46,218 nt of DNA from an uncultured Muribaculaceae bacterium (GTDB taxonomy: Bacteria; Bacteroidota; Bacteroidia; Bacteroidales; Muribaculaceae), in contig CAMEPD010000010.1 of the NCBI GenBank assembly GCA_945931475.1, forward strand, positions 1-46,218. The letters run 5' to 3'. Position numbers and translations under genes: made by a program. Positions within the stretch are counted from its first letter, which is position 1. Every line of letters starts with the position of its first letter. Below, in pieces: positions 1 through 46,218 of this stretch. The notes below the pieces were generated by a model, which was not told the origin of the DNA, did no database searches, and was given only the letters and a program-made list of their open reading frames with translations.

Positions 1-5
1 CAACG

Positions 6-91
6 GTCACATAGCCCGCTATGCTCCCTTTTGATTTAATTTATCTCAAAAACCGACCACCGGAACGTTAACATTTGTTATTAAACACCCT
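6..91. repeat. Left copy of a terminal inverted repeat shared with the right end of the window
   Basis: Read rightward, bases 6-75 match the reverse complement of 46144-46218 almost perfectly; the main difference is a 5 bp gap in the A/T-rich part near base 41. The similarity fades through the motif TTAAACACCCTCT (81-93), which corresponds to the GAGGCTGTT motif at the other end. The two copies point outward from the window. This is what is expected if the window lies between two copies of one dispersed element, perhaps the ends of an insertion sequence whose transposase lies outside. No transposase can be read here, so the element type is an inference. Confidence 0.75.
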
Positions 92-526
92 CTAAGAGAA
101 TGGAATTCGCAACAAACAAACCGATATACCGTCAGATAATCGATTACTGCTACGCTCAGGTGCTCACCGGTGCGTGGCAGCCGGGTTCACGGGTGCCGTC
201 GGTGCGCGAATTGGCCGTGCAGATGGCGGTCAACACCCACACGATACTCAAGGCGTACGAGACACTTCAGGCCGACGCGGTGATTGAGCCGCGTCGCGGT
301 ATGGGTTTCTTCCTCTGCGGCGACGCACGCGAGAAGGTAAACGAGGCGCGGCGCCGGGAATTTTTCGCGAGCACCATCCCGATGCTCCGGCAGGAGATGG
401 AGTTACTCGGCATCACCCCGGGGGATTTGTTGAATCATCTTACCTGATAGACCTATTTTGTGTCAGCGTTTTTTCTTGCTCGGGGGAAAATCGATGGGTT
501 TCGACGGATTATAACAGGGTGTTTAA
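81..526. repeat. 11-bp inverted repeat pair enclosing the GntR gene
   Basis: TTAAACACCCT at 81-91 is the exact reverse complement of AGGGTGTTTAA at 516-526. The enclosed 446 bp hold only the GntR gene and about 70 bp of downstream sequence. The motif belongs to the GAGGNTGTTTAA family that recurs near 13.85 kb and at the right end of the window. It may mark a small mobilised cassette or two remnants of the same element; an 11-bp match could also be coincidence. Confidence 0.4.
100..447 (+). CDS. Short GntR-family transcriptional regulator, YtrA type
   Basis: A 115-residue DNA-binding repressor-like protein. Residues about 8-75 form the winged helix-turn-helix of GntR proteins, recognisable in PGSRVPSVRELA followed by VNTHTILKAYETL and the wing at EPRRGMGFF. 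The remaining 40 residues are a short helical tail, which is the YtrA layout; there is no UTRA or FadR ligand domain. YtrA regulators normally sit directly upstream of an ABC transporter ATPase and permease that they control. Here no such gene follows: the next 850 bp lack any credible protein gene. The start ATG lies 9 bp after the left terminal repeat, so its native promoter has probably been replaced by that element. Family is confident; the regulon is unknown. Confidence 0.85.
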   Translation: MEFATNKPIYRQIIDYCYAQVLTGAWQPGSRVPSVRELAVQMAVNTHTILKAYETLQADAVIEPRRGMGFFLCGDAREKVNEARRREFFASTIPMLRQEMELLGITPGDLLNHLT

Positions 527-594
527 AAAGGATCAGCGGATTATTCCGGCGTGACGCCCATCTGTCTACATGCTGTGTGAACCATAACGAGAAA

Positions 595-1058
595 GCAGGA
601 AGAGTCTCACGACTCGTCCTGCCCAAGATACGTAGTAATATTACCAGTCAATATATGTGTAAATAAGCAATGGATATGCTATTGGGGGTTGCAAACGGGA
701 TAGATACCTTGGCCTGATGTACGCCAGGCGGTTTGCGGTCAGTCCGCAAAGAGGGTGCGGAACGTCAGTGCCGTAAACTACGGGTCAAGCCATTCTCAGG
801 CACCGCCAAGCGCCTTATCCAAAACTTGAGCTTTCACTGAACAGACCGCACCCCAAAGAGGGTAAGCCGGTGCGACAGCGCATGTGCTCTTTACGTTGGA
901 TAGTTAAAAATTCGGAGGCGGCAGGTTGACCGGCTCCATTGGCGGATTTTAAGAATTGCATTAAAGAGGCAGCATATAAAAGGATGAAAAGAGAGTGAGG
1001 CTAACTTGCAGCCGCAACATCTACCATTCAGCTTGCATTTAACGGGTAAATATCTTTT
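595..1058 (-). ncRNA. Candidate structured non-coding RNA, read leftward
   Basis: The 448-1302 gap has no plausible protein gene, but it holds several stable hairpins. These are a 12-position stem at 595-622 (one mismatch) whose loop on the minus strand is GTGA, a GNRA tetraloop; a perfect 7-bp stem TTTGCGG/CCGCAAA at 732-750; a 5-bp stem CCGTA/TACGG at 771-783; a 5-bp stem at 712-729; and a long-range 8-bp pairing of GGGTGCGG (753-760) with CCGCACCC (846-853). A strong leftward promoter lies at 1065-1096, predicting a start near 1058. The 595-622 hairpin is followed on the minus strand by TTTCTC and is set as a tentative 3' end. I do not recognise the RNA: it is not tmRNA, RNase P RNA or SRP RNA by their conserved motifs. 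Strand and ends are inferred. Confidence 0.45.
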
Positions 1059-1064
1059 CAAACG

Positions 1065-1096
1065 CAAAGATAACAACAGAAAATAACGGTTCAAAA
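1065..1096 (-). promoter_or_regulatory. Strong Bacteroidetes-type promoter reading leftward
   Basis: On the minus strand TTTTG (1096-1092) is followed by a 19-bp spacer and TATCTTTG (1072-1065), matching the primary sigma consensus of this phylum (TTTG, 19-21 bp, TAnnTTTG). No protein gene lies downstream on that strand, which is the main reason to propose a non-coding transcript through 1058-595. Confidence 0.6.
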
Positions 1097-1238
1097 TTAT
1101 GTTGCCGAATTGTAACATGATAATCTCAATCTTTTATTTCCGAAACGGGCAGTTTATTAACATTTAACAATCAGAGGGTTAAGTAGCAGCCGGGGAAGGA
1201 TGGAAGAAGTAGGGAGGGAGCCGCGAAGCCTTCAGCTA

Positions 1239-1246
1239 TAACTTTG
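1239..1246 (+). promoter_or_regulatory. Possible -7 box for the capsid-like module
   Basis: TAACTTTG fits the TAnnTTTG -7 box and would start a transcript about 50 bp before the first gene of the phage-like module. No convincing -33 TTTG is seen at the right spacing, so support is weak. Confidence 0.25.
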
Positions 1247-1302
1247 CAAGCACAAGACATTGATTTACAAAACAAACTATATATTTTCAGCCTTTTTAAT
1301 TT

Positions 1303-1770
1303 ATGAAAAACAAGCAAAATAATCAAGACAGGGTTGTTGACAATCGTTCTACAGCCGGGCAATTGGCCAAATCTGCGACAGAAATCGCGGCTGAGGCAGC
1401 CGAAATTAAAAATTCCGAAGCCGACACTGAGATTCAGGAAACCACGGCCGACGAAGCAAAGACGCCCGAGCAGCAGAAGCCCGTTTCGACGGCTGCCGGG
1501 AAGGAGTCAAAATCCCGGACAGAAGAGATTACCGGCTGTAACACTAAGGAGGCGGCTGATAAAGAAGCTCTCCGCGAAGAGCCAGACGTCGACGCCTTAG
1601 TGCAAGAGGCCTATCTGCGGGGGCGCAACGAGGCCATAGAGGAGTTGATGCAGCGTCCCGGCATGCTGCAGCCTTTGGCCGGAGCACCGGTACAGACCAC
1701 CCCATTCTCATCGGCCGACAACGAGGTAATGATATTGTCGGACACGCGCCAGAGCATCTGGGAACGCTAA
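1303..1770 (+). CDS. Small acidic, mostly disordered protein; possible scaffold of the capsid-like module
   Basis: A 155-residue protein I cannot place in a family by sequence. Residues 1-100 are rich in Glu, Ala, Lys and Thr and look disordered or loosely helical. Residues about 100-120 (LVQEAYLRGRNEAIEELM) predict one good amphipathic helix, followed by a Pro-rich tail. It opens the rightward six-gene run and lies 130 bp before the major capsid-like gene, the position that scaffold or head-maturation genes often occupy in phages. Small size, high charge and helical content also suit a scaffold, but that role is inferred from context only. The start ATG follows an A/T-rich leader typical of this phylum. 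Confidence 0.5.
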   Translation: MKNKQNNQDRVVDNRSTAGQLAKSATEIAAEAAEIKNSEADTEIQETTADEAKTPEQQKPVSTAAGKESKSRTEEITGCNTKEAADKEALREEPDVDALVQEAYLRGRNEAIEELMQRPGMLQPLAGAPVQTTPFSSADNEVMILSDTRQSIWER

Positions 1771-1900
1771 CATCAATCGCTGCGGTATGTGCCTGAGCAT
1801 CAACAATCAACCATAAAAGAAATACCGAATCAAGCAAATTATCAGCCGGGCACACACCGCGCAGAAAACAACACCATAACACCTTAATTCTTAATCAATT

Positions 1901-3160
1901 ATGAACAGCAACAACATTGTACCCGGCGTAGCCGGCGGCCAGCACGTAGTATCGGAACCCCTCACCACCGCCTCGGCCGCGGCCGCCTCGGGTGGCCTGC
2001 TCACCAACGAGATCGACCGCCGAATCGTAAAAATCCGCCCCATGTCGACACCACTCGACCAGATTTCGCGCTATGGCGGCGCACGTCATTGCGGGGCCAT
2101 GAAGGTGGAATATTACTCGGTCGACACCACGCCGGTGAAACTGAAACTCACCGCCGCCGTCGCCGCCACCGACGAAGAGCACGAAGGCCCGGTAACGGCC
2201 GTGCTGAAGGTAGCCAATCCCTCCATCCTGGCAAAATCGACCACGGTATTAGTGCCAGCGGTGAAGGTCACCTCTACCGTCAACGGCAAGAGCATAAGCC
2301 GTCCGCTGATGCTCTACGTCACCAACAGCGACGCCAACGGTGTGGAAGTGGTGCCCGTCAACAACTTCGACGGCAACGGCGAACCCGTCATGCCGGCAAT
2401 CCCGGCCGGTACTGAGGTGATCCGCATGGGGCGTGCGGCCGCCGAGCTCGACGTCACCACCCCGCAGTTCAGCGCCCTTCCCCACAAAGATTTCAATCTG
2501 TGTCAGATATTCAAGGCCCAGGTCGAGGAATCCACCTTCATGAAGATTGCCAACAAGGAGATAGGCTGGAGCTTCTCCGACCAGGAGGAGGCCGCCATCA
2601 TAGATATGCGCATGGGCATGGAGAAGAATTTCCTTATGGGCGAACGCCGACGCCTGCAGCTGCCCGACGGCTCGGGCGAGATACTCCTCACCGGGGGTAT
2701 CTGGAACCAGACCTACAATGACTTCAAGTATTCGACGCTCAACGAGGAGAAGCTCGTGAGCCTGTGCAAGCAGGCCTTCTCTCACAACGCCGGGTCGTCG
2801 CGCAAGGTGCTCCTGGCGGGTTCCGATCTGATTGAGGCGCTGCACGGCATCAACCACACCCGCGTCATCTCGGAGGAGAAAGCCGTAACCAAGTGGGGTC
2901 TCGACTTCACGGAGATACACTCGAAGTTCGGCACCCTGTATGTGCTGCTCTCTGAGGTGTTCGACGAGGTCGGTATGTCAGGCTGCGGCATGATTATCGA
3001 CCCGGAGTATATCACCAAGTACTGCCATGTACCCTTCCGCGCCGAGAAGCTCGACCTGCGCAGCGCCGGCATCCGCAACACTAACGCGGTGGTACTCACC
3101 GAAGTATCGTGCCTGGTGCTCCGTTATCCGCTGTCGCACGTGCGCATAATCAAGGAGTAA
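1901..3160 (+). CDS. Major capsid-like protein, SU10/DUF5309 type HK97 fold
   Basis: A 419-residue protein resembling the SU10-like (DUF5309) group of HK97-fold phage coat proteins. The middle part has the helical segment EEAAIIDMRMGMEKNFLMG that corresponds to the family's long region ending in a short leader before a Gly-rich loop (LTGGIWNQTY). The C-terminal third has the recurrent pattern FGTLYVLLSEVFDE, a MIIDPEY strand and a closing ETY/receptor-like strand around residues 340-415. There is no signal peptide or membrane segment, so it is cytoplasmic. It lies between a possible scaffold and a connector-like gene. The fold call rests on pattern recognition; a structure comparison against HK97 and SU10 coats would settle it. 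The alternative is an uncharacterised Bacteroidetes protein of similar layout. Confidence 0.65.
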   Translation: MNSNNIVPGVAGGQHVVSEPLTTASAAAASGGLLTNEIDRRIVKIRPMSTPLDQISRYGGARHCGAMKVEYYSVDTTPVKLKLTAAVAATDEEHEGPVTAVLKVANPSILAKSTTVLVPAVKVTSTVNGKSISRPLMLYVTNSDANGVEVVPVNNFDGNGEPVMPAIPAGTEVIRMGRAAAELDVTTPQFSALPHKDFNLCQIFKAQVEESTFMKIANKEIGWSFSDQEEAAIIDMRMGMEKNFLMGERRRLQLPDGSGEILLTGGIWNQTYNDFKYSTLNEEKLVSLCKQAFSHNAGSSRKVLLAGSDLIEALHGINHTRVISEEKAVTKWGLDFTEIHSKFGTLYVLLSEVFDEVGMSGCGMIIDPEYITKYCHVPFRAEKLDLRSAGIRNTNAVVLTEVSCLVLRYPLSHVRIIKE

Positions 3161-3216
3161 TAACATCCATCAGAGGAGGTGTGCCATTCGTGACACATCT
3201 CCCTTATTTAGAGGCT

Positions 3217-3795
3217 ATGATAACACTTACAAAAGATGAAATGCTGCGTAAATGGATGCTCCTGACCCGCAGCGAACCGTTGCTGAAAGGTTGCACCGTA
3301 TCGCGGTCGTATGGCATCGACATCGAGGCGCTGTGTGCCGACGAGATGCGCCTGTGGTACATCAACCTGCTTCGTACGGCCGAGGAAAGGATGGTGCCGG
3401 TCACCGACATCGCGGCGAAGGTTCAACTCACTGTCGACGCGGTCTCGGGGCACCCGGTGGTCACTCTGCCCGTCAACTGCATCAGGGCGCTCAGTGTCAC
3501 TCTCGCCGGGTGGGAACGTCCCGCACCGGTGATCGGTCCCGACACACGCACGGCGCGGATGCAGGTCAACCCGTTCGCCTGCGGAGGTGTGTGCCGCCCG
3601 GTGGCTGTGCTGCGTCCCGGCGGTCGCGAAATCGAACTGTTCTCGGCCCCGACTGACCCCTCCTCAGCCCGAATCGCGTCACTGCAGGCCGTCATGGACC
3701 CCGGCGACGACACCTACACCTTCAGCGAGGACGCCATCGCTACGATAAAAGAGATTTTCCGACAGCCGGCGGCTCAGGCCGGCCTCGAATGGTAA
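3217..3795 (+). CDS. Head-tail connector-like structural protein
   Basis: A 192-residue protein. The chosen ATG at 3217 is better than the upstream in-frame ATG at 3109, which lies inside the capsid-like gene and would add 36 residues without family character; GGAGG-like purines occur 40 bp upstream. Residues 1-60 are helical (LTKDEMLRKWMLLTRSEP and EALCADEMRLWYINLLR), followed by a beta-rich segment and a final helix near EDAIATIKEIFRQ. The helical-beta-helical build, the size and the position between coat and portal suggest a head completion or adaptor protein. I do not recognise a specific family. The gap to the next gene is only 15 bp, so co-transcription is likely. Confidence 0.45.
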   Translation: MITLTKDEMLRKWMLLTRSEPLLKGCTVSRSYGIDIEALCADEMRLWYINLLRTAEERMVPVTDIAAKVQLTVDAVSGHPVVTLPVNCIRALSVTLAGWERPAPVIGPDTRTARMQVNPFACGGVCRPVAVLRPGGREIELFSAPTDPSSARIASLQAVMDPGDDTYTFSEDAIATIKEIFRQPAAQAGLEW

Positions 3796-3810
3796 CAACA
3801 CACTGATATT

Positions 3811-5253
3811 ATGAAAGAGACACAGATACTTGAAGCGGCCCACCGGGCATGGATGCGCATGGACACTCTGCGCAGCCGCCGCACGCGCCAGCGCCGCTAC
3901 ACCTACGGCGACCAGTGGGGCGACCCGGTGCCCGACCGCAAGCGCCGCCGCATGATAACCGAGGGGGAGCGCGTGGCTCAGGACGGGCGTGCTCCACTGA
4001 CCAACAACCTGATACGCCGTCTGGTAAAATCGGTGGTAGGGCGTTTCCGCCAGGAGACCCTCCGGGGAGCCGCCGGAGATGGCACCGACCCCAACGCGGG
4101 CGTCGACCCCGCGGTGCGGCGCCTCAACCGCCTCGACGAACTCGACGCGCGTACCCTCGAGGAGTTCCTCATCTCGGGTATGGCGATACACTACGTCAGC
4201 GCCGAGCGGCGTCCCGGGGGCGCCGGGGTTTGGGTCGACACCGTTTCGCCCGAGCGCTTCTTTGTGAACGCGCTGAGCGACCCGCGCTGCAACGATATGG
4301 AGATAGCCGGGCGACTGCTCGACATGAGCCTGGCCGAGGTGGTGATGCGCTTCTCGCGCGGCGACGGCGCGCGTGCCCGGGAGCTACGCCGGCTCTATTC
4401 GGGCATCGCCGGAGAACCGCCGGCCGAAATCTCCACCGGCTTCGCACCGGCGCCTGCATCGTTCTTCACGGCTCCCGAGGGACGCTGCCGCGTCATCGAG
4501 GTGTGGACGCTCGAGTGCCGCTCGCTGCTGCAGGTCCACGACTACGCCGACGCTACTTACCGGCTTGTGCCCCTGTCCGACGAACCGCTTGTGGCCAAAG
4601 AGGCCACGCGGCGCCGGCGCCGCCATCAGCCGCCGCTTCACACCGCTCCGCTGATGCGCACTGCCTGGCACGGCCGCTTCCTTGCCCCCGACGGCACCCT
4701 CCTGAGCGAGTGCGAATCGCCCTTTCCGGGGGGTGAACCGCCATTCGTGGTGAAATTCTACCCGCTCATCGACGGCGAGGTGCACTCACTTGTGGAGGAT
4801 GTCATCGACCAGCAACGCTACGTCAACCGCCTGATAACGCTGATGGACCACATGATGGGCACCGCCGCCAAGGGTGTCCTCCTCTACCCTATCAGCTGCA
4901 AGCCCCGGGGCATGATGTGGGCCGACATACAGGAGCGCTGGGCCGACCCCGGCGGCATCATCCCCTACAACCATCAGGTCAACGGCGCCATGCCGCAGCA
5001 GATAGTCACCCCGATGACCGACATCGGCGCCCGCGATATGCTGCAGACGCAAATCAAGCTGTTCGAGGATGTATCGGGTGTGGGTCAGGCGCTTATGGGG
5101 AAATCGATAAGCACCGCAGTCGGCGCCGACCGCTACGAAAGCGAGATACGCAACGCCGCGGCCTCGATTTCCGACCTTACGGAGACCTTCCGCGACTTCC
5201 TTGCCACGCGCAATGCCCGAGTGTCGGCGCTCCTGCCGGTAAACAAATTTTAA
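3811..5253 (+). CDS. Phage portal-like protein
   Basis: A 480-residue protein with the general build of a phage portal: a basic N-terminal stretch (RSRRTRQRRYTYGDQWGD), then PLTNNLIRRLVKSVVGRFRQ, which resembles the first clip/wing helices of P22-like portals; a central beta-rich wing with VDTVSPERFFVN; a long helix at VEDVIDQQRYVNRLITLMDHM; and a C-terminal part with LFEDVSGVGQALMGKS followed by a helix, as in the stem and crown of portals. At 480 residues it is shorter than P22 portal but close to many siphovirus portals. It has no signal peptide. GC content is the highest of the module. Portals normally act with a terminase, yet none is present in this window. Family assignment is by pattern only. 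Confidence 0.6.
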   Translation: MKETQILEAAHRAWMRMDTLRSRRTRQRRYTYGDQWGDPVPDRKRRRMITEGERVAQDGRAPLTNNLIRRLVKSVVGRFRQETLRGAAGDGTDPNAGVDPAVRRLNRLDELDARTLEEFLISGMAIHYVSAERRPGGAGVWVDTVSPERFFVNALSDPRCNDMEIAGRLLDMSLAEVVMRFSRGDGARARELRRLYSGIAGEPPAEISTGFAPAPASFFTAPEGRCRVIEVWTLECRSLLQVHDYADATYRLVPLSDEPLVAKEATRRRRRHQPPLHTAPLMRTAWHGRFLAPDGTLLSECESPFPGGEPPFVVKFYPLIDGEVHSLVEDVIDQQRYVNRLITLMDHMMGTAAKGVLLYPISCKPRGMMWADIQERWADPGGIIPYNHQVNGAMPQQIVTPMTDIGARDMLQTQIKLFEDVSGVGQALMGKSISTAVGADRYESEIRNAAASISDLTETFRDFLATRNARVSALLPVNKF

Positions 5254-5288
5254 CAACTACGGGCTGCAAAGTTGCCCGGTGGCGAGCC

Positions 5289-5296
5289 TACCTTTG
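5289..5296 (+). promoter_or_regulatory. Possible internal -7 box TACCTTTG
   Basis: The 154 bp between the portal-like gene and the next gene contain TACCTTTG, matching TAnnTTTG, with a TTG about 14 bp upstream, which is closer than the usual spacing. It could give the last two genes of the module their own transcript. Confidence 0.25.
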
Positions 5297-5407
5297 CAAC
5301 GTCGGCGCCACCCCACCCCAGCGGCACCGGCACCCCCTTCTCCACACTGCCACTCGTTCTCCTCCTCTCTCCAAAAGGTGGAGACCCACATCAACACCTT
5401 TCTCAAT

Positions 5408-5914
5408 ATGCTGTACAATTACGATCAGCGTAATCTCGATTTCCTGGATACCGTGCGCCGCATCAGGCGCCGGTACTGGGAGTCGGGAAAAACGCTCAAC
5501 AACCGGGCCATCGTGGCCGAAGCCCTGCGCCAGCCGGCCCCTCAGTATTATGTTTCACCCTGCCATATATGCCGGCGTCTGGCCGACTACACCGCCGGAC
5601 GTTACCGGCCGCGGTCGCAGCGCGGCATCGAGCTCTTCGAAGAGGTGCTCCGCCGCTACCGGGCCATCCGTCCCGACGGCTGTCCCAAAGGAGCCGCGCA
5701 CTACGGCGGCTTCGACTATGTGGCCATGGAAGGCATACTGCTGTCGCCGGCATCGCGTTTCTTCATCACCGAGGAGTACGCCCTGCGGTTGGTAACCGGG
5801 TCGGCCCGGCGCCGTCAGAAGCCCCGATGGTGGCTGGCCGAATACGGCGCTCCTACAGCCCGTCGGCGCTTAGCCCGCAGCCGCAGCAATCCGGCGGCTC
5901 CCGCGTTTACCTGA
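5408..5914 (+). CDS. Unknown basic protein of the capsid-like module
   Basis: A 168-residue protein I do not recognise. The ATG at 5408 is preferred because the upstream in-frame extension from 5279 is low-complexity Pro/His/Ser sequence; a GTG at 5378 is a possible alternative. Residues 1-40 are helical and charged (DFLDTVRRIRRRYWESGK), then comes PAPQYYVSPCHICRRL with a C-x2-C pair, a second helix (GIELFEEVLRRYRAIRP), and a very Arg-rich tail with RWWLAEYG. The positive charge suggests contact with nucleic acid or with an acidic partner such as the first protein of the module. No signal peptide is seen. Confidence 0.5.
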   Translation: MLYNYDQRNLDFLDTVRRIRRRYWESGKTLNNRAIVAEALRQPAPQYYVSPCHICRRLADYTAGRYRPRSQRGIELFEEVLRRYRAIRPDGCPKGAAHYGGFDYVAMEGILLSPASRFFITEEYALRLVTGSARRRQKPRWWLAEYGAPTARRRLARSRSNPAAPAFT

Positions 5915-5941
5915 AATTTTTTCAACTTTAAACATCAGAAA

Positions 5942-6412
5942 ATGACCATAACTCTCAATCCAAAATCGATTTTCGATGAAATCTTCGCCCTGTCGGCCCT
6001 TCAGGCATTCGATATGCCCGACGTGGAGCGTCCGTCGCTGCTGACGCGCGACCAGATACCGGGGCTGCGCCACCTGCTGCGCATAGCGTTCGCCAACCTT
6101 ATGATTCAGTTCGCCGAGAGCATCAGTTCGTGCCGCTTCGACGACGTCACTCAGAAGGAGCCCTACAACCCCGACTACCCCTTCAACATGACCGTCGAGC
6201 TCAACGGCAGTGTCGGCGAGAACAGCGCCCTGCTCATCAAGGCCAACATGGAACATATCCTGGCGCTGTGCACACTGTCGTTCGTGCACGAATGCTCCAA
6301 CCCCGAAATGGCCCGCGACTACCGCCGTCAGGCCGCCGAAGCCGCCACCCTCCTTGGCGATGAAATCGACCCCGATGTGCCCGCCGGGCGCCTTGCATGC
6401 TGGTATTACTGA
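5942..6412 (+). CDS. Unknown small protein closing the capsid-like module
   Basis: A 156-residue protein of unknown family, 27 bp after the previous gene and thus probably co-transcribed. The N-terminal 60 residues predict helices; the middle FNMTVELNGSVGENSALLIKANMEHILALCTLSFVHE is beta then helix; the C-terminal third is an Ala-rich helix (MARDYRRQAAEAATLLGDE). It has no signal peptide or membrane segment. Size and place would suit a minor head or virion-associated protein, but nothing in the sequence demonstrates that. Confidence 0.5.
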   Translation: MTITLNPKSIFDEIFALSALQAFDMPDVERPSLLTRDQIPGLRHLLRIAFANLMIQFAESISSCRFDDVTQKEPYNPDYPFNMTVELNGSVGENSALLIKANMEHILALCTLSFVHECSNPEMARDYRRQAAEAATLLGDEIDPDVPAGRLACWYY

Positions 6413-6519
6413 GATTATCCGACCCTTATCACCGGTGGCATCGGCTATATTTAAAACAAAAAGCTTACTTGATTCTCAATAACTTGGGCGTTAAAAGCCC
6501 TATATTGGCAGTATATCGC

Positions 6520-6550
6520 TTTGCCGGGCGTGTAATCGGCTGTAATTTTG
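6520..6550 (+). promoter_or_regulatory. Promoter of the GH87-like gene
   Basis: TTTG (6520-6523), a 19-bp spacer and TAATTTTG (6543-6550) match the phylum's promoter consensus. The predicted start near 6557 gives a leader of about 240 nt before the ATG at 6795, unusually long and structured. Confidence 0.6.
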
Positions 6551-6629
6551 CCACCGAACAGAAAGCTAAAAACAAGAAGGTAATAATAACAGGAAAAGTT
6601 AGAACAAATCCAACAGAGTAAAATTTAAG

Positions 6630-6791
6630 TCTGGAATCTACAGTCGGGTGAGAGCAGTGAATGCTCCAGCCCGGCCCCCACGGGGGGATACCGGAAATCC
6701 ATCACAGTTACTTGCACTATCTTCCGAACCGTTTACATTGATTGCCGCGCACAGCTTCGGACCTTACCCAAGGCTTCCGGGCCTTTTTTAT
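6630..6791 (+). promoter_or_regulatory. Structured leader with terminator hairpin just before the GH87-like start codon; possible attenuator
   Basis: A terminator-like hairpin AAGGC (6770-6774) / GCCTT (6781-6785) with a following T tract ends only a few bases before the start codon, inside the leader made from the 6520-6550 promoter. An alternative hairpin, CCTT (6763-6766) with AAGG (6770-6773), uses the same bases and would prevent the terminator. Further upstream are a GAGCA/TGCTC hairpin within a CGGG/CCCG stem (about 6643-6675) and a CCCCC/GGGGG hairpin (about 6677-6688). This arrangement suits transcription attenuation or an unknown riboswitch. A simpler reading is a terminator for the upstream module. 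Confidence 0.45.
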
Positions 6792-6794
6792 GTC

Positions 6795-9700
6795 ATGAAA
6801 TCAACGAAATCTTTAATATATATCATGAGAAGTTTGTATAAGATCTGTATGGCAGCGGCGATGCTCCCGATGGCAATCGGGGCGGCCGCGAGTGTTGCCG
6901 ACAGTTTTCAGGTACCGGCCTCAGACGCCACGGGCCTGCGCGGGGCCACGATGCCCTATACCCGTTACGATTGCAACGAAGCGGGCGACGCCACCCTCAG
7001 CGGCGGAGCCTCAATCAAGACATCGCCCGACTGGGCTGCCTCGAACAAGGCTACCCAGGCCAGCAACCAGGCATACGTCGACCTGCCTGTGGGCGGTTCG
7101 GTGGCCTGGACAATGAAAACCCAGGGCGACGGCGTGACCGTGCGTTACACCATCAAGGACAGCAACGTCGGCGGAGCCGGCAAGACCGGCGGCTATGCCA
7201 CGTCGGAGGGTAAAATCAATATTTACATCAATGGCACTCTTGACCGTACGATTGACCTGACATCGTACTTCATGTACCAGTATTTCTCGAAAGGGAGCGG
7301 TTCGCCGAGCCAGAGCGGCGGCGACGCCCCCTGCTTCTGCTTCGACGAGAAACACGTGCGCCTGAGCCGCGTGCTCCATGCAGGCGACGTAATCAAGCTG
7401 GAGTGTGCCTCGGGCAGCGAGGTGGGTGTCGACTTCATTGAGACTGAAGTTGTTCCCGACGCGCTCGACCCCAACGACGACGCCAACGGGCGCCGGGTGT
7501 TCAACGTGGTCGATTACGGCGCATCCACATCATCATCCAACAACGTTCCGGCCTTCAACAAGGCTGTGGCCGCAGCCCGTGCAGCCGGTGGAGGCATCGT
7601 CTTCATCCCCGAAGGCACATGGCTGTTGGGCGAAATGTGGAGCGTAGCCGGCAAGAACATCAAGTTCATGGGCGCCGGTATATGGTACACCAACCTGCAG
7701 TTCACGGGCTACGGCCAGTTTGGCGGCGGTATCTCGGGAGGCAACTGCAAGAACGGCCCGTTCATGTCGTCAGACATGGACAACATCGAATGGTGCCACA
7801 TGTACATCAATTCGAACCTCTCCGACCGCCACGGCGAAAACGCTGTGTACAAGTGCTTTATGGACATCTGGTGCGCCGGGTCGGTAATCCACGACGTCTG
7901 GGAGGAGCACTTCGAGTGCGGCCTCTGGTTCGGCGACTACAACTCGCAGCAGCGTCGGTGCAGCGATGGTGTGCGAGTGGTAAACTGCCGTATCCGCAAC
8001 AACTATGCCGACGGTGTGAACTTCTGCCAGGGCACATCGAACGCCGCCGTCTACAACTGCTCGGTGCGCAACAACGGCGACGACGGCCTGGCCTGCTGGA
8101 ACAACACCGACGGCGGCGTCAAGGACGAATATGGCAACGTGTTCTGCTACAACACTATTGACTTCGTATGGCGCGCCGGTGGCGTGGCCATCTACGGCGG
8201 CAAGAACCAGAAGGTCTACAATAATTATATCTGCGATATGTTCATGGCCTCGGGCGTACACATGAACACCACCTTCCCCGGCCCGGCTTTCCAGTCAACG
8301 ACAGCGGCCGAGCCCATCCTCATCGAGAACAACTACCTGGTGCGCTGCGGCACCCCCTGGGAATGCTGGGGCCGTGACTATGCAGCCTTCGACTTCGAGG
8401 GGAGCATCCGTCACCTGGTATTCCGCAACAACTACGTGTTTGAGTCGCCGGCCGAAGTTATCCGCGTGGCCGGTTCGCCCGAAGGTGTGATATTCGACGG
8501 CCTGTATGTCAATGGCGCCGGCCTCTCGAAGCAGTCGGTAAGCTACAGCGCCAGCGAGCACTCGCTCGGCGTGGGCAATATCCAGACCGCTACCGGCGTA
8601 ACATACAGCGACTTCCTGATCAAGCGCGGCTCAGTACCGGCAGCTGCTGTCGGCGGCGACATGGAGCAGTACAAGTCATGGCCTTTCTGGAACATGCACC
8701 CGGGCGGCTCAGCATCCAACTGGGCATGGACCGACGAGGAGTGGGACACCCCCGCCTACCCCGACGCCCAGGGCATCGAGCCTCCGGTCAACATCTTCGA
8801 CACGCTCTCCGGTTATGATGTGGTGCTCACCGGCATCGACTGGTCGACTCAGGACGGCATCCACAATATGTACGACGGCGACCGTGTGACCTTCCGCGTA
8901 CGCATCGACAACAACAGCGGCGTCGACATCCCCGAGGATGGCGCTAAATTCAATGTCGCCCTCACCGTCGACGGCGCCACCACATACACCTTCGCCGTAA
9001 AGGACGGCCTGAAAGCCCACGCATCCAAGGTTCTGGAATTTACCGGCGCATGGGAGGCCACAAAGGGTATGCACACCTTCACGGCCACGGTAGACCCCAA
9101 CGGCAAGTTCCAGCACGAGTCAAACAAGTCCAACAATGTCCGCACCAAGAACGTGAACGTCGAGGAGCGCACGGGCGAGGACCCCGAACCGACCTTCGAC
9201 ATCACTCAGGGCACCGACCTGGCCGTGCTCAAAGTCTGGTTCGAAAAGGCCGACGGCTCGAGCATGGACGAAGTCAACGCAGGCGATGTGCTTGTGCCTC
9301 ACGCACTTGTAGCCAACGCCGGCACATCAGCCGTAACAATGAAGAGCGGCAACGGTCTGCAGTGGCAGGTCGACGGCTACACCTACGGCACCGGCCGGAT
9401 TGTATGGAACGACGAAACCCGCACCCTCGCCTCGGGCGAAACAGTTGAACTCACCCCCAACGGCGGCGGTGGCACCGGTTCCGACGGCTTCGGCTCCGAC
9501 AATACCTGGACTGTCACCGACGGCGAGCACACCCTCATGGCATGGGCCGACGGCATATCGAAAAACGGCGACGTCAATGCCGACAACGACGAGCTCACAG
9601 TAAGTTACACCTTCCCCAAGGCTATGCCCGAATACAACGACAACCCCGACAAAGCCGATGACCTCGTGAACGGCGGCCTTATCGACTACGAGAACGGGGG

Positions 9701-11726
9701 CGGCTCCGACGACCCCACCAAGCCCGTATTCGAGAACTACAACCTTGAACTCACCGGCCTGGCATGGAAGAATCAGGACGACTCGCAGCTCCTCTACGAC
9801 GGCGACCAGGTGCGTTTCCTCATCAAGGTCACCAACACCTCCGACGTCGAAATCCCCGCCGGCAAGAACATCATGGCCAACGTGACGGTCAACGGCCAGA
9901 CCATCGCCTTCCCCACCTGCACTACCGGCATCGGTGCCGGCAAGTCGATCGTGATGGAGACCACTACAAAATGGAAAGCCGTAGCCGGCGCCATGACAGC
10001 CACAGCCACCGTCGACCCCCACAACATCCTCAACAAGGAGCTCAACGAGAACGACAACGAGCGCGTCAAGAACTTCAACGTATATGAGCCCGCCGAAGAG
10101 CAGGATCCCGTGCTCGACCGCGTCACCGGCGGCTACGACCTCACCACCATCGCCGTAGGTTACAAGAATCAGGCCGGCGAAATCAACGGTCCGGTCGCAT
10201 CGGGCGAGCAGGTTACACTCTGGGCAAGAATCGCCAACATCGGCGACACCGATGTGCCCGCAGGCACCACTATCGGCGTGCAGTGGCAGGTTGACCGAAG
10301 CATTACCAAGACCTGGTGGAACGACAAATACTCAGGCGGCCTCGCAGCCGGAGCCGTCTACGAGCTCGAATCGACCGGTTCGACCAACAACGGCGACGGC
10401 TACGCCATCATCCCCGACGGCACCCACAACATCCTTGCCTTCGTCGACGACATCGACCGAATCCCCAACGAGGTCAGCGACGGTCACATCGGTACAACCA
10501 ATGTGGGCAACAACCAGCTGGAGCAGACCTTCACCTTCCCCAACAACGGCAAGACTCCCGCTGAAGCATGGGACAATCCCGACGCTCCCGACAACGTCGA
10601 CGGCACTATCGTTGACCCGGGCAAACCCGACAATCCATCCGACCCGATGGACGGCCTTACCGGCTACAACTTCGAGCTTTACGGTCTCCGCTGGGATATG
10701 GTCAGCTCGGCCGCTAACGCCGCTAACCTCCGCGTGGCTTCGAAATACGATGACACCGAGCTCGAAATCAACGAGAACGACCTCATCAGCTTCTCGATCC
10801 GCGTCGACAACACCTCGGAGGTCGACATCCCCGCCGGCGTCCCCGTCAACTCGCGCGTAACACTCGACAACGGCACCGTAATAAAGATGCCCGCCATCAC
10901 CGACGGCCTCCTGGCCCATACCTACCGCATCCTTACCGGTGAATCGCACTGGACCGCAGCAGCCGGCGCCCGCACAGCCACCGCTGTCGTGAACTTCGGC
11001 AACAAGCTCGTCAACGAGACCTCGACCGACGACAACACCCGCGTCAAGCGATTCAACGTCATCGGCAAACCCAAAGGCGCCGAATACAACGAACTGGCTG
11101 CAGCTCCCGTAACAGGCGGCTCCGACCTCCGCGTAGTCGACATCCTCTGGCAACGCAAGGGCATCGACGCCGAACCGGGTCACGGCCCAATGGACGCTGG
11201 CGACAACATCGTATGGACCGCCGTTGTCCGCAACGACGGCGACCGAGCAACCACCTTCGGCGGCGAAGTGAAGTGCGGCGTTCAGTTCCAGATCAACGGC
11301 AACACCGCCGACATCACCTGGTGCGACGAATGCAGACGCGCCCTGCAACCCGGCGAACGAGTTGTGCTCACCGCCAACGGCGGCACTCACGGCAACTCAT
11401 GGACAGCTACCGGCACCAACTTCAACGTGACGGCATGGGTCAACGACACACATAACGTCAACAACGAAGTTTCGACCGGCTCGTCCGACGACGCCAACAA
11501 GCTCACTTACGCCATCGAGCTCCCCTACAAGACTCCCCTGACATATCACGCCGAAACCGACCTGCGCGACATCCTCGAACCTACAGCTTCGACCACGGAT
11601 GTCAACGAACTCTTCTCGACCGAAGTCGATGACGCATGGTACACCGCAGGTGGCATCCGTCTGCTCGGCGTGCCCACCGCCCCCGGCGTCTATATCCACA
11701 ACGGCCGCAAAGTCGTCATCCGCTAA
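6795..11726 (+). CDS. Secreted GH87-like alpha-1,3-glucanase with six CARDB-like domains
   Basis: A 1643-residue exported enzyme. The ATG at 6795 (MKST...) begins a signal peptide; an ATG at 6825 is a close alternative, while the in-frame extension to 6648 would pass through the terminator hairpin. Residues about 36-215 look like a CBM35/6-type carbohydrate module. Residues about 230-640 form a right-handed beta-helix with GAGIWYTNLQF, YADGVNF and NNGDDGLACW, the signature of GH87 alpha-1,3-glucanases and mycodextranases. The likely catalytic residues are Asp406, Asp429 and Asp430, with the 23 and 1 spacing I remember for characterised GH87 enzymes. Residues about 671-1580 hold CARDB-like Ig domains of two alternating types (A-B three times). 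The end (PGVYIHNGRKVVIR) resembles a Bacteroidetes sorting tail. The likely substrate is a fungal or streptococcal alpha-1,3-glucan. Confidence 0.75.
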   Translation: MKSTKSLIYIMRSLYKICMAAAMLPMAIGAAASVADSFQVPASDATGLRGATMPYTRYDCNEAGDATLSGGASIKTSPDWAASNKATQASNQAYVDLPVGGSVAWTMKTQGDGVTVRYTIKDSNVGGAGKTGGYATSEGKINIYINGTLDRTIDLTSYFMYQYFSKGSGSPSQSGGDAPCFCFDEKHVRLSRVLHAGDVIKLECASGSEVGVDFIETEVVPDALDPNDDANGRRVFNVVDYGASTSSSNNVPAFNKAVAAARAAGGGIVFIPEGTWLLGEMWSVAGKNIKFMGAGIWYTNLQFTGYGQFGGGISGGNCKNGPFMSSDMDNIEWCHMYINSNLSDRHGENAVYKCFMDIWCAGSVIHDVWEEHFECGLWFGDYNSQQRRCSDGVRVVNCRIRNNYADGVNFCQGTSNAAVYNCSVRNNGDDGLACWNNTDGGVKDEYGNVFCYNTIDFVWRAGGVAIYGGKNQKVYNNYICDMFMASGVHMNTTFPGPAFQSTTAAEPILIENNYLVRCGTPWECWGRDYAAFDFEGSIRHLVFRNNYVFESPAEVIRVAGSPEGVIFDGLYVNGAGLSKQSVSYSASEHSLGVGNIQTATGVTYSDFLIKRGSVPAAAVGGDMEQYKSWPFWNMHPGGSASNWAWTDEEWDTPAYPDAQGIEPPVNIFDTLSGYDVVLTGIDWSTQDGIHNMYDGDRVTFRVRIDNNSGVDIPEDGAKFNVALTVDGATTYTFAVKDGLKAHASKVLEFTGAWEATKGMHTFTATVDPNGKFQHESNKSNNVRTKNVNVEERTGEDPEPTFDITQGTDLAVLKVWFEKADGSSMDEVNAGDVLVPHALVANAGTSAVTMKSGNGLQWQVDGYTYGTGRIVWNDETRTLASGETVELTPNGGGGTGSDGFGSDNTWTVTDGEHTLMAWADGISKNGDVNADNDELTVSYTFPKAMPEYNDNPDKADDLVNGGLIDYENGGGSDDPTKPVFENYNLELTGLAWKNQDDSQLLYDGDQVRFLIKVTNTSDVEIPAGKNIMANVTVNGQTIAFPTCTTGIGAGKSIVMETTTKWKAVAGAMTATATVDPHNILNKELNENDNERVKNFNVYEPAEEQDPVLDRVTGGYDLTTIAVGYKNQAGEINGPVASGEQVTLWARIANIGDTDVPAGTTIGVQWQVDRSITKTWWNDKYSGGLAAGAVYELESTGSTNNGDGYAIIPDGTHNILAFVDDIDRIPNEVSDGHIGTTNVGNNQLEQTFTFPNNGKTPAEAWDNPDAPDNVDGTIVDPGKPDNPSDPMDGLTGYNFELYGLRWDMVSSAANAANLRVASKYDDTELEINENDLISFSIRVDNTSEVDIPAGVPVNSRVTLDNGTVIKMPAITDGLLAHTYRILTGESHWTAAAGARTATAVVNFGNKLVNETSTDDNTRVKRFNVIGKPKGAEYNELAAAPVTGGSDLRVVDILWQRKGIDAEPGHGPMDAGDNIVWTAVVRNDGDRATTFGGEVKCGVQFQINGNTADITWCDECRRALQPGERVVLTANGGTHGNSWTATGTNFNVTAWVNDTHNVNNEVSTGSSDDANKLTYAIELPYKTPLTYHAETDLRDILEPTASTTDVNELFSTEVDDAWYTAGGIRLLGVPTAPGVYIHNGRKVVIR

Positions 11727-11796
11727 TCCGACGATTACAACAACCAACCCGATTAACCGTCATTTCCCGTTAATCGCATCAAGTTTTCCCTGAGAT

Positions 11797-11835
11797 ACGG
11801 GGTCGTGCCAGCGATGGTCCGGCCCCGTTTATTTT
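11797..11835 (+). terminator. Terminator of the GH87-like gene
   Basis: ACGGGG (11797-11802) pairs with CCCCGT (11823-11828), followed by TTTATTTT. It lies 70 bp after the stop codon. Confidence 0.65.
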
Positions 11836-11845
11836 CCCCGACTGC

Positions 11846-11879
11846 AAAAAAAGCGATGTGTCAAAATTCGACACATCGC
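11846..11879 (-). terminator. Terminator of the trmB-mrp transcript
   Basis: On the minus strand the 10-bp stem GCGATGTGTC / GACACATCGC (11879-11870 and 11862-11853) is followed by seven T (11852-11846). It is a textbook intrinsic terminator 22 bp after the mrp stop codon. Confidence 0.85.
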
Positions 11880-11901
11880 CCCATATTTTGGCTGAAATTC
11901 G

Positions 11902-13011
11902 TTACTTGTGTTTGAGCTCGACTTTGACTGTCGGGGGGAGCTTGGCGTTGCGCTCGTCGCAGGCTTCGGTGACTTCGTGGGCGAGGTGCATGAACTGCTG
12001 CCCCATAAGGGTGTCTTTCTCGGCCACAGGGCATCCGCCGTCGCCCGACTCGCAGACCGAACCCACCAACGGCATCTGCGCCAACAGCTTAACGCCCAGC
12101 TCCTTAGCCAGGCGCACGCCACCCTCGCGCCCGAAGATATAGTATCGCTCATCGGGATGCTTCTCGGGAGTGAACCATGCCATATTCTCCACTAAGCCGA
12201 GGATGGGCACGTTCACCTTGTCGCCGGTGAACATGGCGATGCCCTTGCGGGCGTCGGCGAGGGCTACCTCCTGCGGAGTCGTCACTATTACCACGCCTGT
12301 GATGCCAAGTGTCTGTACCAATGTGAGATGTATATCCGATGTTCCCGGCGGCATATCTATCAGGAAGTAGTCGAGGTCGCCCCAGTCGGCTTCGCAGATG
12401 AGTTGTTTCAGGGCATTGGAGGCCATGGAGCCGCGCCACAGCACCGGCGCGTTCTTGTCGACAAGGAAACCGATCGACAGCAGTTTCACGCCATACTTCT
12501 CGATAGGGATAATCAGCTCATGGTCATCGACTTTGTGCATATACAGCTGCTCATCCTCCACGCCGAACATCTTCGGCATCGACGGGCCGAAAATATCGGC
12601 GTCGAGCAGCCCTACCTTGTACCCCTCGCGGGCCAGCGCTACGGCCAGGTTGGCGGCGATGGTCGATTTGCCCACGCCGCCCTTGCCCGACGATACGCCG
12701 ATGATGTTCTTCACCTGCTTGAGTGGTTTTTCCTGCGGCTTAGGGGGCTGTGTGCGTGTAATTACGTGCACGTTCCCCTTTATTTCGACTTCGGGTGAGA
12801 TGTAGGTTTCGATTGCCGTCTCGGCGGCACGCACCAGCGACTTGATGAACGGGTCGGTGGGTCGGTCGAAAATCAGCGAAAAGCTCAGGCGGTTGCCGTC
12901 GATACGGATGTCGTCGGCCACCATTCCGGCCGATACGATGTCTTTGCCCGAAGCGGGGTAGCGTACGTTGCGCAGGGCGTCGAGCACCAGGCGCGGATAC
13001 AGTTTTTCCAT
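11902..13011 (-). CDS. mrp: Mrp/ApbC-family iron-sulfur carrier ATPase
   Basis: A 369-residue cytoplasmic P-loop ATPase that carries and transfers Fe-S clusters. Residues 1-80 are the MIP18/DUF59 domain (LYPRLVLDALRNVRYP). The deviant Walker A SSGKGGVGKST is at 107-117, followed by GLLDADIFGPSMPKMFG and the switch region DYFLIDMPPGTSD. The CxxC pair that bridges a cluster between subunits in E. coli Mrp is missing: the corresponding MAWFTPEKHPDERYYIFG has no Cys, which I believe is usual in Bacteroidetes homologues. It begins 3 bp after trmB ends, so the two are one transcript ending at the 11846-11879 terminator. Confidence 0.93.
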   Translation of the reverse strand: MEKLYPRLVLDALRNVRYPASGKDIVSAGMVADDIRIDGNRLSFSLIFDRPTDPFIKSLVRAAETAIETYISPEVEIKGNVHVITRTQPPKPQEKPLKQVKNIIGVSSGKGGVGKSTIAANLAVALAREGYKVGLLDADIFGPSMPKMFGVEDEQLYMHKVDDHELIIPIEKYGVKLLSIGFLVDKNAPVLWRGSMASNALKQLICEADWGDLDYFLIDMPPGTSDIHLTLVQTLGITGVVIVTTPQEVALADARKGIAMFTGDKVNVPILGLVENMAWFTPEKHPDERYYIFGREGGVRLAKELGVKLLAQMPLVGSVCESGDGGCPVAEKDTLMGQQFMHLAHEVTEACDERNAKLPPTVKVELKHK

Positions 13012-13014
13012 ATT

Positions 13015-13821
13015 TCAGTTCTCTTTTTTGTCGGAATCGGAGGGCATAACCGTGTGACGCGGATATGCGCGGTAATTGTCAGGCTCAATCTCTACGTCGG
13101 GTTCGCGCAGCTCACCTTCGGGGATGCGGAAGGCGATGTACTTGATGGTCATGCCGCGCGAGAGCCACTGCTGCTCGTAGTAGGTGCGTACCTCGGTAAG
13201 CGCCGGCGGGAACTCGGCTGGCATCGGCTGGCCGTATTTGCGGGCCAGCCCGGCGTAGGCGTAGATGTCATTGCAGGCTGCCAGGGGCTGTATATCGTTG
13301 GCCTGAAGCATCTCCAAGGTGTAGCGGTAGAGGAACGGGGAGTCGGTCTTGAGGTGCACCACACCGTCGGGCCGCAGCACACGGCGGTAGGTCTCGAGCA
13401 TCTTGGTGCCGGTGAGGCGCTTGCGGGCCTTCTTCATCTGCGGGTCGGGGAAGGTAATCCAAATATCGCTCACCTCGCCCGGCTCGAAAAAGCGGTCGAG
13501 CAGCTCGATGGAGGTGCGCAGGAAGGCCACATTGTCGAGCCGGGCTGTCGTGGCCTCGCGGGCGCCCGTCCACATACGTGCACCCTTGATATCGATGCCG
13601 ATGAAGTTGCCGCCGCTGTTGCGCCGGGCCAGCTCGACGGTATACTCCCCTTTGCCACAGCCGAGCTCGAGCGTCAGCGGGTTGTCGTTGCCGAAGCAGT
13701 CGGCGCCCCAGCGTCCGCGCATGGGGCATCCCCCCTCGCTTTCGAGCACGGCGAAGGGATACTGGTAGACGCATTGCATCTGCTCCATTTCGGCAAACTT
13801 CCGTAACTTGTTCTTTCCCAT
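13015..13821 (-). CDS. trmB: tRNA (guanine-N7)-methyltransferase
   Basis: A 268-residue SAM-dependent enzyme that methylates G46 in the variable loop of tRNAs. The SAM site is LELGCGKGEYTVELA (about residues 54-68) with FIGIDIKGARMW beyond it. The family signature TFPDPQMKKARKRL provides the catalytic Asp and tRNA contact, and LKTDSPFLYRYTLEM is the conserved C-terminal segment. The C-terminal 60 residues include ALTEVRTYYEQQWLSRG, the region that contacts substrate in this family. It is somewhat longer than the E. coli enzyme. The first gene of a trmB-mrp operon, with a good -7 box about 120 bp upstream. Confidence 0.93.
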   Translation of the reverse strand: MGKNKLRKFAEMEQMQCVYQYPFAVLESEGGCPMRGRWGADCFGNDNPLTLELGCGKGEYTVELARRNSGGNFIGIDIKGARMWTGAREATTARLDNVAFLRTSIELLDRFFEPGEVSDIWITFPDPQMKKARKRLTGTKMLETYRRVLRPDGVVHLKTDSPFLYRYTLEMLQANDIQPLAACNDIYAYAGLARKYGQPMPAEFPPALTEVRTYYEQQWLSRGMTIKYIAFRIPEGELREPDVEIEPDNYRAYPRHTVMPSDSDKKEN

Positions 13822-13840
13822 AATCAGATGTCTGGTTGTG

Positions 13841-13926
13841 TAGAGGTTGTTTAAAAAATATCGGCAGGTGTCCGGGGTGAATAGCCGACCTTAGAGGCTG
13901 TTTAAGTACTTTTAACAGCCTCTTAA
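13841..13926. repeat. Cluster of three GAGG(C/T)TGTTTAA motifs
   Basis: AGAGGTTGTTTAA lies at 13842-13854; 30 bp later AGAGGCTGTT (13893-13902) and its perfect inverse AACAGCCTCT (13914-13923) form a 10-bp hairpin. The same motif borders the terminal repeats of the window (46126-46135 and, in inverse, 81-93). The cluster sits in the trmB leader and looks like remnants of the dispersed element found at the window ends. Confidence 0.5.
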
Positions 13927-13941
13927 CTGTGATTGCGTTGA

Positions 13942-13949
13942 CAAAGATA
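13942..13949 (-). promoter_or_regulatory. -7 box for trmB-mrp
   Basis: TATCTTTG on the minus strand (13949-13942) fits TAnnTTTG. A TTTTAG about 20 bp upstream is a partial -33 box. The transcript would cross the GAGGYTGTTTAA cluster before reaching trmB. Confidence 0.4.
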
Positions 13950-14055
13950 CGCAAATTCTTTGAAAATTCCTAAAACAGCATCGCCGGGATTATGTTATGC
14001 CCGGCATACAATAATTAGCACACTGCATCGTTAACTAAATACCAACGATTAAAAC

Positions 14056-15282
14056 TTGAATATGAAAGCATGCTTTGTAGGCCTTGGATACATCGGCCTG
14101 CCAACAGCCATTATCGCGGCCACCGAAGGCGGGGTCGATATAAAAGGCGTTGACCTCAACCCCCATGTAGTAGAATCTGTCAACGCCGGCCGCCTCCATA
14201 TCGTGGAACCGGGCATGGCCGACCGTCTGCGTCAGGCCGTCGACAGCGGCAAACTCAGCGCCTCGGGCGCACCATCGGCCGCCGACGCCTTCTTTATCGT
14301 GGTTCCCACCCCGTTCAAGGGTAACCATCAGCCCGATGTGTCGTACGTCGAAGCTGCAACCCGCAGCGTAATCCCCCATCTGCAGCCCGGCAACCTCTTC
14401 GTCATCGAATCAACCTCGCCCGTTGGCACCACCGAGGCCATGGCCGAGATTATCTTCGCCGAGCGCCCCGAACTCCGCGGCAAAATCCACATCGCATACT
14501 GCCCCGAACGCGTGCTCCCCGGCAACGTAGCTTACGAACTTGTGCACAACGACCGCGTTATCGGCGGCCTTGACGAAGCCTCGTCGCAGGCCGCTGTCGA
14601 CTTCTACAGCCGCTTCGTAAAGGGCACACTCCACCGCACCAACGCCCGCACCGCCGAGATGTGCAAGCTCACCGAAAACTCTTCGCGCGATGTGCAGATC
14701 GCTTTCGCCAACGAGCTGTCGATGATCTGCGACTCCGCCGGCATCGACGTGTGGGAGCTAATCTCGCTGGCCAACCGCCATCCGCGCGTCAACATCCTGC
14801 GCCCCGGATGCGGCGTGGGCGGTCACTGCATCGCCGTCGATCCCTATTTCATCACGGCCTGCTACCCCGATGACTCCAAAATCATCGCCACAGCCCGCGA
14901 GGTCAACAACAACAAGGCCCGCTGGAGCGCCGACCGAGTGGCCCGCGCCATCCTCGACTACTCGCTCGAGCACGGCAAATACCCCACGGTAGCCCTGATG
15001 GGTCTGGCGTTCAAGCCCGATATCGACGACCTGCGCGAATCGCCCGCCGTGGAAATCGCCCGCGAAATCACCGGAAAATACGGTAAGAAACTCACCATAT
15101 TGGTGTCGGAGCCCAACATCTCCTCCCATCCCGAATTCCACCTCACCCCCGCACGCGAGGCCTTCGACCGCGCCGACATCGTGGTCTACCTCACCGGCCA
15201 CACTCCTTACAAGGAGCTGCCGCGCCGGGCCGAAGGCAAAGAGATACTCGATTTCTGCGGTATCACCTCGCAGTACGTGTGA
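14056..15282 (+). CDS. wecC: UDP-N-acetyl-D-mannosamine dehydrogenase
   Basis: A 408-residue NAD-dependent enzyme that oxidises UDP-ManNAc at C6 to UDP-ManNAcA. The Rossmann motif GLGYIGLPTA starts at residue 7. The catalytic Cys252 is in RPGCGVGGHCIAVDP, and TENSSRDVQIAFANEL carries the conserved Asn/Asp helix of UDP-glucose/GDP-mannose dehydrogenases. FKPDIDDLRESPAVEIA marks the C-terminal UDP-binding domain. With wecG and wecB downstream it forms a short route from UDP-GlcNAc to a ManNAcA-containing glycan, as in enterobacterial common antigen. No clear -7 box is seen in its 230-bp upstream gap. Confidence 0.9.
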   Translation: MNMKACFVGLGYIGLPTAIIAATEGGVDIKGVDLNPHVVESVNAGRLHIVEPGMADRLRQAVDSGKLSASGAPSAADAFFIVVPTPFKGNHQPDVSYVEAATRSVIPHLQPGNLFVIESTSPVGTTEAMAEIIFAERPELRGKIHIAYCPERVLPGNVAYELVHNDRVIGGLDEASSQAAVDFYSRFVKGTLHRTNARTAEMCKLTENSSRDVQIAFANELSMICDSAGIDVWELISLANRHPRVNILRPGCGVGGHCIAVDPYFITACYPDDSKIIATAREVNNNKARWSADRVARAILDYSLEHGKYPTVALMGLAFKPDIDDLRESPAVEIAREITGKYGKKLTILVSEPNISSHPEFHLTPAREAFDRADIVVYLTGHTPYKELPRRAEGKEILDFCGITSQYV

Positions 15283-15329
15283 TGTCGTATGATAAACCCT
15301 GAAAGTCACTCATGCGTTAAACATCTACT

Positions 15330-16085
15330 ATGTCAATTAATATTAAGGAAGTTTCGGTGGAACTGAACGATTTGAAATCTGACAATCTGAAAGATGTACC
15401 GGTTGGCGGCATCAACGTCAAGCCGTTCGCCTCACGTGACCAGCTCATAGATTACGCTTCGGCCCGCGGAGGAATACTGGTGGCCGTAAACGCCGAGAAG
15501 ACCGTCAACGCCAACGACCACCTGCGCTCGCTCATCAACGCCAACATCGGTTACTGCGACGGCGCCGGAGCCGTAAAGGCCCTCCGCCACAAGGGCGCTA
15601 CGCAGGCTATACGCATCCCGGGGTGCGAACTGTGGCTCGACATCGTGGCCCGCTGCTACCGCACGAAGTCGTTTTACCTTGTAGGCTCGCGACGCGAGGT
15701 CGTGGAAGGGGTAGTCAAGAAACTCCGCGCCGAATACCCTGGCATCAATATCGTGGGATACCGCGACGGATTCATCCGTTCCGACGCCGAACGCGCGGCC
15801 CTGCTCGACGACATCGTCGATAAGAAGCCCGACGTTGTGTTCGTGGCCATGGGTTCGCCCAAGCAGGAATTCCTCATGGAGGAGATGCTCAGCCGCCACA
15901 AAGCCATCTATCAGGGGCTCGGAGGCTCGTTCGACCTCTACATGGGCCTGTTCAAACGCGCTCCCAAAGCCGTGCGGTCGCTCGGATGCGAATGGCTCTG
16001 GCGATTCGTGGCCCAGCCCACACGCCTACGCCGAATCACCCCCTATATGCGGTTCGCATGGCGCCTCTACGGCAACAAACTCTAA
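15330..16085 (+). CDS. wecG: WecG/TagA/CpsF-family glycosyltransferase (GT26)
   Basis: A 251-residue glycosyltransferase. Family marks are the VAVNAEKTVNAN strand, the catalytic-type Asp in YCDGAGAV, FYLVGSRREVVEG, the motif VFVAMGSPKQEFLM and the closing GCEWLWRFVAQPTRLRR helix that in TagA relatives contacts the membrane. Members transfer ManNAc or ManNAcA to a lipid-linked GlcNAc. Because it sits between wecC and wecB, UDP-ManNAcA is the likely donor, making a WecG-type role more probable than the TagA role. It starts 47 bp after wecC and is probably co-transcribed. The first 25 residues are an unusual extension. Confidence 0.85.
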   Translation: MSINIKEVSVELNDLKSDNLKDVPVGGINVKPFASRDQLIDYASARGGILVAVNAEKTVNANDHLRSLINANIGYCDGAGAVKALRHKGATQAIRIPGCELWLDIVARCYRTKSFYLVGSRREVVEGVVKKLRAEYPGINIVGYRDGFIRSDAERAALLDDIVDKKPDVVFVAMGSPKQEFLMEEMLSRHKAIYQGLGGSFDLYMGLFKRAPKAVRSLGCEWLWRFVAQPTRLRRITPYMRFAWRLYGNKL

Positions 16086-16118
16086 GGCCGCCCGGAGGTA
16101 TCAGAGGTATCTGAGAAA

Positions 16119-16150
16119 TCCGAGAAATCGGATAACTCCGAGAAATCGGA
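16119..16150. repeat. Two copies of a 14-bp palindrome in the wecG-wecB gap
   Basis: TCCGAGAAATCGGA occurs at 16119-16132 and again at 16137-16150; each can fold into a 5-bp stem with a GAAA-type loop. The flanks contain related variants (GAGGTATC, TCTGAGAAAT). It resembles the CCGAT-based tandem repeat at 39.4 kb. Confidence 0.6.
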
Positions 16151-16199
16151 GTTACCGGATGACTCGCCAATTTTTAAAATTTTTATCAGAAACAGACTC

Positions 16200-17375
16200 G
16201 TGAAGACAGTAATGCTGGTGTTCGGCACCCGACCCGAAGCCATAAAGATGGCGCCGCTCGTCAAGGAGCTGCAGCGCCGAAGCGGTGAATTCCGTACGAT
16301 TGTCACCGTCACCGGACAACACCGCCAGATGCTCGACCAGGTGCTCCGAATCTTCGACATAACCCCCGACTACGACCTCAACATCATGAAGCAGGGGCAG
16401 GACCTCACCGACGTCACCGCCCGCGTTCTCCAGGGTATGCGCGACATATTCGCCTCAATCGAGGCCGACGGCCGGGCTCTCCCCGACGTGGTGCTCGTTC
16501 ACGGCGACACCACCACCTCCACAGCCGCAGCTCTCGCGGCCTTCTACCGGCAGATTCCCGTCGGGCACGTCGAGGCCGGCCTACGCACCGGCAACATCTA
16601 CTCCCCCTGGCCCGAGGAGATGAACCGCCGAATCACCGGACGCATAGCCACTTACAACTTCGCCCCCACCCCGCTCGCACGCGAGAACCTCCTGCGCGAA
16701 TCCACCCCCGACTCGGCAATCACCGTCACCGGCAACACCGTAATCGACGCACTCTACTCAGTGGTCGGCACCATCAAGGCCGACACCTCACTGCGCCGCC
16801 GGCTCGACGACGAAATTACCCGGGGGGGTTACGACACCGCACGCATCACCCCGGCACGGCGTATGGTACTCATCACCGGACACCGCCGCGAGAACTTCGG
16901 CCAGGGGTTCATCAACATCTGCAACGCCATCCGCGACCTGGCACACCGGTTTCCCGACGTCGACTTCGTTTACCCAATGCACCTCAACCCCAATGTGCGG
17001 CGTCCCATAGCCGAGGTATTCGGCAACGACCCTTCGACGCATCCCAACGTGTTCTTTATCGAACCGCTTGAGTATCTGCCCTTTGTATACCTTATGGAGA
17101 AAGCAACGCTCGTCCTCACCGACTCGGGCGGCATCCAGGAGGAGGCCCCGGGCCTGGGCAAACCCGTGCTGGTAATGCGCGACACCACCGAACGTCCCGA
17201 GGCTCTCAGCGCCGGCACCGTGCGTCTCGTAGGCACTGACTATCAGAAGATTGTCGATTCAGTAACCGAACTGCTCACCGACCCGGCCGCCTACGCCGCC
17301 ATGAGCCATGCCGTCAACCCCTACGGCGACGGCCACGCCTGCCCCCGCATCGCCGACTTCCTCGCCTCCCGGTAA
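16200..17375 (+). CDS. wecB: UDP-N-acetylglucosamine 2-epimerase (non-hydrolysing)
   Basis: A 391-residue enzyme that interconverts UDP-GlcNAc and UDP-ManNAc, supplying WecC. The start is GTG at 16200, giving MKTVMLVFGTRPEAIKMAPL, which matches the family's N terminus; the ATG at 16212 would cut the first strand. Further marks are VHGDTTTSTAAALAAF, VEAGLRTGNIYSPWPEEMNR, the catalytic-region ITGHRRENFGQG and the UDP-binding SGGIQEEAPGLGKPVLVMR. It closes the wecC-wecG-wecB group 114 bp after wecG; the gap holds the TCCGAGAAATCGGA palindromes. Confidence 0.93.
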   Translation: MKTVMLVFGTRPEAIKMAPLVKELQRRSGEFRTIVTVTGQHRQMLDQVLRIFDITPDYDLNIMKQGQDLTDVTARVLQGMRDIFASIEADGRALPDVVLVHGDTTTSTAAALAAFYRQIPVGHVEAGLRTGNIYSPWPEEMNRRITGRIATYNFAPTPLARENLLRESTPDSAITVTGNTVIDALYSVVGTIKADTSLRRRLDDEITRGGYDTARITPARRMVLITGHRRENFGQGFINICNAIRDLAHRFPDVDFVYPMHLNPNVRRPIAEVFGNDPSTHPNVFFIEPLEYLPFVYLMEKATLVLTDSGGIQEEAPGLGKPVLVMRDTTERPEALSAGTVRLVGTDYQKIVDSVTELLTDPAAYAAMSHAVNPYGDGHACPRIADFLASR

Positions 17376-17405
17376 GCGGCCCCCCCGGCATCGCCTGATT
17401 AACAT

Positions 17406-17738
17406 CTACAGTCGTCTCGTGCGACTGACACCAAATAACATAATAACATAGCCAAAATTCGTCTTTTTTGTAATCGTTGGTACGCACGGTGCGTGCATCC
17501 GCCTGTCGGAGCTGCCCCGTGCGCTCCCTTTTTGTACCCGGCCACTCCCGCTTACTGCTGATTGAGAAGCCGTATCCGTCCGATATCGGGCGGCTTCGGC
17601 GTAGCCTTGTGCTGTTTCCGTTCCATCAGAGTATTCAATTCCGACCCGATACATGGCTTCGACGTCGCCACTGTTGGCGAGGCGCAGGAGTTCTTCTAAT
17701 GACATATTTTGGTAATCAACAGCAAAAGCGCTTGTGTT
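17406..17738 (-). pseudogene. Truncated Sel1-repeat gene fragment
   Basis: On the minus strand, directly after the stop codon of the 413-residue Sel1 gene, the reading frame TSAFAVDYQNMSLEELL...SGDVEAMYRVG continues to GYAEAARYR. It is closely similar to residues 18-70 of the 201-residue Sel1 protein at 19037-19642, including the end of that protein's signal peptide. The start of the signal peptide is missing and Sel1 similarity stops near 17585, after which the frame runs through a REP-like palindrome to a stop at 17406. It looks like the remnant of a third tandem paralogue that lost both ends, perhaps by unequal recombination. An ATG at 17705 could still start a 99-residue product without a signal peptide. 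Confidence 0.6.
17484..17496. repeat. REP-like palindrome
   Basis: GCACG-GTG-CGTGC forms a 5-bp hairpin inside a GC-rich stretch at 17480-17530. It resembles the palindromes near 19.7 and 44.0 kb and lies in the part of the Sel1 fragment where similarity to its paralogue has been lost. Confidence 0.4.
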
Positions 17739-18978
17739 AGTGGTTTAGGATTTGGAGGCACTGCTCAGCATTGGTGACACCCTGCTCGGCAGCAAGTTTG
17801 TGCAGCCGCTTTGCCTCAGCTATATCCTTGGGCACGCCTCTGCCATTGTAATAACAGATGCCTAATAGATATTGTGAATTAGCGTCTCCATGTTCGGCGG
17901 CATGTTTGAGCCATTTTGTGGCTTCGTTGTAGTCACGTGCTATTCCTTCTCCTTTATAATAAATAAAGCCGAGGTTGAATTGCGCTGGGATATATCCCTG
18001 TTCAGCAGCCTTATGGAACCACAGAATCCCCTCTGACTGATTCTTTGCGACATTTTCTCCCAAATAGTAGCATACGCCTAAGTTGAATTGAGCTGCAGGG
18101 TTATTTTGCTCGGCAGCTTTGCGATACCATTGTATTCCTTCGGTATCGTTGACGGGTATGCCATAACCATTAATATTACAATATCCTATGTTTACCATAG
18201 CAGAGGTTTGTCCCTTTTCGGCACTTTTCAAAAACCATTTTAAGGCTTCGGTATAATCCTGAGGCACCCCTTGTCCATTAAAATAACATAAACCCATATT
18301 AAACATTGCGTCTGCATGACCGCGCTCGGCTGCTCTGCGAAACCATGTCAAAGCCTCATTATAATTTTGAGGTATTCCGTTACCATCGAAATATAATGAG
18401 CCCAATTCAAACTGTGATTCTGCATCTTCTTTTTCGGCAGCTTTGCGAAACCACTTTGATGCTTCGGCAATATCTTGTTTCACTCCCCTGCCATATTTAT
18501 AGCTTAAGGCGATACGATATTGTGCACGGGTATATCCATTCTCGGCGGATTTTAAAAACCATTTCGCGGCTTCTGCAAGGTTTTGTTGTACCCCCAGGCC
18601 CTGGTAGTAACAATCGCCCAGAAAATATTGTGCAAACTCATGGTTTTGCTCGGCTGAACTGTGCCATAATTTTACAGTTTCGGTATAATTCTGTTGTACA
18701 CCATATCCATAATAATAGCATCCGCCTAAATAGAATTGAGCATCAGCATGACCTTGATTGGCGGCTCGGCGATACCATCTGACAGCTTCAGAATAGTCTT
18801 GGGCAACATCATCGCCGTTAAAATACGATAATCCAACGCTACATTGGGCATCAGCGTTACCTTTTACGGCGAGTTCTAATTTTTGAGTGAAAGATGAATA
18901 GTTGGTGGCTGCCAACGTCGTTGCCGATTTAAAACCGATGCATACAATAACGAGAAAAGAAAAAATACGTTTCAGCAT
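17737..18978 (-). CDS. Exported Sel1-repeat protein, ten repeats
   Basis: A 413-residue protein with a signal peptide (residues 1-23, MLKRIFSFLVIVCIGF then ATTLAA) and ten consecutive 36-residue Sel1 repeats from about residue 39 to 398. Each has the pattern (A/S)Q(F/Y)xLGxCYxxGxGVxQxxxEAxKWFxKAAExG. Sel1 repeats form helical solenoids that bind other proteins, often in envelope assembly or signalling, and the export signal puts this one in the periplasm or at the surface. The DNA is clearly more A/T-rich than the GC-rich genes around it, which suggests separate origin or relaxed codon choice. It is followed by a truncated paralogue and preceded 58 bp upstream by another Sel1 gene. The binding partner is unknown. 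Confidence 0.85.
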   Translation of the reverse strand: MLKRIFSFLVIVCIGFKSATTLAATNYSSFTQKLELAVKGNADAQCSVGLSYFNGDDVAQDYSEAVRWYRRAANQGHADAQFYLGGCYYYGYGVQQNYTETVKLWHSSAEQNHEFAQYFLGDCYYQGLGVQQNLAEAAKWFLKSAENGYTRAQYRIALSYKYGRGVKQDIAEASKWFRKAAEKEDAESQFELGSLYFDGNGIPQNYNEALTWFRRAAERGHADAMFNMGLCYFNGQGVPQDYTEALKWFLKSAEKGQTSAMVNIGYCNINGYGIPVNDTEGIQWYRKAAEQNNPAAQFNLGVCYYLGENVAKNQSEGILWFHKAAEQGYIPAQFNLGFIYYKGEGIARDYNEATKWLKHAAEHGDANSQYLLGICYYNGRGVPKDIAEAKRLHKLAAEQGVTNAEQCLQILNH

Positions 18979-19036
18979 AGCGTGAATTGATTGAAGCCTT
19001 ATATGAAATCAGGGAGTATATAGTTAGGATGGGAGG

Positions 19037-19642
19037 TTAGCGGGATTCGCCCATTATTTTGAGACATTCGGCGGCTTCTTCGTTGCCCTGATTGGCGGCC
19101 CTTCGGTACCATTTCTTAGCTTCGGTGGAGTTTTTGGGAACACCGCGACCATTAAAATAGCAGCGTCCTAAGAGATATTGAGAAAGGCTGTCGCCTGATT
19201 CGGCGGCTTTAAGAAGCCATTTTGCGGCTTTGTTATAGTCAATGTTTGCCTCGTCCCCCATACCGTAATAGTAATAGAGTGCCAGGCTGCATTGTGCGTC
19301 TAAGTTGTTCTGTTCGGCGGCTTTGCAGTACCATTTGGCGGCTTCATCATAGTCATTCTCCACGCCGTATCCGTTTGAATAGCATGTTCCTAATTCAAAT
19401 TGCGCCTCGGCATGACCTTTTTCAGCTGCCAGACGATACCATCGTGCGGCATCAGTGTATCCGTCGCACTCAATACAACCCAGTTCACAAAATTTACCCA
19501 TACGATATTGGGCTTCGGTGTCACCGGCGTTGGCGAGGCGCAGGAGTTCATCAAATGACATGTTTTGGTAATCAACGGCAAACGCGCTTACCGGGAGGAG
19601 CAGGGCGCACAGGAGGATGACAATGGATGATAAGTGTTTCAT
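19037..19642 (-). CDS. Exported Sel1-repeat protein, four repeats
   Basis: A 201-residue protein with a signal peptide (MKHLSSIVILLCALLLPVSAFA) and four Sel1 repeats between residues about 40 and 190. The N-terminal part after cleavage (VDYQNMSFDELLRLANAGD) is repeated nearly word for word in the truncated fragment at 17406-17738, showing recent duplication within the group. The second and third repeats are the most regular. It is likely periplasmic and a protein-binding solenoid; no catalytic residues are present. It lies on the same strand as the 413-residue Sel1 gene and may share a transcript with it. A palindromic element lies between it and the next upstream gene. Confidence 0.85.
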   Translation of the reverse strand: MKHLSSIVILLCALLLPVSAFAVDYQNMSFDELLRLANAGDTEAQYRMGKFCELGCIECDGYTDAARWYRLAAEKGHAEAQFELGTCYSNGYGVENDYDEAAKWYCKAAEQNNLDAQCSLALYYYYGMGDEANIDYNKAAKWLLKAAESGDSLSQYLLGRCYFNGRGVPKNSTEAKKWYRRAANQGNEEAAECLKIMGESR

Positions 19643-19659
19643 AATCAGAGGAAGGGAGG

Positions 19660-19792
19660 TGTAGGGCCGGAAAGCCGGGAGATATAGTGTGGAAGACTGT
19701 CAGCACAGTGCGACCGTCAGATTACATGAGTGTGTATCAAAATTAATATGAGGGGGATAAAATGTGGGGCCGCGGCAGGTCGCGACCCTACA
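19660..19792. repeat. Palindromic dispersed element bounded by TGTAGGG and CCCTACA
   Basis: The element starts TGTAGGG (19660-19666) followed by a GCCGG/CCGG-type hairpin and ends with a GCG...CGC hairpin and CCCTACA (19786-19792). An element of the same plan but only 81 bp long lies at 44001-44081. The end motifs are exact inverses; the inner palindromes differ. This suggests a MITE or paired REP element. Confidence 0.5.
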
Positions 19793-19807
19793 TCATAGCG
19801 CAAAATT

Positions 19808-19834
19808 GCGATGCGCTGAATGTTGACACATCGC
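19808..19834 (-). terminator. Possible terminator of the radical SAM operon
   Basis: On the minus strand GCGATG (19834-19829) pairs with CATCGC (19813-19808), followed by AATTTTG. It begins 17 bp after the stop codon of the acidic YGGP protein. The stem is short and the loop long, so support is moderate. Confidence 0.4.
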
Positions 19835-19850
19835 CATAGTATTCAGGTTA

Positions 19851-20546
19851 TCAGGGAACGAGGTCTGAGAAAAGGTCACCGTCAGCGAGGAGATCATCGT
19901 TGTCGGTATCGATGTTGGCAGGATCATCCCAGCCGTCGGGACCGCCATACATATCAGGCTCGACCTGCTCCCAACCCTCGGGACCGCCATACTCTGCACA
20001 AACAATTTCGTTCGGGTCGACAGGCTGTTCAATTATAGGCTGTTCCATTACGTTCGGGTCGATTGTGACAATCGGAGGCTCAACCTCAATGGGTGGTTCG
20101 ATTTCAATGGGTGGTTCGATTTCAATGGGTGGGTCAACCTCCACGGGAGGGTCAACCTCGCCGGGTTCGTTGCCGGGTTCGTCGCCGGGCTCCTCGGCGG
20201 GTGTGAGTCCGGATACGGGCTCCTCCTCAACAGGCTGCGAAGCGGGGGCGGGTTGAGCTGCTGTTTGAGTGGGGGCGGGAGCGGCAGGCTGAGCAGCGAC
20301 CGGAGCGGCGGCCTCCTGAGTATCCTGTGTGTCCTGAGCGTCGGATTCAGGTTCGGGTTCGGCGTTTTCGGGTATTTCTACCTCGGCGGGTTCTTCGTCA
20401 TCGCCACGAGTGGCCCATACGGCTGCGCCTGCGGCCGCGGCGCCGGCTACGGCTGCACCGCCGGCCATGGCGGCGCGTTTGCCCGAATTTGATTTCTTAT
20501 CGCCCAGGGGTGCGCCGGACAGCGGCTGGATGTTTTTTGTTTCCAT
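19851..20546 (-). CDS. Membrane-anchored acidic protein with two YGGP(E/D)GW motifs; proposed radical SAM substrate
   Basis: A 231-residue protein of no family known to me. Residues 1-23 are short and basic, 24-46 form an Ala/Gly-rich transmembrane segment (MAGGAAVAGAAAAGAAVWA), and the rest is acidic and low in complexity. Residues 50-130 are Glu/Pro/Ala-rich, and 131-160 hold repeats of the type PPIEIE or PPVEVD. The C-terminal 50 residues contain two evenly spaced motifs: Cys183-Ala-Glu-Tyr186-GGPEGW and Met199-Tyr200-GGPDGW, 14 residues apart, then an Asp-rich end. It is 59 bp downstream of the radical SAM/SPASM gene on the same strand. From memory, substrates in the Bacteroidales rSAM/lipoprotein system share a Cys/Met-Tyr-Gly-x-Pro motif, so this protein is a likely target; that is inference. 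Confidence 0.7.
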   Translation of the reverse strand: METKNIQPLSGAPLGDKKSNSGKRAAMAGGAAVAGAAAAGAAVWATRGDDEEPAEVEIPENAEPEPESDAQDTQDTQEAAAPVAAQPAAPAPTQTAAQPAPASQPVEEEPVSGLTPAEEPGDEPGNEPGEVDPPVEVDPPIEIEPPIEIEPPIEVEPPIVTIDPNVMEQPIIEQPVDPNEIVCAEYGGPEGWEQVEPDMYGGPDGWDDPANIDTDNDDLLADGDLFSDLVP

Positions 20547-20605
20547 GATACGGGAAGTTATTTAGTGTGTTAATTTTTCAATATGTGTATAATTCAGATG
20601 TGCAT

Positions 20606-21652
20606 TTACTTTGTGGACTTCAGATTGGCAACGGCGCGTTTGAGGGCATTGAAGTGGCAGCGCATGAGCGAGCCGTCGTCGCGGCGCAGGTGCATTCCGT
20701 CGCCCTGACACCGGTCGAACACGGGGCATTCGGCGCACTCGCCGGTGCGCATCCACGAGTGGTCGCGGTAGGGCCGGAAGCGGTTCTGCCACACGTCCCA
20801 AAAGGAATCGCGGTAGATGTTCCCCTGGTCGTAGTGGCTGCGGATGCTCAGGCATCCGGAAATGTCGCCGTTGATGCGTACCGAAGCGGTGTTGCGCCCG
20901 GCCTGGCAGCGGAAATGACGTTTGCGCACCAGTCCTTCGTAGCCTCCGAGGTACCCCTCGCAGGCGTACGACAAGTCGATTTGCCCCTCAAGGCGTGTCT
21001 GGCGGATGAACTCCATGACCTGCAGGAGCTGGTCGTCGGTGATTGTAAGTTCGGGGTGGCCCTCGGCGCGGCCCATGGGGATGATGGTGAATATGCGCCA
21101 GCGTTTCACTCCGGCCTCGACAAGCATACGGCGTATCTCGGGCAGGTGGGGCAGGTTGCGCGGATTCACGCAGGTGATTACGTCCCACACAAGGTGCGGG
21201 GCCCGGCGGATGTATTGGATGGCGTTGTAAACGCGGTCGAAGGCTATGGGCGAATTGCGCAGCCAGTTGTGCTCGGGGGCGAGGCCGTCGATGTCGATGG
21301 CCAGCGATGTCAGGCCGCAACGCGACAGTTCGCGCATGGTGGGGCCGTCGATAAGCATTCCGTTCGACACGAAACCCCAGTAGAACCCTTTGTGCGTAAT
21401 CTCCCAGCCGCAGCGCATAACGTCGGGGCGCACAAGCGGTTCACCGCCAAGGGTGAAGACTATAGTCTTTGTGTCGGGCTGATGCTGCTTGATTTCGTCG
21501 AGCACCGGCAGGAAGTCCTCCAAGGGCATATCGTCGGAGCGGTGCGCCTTGATGCATTCGCTGCCGCAGTGACGGCAGTTGAGGTTGCAGTTGAGGGTGA
21601 ACTCCCAGAATAGTTGCCTCAGGGGATATGTGGTGGGCGTGATTGGTTGCAT
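20606..21652 (-). CDS. Radical SAM/SPASM protein, rSAM/lipoprotein-system type
   Basis: A 348-residue enzyme. The ATG at 21652 (MQPITPTTYPLRQLFWEFT) is chosen because the family begins there; the longer frame to 21700 would overlap the promoter. The radical SAM cluster motif CNLNCRHC is at about residues 22-29, followed by the SAM-binding GGEPLVRPD. The C-terminal SPASM part has RCQAGRNTASVRINGDISGC, QGNIYRDSFWDVWQNRF, then GECAECPVFDRCQGDGMHL and a final CHFN, supplying Cys ligands for one or two auxiliary Fe-S clusters. This layout matches the TIGR04133-type enzymes of Bacteroidales, which I recall as partners of small lipoproteins with a MYGxP motif. The next gene encodes a protein with MYGGP, supporting a peptide-modifying role. 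Confidence 0.88.
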   Translation of the reverse strand: MQPITPTTYPLRQLFWEFTLNCNLNCRHCGSECIKAHRSDDMPLEDFLPVLDEIKQHQPDTKTIVFTLGGEPLVRPDVMRCGWEITHKGFYWGFVSNGMLIDGPTMRELSRCGLTSLAIDIDGLAPEHNWLRNSPIAFDRVYNAIQYIRRAPHLVWDVITCVNPRNLPHLPEIRRMLVEAGVKRWRIFTIIPMGRAEGHPELTITDDQLLQVMEFIRQTRLEGQIDLSYACEGYLGGYEGLVRKRHFRCQAGRNTASVRINGDISGCLSIRSHYDQGNIYRDSFWDVWQNRFRPYRDHSWMRTGECAECPVFDRCQGDGMHLRRDDGSLMRCHFNALKRAVANLKSTK

Positions 21653-21657
21653 ATCAG

Positions 21658-21690
21658 CAAAATTAGTGAATTTTCTGATAAAGACACAAG
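21658..21690 (-). promoter_or_regulatory. Promoter of the radical SAM gene
   Basis: On the minus strand CTTG (21690-21687), a 21-bp spacer and TAATTTTG (21665-21658) form a good promoter. The -7 box ends only 5 bp before the ATG, so the transcript would have almost no leader. Confidence 0.5.
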
Positions 21691-21764
21691 GTAGCGGCAA
21701 AAACTATCACCTCGGCCAAGAATTTATTACCGCAAAATGGTGGAGTGTGGTACAATAAGTGGCA

Positions 21765-22997
21765 TCATTTGCCGATAATCTCGTCGATATCGATGGCGTC
21801 GGCCGAGCCTTCGCGGGCTTCGCGCACCAGACGGTTGGCTTTGGCGACATTTTTGGTGACGCCGCGCCCGAAACGGTAGCATTTCGACAACAGCGCCTTG
21901 GCCTTGTACATATCCTCGCCATATTCCGAGGCTTTGGTGAGGTATTTCACGGCTTTGGCGTAGTCGCGCGGCACGGCGATGCCGTCGTAGTATCCCTTGC
22001 CGATATAGTACCCGGTAGTCTCCCAGTTGTCATAGGCGGCTGCTCCGTCGGGGCCGAAAAGGCGGTTGAAAATATTCAGCGCCTCGCCGGTCTCCCCTAA
22101 TTTGGCGTAAATACAGGCAAGCATATACGTGTGCTCCGTGCTGTAATCCAAATCATCAGTGGCATACCGGCCGGTAAGGCATTCCAGCGCCTTGCTGTAA
22201 TTCGGGGCTGTTCCGCGGCCGTAGAAGTAGTTGGCAGCCATCTCGTCGGCGCACATGGTATCGTGGCGCCAGCATTTTTCGCCCCAGTAGACCGACTTTT
22301 CGCTGTCGCGTTTGATGGTCTCGCCCATGCCTGATTCCACAGTGCCTGTGGCCAGGTTGCGGCAAAGCCACGTCTGAGCCGGGATGTACCCTGCCTTGGC
22401 GGCGCGCTCTATCCACGCCAGGCCCTCGGTGACGCGCTCCTCGTTCCATATCAGGTTAATGCCGTATGAGGTCATAGCTTTGAGGCAGCCCGCTTCGGCC
22501 GACTGACGGAGCATATTCCGGAAATCGGGATAGTCGTCAGGTGAACAGCCGTAATCCGACGAGTTGTAATATCGGAGGAGGCTATATAATTCGTAAAGCG
22601 CCCCGGGACGGTCGGGAGAACCGGGTTTCACCAGCTTGTCAAGACGCATACGGGCTTCGTTGAAGTACTTCTTCATCAGCTCTTTATCACATTTTACACC
22701 TATCCCCTCGCTCATGCAGTACATCATTGCCCGGGCGGCCTCGGCCTTCTGCAACTCGGTGGATGCGGGGTTGTTGAATGTGTTGAGCCACATATTATAA
22801 TATTTGACATAATATGGGTCAGACTTGCTGACACCTCTAACCTTCATTTCGGAAATCAGTTCCTCGAAGCGGCCGATATCGCCGGCGTCGGCATCGCGTT
22901 TCATGTCGGCAATAATGGGTGAATCGCCCACGGCGGCTGCCGACAGGGTGGTAAGCATAAGTAGCACACCGGCTATCAAACTGTGTAATCTATTCAT
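21765..22997 (-). CDS. Exported Sel1/TPR-like repeat protein
   Basis: A 410-residue protein with a signal peptide (MNRLHSLIAGVLLMLTTLSAAA) and degenerate Sel1 repeats spread through residues about 70-400. The clearest units are EAGCLKAMTSYGINLIWNEE, KAGYIPAQTWLCRNLATG, MAANYFYGRGTAPNYSKALE and ALLSKCYRFGRGVTKN. It is more divergent than the Sel1 proteins at 17.7-19.6 kb and is not their recent copy. Its ATG overlaps the uvrC stop by 4 bp (ATGA), so it is translated from the uvrC transcript, a pairing that is probably positional rather than functional. A periplasmic protein-binding role is likely; nothing shows a specific partner. Confidence 0.8.
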   Translation of the reverse strand: MNRLHSLIAGVLLMLTTLSAAAVGDSPIIADMKRDADAGDIGRFEELISEMKVRGVSKSDPYYVKYYNMWLNTFNNPASTELQKAEAARAMMYCMSEGIGVKCDKELMKKYFNEARMRLDKLVKPGSPDRPGALYELYSLLRYYNSSDYGCSPDDYPDFRNMLRQSAEAGCLKAMTSYGINLIWNEERVTEGLAWIERAAKAGYIPAQTWLCRNLATGTVESGMGETIKRDSEKSVYWGEKCWRHDTMCADEMAANYFYGRGTAPNYSKALECLTGRYATDDLDYSTEHTYMLACIYAKLGETGEALNIFNRLFGPDGAAAYDNWETTGYYIGKGYYDGIAVPRDYAKAVKYLTKASEYGEDMYKAKALLSKCYRFGRGVTKNVAKANRLVREAREGSADAIDIDEIIGK

Positions 22998-24841
22998 TTT
23001 TCAGATGGTATTTCGGTTTTCTTCTGTGTAAAATGGTCACGAATTATGCGCGCTTTCGCCGGGCCTACCACCTCGGCGAGGGCGTCGACTGTGGCCTGCG
23101 AGATTCGTTTGACTGACTTGAAATGTCGCAAAAGCTCCTGTTCGGTTGTGGGGCCGACCCCTCGAATTTTGGATAATTCGCTTACAATCTGCCCCTTGGA
23201 ACGCTTGTCGCGGTGAAAAGTGATGCCGAAGCGGTGGGCTTCGTCGCGCAGATGCTGCACCACGCGCAGCGATTCGGAGTTCTTGTCGATGTACAGGGGT
23301 ACGGAGTCGCCCGGGAAGTAAATCTCCTCGAGGCGTTTGGCGATGCCCACCAGGGCCACTTTGCCGCGGATGCCTATCTCGTCGAAAGCCTCAACAGCAG
23401 CCGAAAGCTGTCCTTTGCCGCCGTCGACCACCACGAGTTGCGGCAGGTCGTCGGGGGCTTCGGCGAGCAGGCGCGTGTAGCGGCGTGTAAGCACCTCCTT
23501 CATCGAGGCGAAGTCGTCGGGACCTACCACCGTCTTGATGTTGAAATGCCGGTAATCCTTCTTTGACGGTTTGGCGTCGCGGAATACTACGCACGACGCT
23601 ACGGGGTTGGTGCCCTGGATGTTGGAGTTATCGAAGCACTCGATGTGGCGCGGCAGTTCCGAGAGGCGGAAGTCGGCCTTGATGCGTTCGAGGGTGCGTT
23701 CGGCGCGTTTCTCGGGGTCGAGGCGCTCCAGATGCTTGAGTGCGTCGATTTTGCTCTGCCGGGCGTTGCGGGTCGACACATCGAGCAGCTTGGCCTTGTC
23801 GCCTCGCTGCGGTATGGTGAAGGTGACACCGGGGAAACCGGCATCGGGTTCAACGGGGATTACCACCTCGTCGTAGGTAAGGCCGAAGCGCACGCGCACC
23901 TCGTCCATGGCATAGCCTAAGAGTTGGGGCACCGATTCGTCGAGCGAACGTTTGTATCGGAGGGTCAGTGAGCGTGCCACGGCGCCACGGCGCACGTGCA
24001 TATAGTTGATATACACCTCGTTGCCGCCGTCATCATCGACTCCGAACACATCAATCTGGTCGAGTGTCTGACTTACGATGACGCTCTTGGCCCGGTAACG
24101 CTCCACAAGCTGATATTTCTGTTTGAGTTCCTGCGCCTCCTCGAAACGGAGCTCGCCGGCGAGGCGCTCCATCTCGCCGCGCAGATAGGCCATCAGTTCG
24201 CCGGTCTCGCCACGCAGAATCTGCTTGATGCGCTCGATGTAAGCGCCGTACTCCTCGGGTGTTATGCGCCCGTCGACGCAGCAGCCCGGGCAGCGCTTCA
24301 GGTGGTACTCCAGGCAGAGACGTCCCTTGCCGCGGGTAAGGCTCTCGGGAGTGATAGGCACGCGGCACTGACGCACAGGGTAGAGCTCGTGGATGAGTTC
24401 GAGCACGGCGCGGGCCGCTCCGGCCTCGGTGTACGGGCCGAAGTACTTAGAGTTGTCGCGGGTGCGGTTGCGCGTGAGGAACACCCTGGGGTACAGCTCC
24501 TTGGTGACACATATCCAGGGATACGACTTATCGTCCTTGAGCAGCACGTTGTAGCGGGGCTTGTACTCCTTGATCATGGAGTTCTCCAGGTTGAGGGCGT
24601 CCTGCTCGGTGGGAACCACTATGTAGCTCATGTCGGCGATGGCGCGCACCAGCATATTGGTGCGGAGCACATCGTGGGTGCGGTTGAAGTACGACGACAC
24701 GCGCCGCTTCAGGTTCTTGGCCTTGCCGACGTAAATCACCGTACCGCTGTCGTCGTAGTACATATACACGCCGGGGCAGTCGGGCAGAATGGCTATCTTT
24801 TCCTGCAGTTCAGGAGATTTGTCCTTCGAATGTTTTCCCAT
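22994..24841 (-). CDS. uvrC: Excinuclease ABC subunit C
   Basis: A 615-residue nucleotide-excision repair nuclease that cuts on both sides of a lesion after UvrAB recruitment. The start at 24841 (MGKHSKDKSPEL) is preferred over an in-frame ATG 60 bp upstream. The GIY-YIG nuclease is at about residues 16-95 (PGVYMYYDDSGTVIYVGKAKNLKRR). A UVR motif follows near 205-240 (MERLAGELRFEEAQELKQK). The RNase H-like second nuclease is at about 385-540, with IECFDNSNIQGTNPVASCVVF and VVDGGKGQLSAA. The C terminus has helix-hairpin-helix repeats (IRGVGPTTEQELLRHF). Length is normal. A -7 box lies 9 bp upstream of the start. Confidence 0.95.
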   Translation of the reverse strand: MGKHSKDKSPELQEKIAILPDCPGVYMYYDDSGTVIYVGKAKNLKRRVSSYFNRTHDVLRTNMLVRAIADMSYIVVPTEQDALNLENSMIKEYKPRYNVLLKDDKSYPWICVTKELYPRVFLTRNRTRDNSKYFGPYTEAGAARAVLELIHELYPVRQCRVPITPESLTRGKGRLCLEYHLKRCPGCCVDGRITPEEYGAYIERIKQILRGETGELMAYLRGEMERLAGELRFEEAQELKQKYQLVERYRAKSVIVSQTLDQIDVFGVDDDGGNEVYINYMHVRRGAVARSLTLRYKRSLDESVPQLLGYAMDEVRVRFGLTYDEVVIPVEPDAGFPGVTFTIPQRGDKAKLLDVSTRNARQSKIDALKHLERLDPEKRAERTLERIKADFRLSELPRHIECFDNSNIQGTNPVASCVVFRDAKPSKKDYRHFNIKTVVGPDDFASMKEVLTRRYTRLLAEAPDDLPQLVVVDGGKGQLSAAVEAFDEIGIRGKVALVGIAKRLEEIYFPGDSVPLYIDKNSESLRVVQHLRDEAHRFGITFHRDKRSKGQIVSELSKIRGVGPTTEQELLRHFKSVKRISQATVDALAEVVGPAKARIIRDHFTQKKTEIPSEK

Positions 24842-24849
24842 GTTCAATA

Positions 24850-24857
24850 CAAAGGTA
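24850..24857 (-). promoter_or_regulatory. -7 box for uvrC
   Basis: TACCTTTG on the minus strand lies 8 bp before the uvrC ATG, predicting a very short leader. No clear -33 box is seen. Confidence 0.35.
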
Positions 24858-24985
24858 CACAAAAACGTGCTAACCGACGGGCTTGCAAACATAAAAAACA
24901 TTAAAATCAGGTTTCGGCGCCGTTGGCGCCCGGTATTGTGGCGAATAAAGTTGCGAAAAAATGTGGCGATGACCGGAAAAAATAG

Positions 24986-24993
24986 TAATTTTG
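24986..24993 (+). promoter_or_regulatory. -7 box for pyruvate:ferredoxin oxidoreductase
   Basis: TAATTTTG fits TAnnTTTG and would start a transcript near 25000 with a leader of about 60 nt. No obvious -33 box. Confidence 0.4.
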
Positions 24994-25059
24994 CACCAAA
25001 TATGGCTCAAGGAACCATCAGAAAATAAACATTAACTACATACTTTTCACACGTCAATT

Positions 25060-28000
25060 ATGAGTAAAGAAAAAAAGTTTCTGACCTGTGACGGTAACCA
25101 GGCTGCTGCGCATGTCTCCTATATGTTTTCGGAGGTTGCAGCAATCTACCCTATCACCCCCTCCTCGACCATGGCCGAGTATGTGGACGAATGGGCAGCC
25201 GCAGGCCGTAAGAACATCTTCGGCGAGACAGTCCTTGTGCAGGAAATGCAGTCGGAAGGCGGCGCCGCCGGCGCAGTCCACGGCTCGCTCATGAGCAGTG
25301 CGCTCACCACTACCTACACAGCATCGCAGGGCCTCCTGCTGATGATCCCCAATATGTACAAAATCGCCGGCGAGCTGCTCCCCTGCGTGTTCCACGTGTC
25401 GGCCCGTACAATCGCCTCGCACGCCCTGAGCATCTTCGGCGACCACCAGGATGTGATGGCCTGCCGCCAGACCGGCTTCGCAATGCTCTGCGAGGGTTCG
25501 GTGCAGGAGGTTATGGACCTGGCCGGCGTGGCTCATCTGTCGACCATCAAATCGTCGGTCCCCTTCATCAACTTCTTCGACGGTTTCCGCACATCGCATG
25601 AAATCCAGAAAATCGAGATGCTTGAGCAGGATCAGCTCGAGCCGCTGCTCGACCGCGAGGCCCTGGCCCGCTTCCGCGAGCGCGCACTCTCGCCCCAGGC
25701 TCCCGTATCGCGCGGCATGGCCGAGAACGGCGACGTTTTCTTCCAGCACCGCGAGGCCTGCAACACCGCTTATGAGGGCGTTGCCGAGGTCGTTGAGGAG
25801 TACATGGCAAAAATCAGCGAAATCACCGGCCGCAAATACAGCCTGTTCAACTACTACGGCGACCCCGAAGCCGACCGTGTAATCATCGCCATGGGTTCGG
25901 TAACCCAGGCAGCCCAGGAGGCCATCGACTTCCTGCGCGAAAAGGGCGAGAAAGTCGGCCTGGTATCGGTGCACCTGTACCGCCCCTTCTCGGCAAAGCA
26001 CTTCCTGGCAGCAGTGCCCGCATCGGCAAAGCGCATCGCCGTGCTTGACCGCACCAAGGAACCCGGCGCCAACGGCGAACCCCTCTATCTCGACGTAAAA
26101 GAGTGCTTCTACGGCAAGGAGAACGCTCCGGTAATCGTAGGCGGCCGCTACGGTCTGGCTTCGAAGGACACCACCCCCGCACAGATTATCGGCGTATTCG
26201 AGAACCTGGCCCTCCCCATGCCCAAAGACCACTTCACCGTGGGCATCGTCGACGACGTCACCTTCACCTCGCTCCCCCTCCCCGAGGAGGTTGCCTTAGG
26301 CGACAAATCGACATACGAAGCCAAGTTCTACGGTCTCGGCGCCGACGGTACTGTGGGTGCCAACAAGAACTCAGTGAAAATCATCGGTGATAACACCGAC
26401 AAATACTGCCAGGCATACTTCGCTTACGACTCGAAGAAATCGGGCGGCTTCACCTGCTCGCACCTCCGCTTCGGCGACAAGCCCATCCGCTCGACCTACC
26501 TGGTGAACACCCCCAACTTCGTGGCTTGCCATGTTCAGGCATACCTGCACATGTACGACGTCACCCGCGGTCTGCGCGACAACGGCACATTCCTGCTCAA
26601 CACCATCTGGGAGGGCGAGGAACTGGCCAAGAACCTCCCCAACAAGGTTAAGAAATACTTCGCCGACCACAACATCACCGTATATTACATCAACGCCACC
26701 AAGATCGCACAGGAAATCGGCCTCGGCAACCGCACCAACACCATCCTGCAGAGCGCATTCTTCCGCATCACCGAGGTAATCCCCGTTGACCTGGCCGTTG
26801 AGCAGATGAAGAAATTCATCGTCAAGTCGTACGGCAAGAAGGGTCAGGACGTTGTCGACAAGAACTACGCAGCCGTTGACCGCGGCGGTGAATACCACAA
26901 GCTTGACATCGACCCCGCATGGAAGAACCTCGGCCCCGACCCCGTAGTCGAGAACGACGACCCCGAATTCGTCAACAAGCTCGTGCGCCCCATAAACGCC
27001 CAGGACGGTGACCTGCTGAAGGTCAGCGACTTCAAGGACGTAGTCGACGGCCATTGGCTCAACGGGACCGCCGCTTACGAAAAACGCGGTGTGGCAGCCT
27101 TCGTGCCCGAATGGGACCCCGAGAACTGTATCCAGTGCAACAAGTGCGCATACGTCTGCCCCCACGCCGCCATCCGTCCCTTCGTGCTCGACGCCAAGGA
27201 GATGGAAGCCGCTCCCATGGCAGAGAACGACACCCTCCCCGCTATCGGCAAACAGTTCGCCGGCATGCGCTTCGTACAGGCCGTCGACGTGCTCGACTGC
27301 CTCGGCTGCGGCAACTGCGTTGACGTATGTCCCGGCAAGAAGGGCGTCAAGGCCCTGGCCATGAAACCCCTCGAGACTCAGCTCGACGTTCAGAAGGAAT
27401 GGGACTACTGCATCAAGTCGGTATCCTCGAAGCAGGACCTCGTCGACACCAAGCTCAACGTCAAGAACTCACAGTTCGCCACCCCGCTCTTCGAGTTCTC
27501 GGGCGCTTGCTCGGGCTGCGGCGAGACACCCTACGTCAAACTCGTCAGCCAGCTCTTCGGCGACCACGAAATCGTAGCCAACGCCACCGGTTGCTCGTCG
27601 ATCTACTCTGGTTCGGTTCCCTCGACCCCGTACACCAAGAACTTCCGCGGTCACGGTCCCGCATGGGCCAACTCGCTGTTCGAAGACTTCGCCGAGTTCG
27701 GCCTGGGTATGACCATCGCCGACGAGAAGCTCCGCAACCGCGTTGCCGACCTCATGGCCAAGGCCCTTACCTGCGACTGCTGCAGCGACGAAATCAAGGC
27801 TCAGGCCACCAAGTGGCTCGACAACCGCAACGACGCCGTTGCCACCCGCGAGGTTTACGAGGCAATCGTGCCCCTGTGCGCAGCCTGCTCCTGCGACATC
27901 TGCAAGGGCATCGTAGAACTTAAGAACTACATCGTGAAGCGTTCGCAGTGGATTATCGCCGGCGACGGCGCCGCCTACGACATCGGTTTCGGCGGTCTCG

Positions 28001-28638
28001 ACCACGTGCTCGCTTCGGGCAAGAATGTGAATGTGCTCGTGCTCGACACCGAGGTTTACTCCAACACCGGCGGTCAGGCATCGAAGTCGACACCTATCGG
28101 CGCCATCGCCAAATTTGCCGCAGCCGGCAAGCGCGTGCGCAAGAAAGACCTCGGCCTCATCGCTACCACCTACGGTTACGTTTACGCCGCACAGGTTGCC
28201 ATGGGCGCCGACCAGGCACAGACTCTCAAGGCATTCCGCGAGGCCGAGGCCTACGACGGCCCCTCAATCATCATCGCCTACTCGCCCTGTATCAACCACG
28301 GTCTGAAGGCCGGCATGGGCAAGTCGCAGGCCGAAGAGCTCCATGCAGTGGAGTGCGGATACTGGCACCTGTGGCGCTACAATCCCGCCGCCGAAGAGCA
28401 GGGACTCAACCCCTTCTCGCTCGACTCTAAGGCTCCGGATTGGGACAAGTTCGACGACTTCCTCAAGGGCGAAGTGCGCTACGCATCAGTCTGGAAGCAG
28501 TATCCTGCCGAAGCAGCCGAACTCTTCGCCGCCGCCAAAGCCAACGCACAGTGGCGTTACAACAACTACGTGCGCCTGTCGAAGACCAACTGGGGCACCG
28601 ATCCCGGCATCGCCGAGATTGAAGCCGCCAACAAGTAA
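25060..28638 (+). CDS. nifJ: Pyruvate:ferredoxin (flavodoxin) oxidoreductase, single chain
   Basis: A 1192-residue cytoplasmic enzyme that turns pyruvate and CoA into acetyl-CoA and CO2 with reduction of ferredoxin, central to anaerobic metabolism. Domain order is as expected for the fused form: pyrimidine-binding domain with YPITPSSTMAEYVDEWA (about residue 30); a second domain with YRPFSAKHFLAAVP (about 307); the gamma-type domain near 420-620; two 4Fe-4S motifs, CIQCNKCAYVCP (starting at residue 690) and CLGCGNCVDVCP (starting at about residue 747); then the TPP domain with GDGAAYDIGFGGLDHVL and LDTEVYSNTGGQ (about 968-1006). Extra Cys residues at CSGCG and CDCC fit the third cluster. Length is typical. 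It ends at a strong terminator and is transcribed alone. Confidence 0.96.
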   Translation: MSKEKKFLTCDGNQAAAHVSYMFSEVAAIYPITPSSTMAEYVDEWAAAGRKNIFGETVLVQEMQSEGGAAGAVHGSLMSSALTTTYTASQGLLLMIPNMYKIAGELLPCVFHVSARTIASHALSIFGDHQDVMACRQTGFAMLCEGSVQEVMDLAGVAHLSTIKSSVPFINFFDGFRTSHEIQKIEMLEQDQLEPLLDREALARFRERALSPQAPVSRGMAENGDVFFQHREACNTAYEGVAEVVEEYMAKISEITGRKYSLFNYYGDPEADRVIIAMGSVTQAAQEAIDFLREKGEKVGLVSVHLYRPFSAKHFLAAVPASAKRIAVLDRTKEPGANGEPLYLDVKECFYGKENAPVIVGGRYGLASKDTTPAQIIGVFENLALPMPKDHFTVGIVDDVTFTSLPLPEEVALGDKSTYEAKFYGLGADGTVGANKNSVKIIGDNTDKYCQAYFAYDSKKSGGFTCSHLRFGDKPIRSTYLVNTPNFVACHVQAYLHMYDVTRGLRDNGTFLLNTIWEGEELAKNLPNKVKKYFADHNITVYYINATKIAQEIGLGNRTNTILQSAFFRITEVIPVDLAVEQMKKFIVKSYGKKGQDVVDKNYAAVDRGGEYHKLDIDPAWKNLGPDPVVENDDPEFVNKLVRPINAQDGDLLKVSDFKDVVDGHWLNGTAAYEKRGVAAFVPEWDPENCIQCNKCAYVCPHAAIRPFVLDAKEMEAAPMAENDTLPAIGKQFAGMRFVQAVDVLDCLGCGNCVDVCPGKKGVKALAMKPLETQLDVQKEWDYCIKSVSSKQDLVDTKLNVKNSQFATPLFEFSGACSGCGETPYVKLVSQLFGDHEIVANATGCSSIYSGSVPSTPYTKNFRGHGPAWANSLFEDFAEFGLGMTIADEKLRNRVADLMAKALTCDCCSDEIKAQATKWLDNRNDAVATREVYEAIVPLCAACSCDICKGIVELKNYIVKRSQWIIAGDGAAYDIGFGGLDHVLASGKNVNVLVLDTEVYSNTGGQASKSTPIGAIAKFAAAGKRVRKKDLGLIATTYGYVYAAQVAMGADQAQTLKAFREAEAYDGPSIIIAYSPCINHGLKAGMGKSQAEELHAVECGYWHLWRYNPAAEEQGLNPFSLDSKAPDWDKFDDFLKGEVRYASVWKQYPAEAAELFAAAKANAQWRYNNYVRLSKTNWGTDPGIAEIEAANK

Positions 28639-28664
28639 TCTGCTACACGCAAGATAACCCCCTA

Positions 28665-28709
28665 TCCGGGGCGGAGCGCCGACTGGCGCACCGCCCCGGA
28701 TATTTTTTT
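28665..28709 (+). terminator. Terminator of the oxidoreductase gene
   Basis: TCCGGGGCGG (28665-28674) pairs perfectly with CCGCCCCGGA (28691-28700), with an inner GCGCC/GGCGC stem, followed by TATTTTTTT. Very strong intrinsic terminator 27 bp after the stop codon. Confidence 0.9.
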
Positions 28710-28720
28710 AAGGGGAATGG

Positions 28721-28811
28721 ATGTGGCTTATGTGTCGCATGTAACTTATGTGTTGTATGTGGCTTATGTGCTGCGCAGCTACATACGCCACATACAACAC
28801 ATAAGTTACAT
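28721..28811. repeat. Three 18-bp tandem repeats forming a perfect 25-bp inverted repeat
   Basis: Three imperfect 18-bp units, the first being ATGTGGCTTATGTGTCGC, lie at 28721-28738, 28739-28756 and 28757-28774. Bases 28739-28763 are the exact reverse complement of 28787-28811, and pairing continues inward around GCTGCGCAGC (28770-28779), giving a hairpin of about 35 bp. No credible gene uses it. The rest of the 314-bp gap holds the upstream terminator and the coaX promoter. Confidence 0.8.
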
Positions 28812-28906
28812 ACATTACATCTCCCCCCATGCACTCCCCCATCCCCATCCGCAAGGCTTTTTTAATTTTTTAAGGAGTGTATATGCTCAAATTTCGGGGG
28901 ATTTCG

Positions 28907-28914
28907 TAAATTTG
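28907..28914 (+). promoter_or_regulatory. -7 box for the coaX operon
   Basis: TAAATTTG fits TAnnTTTG, 39 bp before the coaX ATG. The -33 box is not clear. Confidence 0.4.
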
Positions 28915-28952
28915 TCCCCGATAATCGCGTCTCACGCGAAATAATTTAGCCG

Positions 28953-29687
28953 ATGAGTCTGAATTTAACCCTCGACCAGGGTAACAGCGCCGCGAAAGCT
29001 GCTCTGTGGCAAGGCAATGAACTTGTTGACCAGCAGATACTTACGGAGCTTACATTCGACAAATTGCGCGGCCTGGTGGAGGAATTCCATCCGGCCAAAG
29101 CTTTATGCTGCTCCGTCACTGACAACGGTCCGGAGGTGGTCGGCTGGCTGTGCCGCCTCGGCGTCGACTCCAGACTGCTGAGCCACGACACCCCCATGCC
29201 GCTGAAAATCGGCTACCGCACCCCGGAAACCCTCGGCGTCGACCGCATAGCAGCCGCAGTGGGCGCGTGGAGCATCCTGCCCGACTGCAACCTGCTGGTG
29301 GTGGATATGGGCACCGCCGTAACCTACGACGTGGTGAGTGCCGACGGCACATTCGCCGGCGGTAACATCGCACCCGGTGTAGGTATGCGCCTGAGAGCCC
29401 TCCGCTCGTTCACCGCGCGACTCCCCGAGGTCAGCGGCTACGGGCCGACACCGCTGTTCGGCTACGACACCGTCACGGCCATGCGCTCGGGCGCCGTTCG
29501 CGGAGTAGCTGCCGAACTCGCCTATTACCGCAGCATACTCCCCCCCGACACCCGGGTGGTAATCACCGGCGGATGGTCGGAACACATCAGCCAGTTCCTC
29601 GACTTCCCGGTAACACGCGATTCATGCCTGGTTACCAAAGGCTTATTAAGCATCCTCTTGTATAATGAACATCACGATAAAAATTAA
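28953..29687 (+). CDS. coaX: Type III pantothenate kinase
   Basis: A 244-residue kinase for the first step of coenzyme A synthesis. The ASKHA phosphate loop is TLDQGNSAAKAALW (residues 6-19), the metal/pantothenate region VVDMGTAVTYDVV is near 116-128, and FAGGNIAPGVGMRLRAL contains the family's conserved GGxxxPG segment. VVITGGWSEHI near the end is the adenosine motif. Length is normal. Its last 23 bp overlap the start of the outer-membrane barrel gene in another frame, so the two are translated from one message. The order coaX, barrel, lptC is common in Bacteroidetes, as far as I recall. Confidence 0.92.
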   Translation: MSLNLTLDQGNSAAKAALWQGNELVDQQILTELTFDKLRGLVEEFHPAKALCCSVTDNGPEVVGWLCRLGVDSRLLSHDTPMPLKIGYRTPETLGVDRIAAAVGAWSILPDCNLLVVDMGTAVTYDVVSADGTFAGGNIAPGVGMRLRALRSFTARLPEVSGYGPTPLFGYDTVTAMRSGAVRGVAAELAYYRSILPPDTRVVITGGWSEHISQFLDFPVTRDSCLVTKGLLSILLYNEHHDKN

Positions 29688-30936
29688 GACGCTCGCCCTG
29701 GCGGCCCTCATGGCTGCCGGCCTCGCCCCGGAGGCCGGCGCTCAGAACAGCACCATCTCGCCCTATTCGCGTTTCGGCTACGGTATCCTGTCGGACAACA
29801 GCAATGCCGAGCAGCGCGGTATGGGTGGCGTGGGCTACGCCATGCGCAACGGACGCACCATCAACTTCAAGAACCCCGCATCGTACGCCGCCATCGATAC
29901 CCTGACTTTTCTGTTCGATATGGCCGTCGACTGCAAGGGTCTGAACACCACCGAGGGCGATCTCTCGGGCAAGAACTTCACCGGCGGACTCGACTATGTG
30001 TCGCTGCAGTTCCCCATCACCCGTTACGGCGGCGGCGCCGTGGGTCTGAAACCCTTCTCTGAAGTCGGCTACAAGTTCGGCACCGAGATTACCAACGGTC
30101 ACAATTCACGCGAAGGCTCCGGCGCGCTCAACGAGCTGTTCCTCGGCGTGTCGGGACGTCCGTTCAAGGGCTTCACCGTCGGCGCAAACATCAGCTATCT
30201 CTTCGGCACCCTCTACAACGACACATACGTATACACCGAGACATCGAACACCACCCTGTTCGAGCGCGTGCTCGAGGTGCGCGACTATCAGCTGCAGTTC
30301 GGCGCCCAGTACGAAATCGACGTCAACAGCAACAACAAGCTGGGCCTCGGTGTGGTCTACTCCCCCAAGAAGGACTTCCGCGGACACACCTACGGCGTGC
30401 GCTACGACATAGGTCTTGACAAGACTCCACCCGACACTATCGGATACACCAAACTCAAGGGTGGTTACAGCCGCCCGGAGACCTGGGGGGCCGGCATCAG
30501 CTGGAACCATCGCAGCCGCCTGTTCGTGGAGGCCGACTTCACGTACCAGCCCTGGAAAAAGGCCAAATTCGCGCCACTCGAAGGATTCGACACCGGCAAC
30601 GAGAACGGTCAGGCCTTCGACGACCGCTGGCGCGCGGCCCTCGGCGTGAGCTATATGCCCAATCCGCGCGGCAACTGGGTAAGCCGCGTAAGTTACCGCC
30701 TCGGCGGCTATTACTCAAACGATTACATACGCGTCGCCGACAACTCGCTGCGCGAATACGGCGTGACGGTGGGCCTCGGCCTCCCGGCCCCGTCGTCGAA
30801 AACAGTGGTAAACCTGGCATTCGAATACCGTCACCGTCAGGCCACCCCTTCGCCGCTTGTCAAGGAGAACTATTTCATGGTAACTCTCGGCGTCAACATC
30901 AACGAGCTGTGGTTCTGGCGTAACAAAATCCGTTGA
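29665..30936 (+). CDS. Outer-membrane beta-barrel protein
   Basis: A 423-residue protein with a signal peptide (about residues 1-26, ending in EAGAQ). The mature part begins NSTISPYSRFGYGIL and carries RGMGGVGYAMRNG and NFKNPASYAAID near its start, the hallmark of Bacteroidetes barrels related to FadL/PorV-type proteins. The rest alternates short hydrophobic strands and turns (GLGVVYSPKKDF, WGAGISWNHRSRLFVEADFTY) and ends with a strand and two Arg/Lys. It starts inside coaX and lptC follows 2 bp after its stop, so these are tightly co-expressed. The link with LptC suggests an envelope role, possibly in lipid or LPS handling, but the transported substrate is not evident. Confidence 0.8.
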   Translation: MNITIKIKTLALAALMAAGLAPEAGAQNSTISPYSRFGYGILSDNSNAEQRGMGGVGYAMRNGRTINFKNPASYAAIDTLTFLFDMAVDCKGLNTTEGDLSGKNFTGGLDYVSLQFPITRYGGGAVGLKPFSEVGYKFGTEITNGHNSREGSGALNELFLGVSGRPFKGFTVGANISYLFGTLYNDTYVYTETSNTTLFERVLEVRDYQLQFGAQYEIDVNSNNKLGLGVVYSPKKDFRGHTYGVRYDIGLDKTPPDTIGYTKLKGGYSRPETWGAGISWNHRSRLFVEADFTYQPWKKAKFAPLEGFDTGNENGQAFDDRWRAALGVSYMPNPRGNWVSRVSYRLGGYYSNDYIRVADNSLREYGVTVGLGLPAPSSKTVVNLAFEYRHRQATPSPLVKENYFMVTLGVNINELWFWRNKIR

Positions 30937-30938
30937 TA

Positions 30939-31526
30939 ATGAGGCGGGTGAATGTCGGCACATTGCGTCTGCTGCCGTTGGCGGCACTTGTGGCGGCCGT
31001 AGCGGTGCTCTGCGGATGCGAACGCTCCGGCCAGCCGGGCATCCGGCTCAAGGCCGACCCCGAGCATTTCCCCACGCTCAAGACGGTGAATGTCGATTCG
31101 TACGTCAGCGACTCGTCGTACACCCGCTACCGCATCACATCGCCGCTGTGGCTGATGTTTGAGGAGGCACGCGAGCCACACTGGAACTTCCCCAAAGGGC
31201 TCTACGCCGTGCGTTACGACAACGCCATGAACGAAAACGGCTCGTTCACAGCCGATTCAGCCACCTATTTCAGCAAGAAGAAGCTGTGGCGCTTCGACTC
31301 CAACGTACGTATTATCAACATTTCAGGAGATAAATTTCTCACACAGCAGCTTTTCTGGGACCAGCAGGCCGAGAAATTCTACTGCGATTCGTTCATCCAC
31401 ATCGAGCGCGCCGACCGCATCATCGAGGGCTACGGCTTCGAATCGAACCAGCAGATGACCGAATACCAAATATTTCATCCTACGGGCGCTTTCCCGTCAT
31501 CGGACTTCGGCGCCGCCGGCCAATGA
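30939..31526 (+). CDS. lptC: LPS export protein LptC, lipoprotein type
   Basis: A 195-residue envelope protein that passes lipopolysaccharide from the LptBFG transporter to the LptA bridge. ATG at 30939 is chosen; an in-frame TTG at 30933 overlaps the previous stop codon. A hydrophobic segment is followed by LCGCE, a lipobox-like site, so a lipid anchor is probable instead of the transmembrane anchor seen in E. coli. The mature part has the repeated beta-jellyroll strands of Lpt proteins: YRITSPLWLMFEE, GSFTADSATYFSKKKLWRF, NVRIINISGDKFLTQQLFWD. It lies between the barrel and CNNM genes in what reads as one operon. Confidence 0.85.
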   Translation: MRRVNVGTLRLLPLAALVAAVAVLCGCERSGQPGIRLKADPEHFPTLKTVNVDSYVSDSSYTRYRITSPLWLMFEEAREPHWNFPKGLYAVRYDNAMNENGSFTADSATYFSKKKLWRFDSNVRIINISGDKFLTQQLFWDQQAEKFYCDSFIHIERADRIIEGYGFESNQQMTEYQIFHPTGAFPSSDFGAAGQ

Positions 31527-31557
31527 CCGTCGCCCCGGATGCCACCCGCACTTCTAT

Positions 31558-32841
31558 ATGGAATTTGATTATACCTGGCTGATTATCACTATAGTATCGC
31601 TGATATTCTCAGCGTTGTTCTCGGGCACAGAGATTGCGTTCGTCACCTCCGACCGCGTACGTGTGGAACTCGACATACAGCGCGGAGGCATCGTGGGCCG
31701 CTCGCTCTCGCTCTTCTACAACCATTCGGAATTCTTCATCTCCACCATCCTCGTAGGCAACAATATCACTCTCGTTATCTACGGTATCGGGGCGGCCAAG
31801 TTCATCGAGCCGTGGATGAGGCAAATATGGCCGAATGAATTCTTCGTGCTTGTAGCCCAGACACTTTTATCCACAGCGATAATCCTTATAACCGGCGAGT
31901 TCTTCCCCAAATCGATATTCCGCATCAACCCCAACCGGTCGATGTCGATAATGGCGCCCTTCATCGCCCTGCTCTACGGACTGCTCTATCCGGTGTCGAT
32001 TTTCTCGACATGGATTTCTCGCGGGCTCATGCGCCTGTTCGGTATCCATAACAGCGACAGCAAGTTAGGAGACCTCTCAATCGGCGACCTCAACCAGTAC
32101 CTCGAGCAGAACATCGACGAGCAGGTCGACGAGCACCGCAAGGTAGAGAACGAAGTGAAAATTTTCCACAACGCCCTCGATTTCTCCACCATTCACCTGC
32201 GCGACTGCATGACCCCGCGCAACGAAATCGTGGCCGTAAACATCGACACGGCCACCCGCAGCGAGCTGTCGGCGCTCTTCACCGAGTCGGGCCGCTCCAA
32301 AATCATCGTCTACCGCGAAGATATCGATAACGTGTTGGGCTACATCCATGTATCAGAGCTTTTCCACCCCGAAACAGACTGGCACGAACAGATTAAACCG
32401 GTAGTTTTCGCCCCGGAAACCCTCCTGGCCCAGAAGATGATGCGGCGCCTTATGGCCGAGAAACGCTCCATCGCCGTGATCGTCGACGAGTTCGGCGGCA
32501 CTGCCGGCATGGTGACCCTCGAGGACCTCGTGGAGGAGATTTTCGGCGACATCCAGGACGAGCACGACACCGACCACCTGCTCGAACGGCAGTTGGCGCC
32601 GGGCGTCTACGAATTCTCGGGCCGTATCGAGATTGAATACCTTAACGAAAAATATCACTTCGACATCCCCGAAAGCGATGAATATCAGACGCTCGCCGGG
32701 TATATACTGCACTCTACGGGAGCGATTCCGGCCGTAGGTACGGTGGTTGAGCTCGCCAACCTGCGCCTCGAGGTAGCACAGAAGACGGCCACTCGCCTCG
32801 AATTGATACGCCTGACGGTAAACACCCCGGCCGAAGAGTAA
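31558..32841 (+). CDS. CNNM/CBS-domain transporter-associated protein (CorC/HlyC type)
   Basis: A 427-residue inner-membrane protein. Residues 1-190 are the CNNM (DUF21) domain with three or four membrane helices, beginning LIITIVSLIFSALFSGTEIAF, whose SGxE motif is conserved. Two CBS domains follow at about 215-335 (LRDCMTPRNEIVAV; IAVIVDEFGGTAGMVTLEDLVEE), then the CorC_HlyC domain (about 345-425). Relatives bind Mg2+-ATP and take part in Mg2+ or cobalt export; older annotation as haemolysin is not supported by a clear mechanism. It starts 31 bp after lptC and is likely in the same operon. Confidence 0.9.
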   Translation: MEFDYTWLIITIVSLIFSALFSGTEIAFVTSDRVRVELDIQRGGIVGRSLSLFYNHSEFFISTILVGNNITLVIYGIGAAKFIEPWMRQIWPNEFFVLVAQTLLSTAIILITGEFFPKSIFRINPNRSMSIMAPFIALLYGLLYPVSIFSTWISRGLMRLFGIHNSDSKLGDLSIGDLNQYLEQNIDEQVDEHRKVENEVKIFHNALDFSTIHLRDCMTPRNEIVAVNIDTATRSELSALFTESGRSKIIVYREDIDNVLGYIHVSELFHPETDWHEQIKPVVFAPETLLAQKMMRRLMAEKRSIAVIVDEFGGTAGMVTLEDLVEEIFGDIQDEHDTDHLLERQLAPGVYEFSGRIEIEYLNEKYHFDIPESDEYQTLAGYILHSTGAIPAVGTVVELANLRLEVAQKTATRLELIRLTVNTPAEE

Positions 32842-32858
32842 TTCAGCAATTCCACATT

Positions 32859-33701
32859 ATGAAAAAGAGTTTCATCCTGACGCTGATAGCCGCAGGTATG
32901 CTGCTGACCGGCTGTGTCGGCGAGCAGACGCGTGACAAGGAGCGTGGCCGCGACGCCGACCGCACCCAGCAGAAACAGCCGGAGAGCGCCCCCGGCAAGC
33001 CGGTCCGTAAACCAGCCGCTGACGCCGTACCCGCCGGCGCCCGGGCCCTGATGAAAGCCTATCCCGACTTCATAAAGGGGTATAAGGAGGGCAAACTGCT
33101 CATGAGCGACGGCTCCACGATGCTCTACGACGACGGCCGCAAGAAAGAGTTCACCGAAATGCTCGACAACAGCGACCCTGAGGATATGTTCTACGTGAAA
33201 TACACCGTGCCGGCCGATAAGCCCGAATACCTGGCCGATGCCGGGCGTTCGCGCTGCGAAGCGCTATTCAAGAAGATGTACGGCTCGTCGGCCGCCGAAG
33301 TAAAGGGCAACCTCGTGAAGGTTCCCTGGTTCGGCCAGACGGTTGAATTCACACGCGTCAACGGCGCCGCCGACGCCCTGAAAGCCGTGGCAGCCGAGCT
33401 CGGGCAGCATCCCGACCTGCGCCCCTACCTCAAATCGTCGGGCACATTCTACTGGCGCACAGTGCGTGGCGCCAAACGGCAGAGCGCCCACAGCTACGGC
33501 ATCGCCTTCGACATCGGCGTCGACCACTCAGACTACTGGCTGTGGAAGAACCCCGGGGCCGCAGAAACCGACCGCATCCAATACGCCAACCGCATCCCTC
33601 GGAAGATTGTCGACATCTTCCAGCGCCACGGCTTCATCTGGGGTGGCGCCTGGTACCACTACGACACCATGCACTTCGAATATCGCCCCGAACTGCTCTA
33701 A
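32859..33701 (+). CDS. M15-family peptidase, lipoprotein
   Basis: A 280-residue lipoprotein (LLTGCVG lipobox at residues 16-22) with a charged Gln/Pro linker up to about residue 65. The catalytic part is a VanY/M15-type zinc peptidase: QSAHSYGIAFDIGVDHSDYW supplies the His and Asp zinc ligands, GGAWYHYDTMHFEYRPEL the final His and the general base region. Such enzymes cut peptidoglycan stem peptides, usually at L-Ala-D-Glu or D-Ala-D-Ala. The lipid anchor puts it at a membrane facing the periplasm. It starts 17 bp after the CNNM gene and ends the operon. Confidence 0.87.
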   Translation: MKKSFILTLIAAGMLLTGCVGEQTRDKERGRDADRTQQKQPESAPGKPVRKPAADAVPAGARALMKAYPDFIKGYKEGKLLMSDGSTMLYDDGRKKEFTEMLDNSDPEDMFYVKYTVPADKPEYLADAGRSRCEALFKKMYGSSAAEVKGNLVKVPWFGQTVEFTRVNGAADALKAVAAELGQHPDLRPYLKSSGTFYWRTVRGAKRQSAHSYGIAFDIGVDHSDYWLWKNPGAAETDRIQYANRIPRKIVDIFQRHGFIWGGAWYHYDTMHFEYRPELL

Positions 33702-33763
33702 TCCCCCTCTCCTTTTCCCCTCTCCCCTCAAAACATACGCCACATCCGTCTTCGCCTCAAAAA

Positions 33764-33911
33764 CGAAGTCTGAAAGAACTCATTGGAATAGCTCGTTTAG
33801 CGAAGTCTGAAAGACTTCATTCGAATAGCCGGGGGTTGAGCGAACGAAGCGCAGCGAGTGAGCGATACCCCCGGTTCAAAGGCTCCCCCCTAAGGAGTCT
33901 GCAAAGACTCC
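33764..33911. repeat. Cluster of related hairpins in a 464-bp gap
   Basis: A 29-bp unit beginning CGAAGTCTGAAAGA occurs at 33764-33792 and 33801-33829 with few differences. The second copy contains the hairpin GAAGTC-TGAAA-GACTTC (33802-33818). Then CCGGGGGT (33829-33836) pairs with ACCCCCGG (33867-33874), and GGAGTC-TGCAAA-GACTCC makes another hairpin (33894-33911). The remainder of the 33702-34165 gap has a C/T-rich start, variants such as GCAGTCTTTCGGGGG near 34003, and the long hairpin at 34071-34111. I see no gene in it. Confidence 0.65.
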
Positions 33912-34070
33912 ATGTTTCCGGTGACGAGGTCCCCGGCCCCTATTTCTTCCCATTTTGTACTCCGTAGGTTTCTCTTCGCTCAACCCGCGTAAGCCAAATG
34001 CAGTCTTTCGGGGGTTGAGGGAGCATGGCGACCGGACCCTCCGGCAAAAATTACCCCGTCACATCATACA

Positions 34071-34111
34071 CACACAAAGCCGGGACGCGGTAAGCGCTCC
34101 GGCTTTGTGTG
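34071..34111. terminator. Perfect 13-bp stem between convergent transcripts
   Basis: CACACAAAGCCGG (34071-34083) pairs exactly with CCGGCTTTGTGTG (34099-34111). It lies between the convergent M15 peptidase and yebC genes and may end both transcripts, although neither side has a proper T tract. Confidence 0.5.
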
Positions 34112-34165
34112 CAAGGGAAGGGGCCCGACGGCGGGGTGGCCGGTGAGGGCCACGGCTGGATGGGA

Positions 34166-34894
34166 TTACTCCTCCTCGTCTTCCTGCATGTTGTGGAATA
34201 CCTGGGTGACGTCCTCGTCCTCCTCGAGCTTCTCGAGGAGCTTGTCGATGCTCTCGCGCTGCTCGGGAGTTACCTGTTTCAGGTCGTTGGGGATACGTAC
34301 GAACTCGGTCGAGAGAATCTCGAAACCATTCTCCTCAAGGTATTTCTGCATATTGGCGTACTCCTCGAAGGTGCCCGACAGAATCAGGGCGCCGTCCTCG
34401 TCTTTTTCAATCTCCTCGACACCGAAGTCGATGAGCTCCAGCTCGAGTTCGTCGAGGTCGACATCCTCCTTGGAGGCTACCTTCAGCACCACGCGGTGGT
34501 CGAACAGGAAGGTGAGCGAACCCTGGGTGCCGAGCGAACCGCCGTGCTTGGTGAAGTACGAGCGCACGTTGGCTACGGTGCGGGTGTTGTTGTCGGTGGC
34601 GGCCTCTACGAAGATGGCGATGCCGTGGGGGCCGTATCCCTCGTAGGTAATCTCCTTATAGTCCTTGGCGTCCTTCTCGGTGGCCTTCTTGATTGCGCGT
34701 TCAACGGTGTCCTTCGGCATGTTCTCGGCTTTGGCGTTCTGCATCAGAGCGCGCAGGCGCGGGTTACATGAGGGGTCGGGACCTGATGCCTTCACGGCAA
34801 TGGTGATTTCCTTACCAATGCGGGTGAATGTCTTCGACATATTGCCCCAGCGTTTCAGTTTTCTTGCTTTGCGGTACTCAAAAGCGCGTCCCAT
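34166..34894 (-). CDS. yebC: YebC/PmpR-family translation or transcription factor
   Basis: A 242-residue member of the YebC family, recognised from the N-terminal MGRAFEYRKARKLKRWGNMSK, KNAKAENMPKDTVERAIKKA-like segment (residues 53-70), YEGYGPHGIAIFVEAATDN and FDHRVVL. The family was long annotated as transcriptional regulators; recent work on relatives points to helping ribosomes past proline stretches. The C terminus (EKLEEDEDVTQVFHNMQEDEEE) is acidic as usual. It follows pheT by 36 bp on the same strand and is likely co-transcribed with it. Confidence 0.92.
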   Translation of the reverse strand: MGRAFEYRKARKLKRWGNMSKTFTRIGKEITIAVKASGPDPSCNPRLRALMQNAKAENMPKDTVERAIKKATEKDAKDYKEITYEGYGPHGIAIFVEAATDNNTRTVANVRSYFTKHGGSLGTQGSLTFLFDHRVVLKVASKEDVDLDELELELIDFGVEEIEKDEDGALILSGTFEEYANMQKYLEENGFEILSTEFVRIPNDLKQVTPEQRESIDKLLEKLEEDEDVTQVFHNMQEDEEE

Positions 34895-34930
34895 ATATTA
34901 CTTTTTTATAATGTTTTGATATTTCGTGAA

Positions 34931-37414
34931 TTAGCGTAATGTTGCCTTGCATTTTGCCGCGAGATTGTCGACGATGCGTTTCACCGCGGCGTCGATCTGC
35001 TTGTCGTTGAGGGTCTTCTCGGGGTCCTGCAGGCTGAATGTGATGGCGTATGATTTTTTCCCTTCGGGAAGGTTCTTACCCTCGTAGACGTCGAAGAGCT
35101 CGATGTCGCTGAGGAGCTTGCCGCCGGCCTGACGCACGGCTGACTCGATCTGCGCGAAGGTCACGGCGTTGTCGACCAGCAGGGCCAGGTCGCGTTTCAC
35201 CGGCAGGGTCTTGGGCAGCGGAGTGAACTCGGTCTTCTGTTTCTCGGCCAGACGGCACACGGCGTCCCAGTCGAACTCGGCGTACATCACCGGGGTGTCG
35301 ATGTCGAGCTTGTGGAGCAGTTTGCGTGCCACAATGCCGAGATGCCCCAGCACCTTGCCGTTGCGCGACTTCACTGCCAGCGAGGCGGCGAAGAGGTCGT
35401 TGTCGTCGGCCGGCTCCATTACAGTGAGCGGCGCGCCGATGCCAAGGCGCAGCAGCACATCGGCCACGGCGGCTTTCAGGTCGTAGAATGTGGCCTCCTG
35501 AGCGGCGCGCGCCCAGTTGCCGCGGCTGCGGTTGCCGCACATCCACAGGGCCAGGCGGCTCCCCTCCTTGTAGGGTGCCAGCGGCGCGTCGGCCGTCGAC
35601 TGCACCCCGGGATTATGGAAGTAAACGTGGCCGAACTCGTACATGGCCAGATCGTCGGCCTTACGGTTGCGGTTATGGGCTATCGATTCCAGGCCACCGA
35701 AAATCAGGCTCTGACGCATCACTCCGAGGTCGGAGCTCAGCGGGTTGAGCAGCTTCACGCAATGATCGGCCGGGTAGACGCTCAGCCCGTCGTAGTATGC
35801 GGCCGAGGTGAGCGAGTTGTTCATTATCTCGTTGAAGCCCTGGGCAGTAAGCTGCTCCGAAACAAGGGTCTGCAGCTCGGCCGAGGCATCGGTGGCTGTC
35901 TTGAACTGGAGCGACGAGTGTACGGTGGTGCCGATTTCCACATTGTTGTAGCCGTAGATTCGCAGAATCTCCTCCACGACGTCGCACGGGCGGCGTACGT
36001 CAACGCGGTAGGTTGGCACGCGCAACTGCCAGGTAATCACGCCGTCGGTGCCGGTGCTCTTCGATTCGATGCCTATTTCGAGCGATTCGAGGATGCTCTC
36101 CACATCGTCGGCGGGGATATGCTTGCCCACAAGGGTGTCGAGATAGTTCGAGGTAAGCTCTACGGGGTAGGGCGCGACCGGCTCCGGATAGAAGTCGAAG
36201 GGCTCGCCGCAGATTTCACCGCCGGCCAGCTCCTTGATCATCAGCGCGGCCAATTTGAGGTTGTAGATGGTGGCCGAGGGGTCGCAGCCGCGTTCGTAGC
36301 GGAACGATGCGTCGGTCGACAGGCCGTGGCGGCGTGCTGTCTTGCGCACACGTGTGGGGTTGAAGCAGGCGCTCTCCAGGAAGATATTGGTGGTGGCTTC
36401 GGTGACGCCCGAGTCAAGGCCGCCGAACACCCCGGCGATGCACATAGGTTTCTCGCTGTCGCAGATCATAAGGTCGGCCTCCGAGAGCTTGCGCTCCACG
36501 CCGTCGAGGGTAGTGAAGGGGGTGCCGTCGGGGCAGGTGCGCACCACGATCTTCCCGCCGGCCACGCGGTCGAGGTCGAAGCAGTGGAGCGGCTGGCCCA
36601 TACCCATGAGGATATAGTTGGTGATGTCGACGATATTGTTGATGGGCCTCAGGCCGATGGCTGTGAGGCGGCGCTGAAGCCATTCGGGGCTGGGGGCAAC
36701 TTTCACGTTGCGGATTGTAATGCCGCTGTAACGCGGAGCACCCTGTGCGTCGAGCACCTCCACTGTGGCGGCTCCGTCGGCGCGGTCGGGCCGGAAAGCT
36801 TCGACCGACGGGCGGTGCAGCTCGCCGGCGGTGCTGTGGCGGCGTAGCCATGCGTTCAGGTCGCGGGCCACGCCGTAGTGCGAGGCGCCGTCGATACGGT
36901 TGGGGGTGAGGTCGACCTCCAGTACATAGTCGCTCTGCAGGCTGTAATATTCGGCGGCGGGTGTGCCGGGCTTTATCTCCTTGTCGATGACGATGATACC
37001 GTCGTGCGAGGTACCCACACCTATTTCGTCCTCGGCACAGATCATACCGAACGACTCCACGCCGCGGATTTTCGATTTTTTAATCTGGAATTGCTTGTCG
37101 CCGTCGTAGAGGGTTGTGCCGACGGTAGCCACTACGACAGTCTGACCGGCAGCCACATTGGGGGCGCCGCACACAATCTGGGTTGCTTTGCCGTCGCCCA
37201 GGTCGACTGTGGTAATGTGCAGATGGTCGCTGTCGGGATGCTCGATGCAGGTGAGCACCTTGGCGATGACAAGGCCGCGGAGGCCTCCGCGTATCGATTC
37301 CACCTCTTCTAAGGAGTCGGTCTCCAGGCCGGTGGAAGTGATGGCTTCACACACCTCTTCGGGCGAGAGTGTGAAATCAACATAGTCTTTTAACCAGTTG
37401 TAAGAAATGTTCAT
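34931..37414 (-). CDS. pheT: Phenylalanine-tRNA ligase beta subunit
   Basis: An 827-residue subunit of the alpha2-beta2 synthetase, slightly longer than the usual 795-800. Domains in order: tRNA-binding OB fold (about 40-155; LVIAKVLTCIEHPDSDHLHITTVDLG, split by a normal loop), B3/B4 editing domain (about 215-400; MGQPLHCFDLDRV and ITNYILMGM), B5 (about 410-485), the catalytic-like core with IYGYNNVE and NEIMNNSLTSA, and the C-terminal ferredoxin-like anticodon domain (PLPKTLPVKRDLALLVD onward). The alpha subunit pheS is not in this window, so it is encoded elsewhere. Promoted from a -7 box 26 bp upstream and followed by yebC. Confidence 0.96.
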   Translation of the reverse strand: MNISYNWLKDYVDFTLSPEEVCEAITSTGLETDSLEEVESIRGGLRGLVIAKVLTCIEHPDSDHLHITTVDLGDGKATQIVCGAPNVAAGQTVVVATVGTTLYDGDKQFQIKKSKIRGVESFGMICAEDEIGVGTSHDGIIVIDKEIKPGTPAAEYYSLQSDYVLEVDLTPNRIDGASHYGVARDLNAWLRRHSTAGELHRPSVEAFRPDRADGAATVEVLDAQGAPRYSGITIRNVKVAPSPEWLQRRLTAIGLRPINNIVDITNYILMGMGQPLHCFDLDRVAGGKIVVRTCPDGTPFTTLDGVERKLSEADLMICDSEKPMCIAGVFGGLDSGVTEATTNIFLESACFNPTRVRKTARRHGLSTDASFRYERGCDPSATIYNLKLAALMIKELAGGEICGEPFDFYPEPVAPYPVELTSNYLDTLVGKHIPADDVESILESLEIGIESKSTGTDGVITWQLRVPTYRVDVRRPCDVVEEILRIYGYNNVEIGTTVHSSLQFKTATDASAELQTLVSEQLTAQGFNEIMNNSLTSAAYYDGLSVYPADHCVKLLNPLSSDLGVMRQSLIFGGLESIAHNRNRKADDLAMYEFGHVYFHNPGVQSTADAPLAPYKEGSRLALWMCGNRSRGNWARAAQEATFYDLKAAVADVLLRLGIGAPLTVMEPADDNDLFAASLAVKSRNGKVLGHLGIVARKLLHKLDIDTPVMYAEFDWDAVCRLAEKQKTEFTPLPKTLPVKRDLALLVDNAVTFAQIESAVRQAGGKLLSDIELFDVYEGKNLPEGKKSYAITFSLQDPEKTLNDKQIDAAVKRIVDNLAAKCKATLR

Positions 37415-37439
37415 TTGTTAGGATCCTGTTTTCTGGGCA

Positions 37440-37447
37440 CAAAGTTA
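37440..37447 (-). promoter_or_regulatory. -7 box for pheT-yebC
   Basis: TAACTTTG on the minus strand fits TAnnTTTG and predicts a leader of about 20 nt. The -33 region lacks a clear TTTG. Confidence 0.45.
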
Positions 37448-37537
37448 CAAAATTTCCGCGAATAACCGCCGGCACGGCCCCCTTTATCGCGGCCGGTACA
37501 GAAAAAATGATTGTTTTTCGGGAAAATTGTGCCGGTG

Positions 37538-38278
37538 TCAGATTTCCACCGACACAGGGATGCGCACCCACAGCCAGTTGGGGAGCAGCCTCCAGAGGCC
37601 CACGACGATGTTCCAGCGCCAGTCGATGACAGCCACACGGCGCCCGTGCCGCACGGCCCGGATTATCCGCCCGGCCACATAATCGGGCTTCATCAGCATG
37701 GGGTAACCGCCGGAGCGGCTCAGCAGCGGCGTGCGCACCCACCCGGGGCGGATGTCGGTGATGCGGATTTTCAGTTTCTCGCCGCGCACCAACTGGCTGA
37801 GCGCACGCAGATAGCACTGGTCGAAGCATTTCGAGGCCGAATAGGCCGCCAGACGGTCGATGCCATTGGTGCCCGCCACTGAGGTGACGGCACCGATGTG
37901 GCCCTTTCCGCCACACTCGTCGCGAAAATAGCGGTAGGCGCTACCGACCATCCGGGTGAATCCCACCACGTCGGTCTCCACTGTGGCTATCTCCTTGCCC
38001 AGGTCGAGAAGCGGGTTGCCGTAACCCACGCCGGCCACATGGAGGTAGCAGTCCATGCCGCCGAGGCGGTCGATAAGTGAGCGGAGACGCGACCCGGCAT
38101 CGGCGCGGGTGATGTCGATATCCTCGCACACGATATTGCCGGAATATTCGGCGGCTATCCCGGCGAGCGACTCGGTGTGGCGCGCCGCCAGTCCCAGCCG
38201 GCACCCGGCGGCCGCCAACTTTCGGGCTACCGCAAGGCCGATGCCCGATGTGGCTCCCATGATTATTATTCGTTCCAT
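37538..38278 (-). CDS. Short-chain dehydrogenase/reductase
   Basis: A 246-residue NAD(P)-dependent oxidoreductase with the classical SDR marks: GATSGIG at residues 8-14 for the cofactor, Ser133 in VTSVAG, and Tyr146-x3-Lys150 in YSASK as the catalytic pair. Arg33 after AAR suggests NADP(H). The C-terminal 35 residues (VIDWRWNIVVGLWRLLPNWLWVRIP) are hydrophobic and Trp-rich and may attach the protein to the membrane, as in some lipid-modifying SDRs. The substrate cannot be read from sequence. It is transcribed divergently from the glutaminyl cyclase gene. Confidence 0.88.
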   Translation of the reverse strand: MERIIIMGATSGIGLAVARKLAAAGCRLGLAARHTESLAGIAAEYSGNIVCEDIDITRADAGSRLRSLIDRLGGMDCYLHVAGVGYGNPLLDLGKEIATVETDVVGFTRMVGSAYRYFRDECGGKGHIGAVTSVAGTNGIDRLAAYSASKCFDQCYLRALSQLVRGEKLKIRITDIRPGWVRTPLLSRSGGYPMLMKPDYVAGRIIRAVRHGRRVAVIDWRWNIVVGLWRLLPNWLWVRIPVSVEI

Positions 38279-38283
38279 ATCGG

Positions 38284-38291
38284 CAAAATTA
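38284..38291 (-). promoter_or_regulatory. -7 box for the SDR gene
   Basis: TAATTTTG on the minus strand ends 5 bp before the SDR ATG, the same near-leaderless layout as the radical SAM gene. Confidence 0.35.
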
Positions 38292-38345
38292 CCTTTTTCT
38301 GATAAATAAAACGCACGGTGTAGCGCCTTTATGCGATTTATTGCT

Positions 38346-38353
38346 TAACTTTG
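38346..38353 (+). promoter_or_regulatory. -7 box for the glutaminyl cyclase gene
   Basis: TAACTTTG fits TAnnTTTG and lies 39 bp before the ATG at 38393. It is divergent from the SDR promoter in the same 114-bp gap. Confidence 0.4.
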
Positions 38354-38392
38354 CCCTACTTTCGGCGCGAATACCCGCGCCGACGACCAAGT

Positions 38393-39388
38393 ATGAAAAA
38401 AGCAATCTACCTGATAATGCTCCTGCTGGCATCCTCGGCCTGTTCCGGCAAGAAAGCCGAAACGGCGGCCGCGGCCGACGCAGCCACCCCGGAGATTTCC
38501 GCGCCCGTGAAGGCCGACGCCGACTCGCTCTATGCCCTTGTGGAGGCGCAGACGTCAATGGGCCCGCGCACCCCCGGGAGCGCCGCCCATGCCCGCTGCC
38601 GCGACTTTATCCGGAACCGGCTGAAGGCCTACGGCGCCGATACGGTGGCCGTACAGCAGGCCCCCGTTACAACCTTCGAGGGGAAAACGTTCACGGCCTT
38701 CAACATCATGGGGCGCTTCAATCCCGGTGCCTCGCGGCGTGTGCTGCTGCTGGCCCACTACGACACGCGTCCATGGGCCGACCGCGACGCCGACCCGGCC
38801 AACCGCCACCGTCCCATCGACGGCGCCAACGACGGCGCTTCGGGCGTAGCCGGACTGCTGGAGATAGCGCGTGTGGCCGGCGACAGGCTCCCCGAGGGGC
38901 TGGGCCTCGACCTGCTGTTTGTCGATATGGAGGATTCGGGCGAAATCGCCGACATGGAGAGCGACTCCGGCGACGATTCATGGGCACTCGGCACCAAGGC
39001 TTGGGCCGCCGCCATGCCCTACACCTTCGACAACTGGCCCCGCTACGCCATCCTGCTCGACATGATCGGGGGCCGCGACGCCCGCTTTCACCGTGAATAC
39101 TTCTCGGAACAGCGTGCCGGTCAGGTGGTGAACCGCGTGTGGAGCATCGCCGCGCAATCGGGCTTTGCCGACCGCTTCCCCAACAGCCGCGGCGGAGCCA
39201 TCGACGACGACCACCTGCCGCTGCTTGACGCAGGGGTGGCCTGCATCGACATCATCGAGAGCGCCAACCCCGAAACCGGCTCGTTCAACCCCACATGGCA
39301 CACCATGGACGACAACCTCGCCAACATCGACCGCCGCACCATGCAGGAGGTAGTGCAGGTAGTGCTCAACACCCTTTACTCCGATTAA
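38393..39388 (+). CDS. Glutaminyl-peptide cyclotransferase (M28 family), lipoprotein
   Basis: A 331-residue lipoprotein: MKKAIYLIMLLLASSACSGKK has its lipobox at Cys18. The ATG at 38393 is chosen because the longer frame starts with TTG inside the -7 box. The catalytic part is an M28 zinc fold resembling glutaminyl cyclase rather than an aminopeptidase: LAHYDTRPW and DGANDGASGVAGLLEIAR hold zinc ligands, LDLLFVDMEDSG the acidic residues, YAILLDMIGG a core strand, and DDDHLPLLDAGV plus WHTMDDN the ends of the active site. Such enzymes close N-terminal Gln into pyroglutamate on exported proteins, which in Bacteroidetes often begin with Gln after signal cleavage. The last two codons lie inside a 9-bp tandem repeat. 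Confidence 0.85.
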   Translation: MKKAIYLIMLLLASSACSGKKAETAAAADAATPEISAPVKADADSLYALVEAQTSMGPRTPGSAAHARCRDFIRNRLKAYGADTVAVQQAPVTTFEGKTFTAFNIMGRFNPGASRRVLLLAHYDTRPWADRDADPANRHRPIDGANDGASGVAGLLEIARVAGDRLPEGLGLDLLFVDMEDSGEIADMESDSGDDSWALGTKAWAAAMPYTFDNWPRYAILLDMIGGRDARFHREYFSEQRAGQVVNRVWSIAAQSGFADRFPNSRGGAIDDDHLPLLDAGVACIDIIESANPETGSFNPTWHTMDDNLANIDRRTMQEVVQVVLNTLYSD

Positions 39389-39461
39389 TCCGATAATTCC
39401 GATAATTCCGATAATTCCGATTACTCCGATTACTCCGATTACTCCGATTACTCCGACAATT
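39381..39461. repeat. Nine tandem 9-bp units between glutaminyl cyclase and sufE
   Basis: Units are CCGATTAAT, three CCGATAATT, four CCGATTACT and CCGACAATT without a break. The first unit includes the stop codon and the last Asp codon of the upstream gene; the last ends 9 bp before sufE. The block could change length by slippage and alter the spacing between the two genes. Confidence 0.9.
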
Positions 39462-39470
39462 CCACTCAAT

Positions 39471-39911
39471 ATGCAGTCAATCAACGAAAAACAGGACGAA
39501 ATCATCGAAGAGTTCGCCGGTATCGACGACTGGATGGACCGTTACGGCATGATCATCGACATGGGCAACTCGCTGCCCGCCATCGACGAAAAATACAAGA
39601 CCCCCGAGCACCTCATCGACGGATGCCAAAGCCGTGTGTGGGTCAACGCCGAACTCACCCCCGACAACCGTGTGGAGTTCACCGCCGATTCCGACGCCAT
39701 AATCGTGAAGGGCATCATCTCGATGCTCGTCGACGTGCTCTCGGGCCACACACCGCAGGAGATTCTCGACGCCGACCTGTATTTTATCAAGGATATAGGT
39801 CTGCAGGAGCACCTCTCCCCCACCCGTTCCAACGGCCTTGTAGCCATGGTAAAGCGCCTGCGCCTCTATGCCATGGCCTATCAGGCCAAGCTCGACCGGA
39901 AACCCCAATAA
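39471..39911 (+). CDS. sufE: SufE-family sulfur acceptor
   Basis: A 146-residue protein of the SufE family, which takes persulfide sulfur from the desulfurase SufS and stimulates it during Fe-S cluster assembly. The active Cys52 is in the conserved IDGCQSRVWV. The N-terminal helices (EIIEEFAGIDDWMDRYGMIIDMG) and SDAIIVKGIISMLVDVLSG are typical. No sufS, sufB, sufC or sufD lies in this window, so it acts at a distance from its partners. It shares a frame with the WYL gene downstream, 27 bp later, and is probably co-transcribed with it. Confidence 0.92.
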   Translation: MQSINEKQDEIIEEFAGIDDWMDRYGMIIDMGNSLPAIDEKYKTPEHLIDGCQSRVWVNAELTPDNRVEFTADSDAIIVKGIISMLVDVLSGHTPQEILDADLYFIKDIGLQEHLSPTRSNGLVAMVKRLRLYAMAYQAKLDRKPQ

Positions 39912-39938
39912 CTCTCAACTCTCAACCCTCGACTAACT

Positions 39939-40856
39939 TTGGCTACCTACCTACTCAACAGATATACCTGGCTCATTGACACCATCCGCCGACACGGGCG
40001 CATCACCCGTCGGCAGCTCAACGAGTGCTGGGAGCGCTCACCCTTCTCAAGAGGGCGCAGCGAGCTGCCCCGGCGCACGCTCTACAACTACCGCCAGGCC
40101 ATCGCCGAAATTTTCGGCATCAATATCTGTATGGACGCCAGCCGGTATGAGTATTACATCGAAGAGAGCAGCAACGCCTTAGGCGAAATCACCGAATGGC
40201 TGCTCGACTCGTCGGCCACATCGTCGGCGCTCCACAGCTCGCTCGACGTAGCCTCGCGCATCATGCTCGAGAACGTGCCGTCGGCCCGCGAGAACCTCAA
40301 CCCCATCATCGAGGCCATACGATACAACCACCCGCTGCGCTTCGACTACTCGCCCTACACGCGCGTCAACTCCACGATGGGCGTCGAGGTGGAGCCATAC
40401 TTCCTGCGCATCTTCCGCCAACTGTGGTACGTCACCGGCCGATGCCGCGCCGACGACAAGGTCAAGACCTACTCGCTCGACCGTATGCACGGCCTGCAGC
40501 TGCTCCCCGACACCTTCACGCCACCCGAATACGGCACCGAACCCAAGGAGTACTTCAAGGACGCCTTCGGCATCATGGTCACCCAGGGCAAACCCCGCGA
40601 GGTGCGCCTGAAGGTCGACTCGCGCCAGGCCAAATATTTCAGGGCGCTTCCGCTCCATGCCTCGCAGCAGGAGGAGGTCGGCGACGGTTACTCGGTATTC
40701 GTTTACAAACTGCTGCTCACCAGCGACTTCCTGGCCGAGATACTCTCACACGGCAGCTCGGTTGAGGTACTTGCACCGCGCGAACTGCGCACCATGGTGA
40801 TCAGTTCGCTGCGCGACACCCTTAACCTCTATGAGCGTCCGTTTACGCCCCAATAG
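39939..40856 (+). CDS. WYL-domain transcriptional regulator
   Basis: A 305-residue regulator. The only possible start is TTG at 39939, nine codons after the sufE stop in the same frame; the following ATYLLNRYTWLIDTIRRHGRITRRQL matches the usual beginning of this Bacteroidales family. Residues about 1-75 form a helix-turn-helix (SELPRRTLYNYRQAIAEIFG). The WYL domain spans about 115-215 (PIIEAIRYNHPLRFDYSPY; VEVEPYFLRIFRQLWYVTGRC), with a C-terminal WCX extension. WYL proteins sense nucleic-acid or nucleotide ligands in several systems, including phage defence, but this one has no defence genes beside it. Its start codon overlaps a TAACTTTG -7-like box (39934-39941). Confidence 0.88.
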   Translation: MATYLLNRYTWLIDTIRRHGRITRRQLNECWERSPFSRGRSELPRRTLYNYRQAIAEIFGINICMDASRYEYYIEESSNALGEITEWLLDSSATSSALHSSLDVASRIMLENVPSARENLNPIIEAIRYNHPLRFDYSPYTRVNSTMGVEVEPYFLRIFRQLWYVTGRCRADDKVKTYSLDRMHGLQLLPDTFTPPEYGTEPKEYFKDAFGIMVTQGKPREVRLKVDSRQAKYFRALPLHASQQEEVGDGYSVFVYKLLLTSDFLAEILSHGSSVEVLAPRELRTMVISSLRDTLNLYERPFTPQ

Positions 40857-40905
40857 TCCCTCTACTCAACGATAAAGCCCATCAAACCAACAACTTAAAA
40901 AAGCC

Positions 40906-40942
40906 AAAAGGCGGTATGTCGCTCATTGACACACCGCCTTTT
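40906..40942. terminator. Bidirectional terminator
   Basis: AAAAGGCGGT (40906-40915) pairs with ACCGCCTTTT (40933-40942), continued inward by TGTC/GACA after one mismatch. It has A and T tracts on both sides and serves the convergent WYL and POT genes. Confidence 0.85.
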
Positions 40943-40971
40943 CACATAAGTCTTATATTTTTGCGTTCAAG

Positions 40972-42510
40972 TTATCTGACCGTCTTGTCAGAGGTGACAC
41001 GTTCGAGCCACTTAACCATACCGAACATCACGCCCATCGAAACCAGACATACGGCAAGGAATACGCCCCATGCCCACGATATCGGCCACCGATTGTACAT
41101 CAGGGGCCCAATCCAAAGCATCAGGTTGCCGATGGCTGTTGCGCCGAGCCACAGGCCCTGACACAAGCCCTGAAGATGCTTCGGAGCGACCTTCGACACA
41201 AACGACAGGCCAAGCGGCGAGATGAACAGTTCGGCTACCGTCAGGAAGAAATACAGCGCGATAAGCACCCATGGACCGGCCTTGAGGCCCTCTTTAGCAA
41301 CGGCTGACATTTCGCGGAATGCATCGCCCGAAGGATAACCCTGGATAGCGCAATAGATGGTCAGGAAGAGGTATGCAACACCGGCCAGACCCATACCGAT
41401 GGCGATTTTGCGCGGTGTAGAGATTTCACGACCGCGGCGGCTCAGCGCACCGAAAAGCAGCATGATAAGCGGGGTAAGGACTATAACAAAGAACGGATTC
41501 ACAGCCTGCCATATCTCAGGAGCTATCTTGTCAGTCTCAACAAAATCGCGTGCGAACAGCGACAGCGATGTGCCGTTCTGGTGGAACGAGAACCAGAAGA
41601 AGATAACGATGCCGAGCACAGCAAACAACGCAAGCATACGTTGCTTAATCTCCTTGGCCTGCATCTTCAGTTCGTCGGCGGTGTAAGTCTGTGCTGCAGT
41701 TTTGGCACGCGCAGCCGGCGAAGGCAGCTTGCTTTTTGTGAACAGGAAAATCAGCAGCGAAATCACCATAGCGGCCACCGATGCGATGAACGAGTAGTGG
41801 ATACCGGTATTGAACACCTCGAGATATTGGCTGCAGAAGGCATGCAGGTCAGTACCGGCTGTGTGTCCGGCTGCCGATGCAACAGCCATCAGGTTATCTA
41901 TATTCTCGGTTGTCATCGAGTCGGTGACGCTGAGAAACTTATGGCACAACTCGGGGAAATCGGCATTGTAAATCATGCCGTGAACCTCAAGCCACCAGCT
42001 GCGGAGGAGCGGAGCTACGAACGGAGCGATAAGACCGCCGATGTTGATAAATACATAGAATATCTGGAAGCCCGAATCGCGGCGCGAGCTATAACGCGGA
42101 TTGTCGTAGAGCTGGCCGACGATTGCCTGAAGGTTACCCTTGAAAAGACCGTTGCCGAATGCTATCAGGAACAGGGCCACACACGTCAGTACCAACAGCC
42201 AGGTGTGATTTCCGGGGGTGTGAAGGATGGGTATCGCCAGGGCTACATAACCGAGTGTCATCACAATGAGACCACTGATAATAGTGCCCTTGTAGTTCTG
42301 CGTTTTGTCGGCAATGATACCTCCCACAAGACTCAGAATGTAAATTCCAGCATAAAAGAAGGAATAGATTAAGGTACTCGTCTCTCCTGAGAGTCCAAAT
42401 TTTGAGCACAGAAACAGCACGAGCACGGCATTCATGATATAGTAGCCGAACCGCTCGCCCATGTTGCTCAGAGCTGCCGGAATTAGCCCGGAAGGATGAT
42501 TTTTAAACAT
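40972..42510 (-). CDS. Proton-dependent oligopeptide transporter (POT/PTR2 family)
   Basis: A 512-residue inner-membrane symporter for di- and tripeptides. The family motif ERFGYY (residues 19-24, ExxERFxYY type) is in helix 1, the PTR2 signature FYVFINIGGLIAPFVAP near 150-166, and EVWQAVNPFFVIVLTPL-like EIWQAVNPFFVIVL in a later helix carries the conserved Glu-Trp-x3-Asn-Pro. About 14 membrane helices are predicted, with a soluble segment near 185-230 between helices 6 and 7. Length is typical. It stands alone between a bidirectional terminator and a divergent gene. Confidence 0.93.
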   Translation of the reverse strand: MFKNHPSGLIPAALSNMGERFGYYIMNAVLVLFLCSKFGLSGETSTLIYSFFYAGIYILSLVGGIIADKTQNYKGTIISGLIVMTLGYVALAIPILHTPGNHTWLLVLTCVALFLIAFGNGLFKGNLQAIVGQLYDNPRYSSRRDSGFQIFYVFINIGGLIAPFVAPLLRSWWLEVHGMIYNADFPELCHKFLSVTDSMTTENIDNLMAVASAAGHTAGTDLHAFCSQYLEVFNTGIHYSFIASVAAMVISLLIFLFTKSKLPSPAARAKTAAQTYTADELKMQAKEIKQRMLALFAVLGIVIFFWFSFHQNGTSLSLFARDFVETDKIAPEIWQAVNPFFVIVLTPLIMLLFGALSRRGREISTPRKIAIGMGLAGVAYLFLTIYCAIQGYPSGDAFREMSAVAKEGLKAGPWVLIALYFFLTVAELFISPLGLSFVSKVAPKHLQGLCQGLWLGATAIGNLMLWIGPLMYNRWPISWAWGVFLAVCLVSMGVMFGMVKWLERVTSDKTVR

Positions 42511-42647
42511 ATAAATAACGGTTTATAAATATATTGGCTTATTATGATTTGGACAGATTTTGATTCTCTCCGTTTTCAACTGATTGTTTGAGTGTGCTAA
42601 TTTAAGCATTTTTTTGGAATAAAGGGGAGAATCAACGAAAAATTTCG

Positions 42648-42655
42648 TATATTTG
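42648..42655 (+). promoter_or_regulatory. -7 box for the carboxynorspermidine synthase gene
   Basis: TATATTTG fits TAnnTTTG, 73 bp before the start codon. No good -33 box. The 218-bp gap also serves as the upstream region of the divergent POT gene. Confidence 0.4.
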
Positions 42656-42728
42656 CCCGTTAATGGGGGCGGTGATCCCTCACGGGCTCCCCTCCAGCAA
42701 CAATACTAACACGTAAAACTTCCCTGAA

Positions 42729-43967
42729 ATGGCAAAAATCATAATCATAGGCTGCGGCGGTGTCGGCACCGTATGCGCCCACAAATGCGCTCAGAACCCT
42801 CAGGTTTTCAGCGAGATAGTCATAGCATCGCGCACCAGGAAGAAGTGCGACGCCACCAAAGCCGCCATCGAGGAGGCTGCCCGCCGCGACGGACGCCCCG
42901 TGCCTGTAATAACCACTGCCGCCGTCGATGCCGACTCGGTCGACGCTCTCTGCGAGCTCTTCCGCGCCGAAAAGCCTCAGATGGTCATCAATCTGGCCCT
43001 GCCCTACCAGGACCTCACCATCATGGACGCCTGTCTCGAATGCGGCGTAAACTACCTCGACACAGCCAATTACGAACCGCGAGACGAGGCACACTTCGAG
43101 TATTCATGGCAGTGGGCCTACCGCGAACGCTTCGAGAAGGCCGGCCTGACAGCCATCCTCGGCTGCGGCTTCGACCCGGGCGTGTCGGGCGTGTTCACCG
43201 CCTACGCCGCAAAGCACTACTTCTCGGCTATGGAGACCCTCGACATCGTAGACTGCAACGCCGGCAACCACGGCAAAGCTTTCGCCACGAACTTCAACCC
43301 CGAAATCAACATCCGCGAAATCACCCAGAACGGCCGATACTACAAGGACGGCAAGTGGATCACCACCGGCCCGCTGGAGTATCACGCTTCGCTGACTTAC
43401 CCCGAAATCGGCCCGCGCGACTCGTATCTCCTTTACCATGAGGAGCTTGAATCGCTCGTGCAGAACTTCCCCACCATCCGCCGCGCACGCTTCTGGATGA
43501 CCTTCGGACAGGAGTACCTCACCCACCTGCGCGTAATCCAGAACATCGGCATGGCACGTATCGACCCCGTGGAGTACAACGGCCAGAAAATCGTGCCCCT
43601 GCAGTTCCTCAAAGCCGTGCTCCCCAACCCGCAGGACCTCGGCGAGAACTACACCGGCGAGACATCCATCGGCTGCCGTATCGCCGGCAAGGACAAGGAG
43701 GGAAACCCCATGACATATTATATCTACAACAACTGCTCGCACCATGCCGCATACCTCGAGACCGGTATGCAGGCCGTAAGCTACACCACCGGCGTGCCCG
43801 CCATGATCGGAGCCATGATGTTTCTTACCGGAAAATGGAACAAACCGGGCGTCCACAACGTTGAAGAGTTTGACCCCGACCCATTCATGGAGCAGCTTCC
43901 GCAGCAGGGCCTGCCCTGGCACGAAGTGCTTCACGCCGACCTCGAGGTCGATAAAATCAATATGTAA
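42729..43967 (+). CDS. Carboxynorspermidine synthase (saccharopine dehydrogenase family)
   Basis: A 412-residue NADPH-dependent enzyme that joins aspartate semialdehyde to a diamine on the route to norspermidine or spermidine. The Rossmann motif IIIGCGGVGTVCAHKCA is at residues 5-21, NLALPYQDLTIMDACLECGVNYLDTANYE at about 95-123 is a conserved family block, and ILGCGFDPGVSGVF follows at 145. The C-terminal half includes GCRIAGKDKEGNPMTYYIYN and TGVPAMIGAMMFLTGKW, as in the CANSDH group, rather than lysine-type saccharopine dehydrogenases. The decarboxylase of this route is not in the window. The gene is followed by a paired palindromic element. Confidence 0.9.
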   Translation: MAKIIIIGCGGVGTVCAHKCAQNPQVFSEIVIASRTRKKCDATKAAIEEAARRDGRPVPVITTAAVDADSVDALCELFRAEKPQMVINLALPYQDLTIMDACLECGVNYLDTANYEPRDEAHFEYSWQWAYRERFEKAGLTAILGCGFDPGVSGVFTAYAAKHYFSAMETLDIVDCNAGNHGKAFATNFNPEINIREITQNGRYYKDGKWITTGPLEYHASLTYPEIGPRDSYLLYHEELESLVQNFPTIRRARFWMTFGQEYLTHLRVIQNIGMARIDPVEYNGQKIVPLQFLKAVLPNPQDLGENYTGETSIGCRIAGKDKEGNPMTYYIYNNCSHHAAYLETGMQAVSYTTGVPAMIGAMMFLTGKWNKPGVHNVEEFDPDPFMEQLPQQGLPWHEVLHADLEVDKINM

Positions 43968-44000
43968 AGTGGGCACACAAAGTAGATGCGCATTTGCGGA

Positions 44001-44081
44001 TGTAGGGCTGCACCCCGGTGCAGCCGCAACGATGGTTTCATACAACTCCCGCAACCGGATGCACCGGGGTGCATCCCTACA
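44001..44081. repeat. Paired palindromes bounded by TGTAGGG and CCCTACA
   Basis: GGCTGCACC-CC-GGTGCAGCC (44006-44025) and GGATGCACC-GG-GGTGCATCC (44057-44076) are two nearly identical 9-bp hairpins in inverted order, with outer ends TGTAGGG and CCCTACA. The element at 19660-19792 has the same outer ends. This looks like a REP/BIME-type or MITE-type repeat in the CANSDH-deoC gap. Confidence 0.7.
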
Positions 44082-44149
44082 ATATAAAATGCCCATTTAC
44101 TTATTGCGTGAACTATAAATAAGCAATAACCCCCTTAAAACTAACAACT

Positions 44150-45037
44150 ATGGCTTCTGACAAATACCATCAGGCTATCGAGCAGTCGAAGGTCACCGCC
44201 GACGACGCTTTTGTAAAGGCTGAAGTGCAGCGTATCCTCGACAAGAACCTGCAAGAGAACATGAACCCCGACATCTACCGTTTCCTGTTCAACTGCATCG
44301 ACCTCACGACGCTGCGAGCCACCGACTCGCCCGTCTCCGTAGCCAACTTCACCGAGCGCGTCAACGCCTTCGAGGAGGAACATCCCGAGATGAAGAACGT
44401 GGCCGCTATCTGCGTTTACCCCAACTTCGCACAGGTTGTCCGCACCGTCCTCGACGTATCTGAGGTCGACATAGCCTGCGTGGCCGGCGGCTTCCCCTCG
44501 TCGCAGACTTTCCCCGAAGTCAAGGTGGCCGAAGTTGCCTTAGCCGTAGAGGGCGGCGCCGACGAAATCGACATCGTAATGAACATCGGTGACTTCCTCG
44601 ACGGTGACTACCAGACCGTCTGCGACGACATCGAGGAGATCAAGCACTCGTGCCGCGATGCCCGCCTGAAAGTCATCCTCGAAGCCGGAGCCCTCAAGAC
44701 TGCCGAAAAGATCCGCAACGCCTCGATTCTGGCCATGTACTCGGGCGCCGACTTCATCAAGACCTCTACCGGCAAGGAGTATCCCGGCGCCGACCTGCAG
44801 GCCGCATACGTCATGTGCCAATGCATCAAGGAGTATTACGAGGCCACAGGCCGTATGGTAGGCTTCAAGCCCGCCGGCGGAGTGCGCACCGCCGAGGATG
44901 CCGTCGGATACTACTGCATAGTCCGCGAAGTGCTCGGCGAGAAGTGGCTCACCAACGAGTTCTTCCGCCTCGGCGCCTCCGGCCTGGCCAACAACCTCCT
45001 CACCGCCATATTCGGCGAGGAAACCAAATTTTTCTAA
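44150..45037 (+). CDS. deoC: Deoxyribose-phosphate aldolase
   Basis: A 295-residue TIM-barrel aldolase that splits deoxyribose 5-phosphate into acetaldehyde and glyceraldehyde 3-phosphate in nucleoside breakdown. The Schiff-base Lys204 is in GADFIKTSTGK and the second active Lys is in GFKPAGGVRT (about residue 242). VAAICVYPNFAQVVR and GADEIDIVMNIG are core strands of the barrel. It is longer than the short E. coli-like form by an N-terminal helical region (residues 1-55). Only 9 bp separate it from the GYF-domain gene, which is probably a read-through neighbour rather than a partner. Confidence 0.93.
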   Translation: MASDKYHQAIEQSKVTADDAFVKAEVQRILDKNLQENMNPDIYRFLFNCIDLTTLRATDSPVSVANFTERVNAFEEEHPEMKNVAAICVYPNFAQVVRTVLDVSEVDIACVAGGFPSSQTFPEVKVAEVALAVEGGADEIDIVMNIGDFLDGDYQTVCDDIEEIKHSCRDARLKVILEAGALKTAEKIRNASILAMYSGADFIKTSTGKEYPGADLQAAYVMCQCIKEYYEATGRMVGFKPAGGVRTAEDAVGYYCIVREVLGEKWLTNEFFRLGASGLANNLLTAIFGEETKFF

Positions 45038-45046
45038 CTATCTGAT

Positions 45047-45769
45047 ATGGAGTACTGGACAATAATCGACAACCGGCATGCCGGCCCGTTCACGGCCGAA
45101 CAGCTCGTTGAGATGGGGATACTCCCCGACACCCCCGTATGGCACGACGGGCTCCCGGACTGGGTACACGCCAGCGAAGTGCCAGAGATCGTCGACGCCA
45201 TCAACCGCCGTTACGGCGCACCGGGCACTCCCGTGGCCGGCCCGGCTCCCGAGCCGCAGACCATGCAGCCTTGCGAGCCCGAACCGCAGCCCCGACAGGA
45301 GCCGCAGCCCTGCGAACCCTGCGAGCCCTGCGAACCCTGCGAGCCCGATGCCACCGGCGCACCGACCACACAGGCACCCCAGGAAGCCCCCGCGAATAAC
45401 CCCGCATACTCCGGTTACTCCGAACCGGCCCCGCAGCCGACAGACCCCCGGAAGGCGCCGGCACCGACATTCAGCGCTCCGGCTCCCCCCGCTGCGCAAT
45501 ACGCCCCCGCGCCGCAGGGTGAATGCCCTCCTGCCTACCTGGGCTGGGCCATCGTCTCGACAATCCTCTGCTGTCTCCCCTTGGGGGTGGCGGGCATTGT
45601 CTGCGCGGCCCTCACCAAGTCGGCATGGCGCAGCGGCGACATCGCAAAAGCGAAAAAGATGTCAGACCGCGCCCAGTGGCTCATTATCCTCGCGGTAGTA
45701 TGCGGCGTGCTGGCAATCCCATTCCAGATTGCATTCAGTTCATTCCCTGACTGGATTAAATGGTGGTAA
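45047..45769 (+). CDS. GYF-like and CD225/dispanin membrane protein
   Basis: A 240-residue protein. Residues 1-55 form a GYF_2 domain (WTIIDNRHAGPFTAEQLVEMG and VWHDGLPDWVHASEV). Residues 60-160 are a Pro/Gln/Glu-rich linker with the repeat PCEPCEPCEPCEP encoded by alternating 9-bp units near 45308-45345. Residues 163-235 carry a CD225-type double-helix membrane unit (YLGWAIVSTILCCLPLGVAGIVCAAL, then AQWLIILAVVCGVL). The order GYF, linker, CD225 with an associated DUF2752 protein is common in Bacteroidetes. Its function is unknown; the GYF-like fold may bind Pro-rich ligands and the CD225 part curve or order membrane. Confidence 0.88.
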   Translation: MEYWTIIDNRHAGPFTAEQLVEMGILPDTPVWHDGLPDWVHASEVPEIVDAINRRYGAPGTPVAGPAPEPQTMQPCEPEPQPRQEPQPCEPCEPCEPCEPDATGAPTTQAPQEAPANNPAYSGYSEPAPQPTDPRKAPAPTFSAPAPPAAQYAPAPQGECPPAYLGWAIVSTILCCLPLGVAGIVCAALTKSAWRSGDIAKAKKMSDRAQWLIILAVVCGVLAIPFQIAFSSFPDWIKWW

Positions 45770-46137
45770 TGCCCAGGCCGCCGGTCGCACGCAGTGTCGC
45801 CGTCCTGACAGGTGTGGCGGCGCTGCTCGCCATTTATGCCGTGGCGGTGGCCACAACCGGGTTCATGCCCCGCTGCTGGTTCAATGCCCTAACCGGCCTG
45901 CAGTGCCCCGGCTGCGGCAGTCAGCGCGCGTTCATGGCGCTGATTCACGGCCACCCGCTCGACGCCTGGCGATACAACCTGATTATCCCTCCGGCACTGG
46001 CGTACCTGGCGCTTATGGCCATCCTGCCGCACGGTTCACGCGCCGCACGGGCCCTTACATCGCCTGCCGCCATCTGGACTATCCTCTGTGTGGTCATCAT
46101 CTGGACCATTGTTCGTAATATATTAAGAGGCTGTTGA
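45769..46137 (+). CDS. DUF2752 membrane protein
   Basis: A 122-residue protein with the DUF2752 pattern: FNALTGLQCPGCGSQRAFMAL followed by HGHPLDAWRYN, and three membrane helices (about 10-29, 72-90, 100-117). The start at 45769 overlaps the previous stop codon as TAATG, which points to coupled translation; an ATG at 45760 would add three residues. The function of DUF2752 is not known. The last codons (TTAAGAGGCTGTTGA) lie within the right terminal repeat motif GAGGCTGTTG, which provides the stop codon, so the original C terminus may have been changed by insertion of that element. Confidence 0.85.
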   Translation: MPRPPVARSVAVLTGVAALLAIYAVAVATTGFMPRCWFNALTGLQCPGCGSQRAFMALIHGHPLDAWRYNLIIPPALAYLALMAILPHGSRAARALTSPAAIWTILCVVIIWTIVRNILRGC

Positions 46138-46218
46138 AAAATAAATGTTAACGTTCCGGTGGACGGTTTTTGAGATAAATCACATTAAATCAAAAGGGAG
46201 CATAGCGGGCTATGTGAC
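46125..46218. repeat. Right copy of the terminal inverted repeat
   Basis: The sequence from GAGGCTGTTGAAAA (46126-46139) to the end matches the left end of the window in inverse orientation over about 75 bp with high identity. It carries TTAACGTTCCGGTGG and AGCATAGCGGGCTATG, the latter partly palindromic. The inner edge coincides with the stop codon of the DUF2752 gene. Confidence 0.75.

Follow-up and report, generated by a model that had tools for sequence, protein, structure and literature searches.

A radical SAM/SPASM enzyme and the acidic protein encoded directly after it in an uncultured Muribaculaceae bacterium are proposed here to be a leaderless protein splicease and its substrate, a reading to which we give slightly better than an even chance. 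The partner carries two Tyr-Gly-Gly-Pro tags, which resemble the site at which known enzymes excise a tyrosine fragment from the backbone and then rejoin the chain. Both genes, with all features inside them, lie on the minus strand of contig CAMEPD010000010.1, in a stretch of 46,218 nucleotides that was analyzed as a whole (the window). Their coordinates agree with the 59 bp between enzyme and downstream partner given in an initial annotation of this DNA, whose observations were partly confirmed and whose interpretation was partly supported.

The enzyme gene (20606..21652) encodes 348 aa from its ATG, and translation may alternatively begin at an in-frame TTG at 21700. Residues 22–29 read CNLNCRHC, as had been described, and the Pfam Radical_SAM and SPASM families both matched above cut-off. 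Together with its CGS signature the cluster motif is CNLNCRHCGS (21560..21589), and CxxxCxxCGS was present in 91/91 family rows; CGS was also seen in enzymes with no known tag (Agathobacter, L168, L178, L179 and L181), which counts against a splicease. The SPASM region extends from C249 to the C terminus (20609..20908, from Pfam and a 10-row alignment); the SPASM-side cysteines C231, C249, C267, C306, C309, C315 and C332 are kept in that alignment, and just before the SPASM cysteines lies a GYLGGYE signature (20936..20956) common to TIGR04103 and TIGR03913-type enzymes. The initial annotation had likened the protein to rSAM/lipoprotein enzymes; a search with TIGR04133 (rSAM_w_lipo), a family listed by NCBIfam as a 'hypothetical equivalog', bore this out at 458.4 bits against a cut-off of 425.

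The partner (19851..20546) has 231 aa and a net charge of -48, and gave only weak low-complexity matches to Pfam and NCBIfam, all below cut-off. An Ala-rich membrane anchor had been claimed for it; a hydrophobic Ala/Gly-rich segment is indeed present (residues 25–43, 20418..20474), but its strength as an anchor is borderline, with a best 19-residue Kyte-Doolittle mean of 1.59 (1.35, 1.14 and 1.58 in the partners at L006, L033 and L032). The acidic Pro-rich stalk with PPIEIE-type repeats was found as described (residues 132–160, 20067..20153), and so were two Y-G-G-P motifs near the C terminus. Tag 1, CAEYGGPEGW (residues 183–192, 19971..20000), would be spliced at E185-Y186-G187, a site proposed from the alignment and the genus pattern, and tag 2, DMYGGPDGW (residues 198–206, 19929..19955), at M199-Y200-G201 from the genus pattern; Tyr186 and Tyr200 are exactly 14 residues apart. 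TIGR04134 (lipo_with_rSAM, cut-off 39.8 bits) did not match the partner up to E 10, whereas P0008, P0009 and the partner at L009, run as positive controls, pass and the L007 partner reaches 31.2 bits, in keeping with the earlier view that this scaffold is unlike the family lipoproteins. Neither a Nif11 nor an NHLP leader matched up to E 10 (Pfam, NCBIfam), no lipobox was seen in the partner and no carboxypeptidase-regulatory fold was found. BLAST searches for homologues of the partner in the genus returned three matches beyond itself (own genome, G009 and G003), and YG.[PR] was absent from the ORFs of those loci except for a 48-residue frame in L118. The match in the own genome is likewise acidic, is built along the same lines and contains no YG; as it resembles the partner only in the low-complexity stalk (E 8e-4 from a single comparison), we do not call the two homologous.

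The regulatory elements ascribed to the pair fared less well. Scanning with the Bacteroidota promoter consensus (TTTG-N17-23-TANNTTTG) gave two matches across the window (positions 1065 and 6520), neither of them near the gene pair; no sigma-70-like site was found ahead of the enzyme either, and the promoter placed there was not recovered. A minus-strand sigma-70-like site at 20573-20545 runs across the beginning of the partner gene, but the number of such sites is what chance would give (2 found vs 1.2 in shuffles). The terminator-like hairpin after the partner gene does exist (19767..19788, minus strand), but such hairpins are no more frequent than expected by chance (1 found vs 2.1 in shuffles). 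The window had no match in Rfam, and a search of plasmids found no similar DNA.

The tag and the enzyme occur together. Within the genus, a DNA pattern for YGGP-[GDE]-[GDE]-[WFLC] was found in 2/14 genomes (G000 twice, G009 once), at the enzyme locus only, and these are the same two that have a TIGR04133 enzyme over cut-off; a reversed control pattern gave 0 in the same 14 genomes. Partners lacking a radical SAM neighbor, which would have told against the pairing, were thus not seen with this pattern in the genus. Across the family, YG-x-P was present in an ORF adjoining the enzyme at 72/90 loci (the next dipeptide, VY, which overlaps YG-x-P, at 17), with a density of 3.95 per 1000 aa in adjacent ORFs vs 0.23 in far ORFs, confirming a Tyr-Gly-x-Pro core common to family partners. 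A tagged partner was missing from 3/80 named loci (L031, L092 and L107). This co-distribution, in the genus genomes and at the 90 loci, contradicts the idea of an orphan enzyme beside an unrelated protein, to which the low-complexity stalk and the partner's lack of a family match above cut-off might have pointed and which we regard as next to negligible.

The proteins that carry the tag are of different folds, and the tag or a close variant was found on lipoproteins, a 63-aa peptide (at L004), TonB domains, Clp-N domains and the acidic stalk. The initial annotation was right that the motif is reused on another scaffold, but given the variety of tagged proteins, that scaffold is not exceptional. 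When five window-type partners were aligned, Y-G-G-P was the sole conserved block, the opposite of a motif that varies while the rest of the protein is kept. Tyr spacing is 14 in the same-genus homologue at L006 as well, and 21 at L033, 29 at L034 and 19/25/19 at L032. Among 105 distinct sites the residue X before Tyr was V (40), M (28), E (13), L (7), C (5), I (4), R (2), K (2) or one of four singles, and position +2 was variable, Gly included; the sites were chosen by YG.[PR], a choice that itself fixes Y, G and P/R. Two observations were counted against splicing: YG-x-R closes some of the family tags, and in some TIGR04134 partners X is the lipobox Cys.

Evidence on the relation of the enzyme to spliceases is mixed. 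We take TIGR04103 to be probably the PlpX family, with IPR026482 equal to TIGR04103. TIGR04133 is joined with TIGR04103/TIGR03913-type rows in a starred group of the tree (100/99) that excludes mftC, pqqE, TIGR04053 and five rows retrieved with the heme-synthase model TIGR04545, and a second tree without pqqE recovered the same grouping; the trees hold no true ahbD row and no SkfB, SuiB or anSME. The signature G[YF]xGxYE was found in 87/91 family rows, the Nostoc TIGR04103 enzyme and five TIGR03913-type enzymes, and was absent from mftC, pqqE, TIGR04053, 28 other radical SAM rows and 19/19 outgroup rows. A Tropicibacter enzyme in the TIGR04103/03913 group has no such signature, yet its adjacent ORF has FYGLPPG. 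A clade limited to TIGR04133 and TIGR04103/03913 was marginally rejected (p-AU 0.0416); the TIGR04133 branch is long (2.31), and the wider group takes in four rows that the ahbD model had retrieved and whose neighbors have no tag. On the window enzyme the TIGR04103 profile scored 112.2 bits (E 2.2e-32, cut-off 725), level with ahbD (112.2 bits) and TIGR03913 (111.5 bits); for a Treponema member TIGR04103 was fifth of the other families at 91.1 bits, with TIGR04053 ahead at 106.7. The Nostoc enzyme reached 853 bits with TIGR04103 (cut-off 725), and TIGR04133 ranked fourth there, behind ahbD. Because the family's scores do not single out TIGR04103, they were counted against the splicease reading.

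The Nostoc enzyme is flanked by a Nif11 precursor ending in IALYGLPPELF and by a 71-aa gene whose likeness to plpY is limited to its size and position. One tblastn query with that 71-aa protein, which a divergent helper could escape, found no PlpY-like gene in L001-L110 or the window (best E 7). At the sister enzymes L163, L165, L167, L168 and L171, the conserved neighbor genes carry no YG-x-P, and YG.P appears at these loci only in short ORFs at least 750 bp from the enzyme (L165 3254-3388; L167 333-554 and 576-719). At a separate sister pair, L178/L179, the enzymes have homologous proteins next to them whose C termini read LYMAHSK and LYGTPPVPLYQAPSK.

For the proposed splicing, the enzyme would recognize the X-Tyr-Gly-x-Pro tag near the partner C terminus, and a radical from the SAM cluster would start fragmentation of Tyr186 and Tyr200. 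Each Tyr would lose a tyramine unit (C8H9NO, -135.0757 Da) and the chain would be rejoined, leaving Glu185 and Met199 as alpha-keto-beta-amino acid (ketoamide) residues. We infer both the tag as the site of modification and tyramine excision as the chemistry; backbone splicing at Tyr-Gly, which was not among the earlier proposals, seems the most economical chemistry. Neither PlpY nor a leader would then be needed, and the partner may reside at a membrane. Passages of PMC10533398 describe spliceases as acting on X-Tyr-Gly, with MYG and LYG as the natural sites of PlpXY and test tags carrying ..YGLPI. They also describe splice tags that can function leader-free on foreign proteins, which fits the hopping of the tag between scaffolds, and, on the opposing side, FtsZ on which LYG tags were tried and left unspliced, only two GYG tags being spliced.

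Other radical chemistry on Tyr, Gly or X, such as a Tyr crosslink, epimerization of X or dehydrogenation, is a serious though less probable explanation of the same tag. Many reactions are known among SPASM peptide enzymes, TIGR04133 is distant from TIGR04103 in sequence, and the best fold matches to a model of the enzyme were SkfB, anSMEcpe, SuiB and PqqE, with no splicease among them. A three-residue cyclophane (triceptide), however, needs a beta carbon two residues after the aromatic residue; both tags read Tyr-Gly-Gly and offer none at +2, so that this crosslink from Tyr would be impossible in YGGP. The flanks of the tag are unconserved, and among the chemistries in the passages of splicease literature covered, splicing alone is tied to X-Tyr-Gly.

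Alternatively, YG-x-P could serve for docking only, with the modification elsewhere on the partner or on a third molecule. RiPP enzymes often read a conserved stretch distant from the residues they modify. We nevertheless consider this improbable, as the tag is the one block the window-type partners conserve, the family partners differ in fold, and up to four tag copies occur in one protein (L032, the most seen), as modification sites do. A thioether from Cys183, sactipeptide- or ranthipeptide-like, is less probable still. Cys183 stands three residues ahead of Tyr186 and Cys is present in 34/105 tag 12-mers, but it is absent from 71/105. Such chemistry takes a Cys at each modified site; there is none near tag 2, and the partner at L006 is entirely free of Cys. 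The tag survey showed no conservation of Cys, Met or Trp in the flanks, Cys and Trp not being required, and together with the Cys-free L006 partner this makes a thioether unlikely and speaks against the initial suggestion that these flanking residues are modified.

The TIGR04133 family is patchy, passing its cut-off in 9/61 relatives and in 3/395 genomes drawn across the phylum (own genome included in both). Relatives abound in gut Bacteroidales: a single genome scan gave at least 582 stretches that encode one, counted without scoring every one against the cut-off. Parabacteroides distasonis and Bacteroides clarus are among the species whose loci were surveyed. A congener has the same gene pair within an island that also encodes a caspase-like protease, a kinase and FHA proteins. 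The caspase-like gene was considered as linked to the enzyme; it occurs in 5/14 congeners, three of them without the enzyme, and there is therefore no tight link.

If the splicease reading holds, backbone ketoamides would occur in proteins of many gut species, and enzymes that may work without a helper would become available for protein labeling. More speculatively, and with more doubt than confidence, we suggest a portable splice-tag system in gut Bacteroidota and a Treponema, in which a PlpY-free, leader-free splicease would install ketoamide electrophiles into full-length X-Tyr-Gly-x-Pro proteins of differing folds, a large share of which are lipoproteins or anchored in some other way. As a review reports protease inhibition by the beta-residues of spliceotides, X would take the P1 position and so choose the protease: V, M or L for elastase- or chymotrypsin-like enzymes, R or K for trypsin-like and E for glutamyl. 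The window protein would then work as a protease trap with two heads, Glu and Met, carried by an acidic stalk. Searches for the TIGR04133 name and for RefSeq-type partner names found no paper, and Bacteroidota lipoproteins are unnamed in the passages of splicease literature covered; an earlier description of the family as a splicease is possible.

Compared with known systems, the enzyme shares fold and sequence matches with the solved SPASM enzymes among SkfB, SuiB, anSME, PqqE and MftC. Their substrate motifs differ from the window tag, and mftC and pqqE fall outside the starred group. The TIGR03913 GDL-motif maturase with DUF1843 peptides shares the group and a GY[YF]GPYE signature, and its partners have x-Tyr near the N terminus in 13/13 cases, followed by Gly in 8/13 (L120, L121, L123, L176 and L177); they differ in that two or three of these peptides, 54-78 aa long, are encoded in tandem, and in having YG-x-P in 0/13. 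PlpX belongs to IPR026482, excises tyramine at Xaa-Tyr-Gly and, with PlpY, acts on precursors of Nif11 and NHLP type, according to passages of PMC11002830. The window system has in common with PlpXY the X-Tyr-Gly site (EYG and MYG), the Pro at +3 of PlpA2-type tags and the Nostoc core, and a SPASM radical SAM enzyme sharing group and signature with TIGR04103. It differs in having no PlpY found, no Nif11/NHLP leader and no small peptide product, in reaching 112 of 725 bits for TIGR04103, and in that its splicing is proposed by analogy. The closest system is TIGR04133/TIGR04134, whose partner RefSeq names 'radical SAM-associated putative lipoprotein' (NCBIfam/RefSeq): the enzyme above cut-off, the Tyr-Gly-x-Pro tag and the adjacent gene are the same, whereas the window partner is not a TIGR04134 protein and has an acidic stalk with two YGGP tags close to its C terminus.

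The enzyme is encoded on the minus strand of the window at 20606–21652 as a 348-aa radical SAM/SPASM protein, and 59 bp downstream (19851–20546, minus strand) lies the gene for its partner, a strongly acidic protein of 231 aa. The initial annotation had likened the enzyme to SPASM enzymes of the Bacteroidales that are paired with lipoproteins, and profile searches confirmed it as a member of TIGR04133 (458.4 bits, cut-off 425); it also passed the Pfam Radical_SAM and SPASM models. As the Radical_SAM match starts at residue 18, an N-terminal leader-binding (RRE) domain would not fit ahead of it. An AlphaFold2 model (mean pLDDT 82.1, pTM 0.84; alignment of 10 rows) had SkfB, anSMEcpe, SuiB and PqqE as its top structure matches. 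For the partner, neither NCBIfam nor Pfam gave a family match above cut-off. It has an Ala/Gly-rich segment of borderline hydrophobicity (residues 25–43) and a PPIEIE stalk (residues 132–160), and carries, as had been claimed, two copies of a Tyr-Gly-x-Pro (YG-x-P) tag, CAEYGGPEGW and DMYGGPDGW, with tyrosines 14 residues apart.

Within a genus sample of 14 genomes (completeness 71 to 99%), TIGR04133 was found above cut-off in two, the window's own genome (G000) and a congener (G009). The earlier proposal that the motif belongs with such an enzyme was borne out both here and in wider surveys. A DNA pattern for YGGP-[GDE]-[GDE]-[WFLC] occurred in the same two genomes, at the enzyme locus only, and its reversed control had no occurrence in the 14. 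TIGR04133 was above cut-off in 9 of 61 relatives (own genome counted); 11 places were taken from relatives (nine above cut-off, one of 333 bits and one fragment from genome G058, whose second, short fragment was left out), and a YG-x-P ORF adjoined the match in all 11. A scan of named genomes gave at least 582 relatives of the enzyme. Among the best 80 of these, YG-x-P lay within 1.5 kb at 69 loci; three were judged spurious by eye (L031, L041, L073), leaving 66; at one of these (L068), YG-x-P lies solely in a protein of 478 aa whose relevance is doubtful. A close variant (YG-x-R, YGPYPGW, YGPAP etc.) was present in an adjacent gene at 11 further loci of the 80, L041 and L073 included, and neither tag nor close variant was found at L031, L092 and L107 (3/80). 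In a blind test over 90 loci, all dipeptides ab in the motif ab.P were counted in enzyme-adjacent ORFs: YG was found at 72 loci, and the runner-up VY, which overlaps YG, at 17. The density of YG.P per 1000 aa was 3.95 in adjacent ORFs versus 0.23 in far ORFs, where it was present at seven loci. The tag is very probably the target of the enzyme.

The tag is borne by lipoproteins of TIGR04134, the usual partner family (P0008, P0009, the L009 partner); judged by eye, some of these have the lipobox Cys directly ahead of Tyr (Treponema P0008). Other bearers are a partner with two tags and, by eye, a coiled-coil look (L003), a 63-aa peptide without hydrophobic segment (L004) and acidic partners of the window type (L006, L032, L033, L034). 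Variant tags were found on a protein with a TonB C-terminal domain (L041) and, as NTVYGPYPGW, near the end of a Clp_N-like protein (L037). The L040 partner gave a weak carrier-protein match, below cut-off. In five aligned window-type partners, only M1, A39, E123, P145, D198 and the block Y186-G187-G188-P189 were invariant. When low-complexity stretches were filtered out, the window partner and its homologue in the congener resembled each other only in their C-terminal parts, at 67% over the 24 residues surrounding the tags and, searching in reverse, at 43% over 68.

Sel1-repeat genes lie on both sides of the pair (window 17737–18978, 19037–19642 and 21765–22997). In G009 (L183, contig 184) two Sel1 genes enclose the pair at one end of an island (3432–14258) that encodes FHA-like, caspase-like (C14), acidic Ala/Gly-segment, PP2C, Ser/Thr kinase and Sel1 proteins; in a like island of the window's genome (contig C11, L184, 3118–12492) the two Sel1 genes do not have the pair between them. 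The two congeners thus carry the pair at different sites, each flanked by Sel1 genes, as might be seen with a movable cassette, although two genomes are no proof. The caspase-like gene was present in 5 of 14 congeners, three of those five being without the enzyme. Kinase genes also adjoin L031–L033, and the truncated ORF of L034 has WG repeats (Pfam) and is kinase-like by eye only. On a Treponema saccharophilum megaplasmid, TIGR04133 and a CYGMP lipoprotein (L112, 3562–3951) lie beside an Mpi-type invertase gene; this is a tag-enzyme system outside Bacteroidota.

On a Nostoc plasmid, an enzyme of TIGR04103 (853 bits, cut-off 725) adjoins a Nif11 precursor with the C-terminal end GGRGSIALYGLPPELF and precedes a 71-aa gene that is plpY-like by size and place only. 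This neighbourhood, together with IPR026482, which we take to be the same as TIGR04103, makes the latter presumably the family of PlpX itself. Among 91 rows of the enzyme family (80 named, not each scored against the cut-off, 10 from relatives, and Treponema), CxxxCxxCGS was found in 91 and G[YF]xGxYE in 87; at the first G, D stands in L092 and L107 and A in L009, while L010 is without the signature. The Nostoc enzyme has G[YF]xGxYE as well, and so do five enzymes of the type of TIGR03913 (GDL-motif maturases). The signature was not found in mftC, pqqE, TIGR04053 or two Paenibacillus enzymes, in 28 distinct other radical SAM rows (sets of 19 and 11, two repeats) or in a further 19 rows including the sister enzymes L163, L165, L167, L168 and L171, in whose conserved neighbours the tag was not found. 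CGS occurs beyond the family in Tropicibacter, Agathobacter, L168, L178, L179 and L181.

Enzyme trees of 46 and 38 rows (pqqE in one only, L178 and L179 in the other only) contained a supported group (100/99) of TIGR04133, TIGR04103/TIGR03913-type enzymes, L163, L165, L168, L171 and the Agathobacter enzyme, with L178 and L179 in one tree. Outside it fell mftC, TIGR04053, the two Paenibacillus enzymes, L158–L162 (rows that the heme-synthase model TIGR04545 picked up with scores below cut-off) and, in the single tree, pqqE. Against a simple kinship story, a clade of TIGR04133 and TIGR04103/TIGR03913 alone was marginally rejected (p-AU 0.0416); the enzyme's family scores (TIGR04103 112.2, TIGR03913 111.5, ahbD 112.2) do not single out TIGR04103, which is weaker still on the Treponema member; and Tropicibacter, within the TIGR04103/TIGR03913 group, has no G[YF]xGxYE, yet has FYGLPPG in an adjacent ORF.

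Sister enzymes from other Bacteroidota (L165, L167, L171 and, in a more distant form, L163) have CAS instead of CGS and a conserved neighbour, about 100 aa long (SIRLHLKFDPSVVMYLVI...), that lacks a YG tag, and form another unnamed enzyme-partner pair. Two homologous proteins beside sister enzymes (L178, 941–1417; L179, 2619–3116) end in LYMAHSK and LYGTPPVPLYQAPSK, a possible gain or loss of the tag. DUF1843-type peptides beside TIGR03913-type enzymes (L120, L121, L123, L176, L177) have x-Tyr near the N terminus in 13/13 cases, followed by Gly in 8/13, an indication that x-Tyr-Gly may be the site of action of the GDL system too.

The tag set comprised 105 distinct 12-mers picked by YG.[PR] in adjacent ORFs, a few probably by chance. 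The residue before Tyr was V in 40, M in 28, E in 13, L in 7, C in 5, I in 4, R and K in 2 each, with four singles; position +2 held V, P, S, G, T and others. Thioether chemistry at the tag would require Cys, which is present in 34 of the 105. A Tyr cyclophane needs a beta carbon at +2, and the residue there in the window tags is Gly. The analysis shows the family of the enzyme, its association with the tag, conservation of the tag alone among window-type partners, the spread of scaffolds and the shared signature; the chemistry of the enzyme is, on balance, probably tyramine excision. The enzyme would bind the X-Tyr-Gly-x-Pro segment of the partner, a 5'-deoxyadenosyl radical would trigger fragmentation of Tyr, and tyramine would be released and the chain resealed, leaving ketoamides at Glu185 and Met199. 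Splicing would occur in the cytoplasm, ahead of any export.

The enzyme family and its standard lipoprotein partner were already known as families, without known chemistry. As far as our searches show, the YG-x-P statistics across the family, the variety of scaffolds and the connection with spliceases (enzymes excising tyramine at X-Tyr-Gly) are new; an earlier description would most likely be in Scott et al. 2022, whose title names peptides and proteins. PlpX of the known spliceotide system PlpXY is a SPASM enzyme of IPR026482 partnered by PlpY (PMC11002830, PMC10373908). With this system, FtsZ was spliced in two GYG constructs and unspliced in the LYG versions tried, so sequence context matters for splicing; the PlpXY tags contain ..[LG]YGLPI, tagged proteins are spliced without a leader, and the natural splice sites are MYG and LYG (PMC10533398). 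Tyr-Gly preceded by a variable X, as in the tags described here, is the splicease rule.
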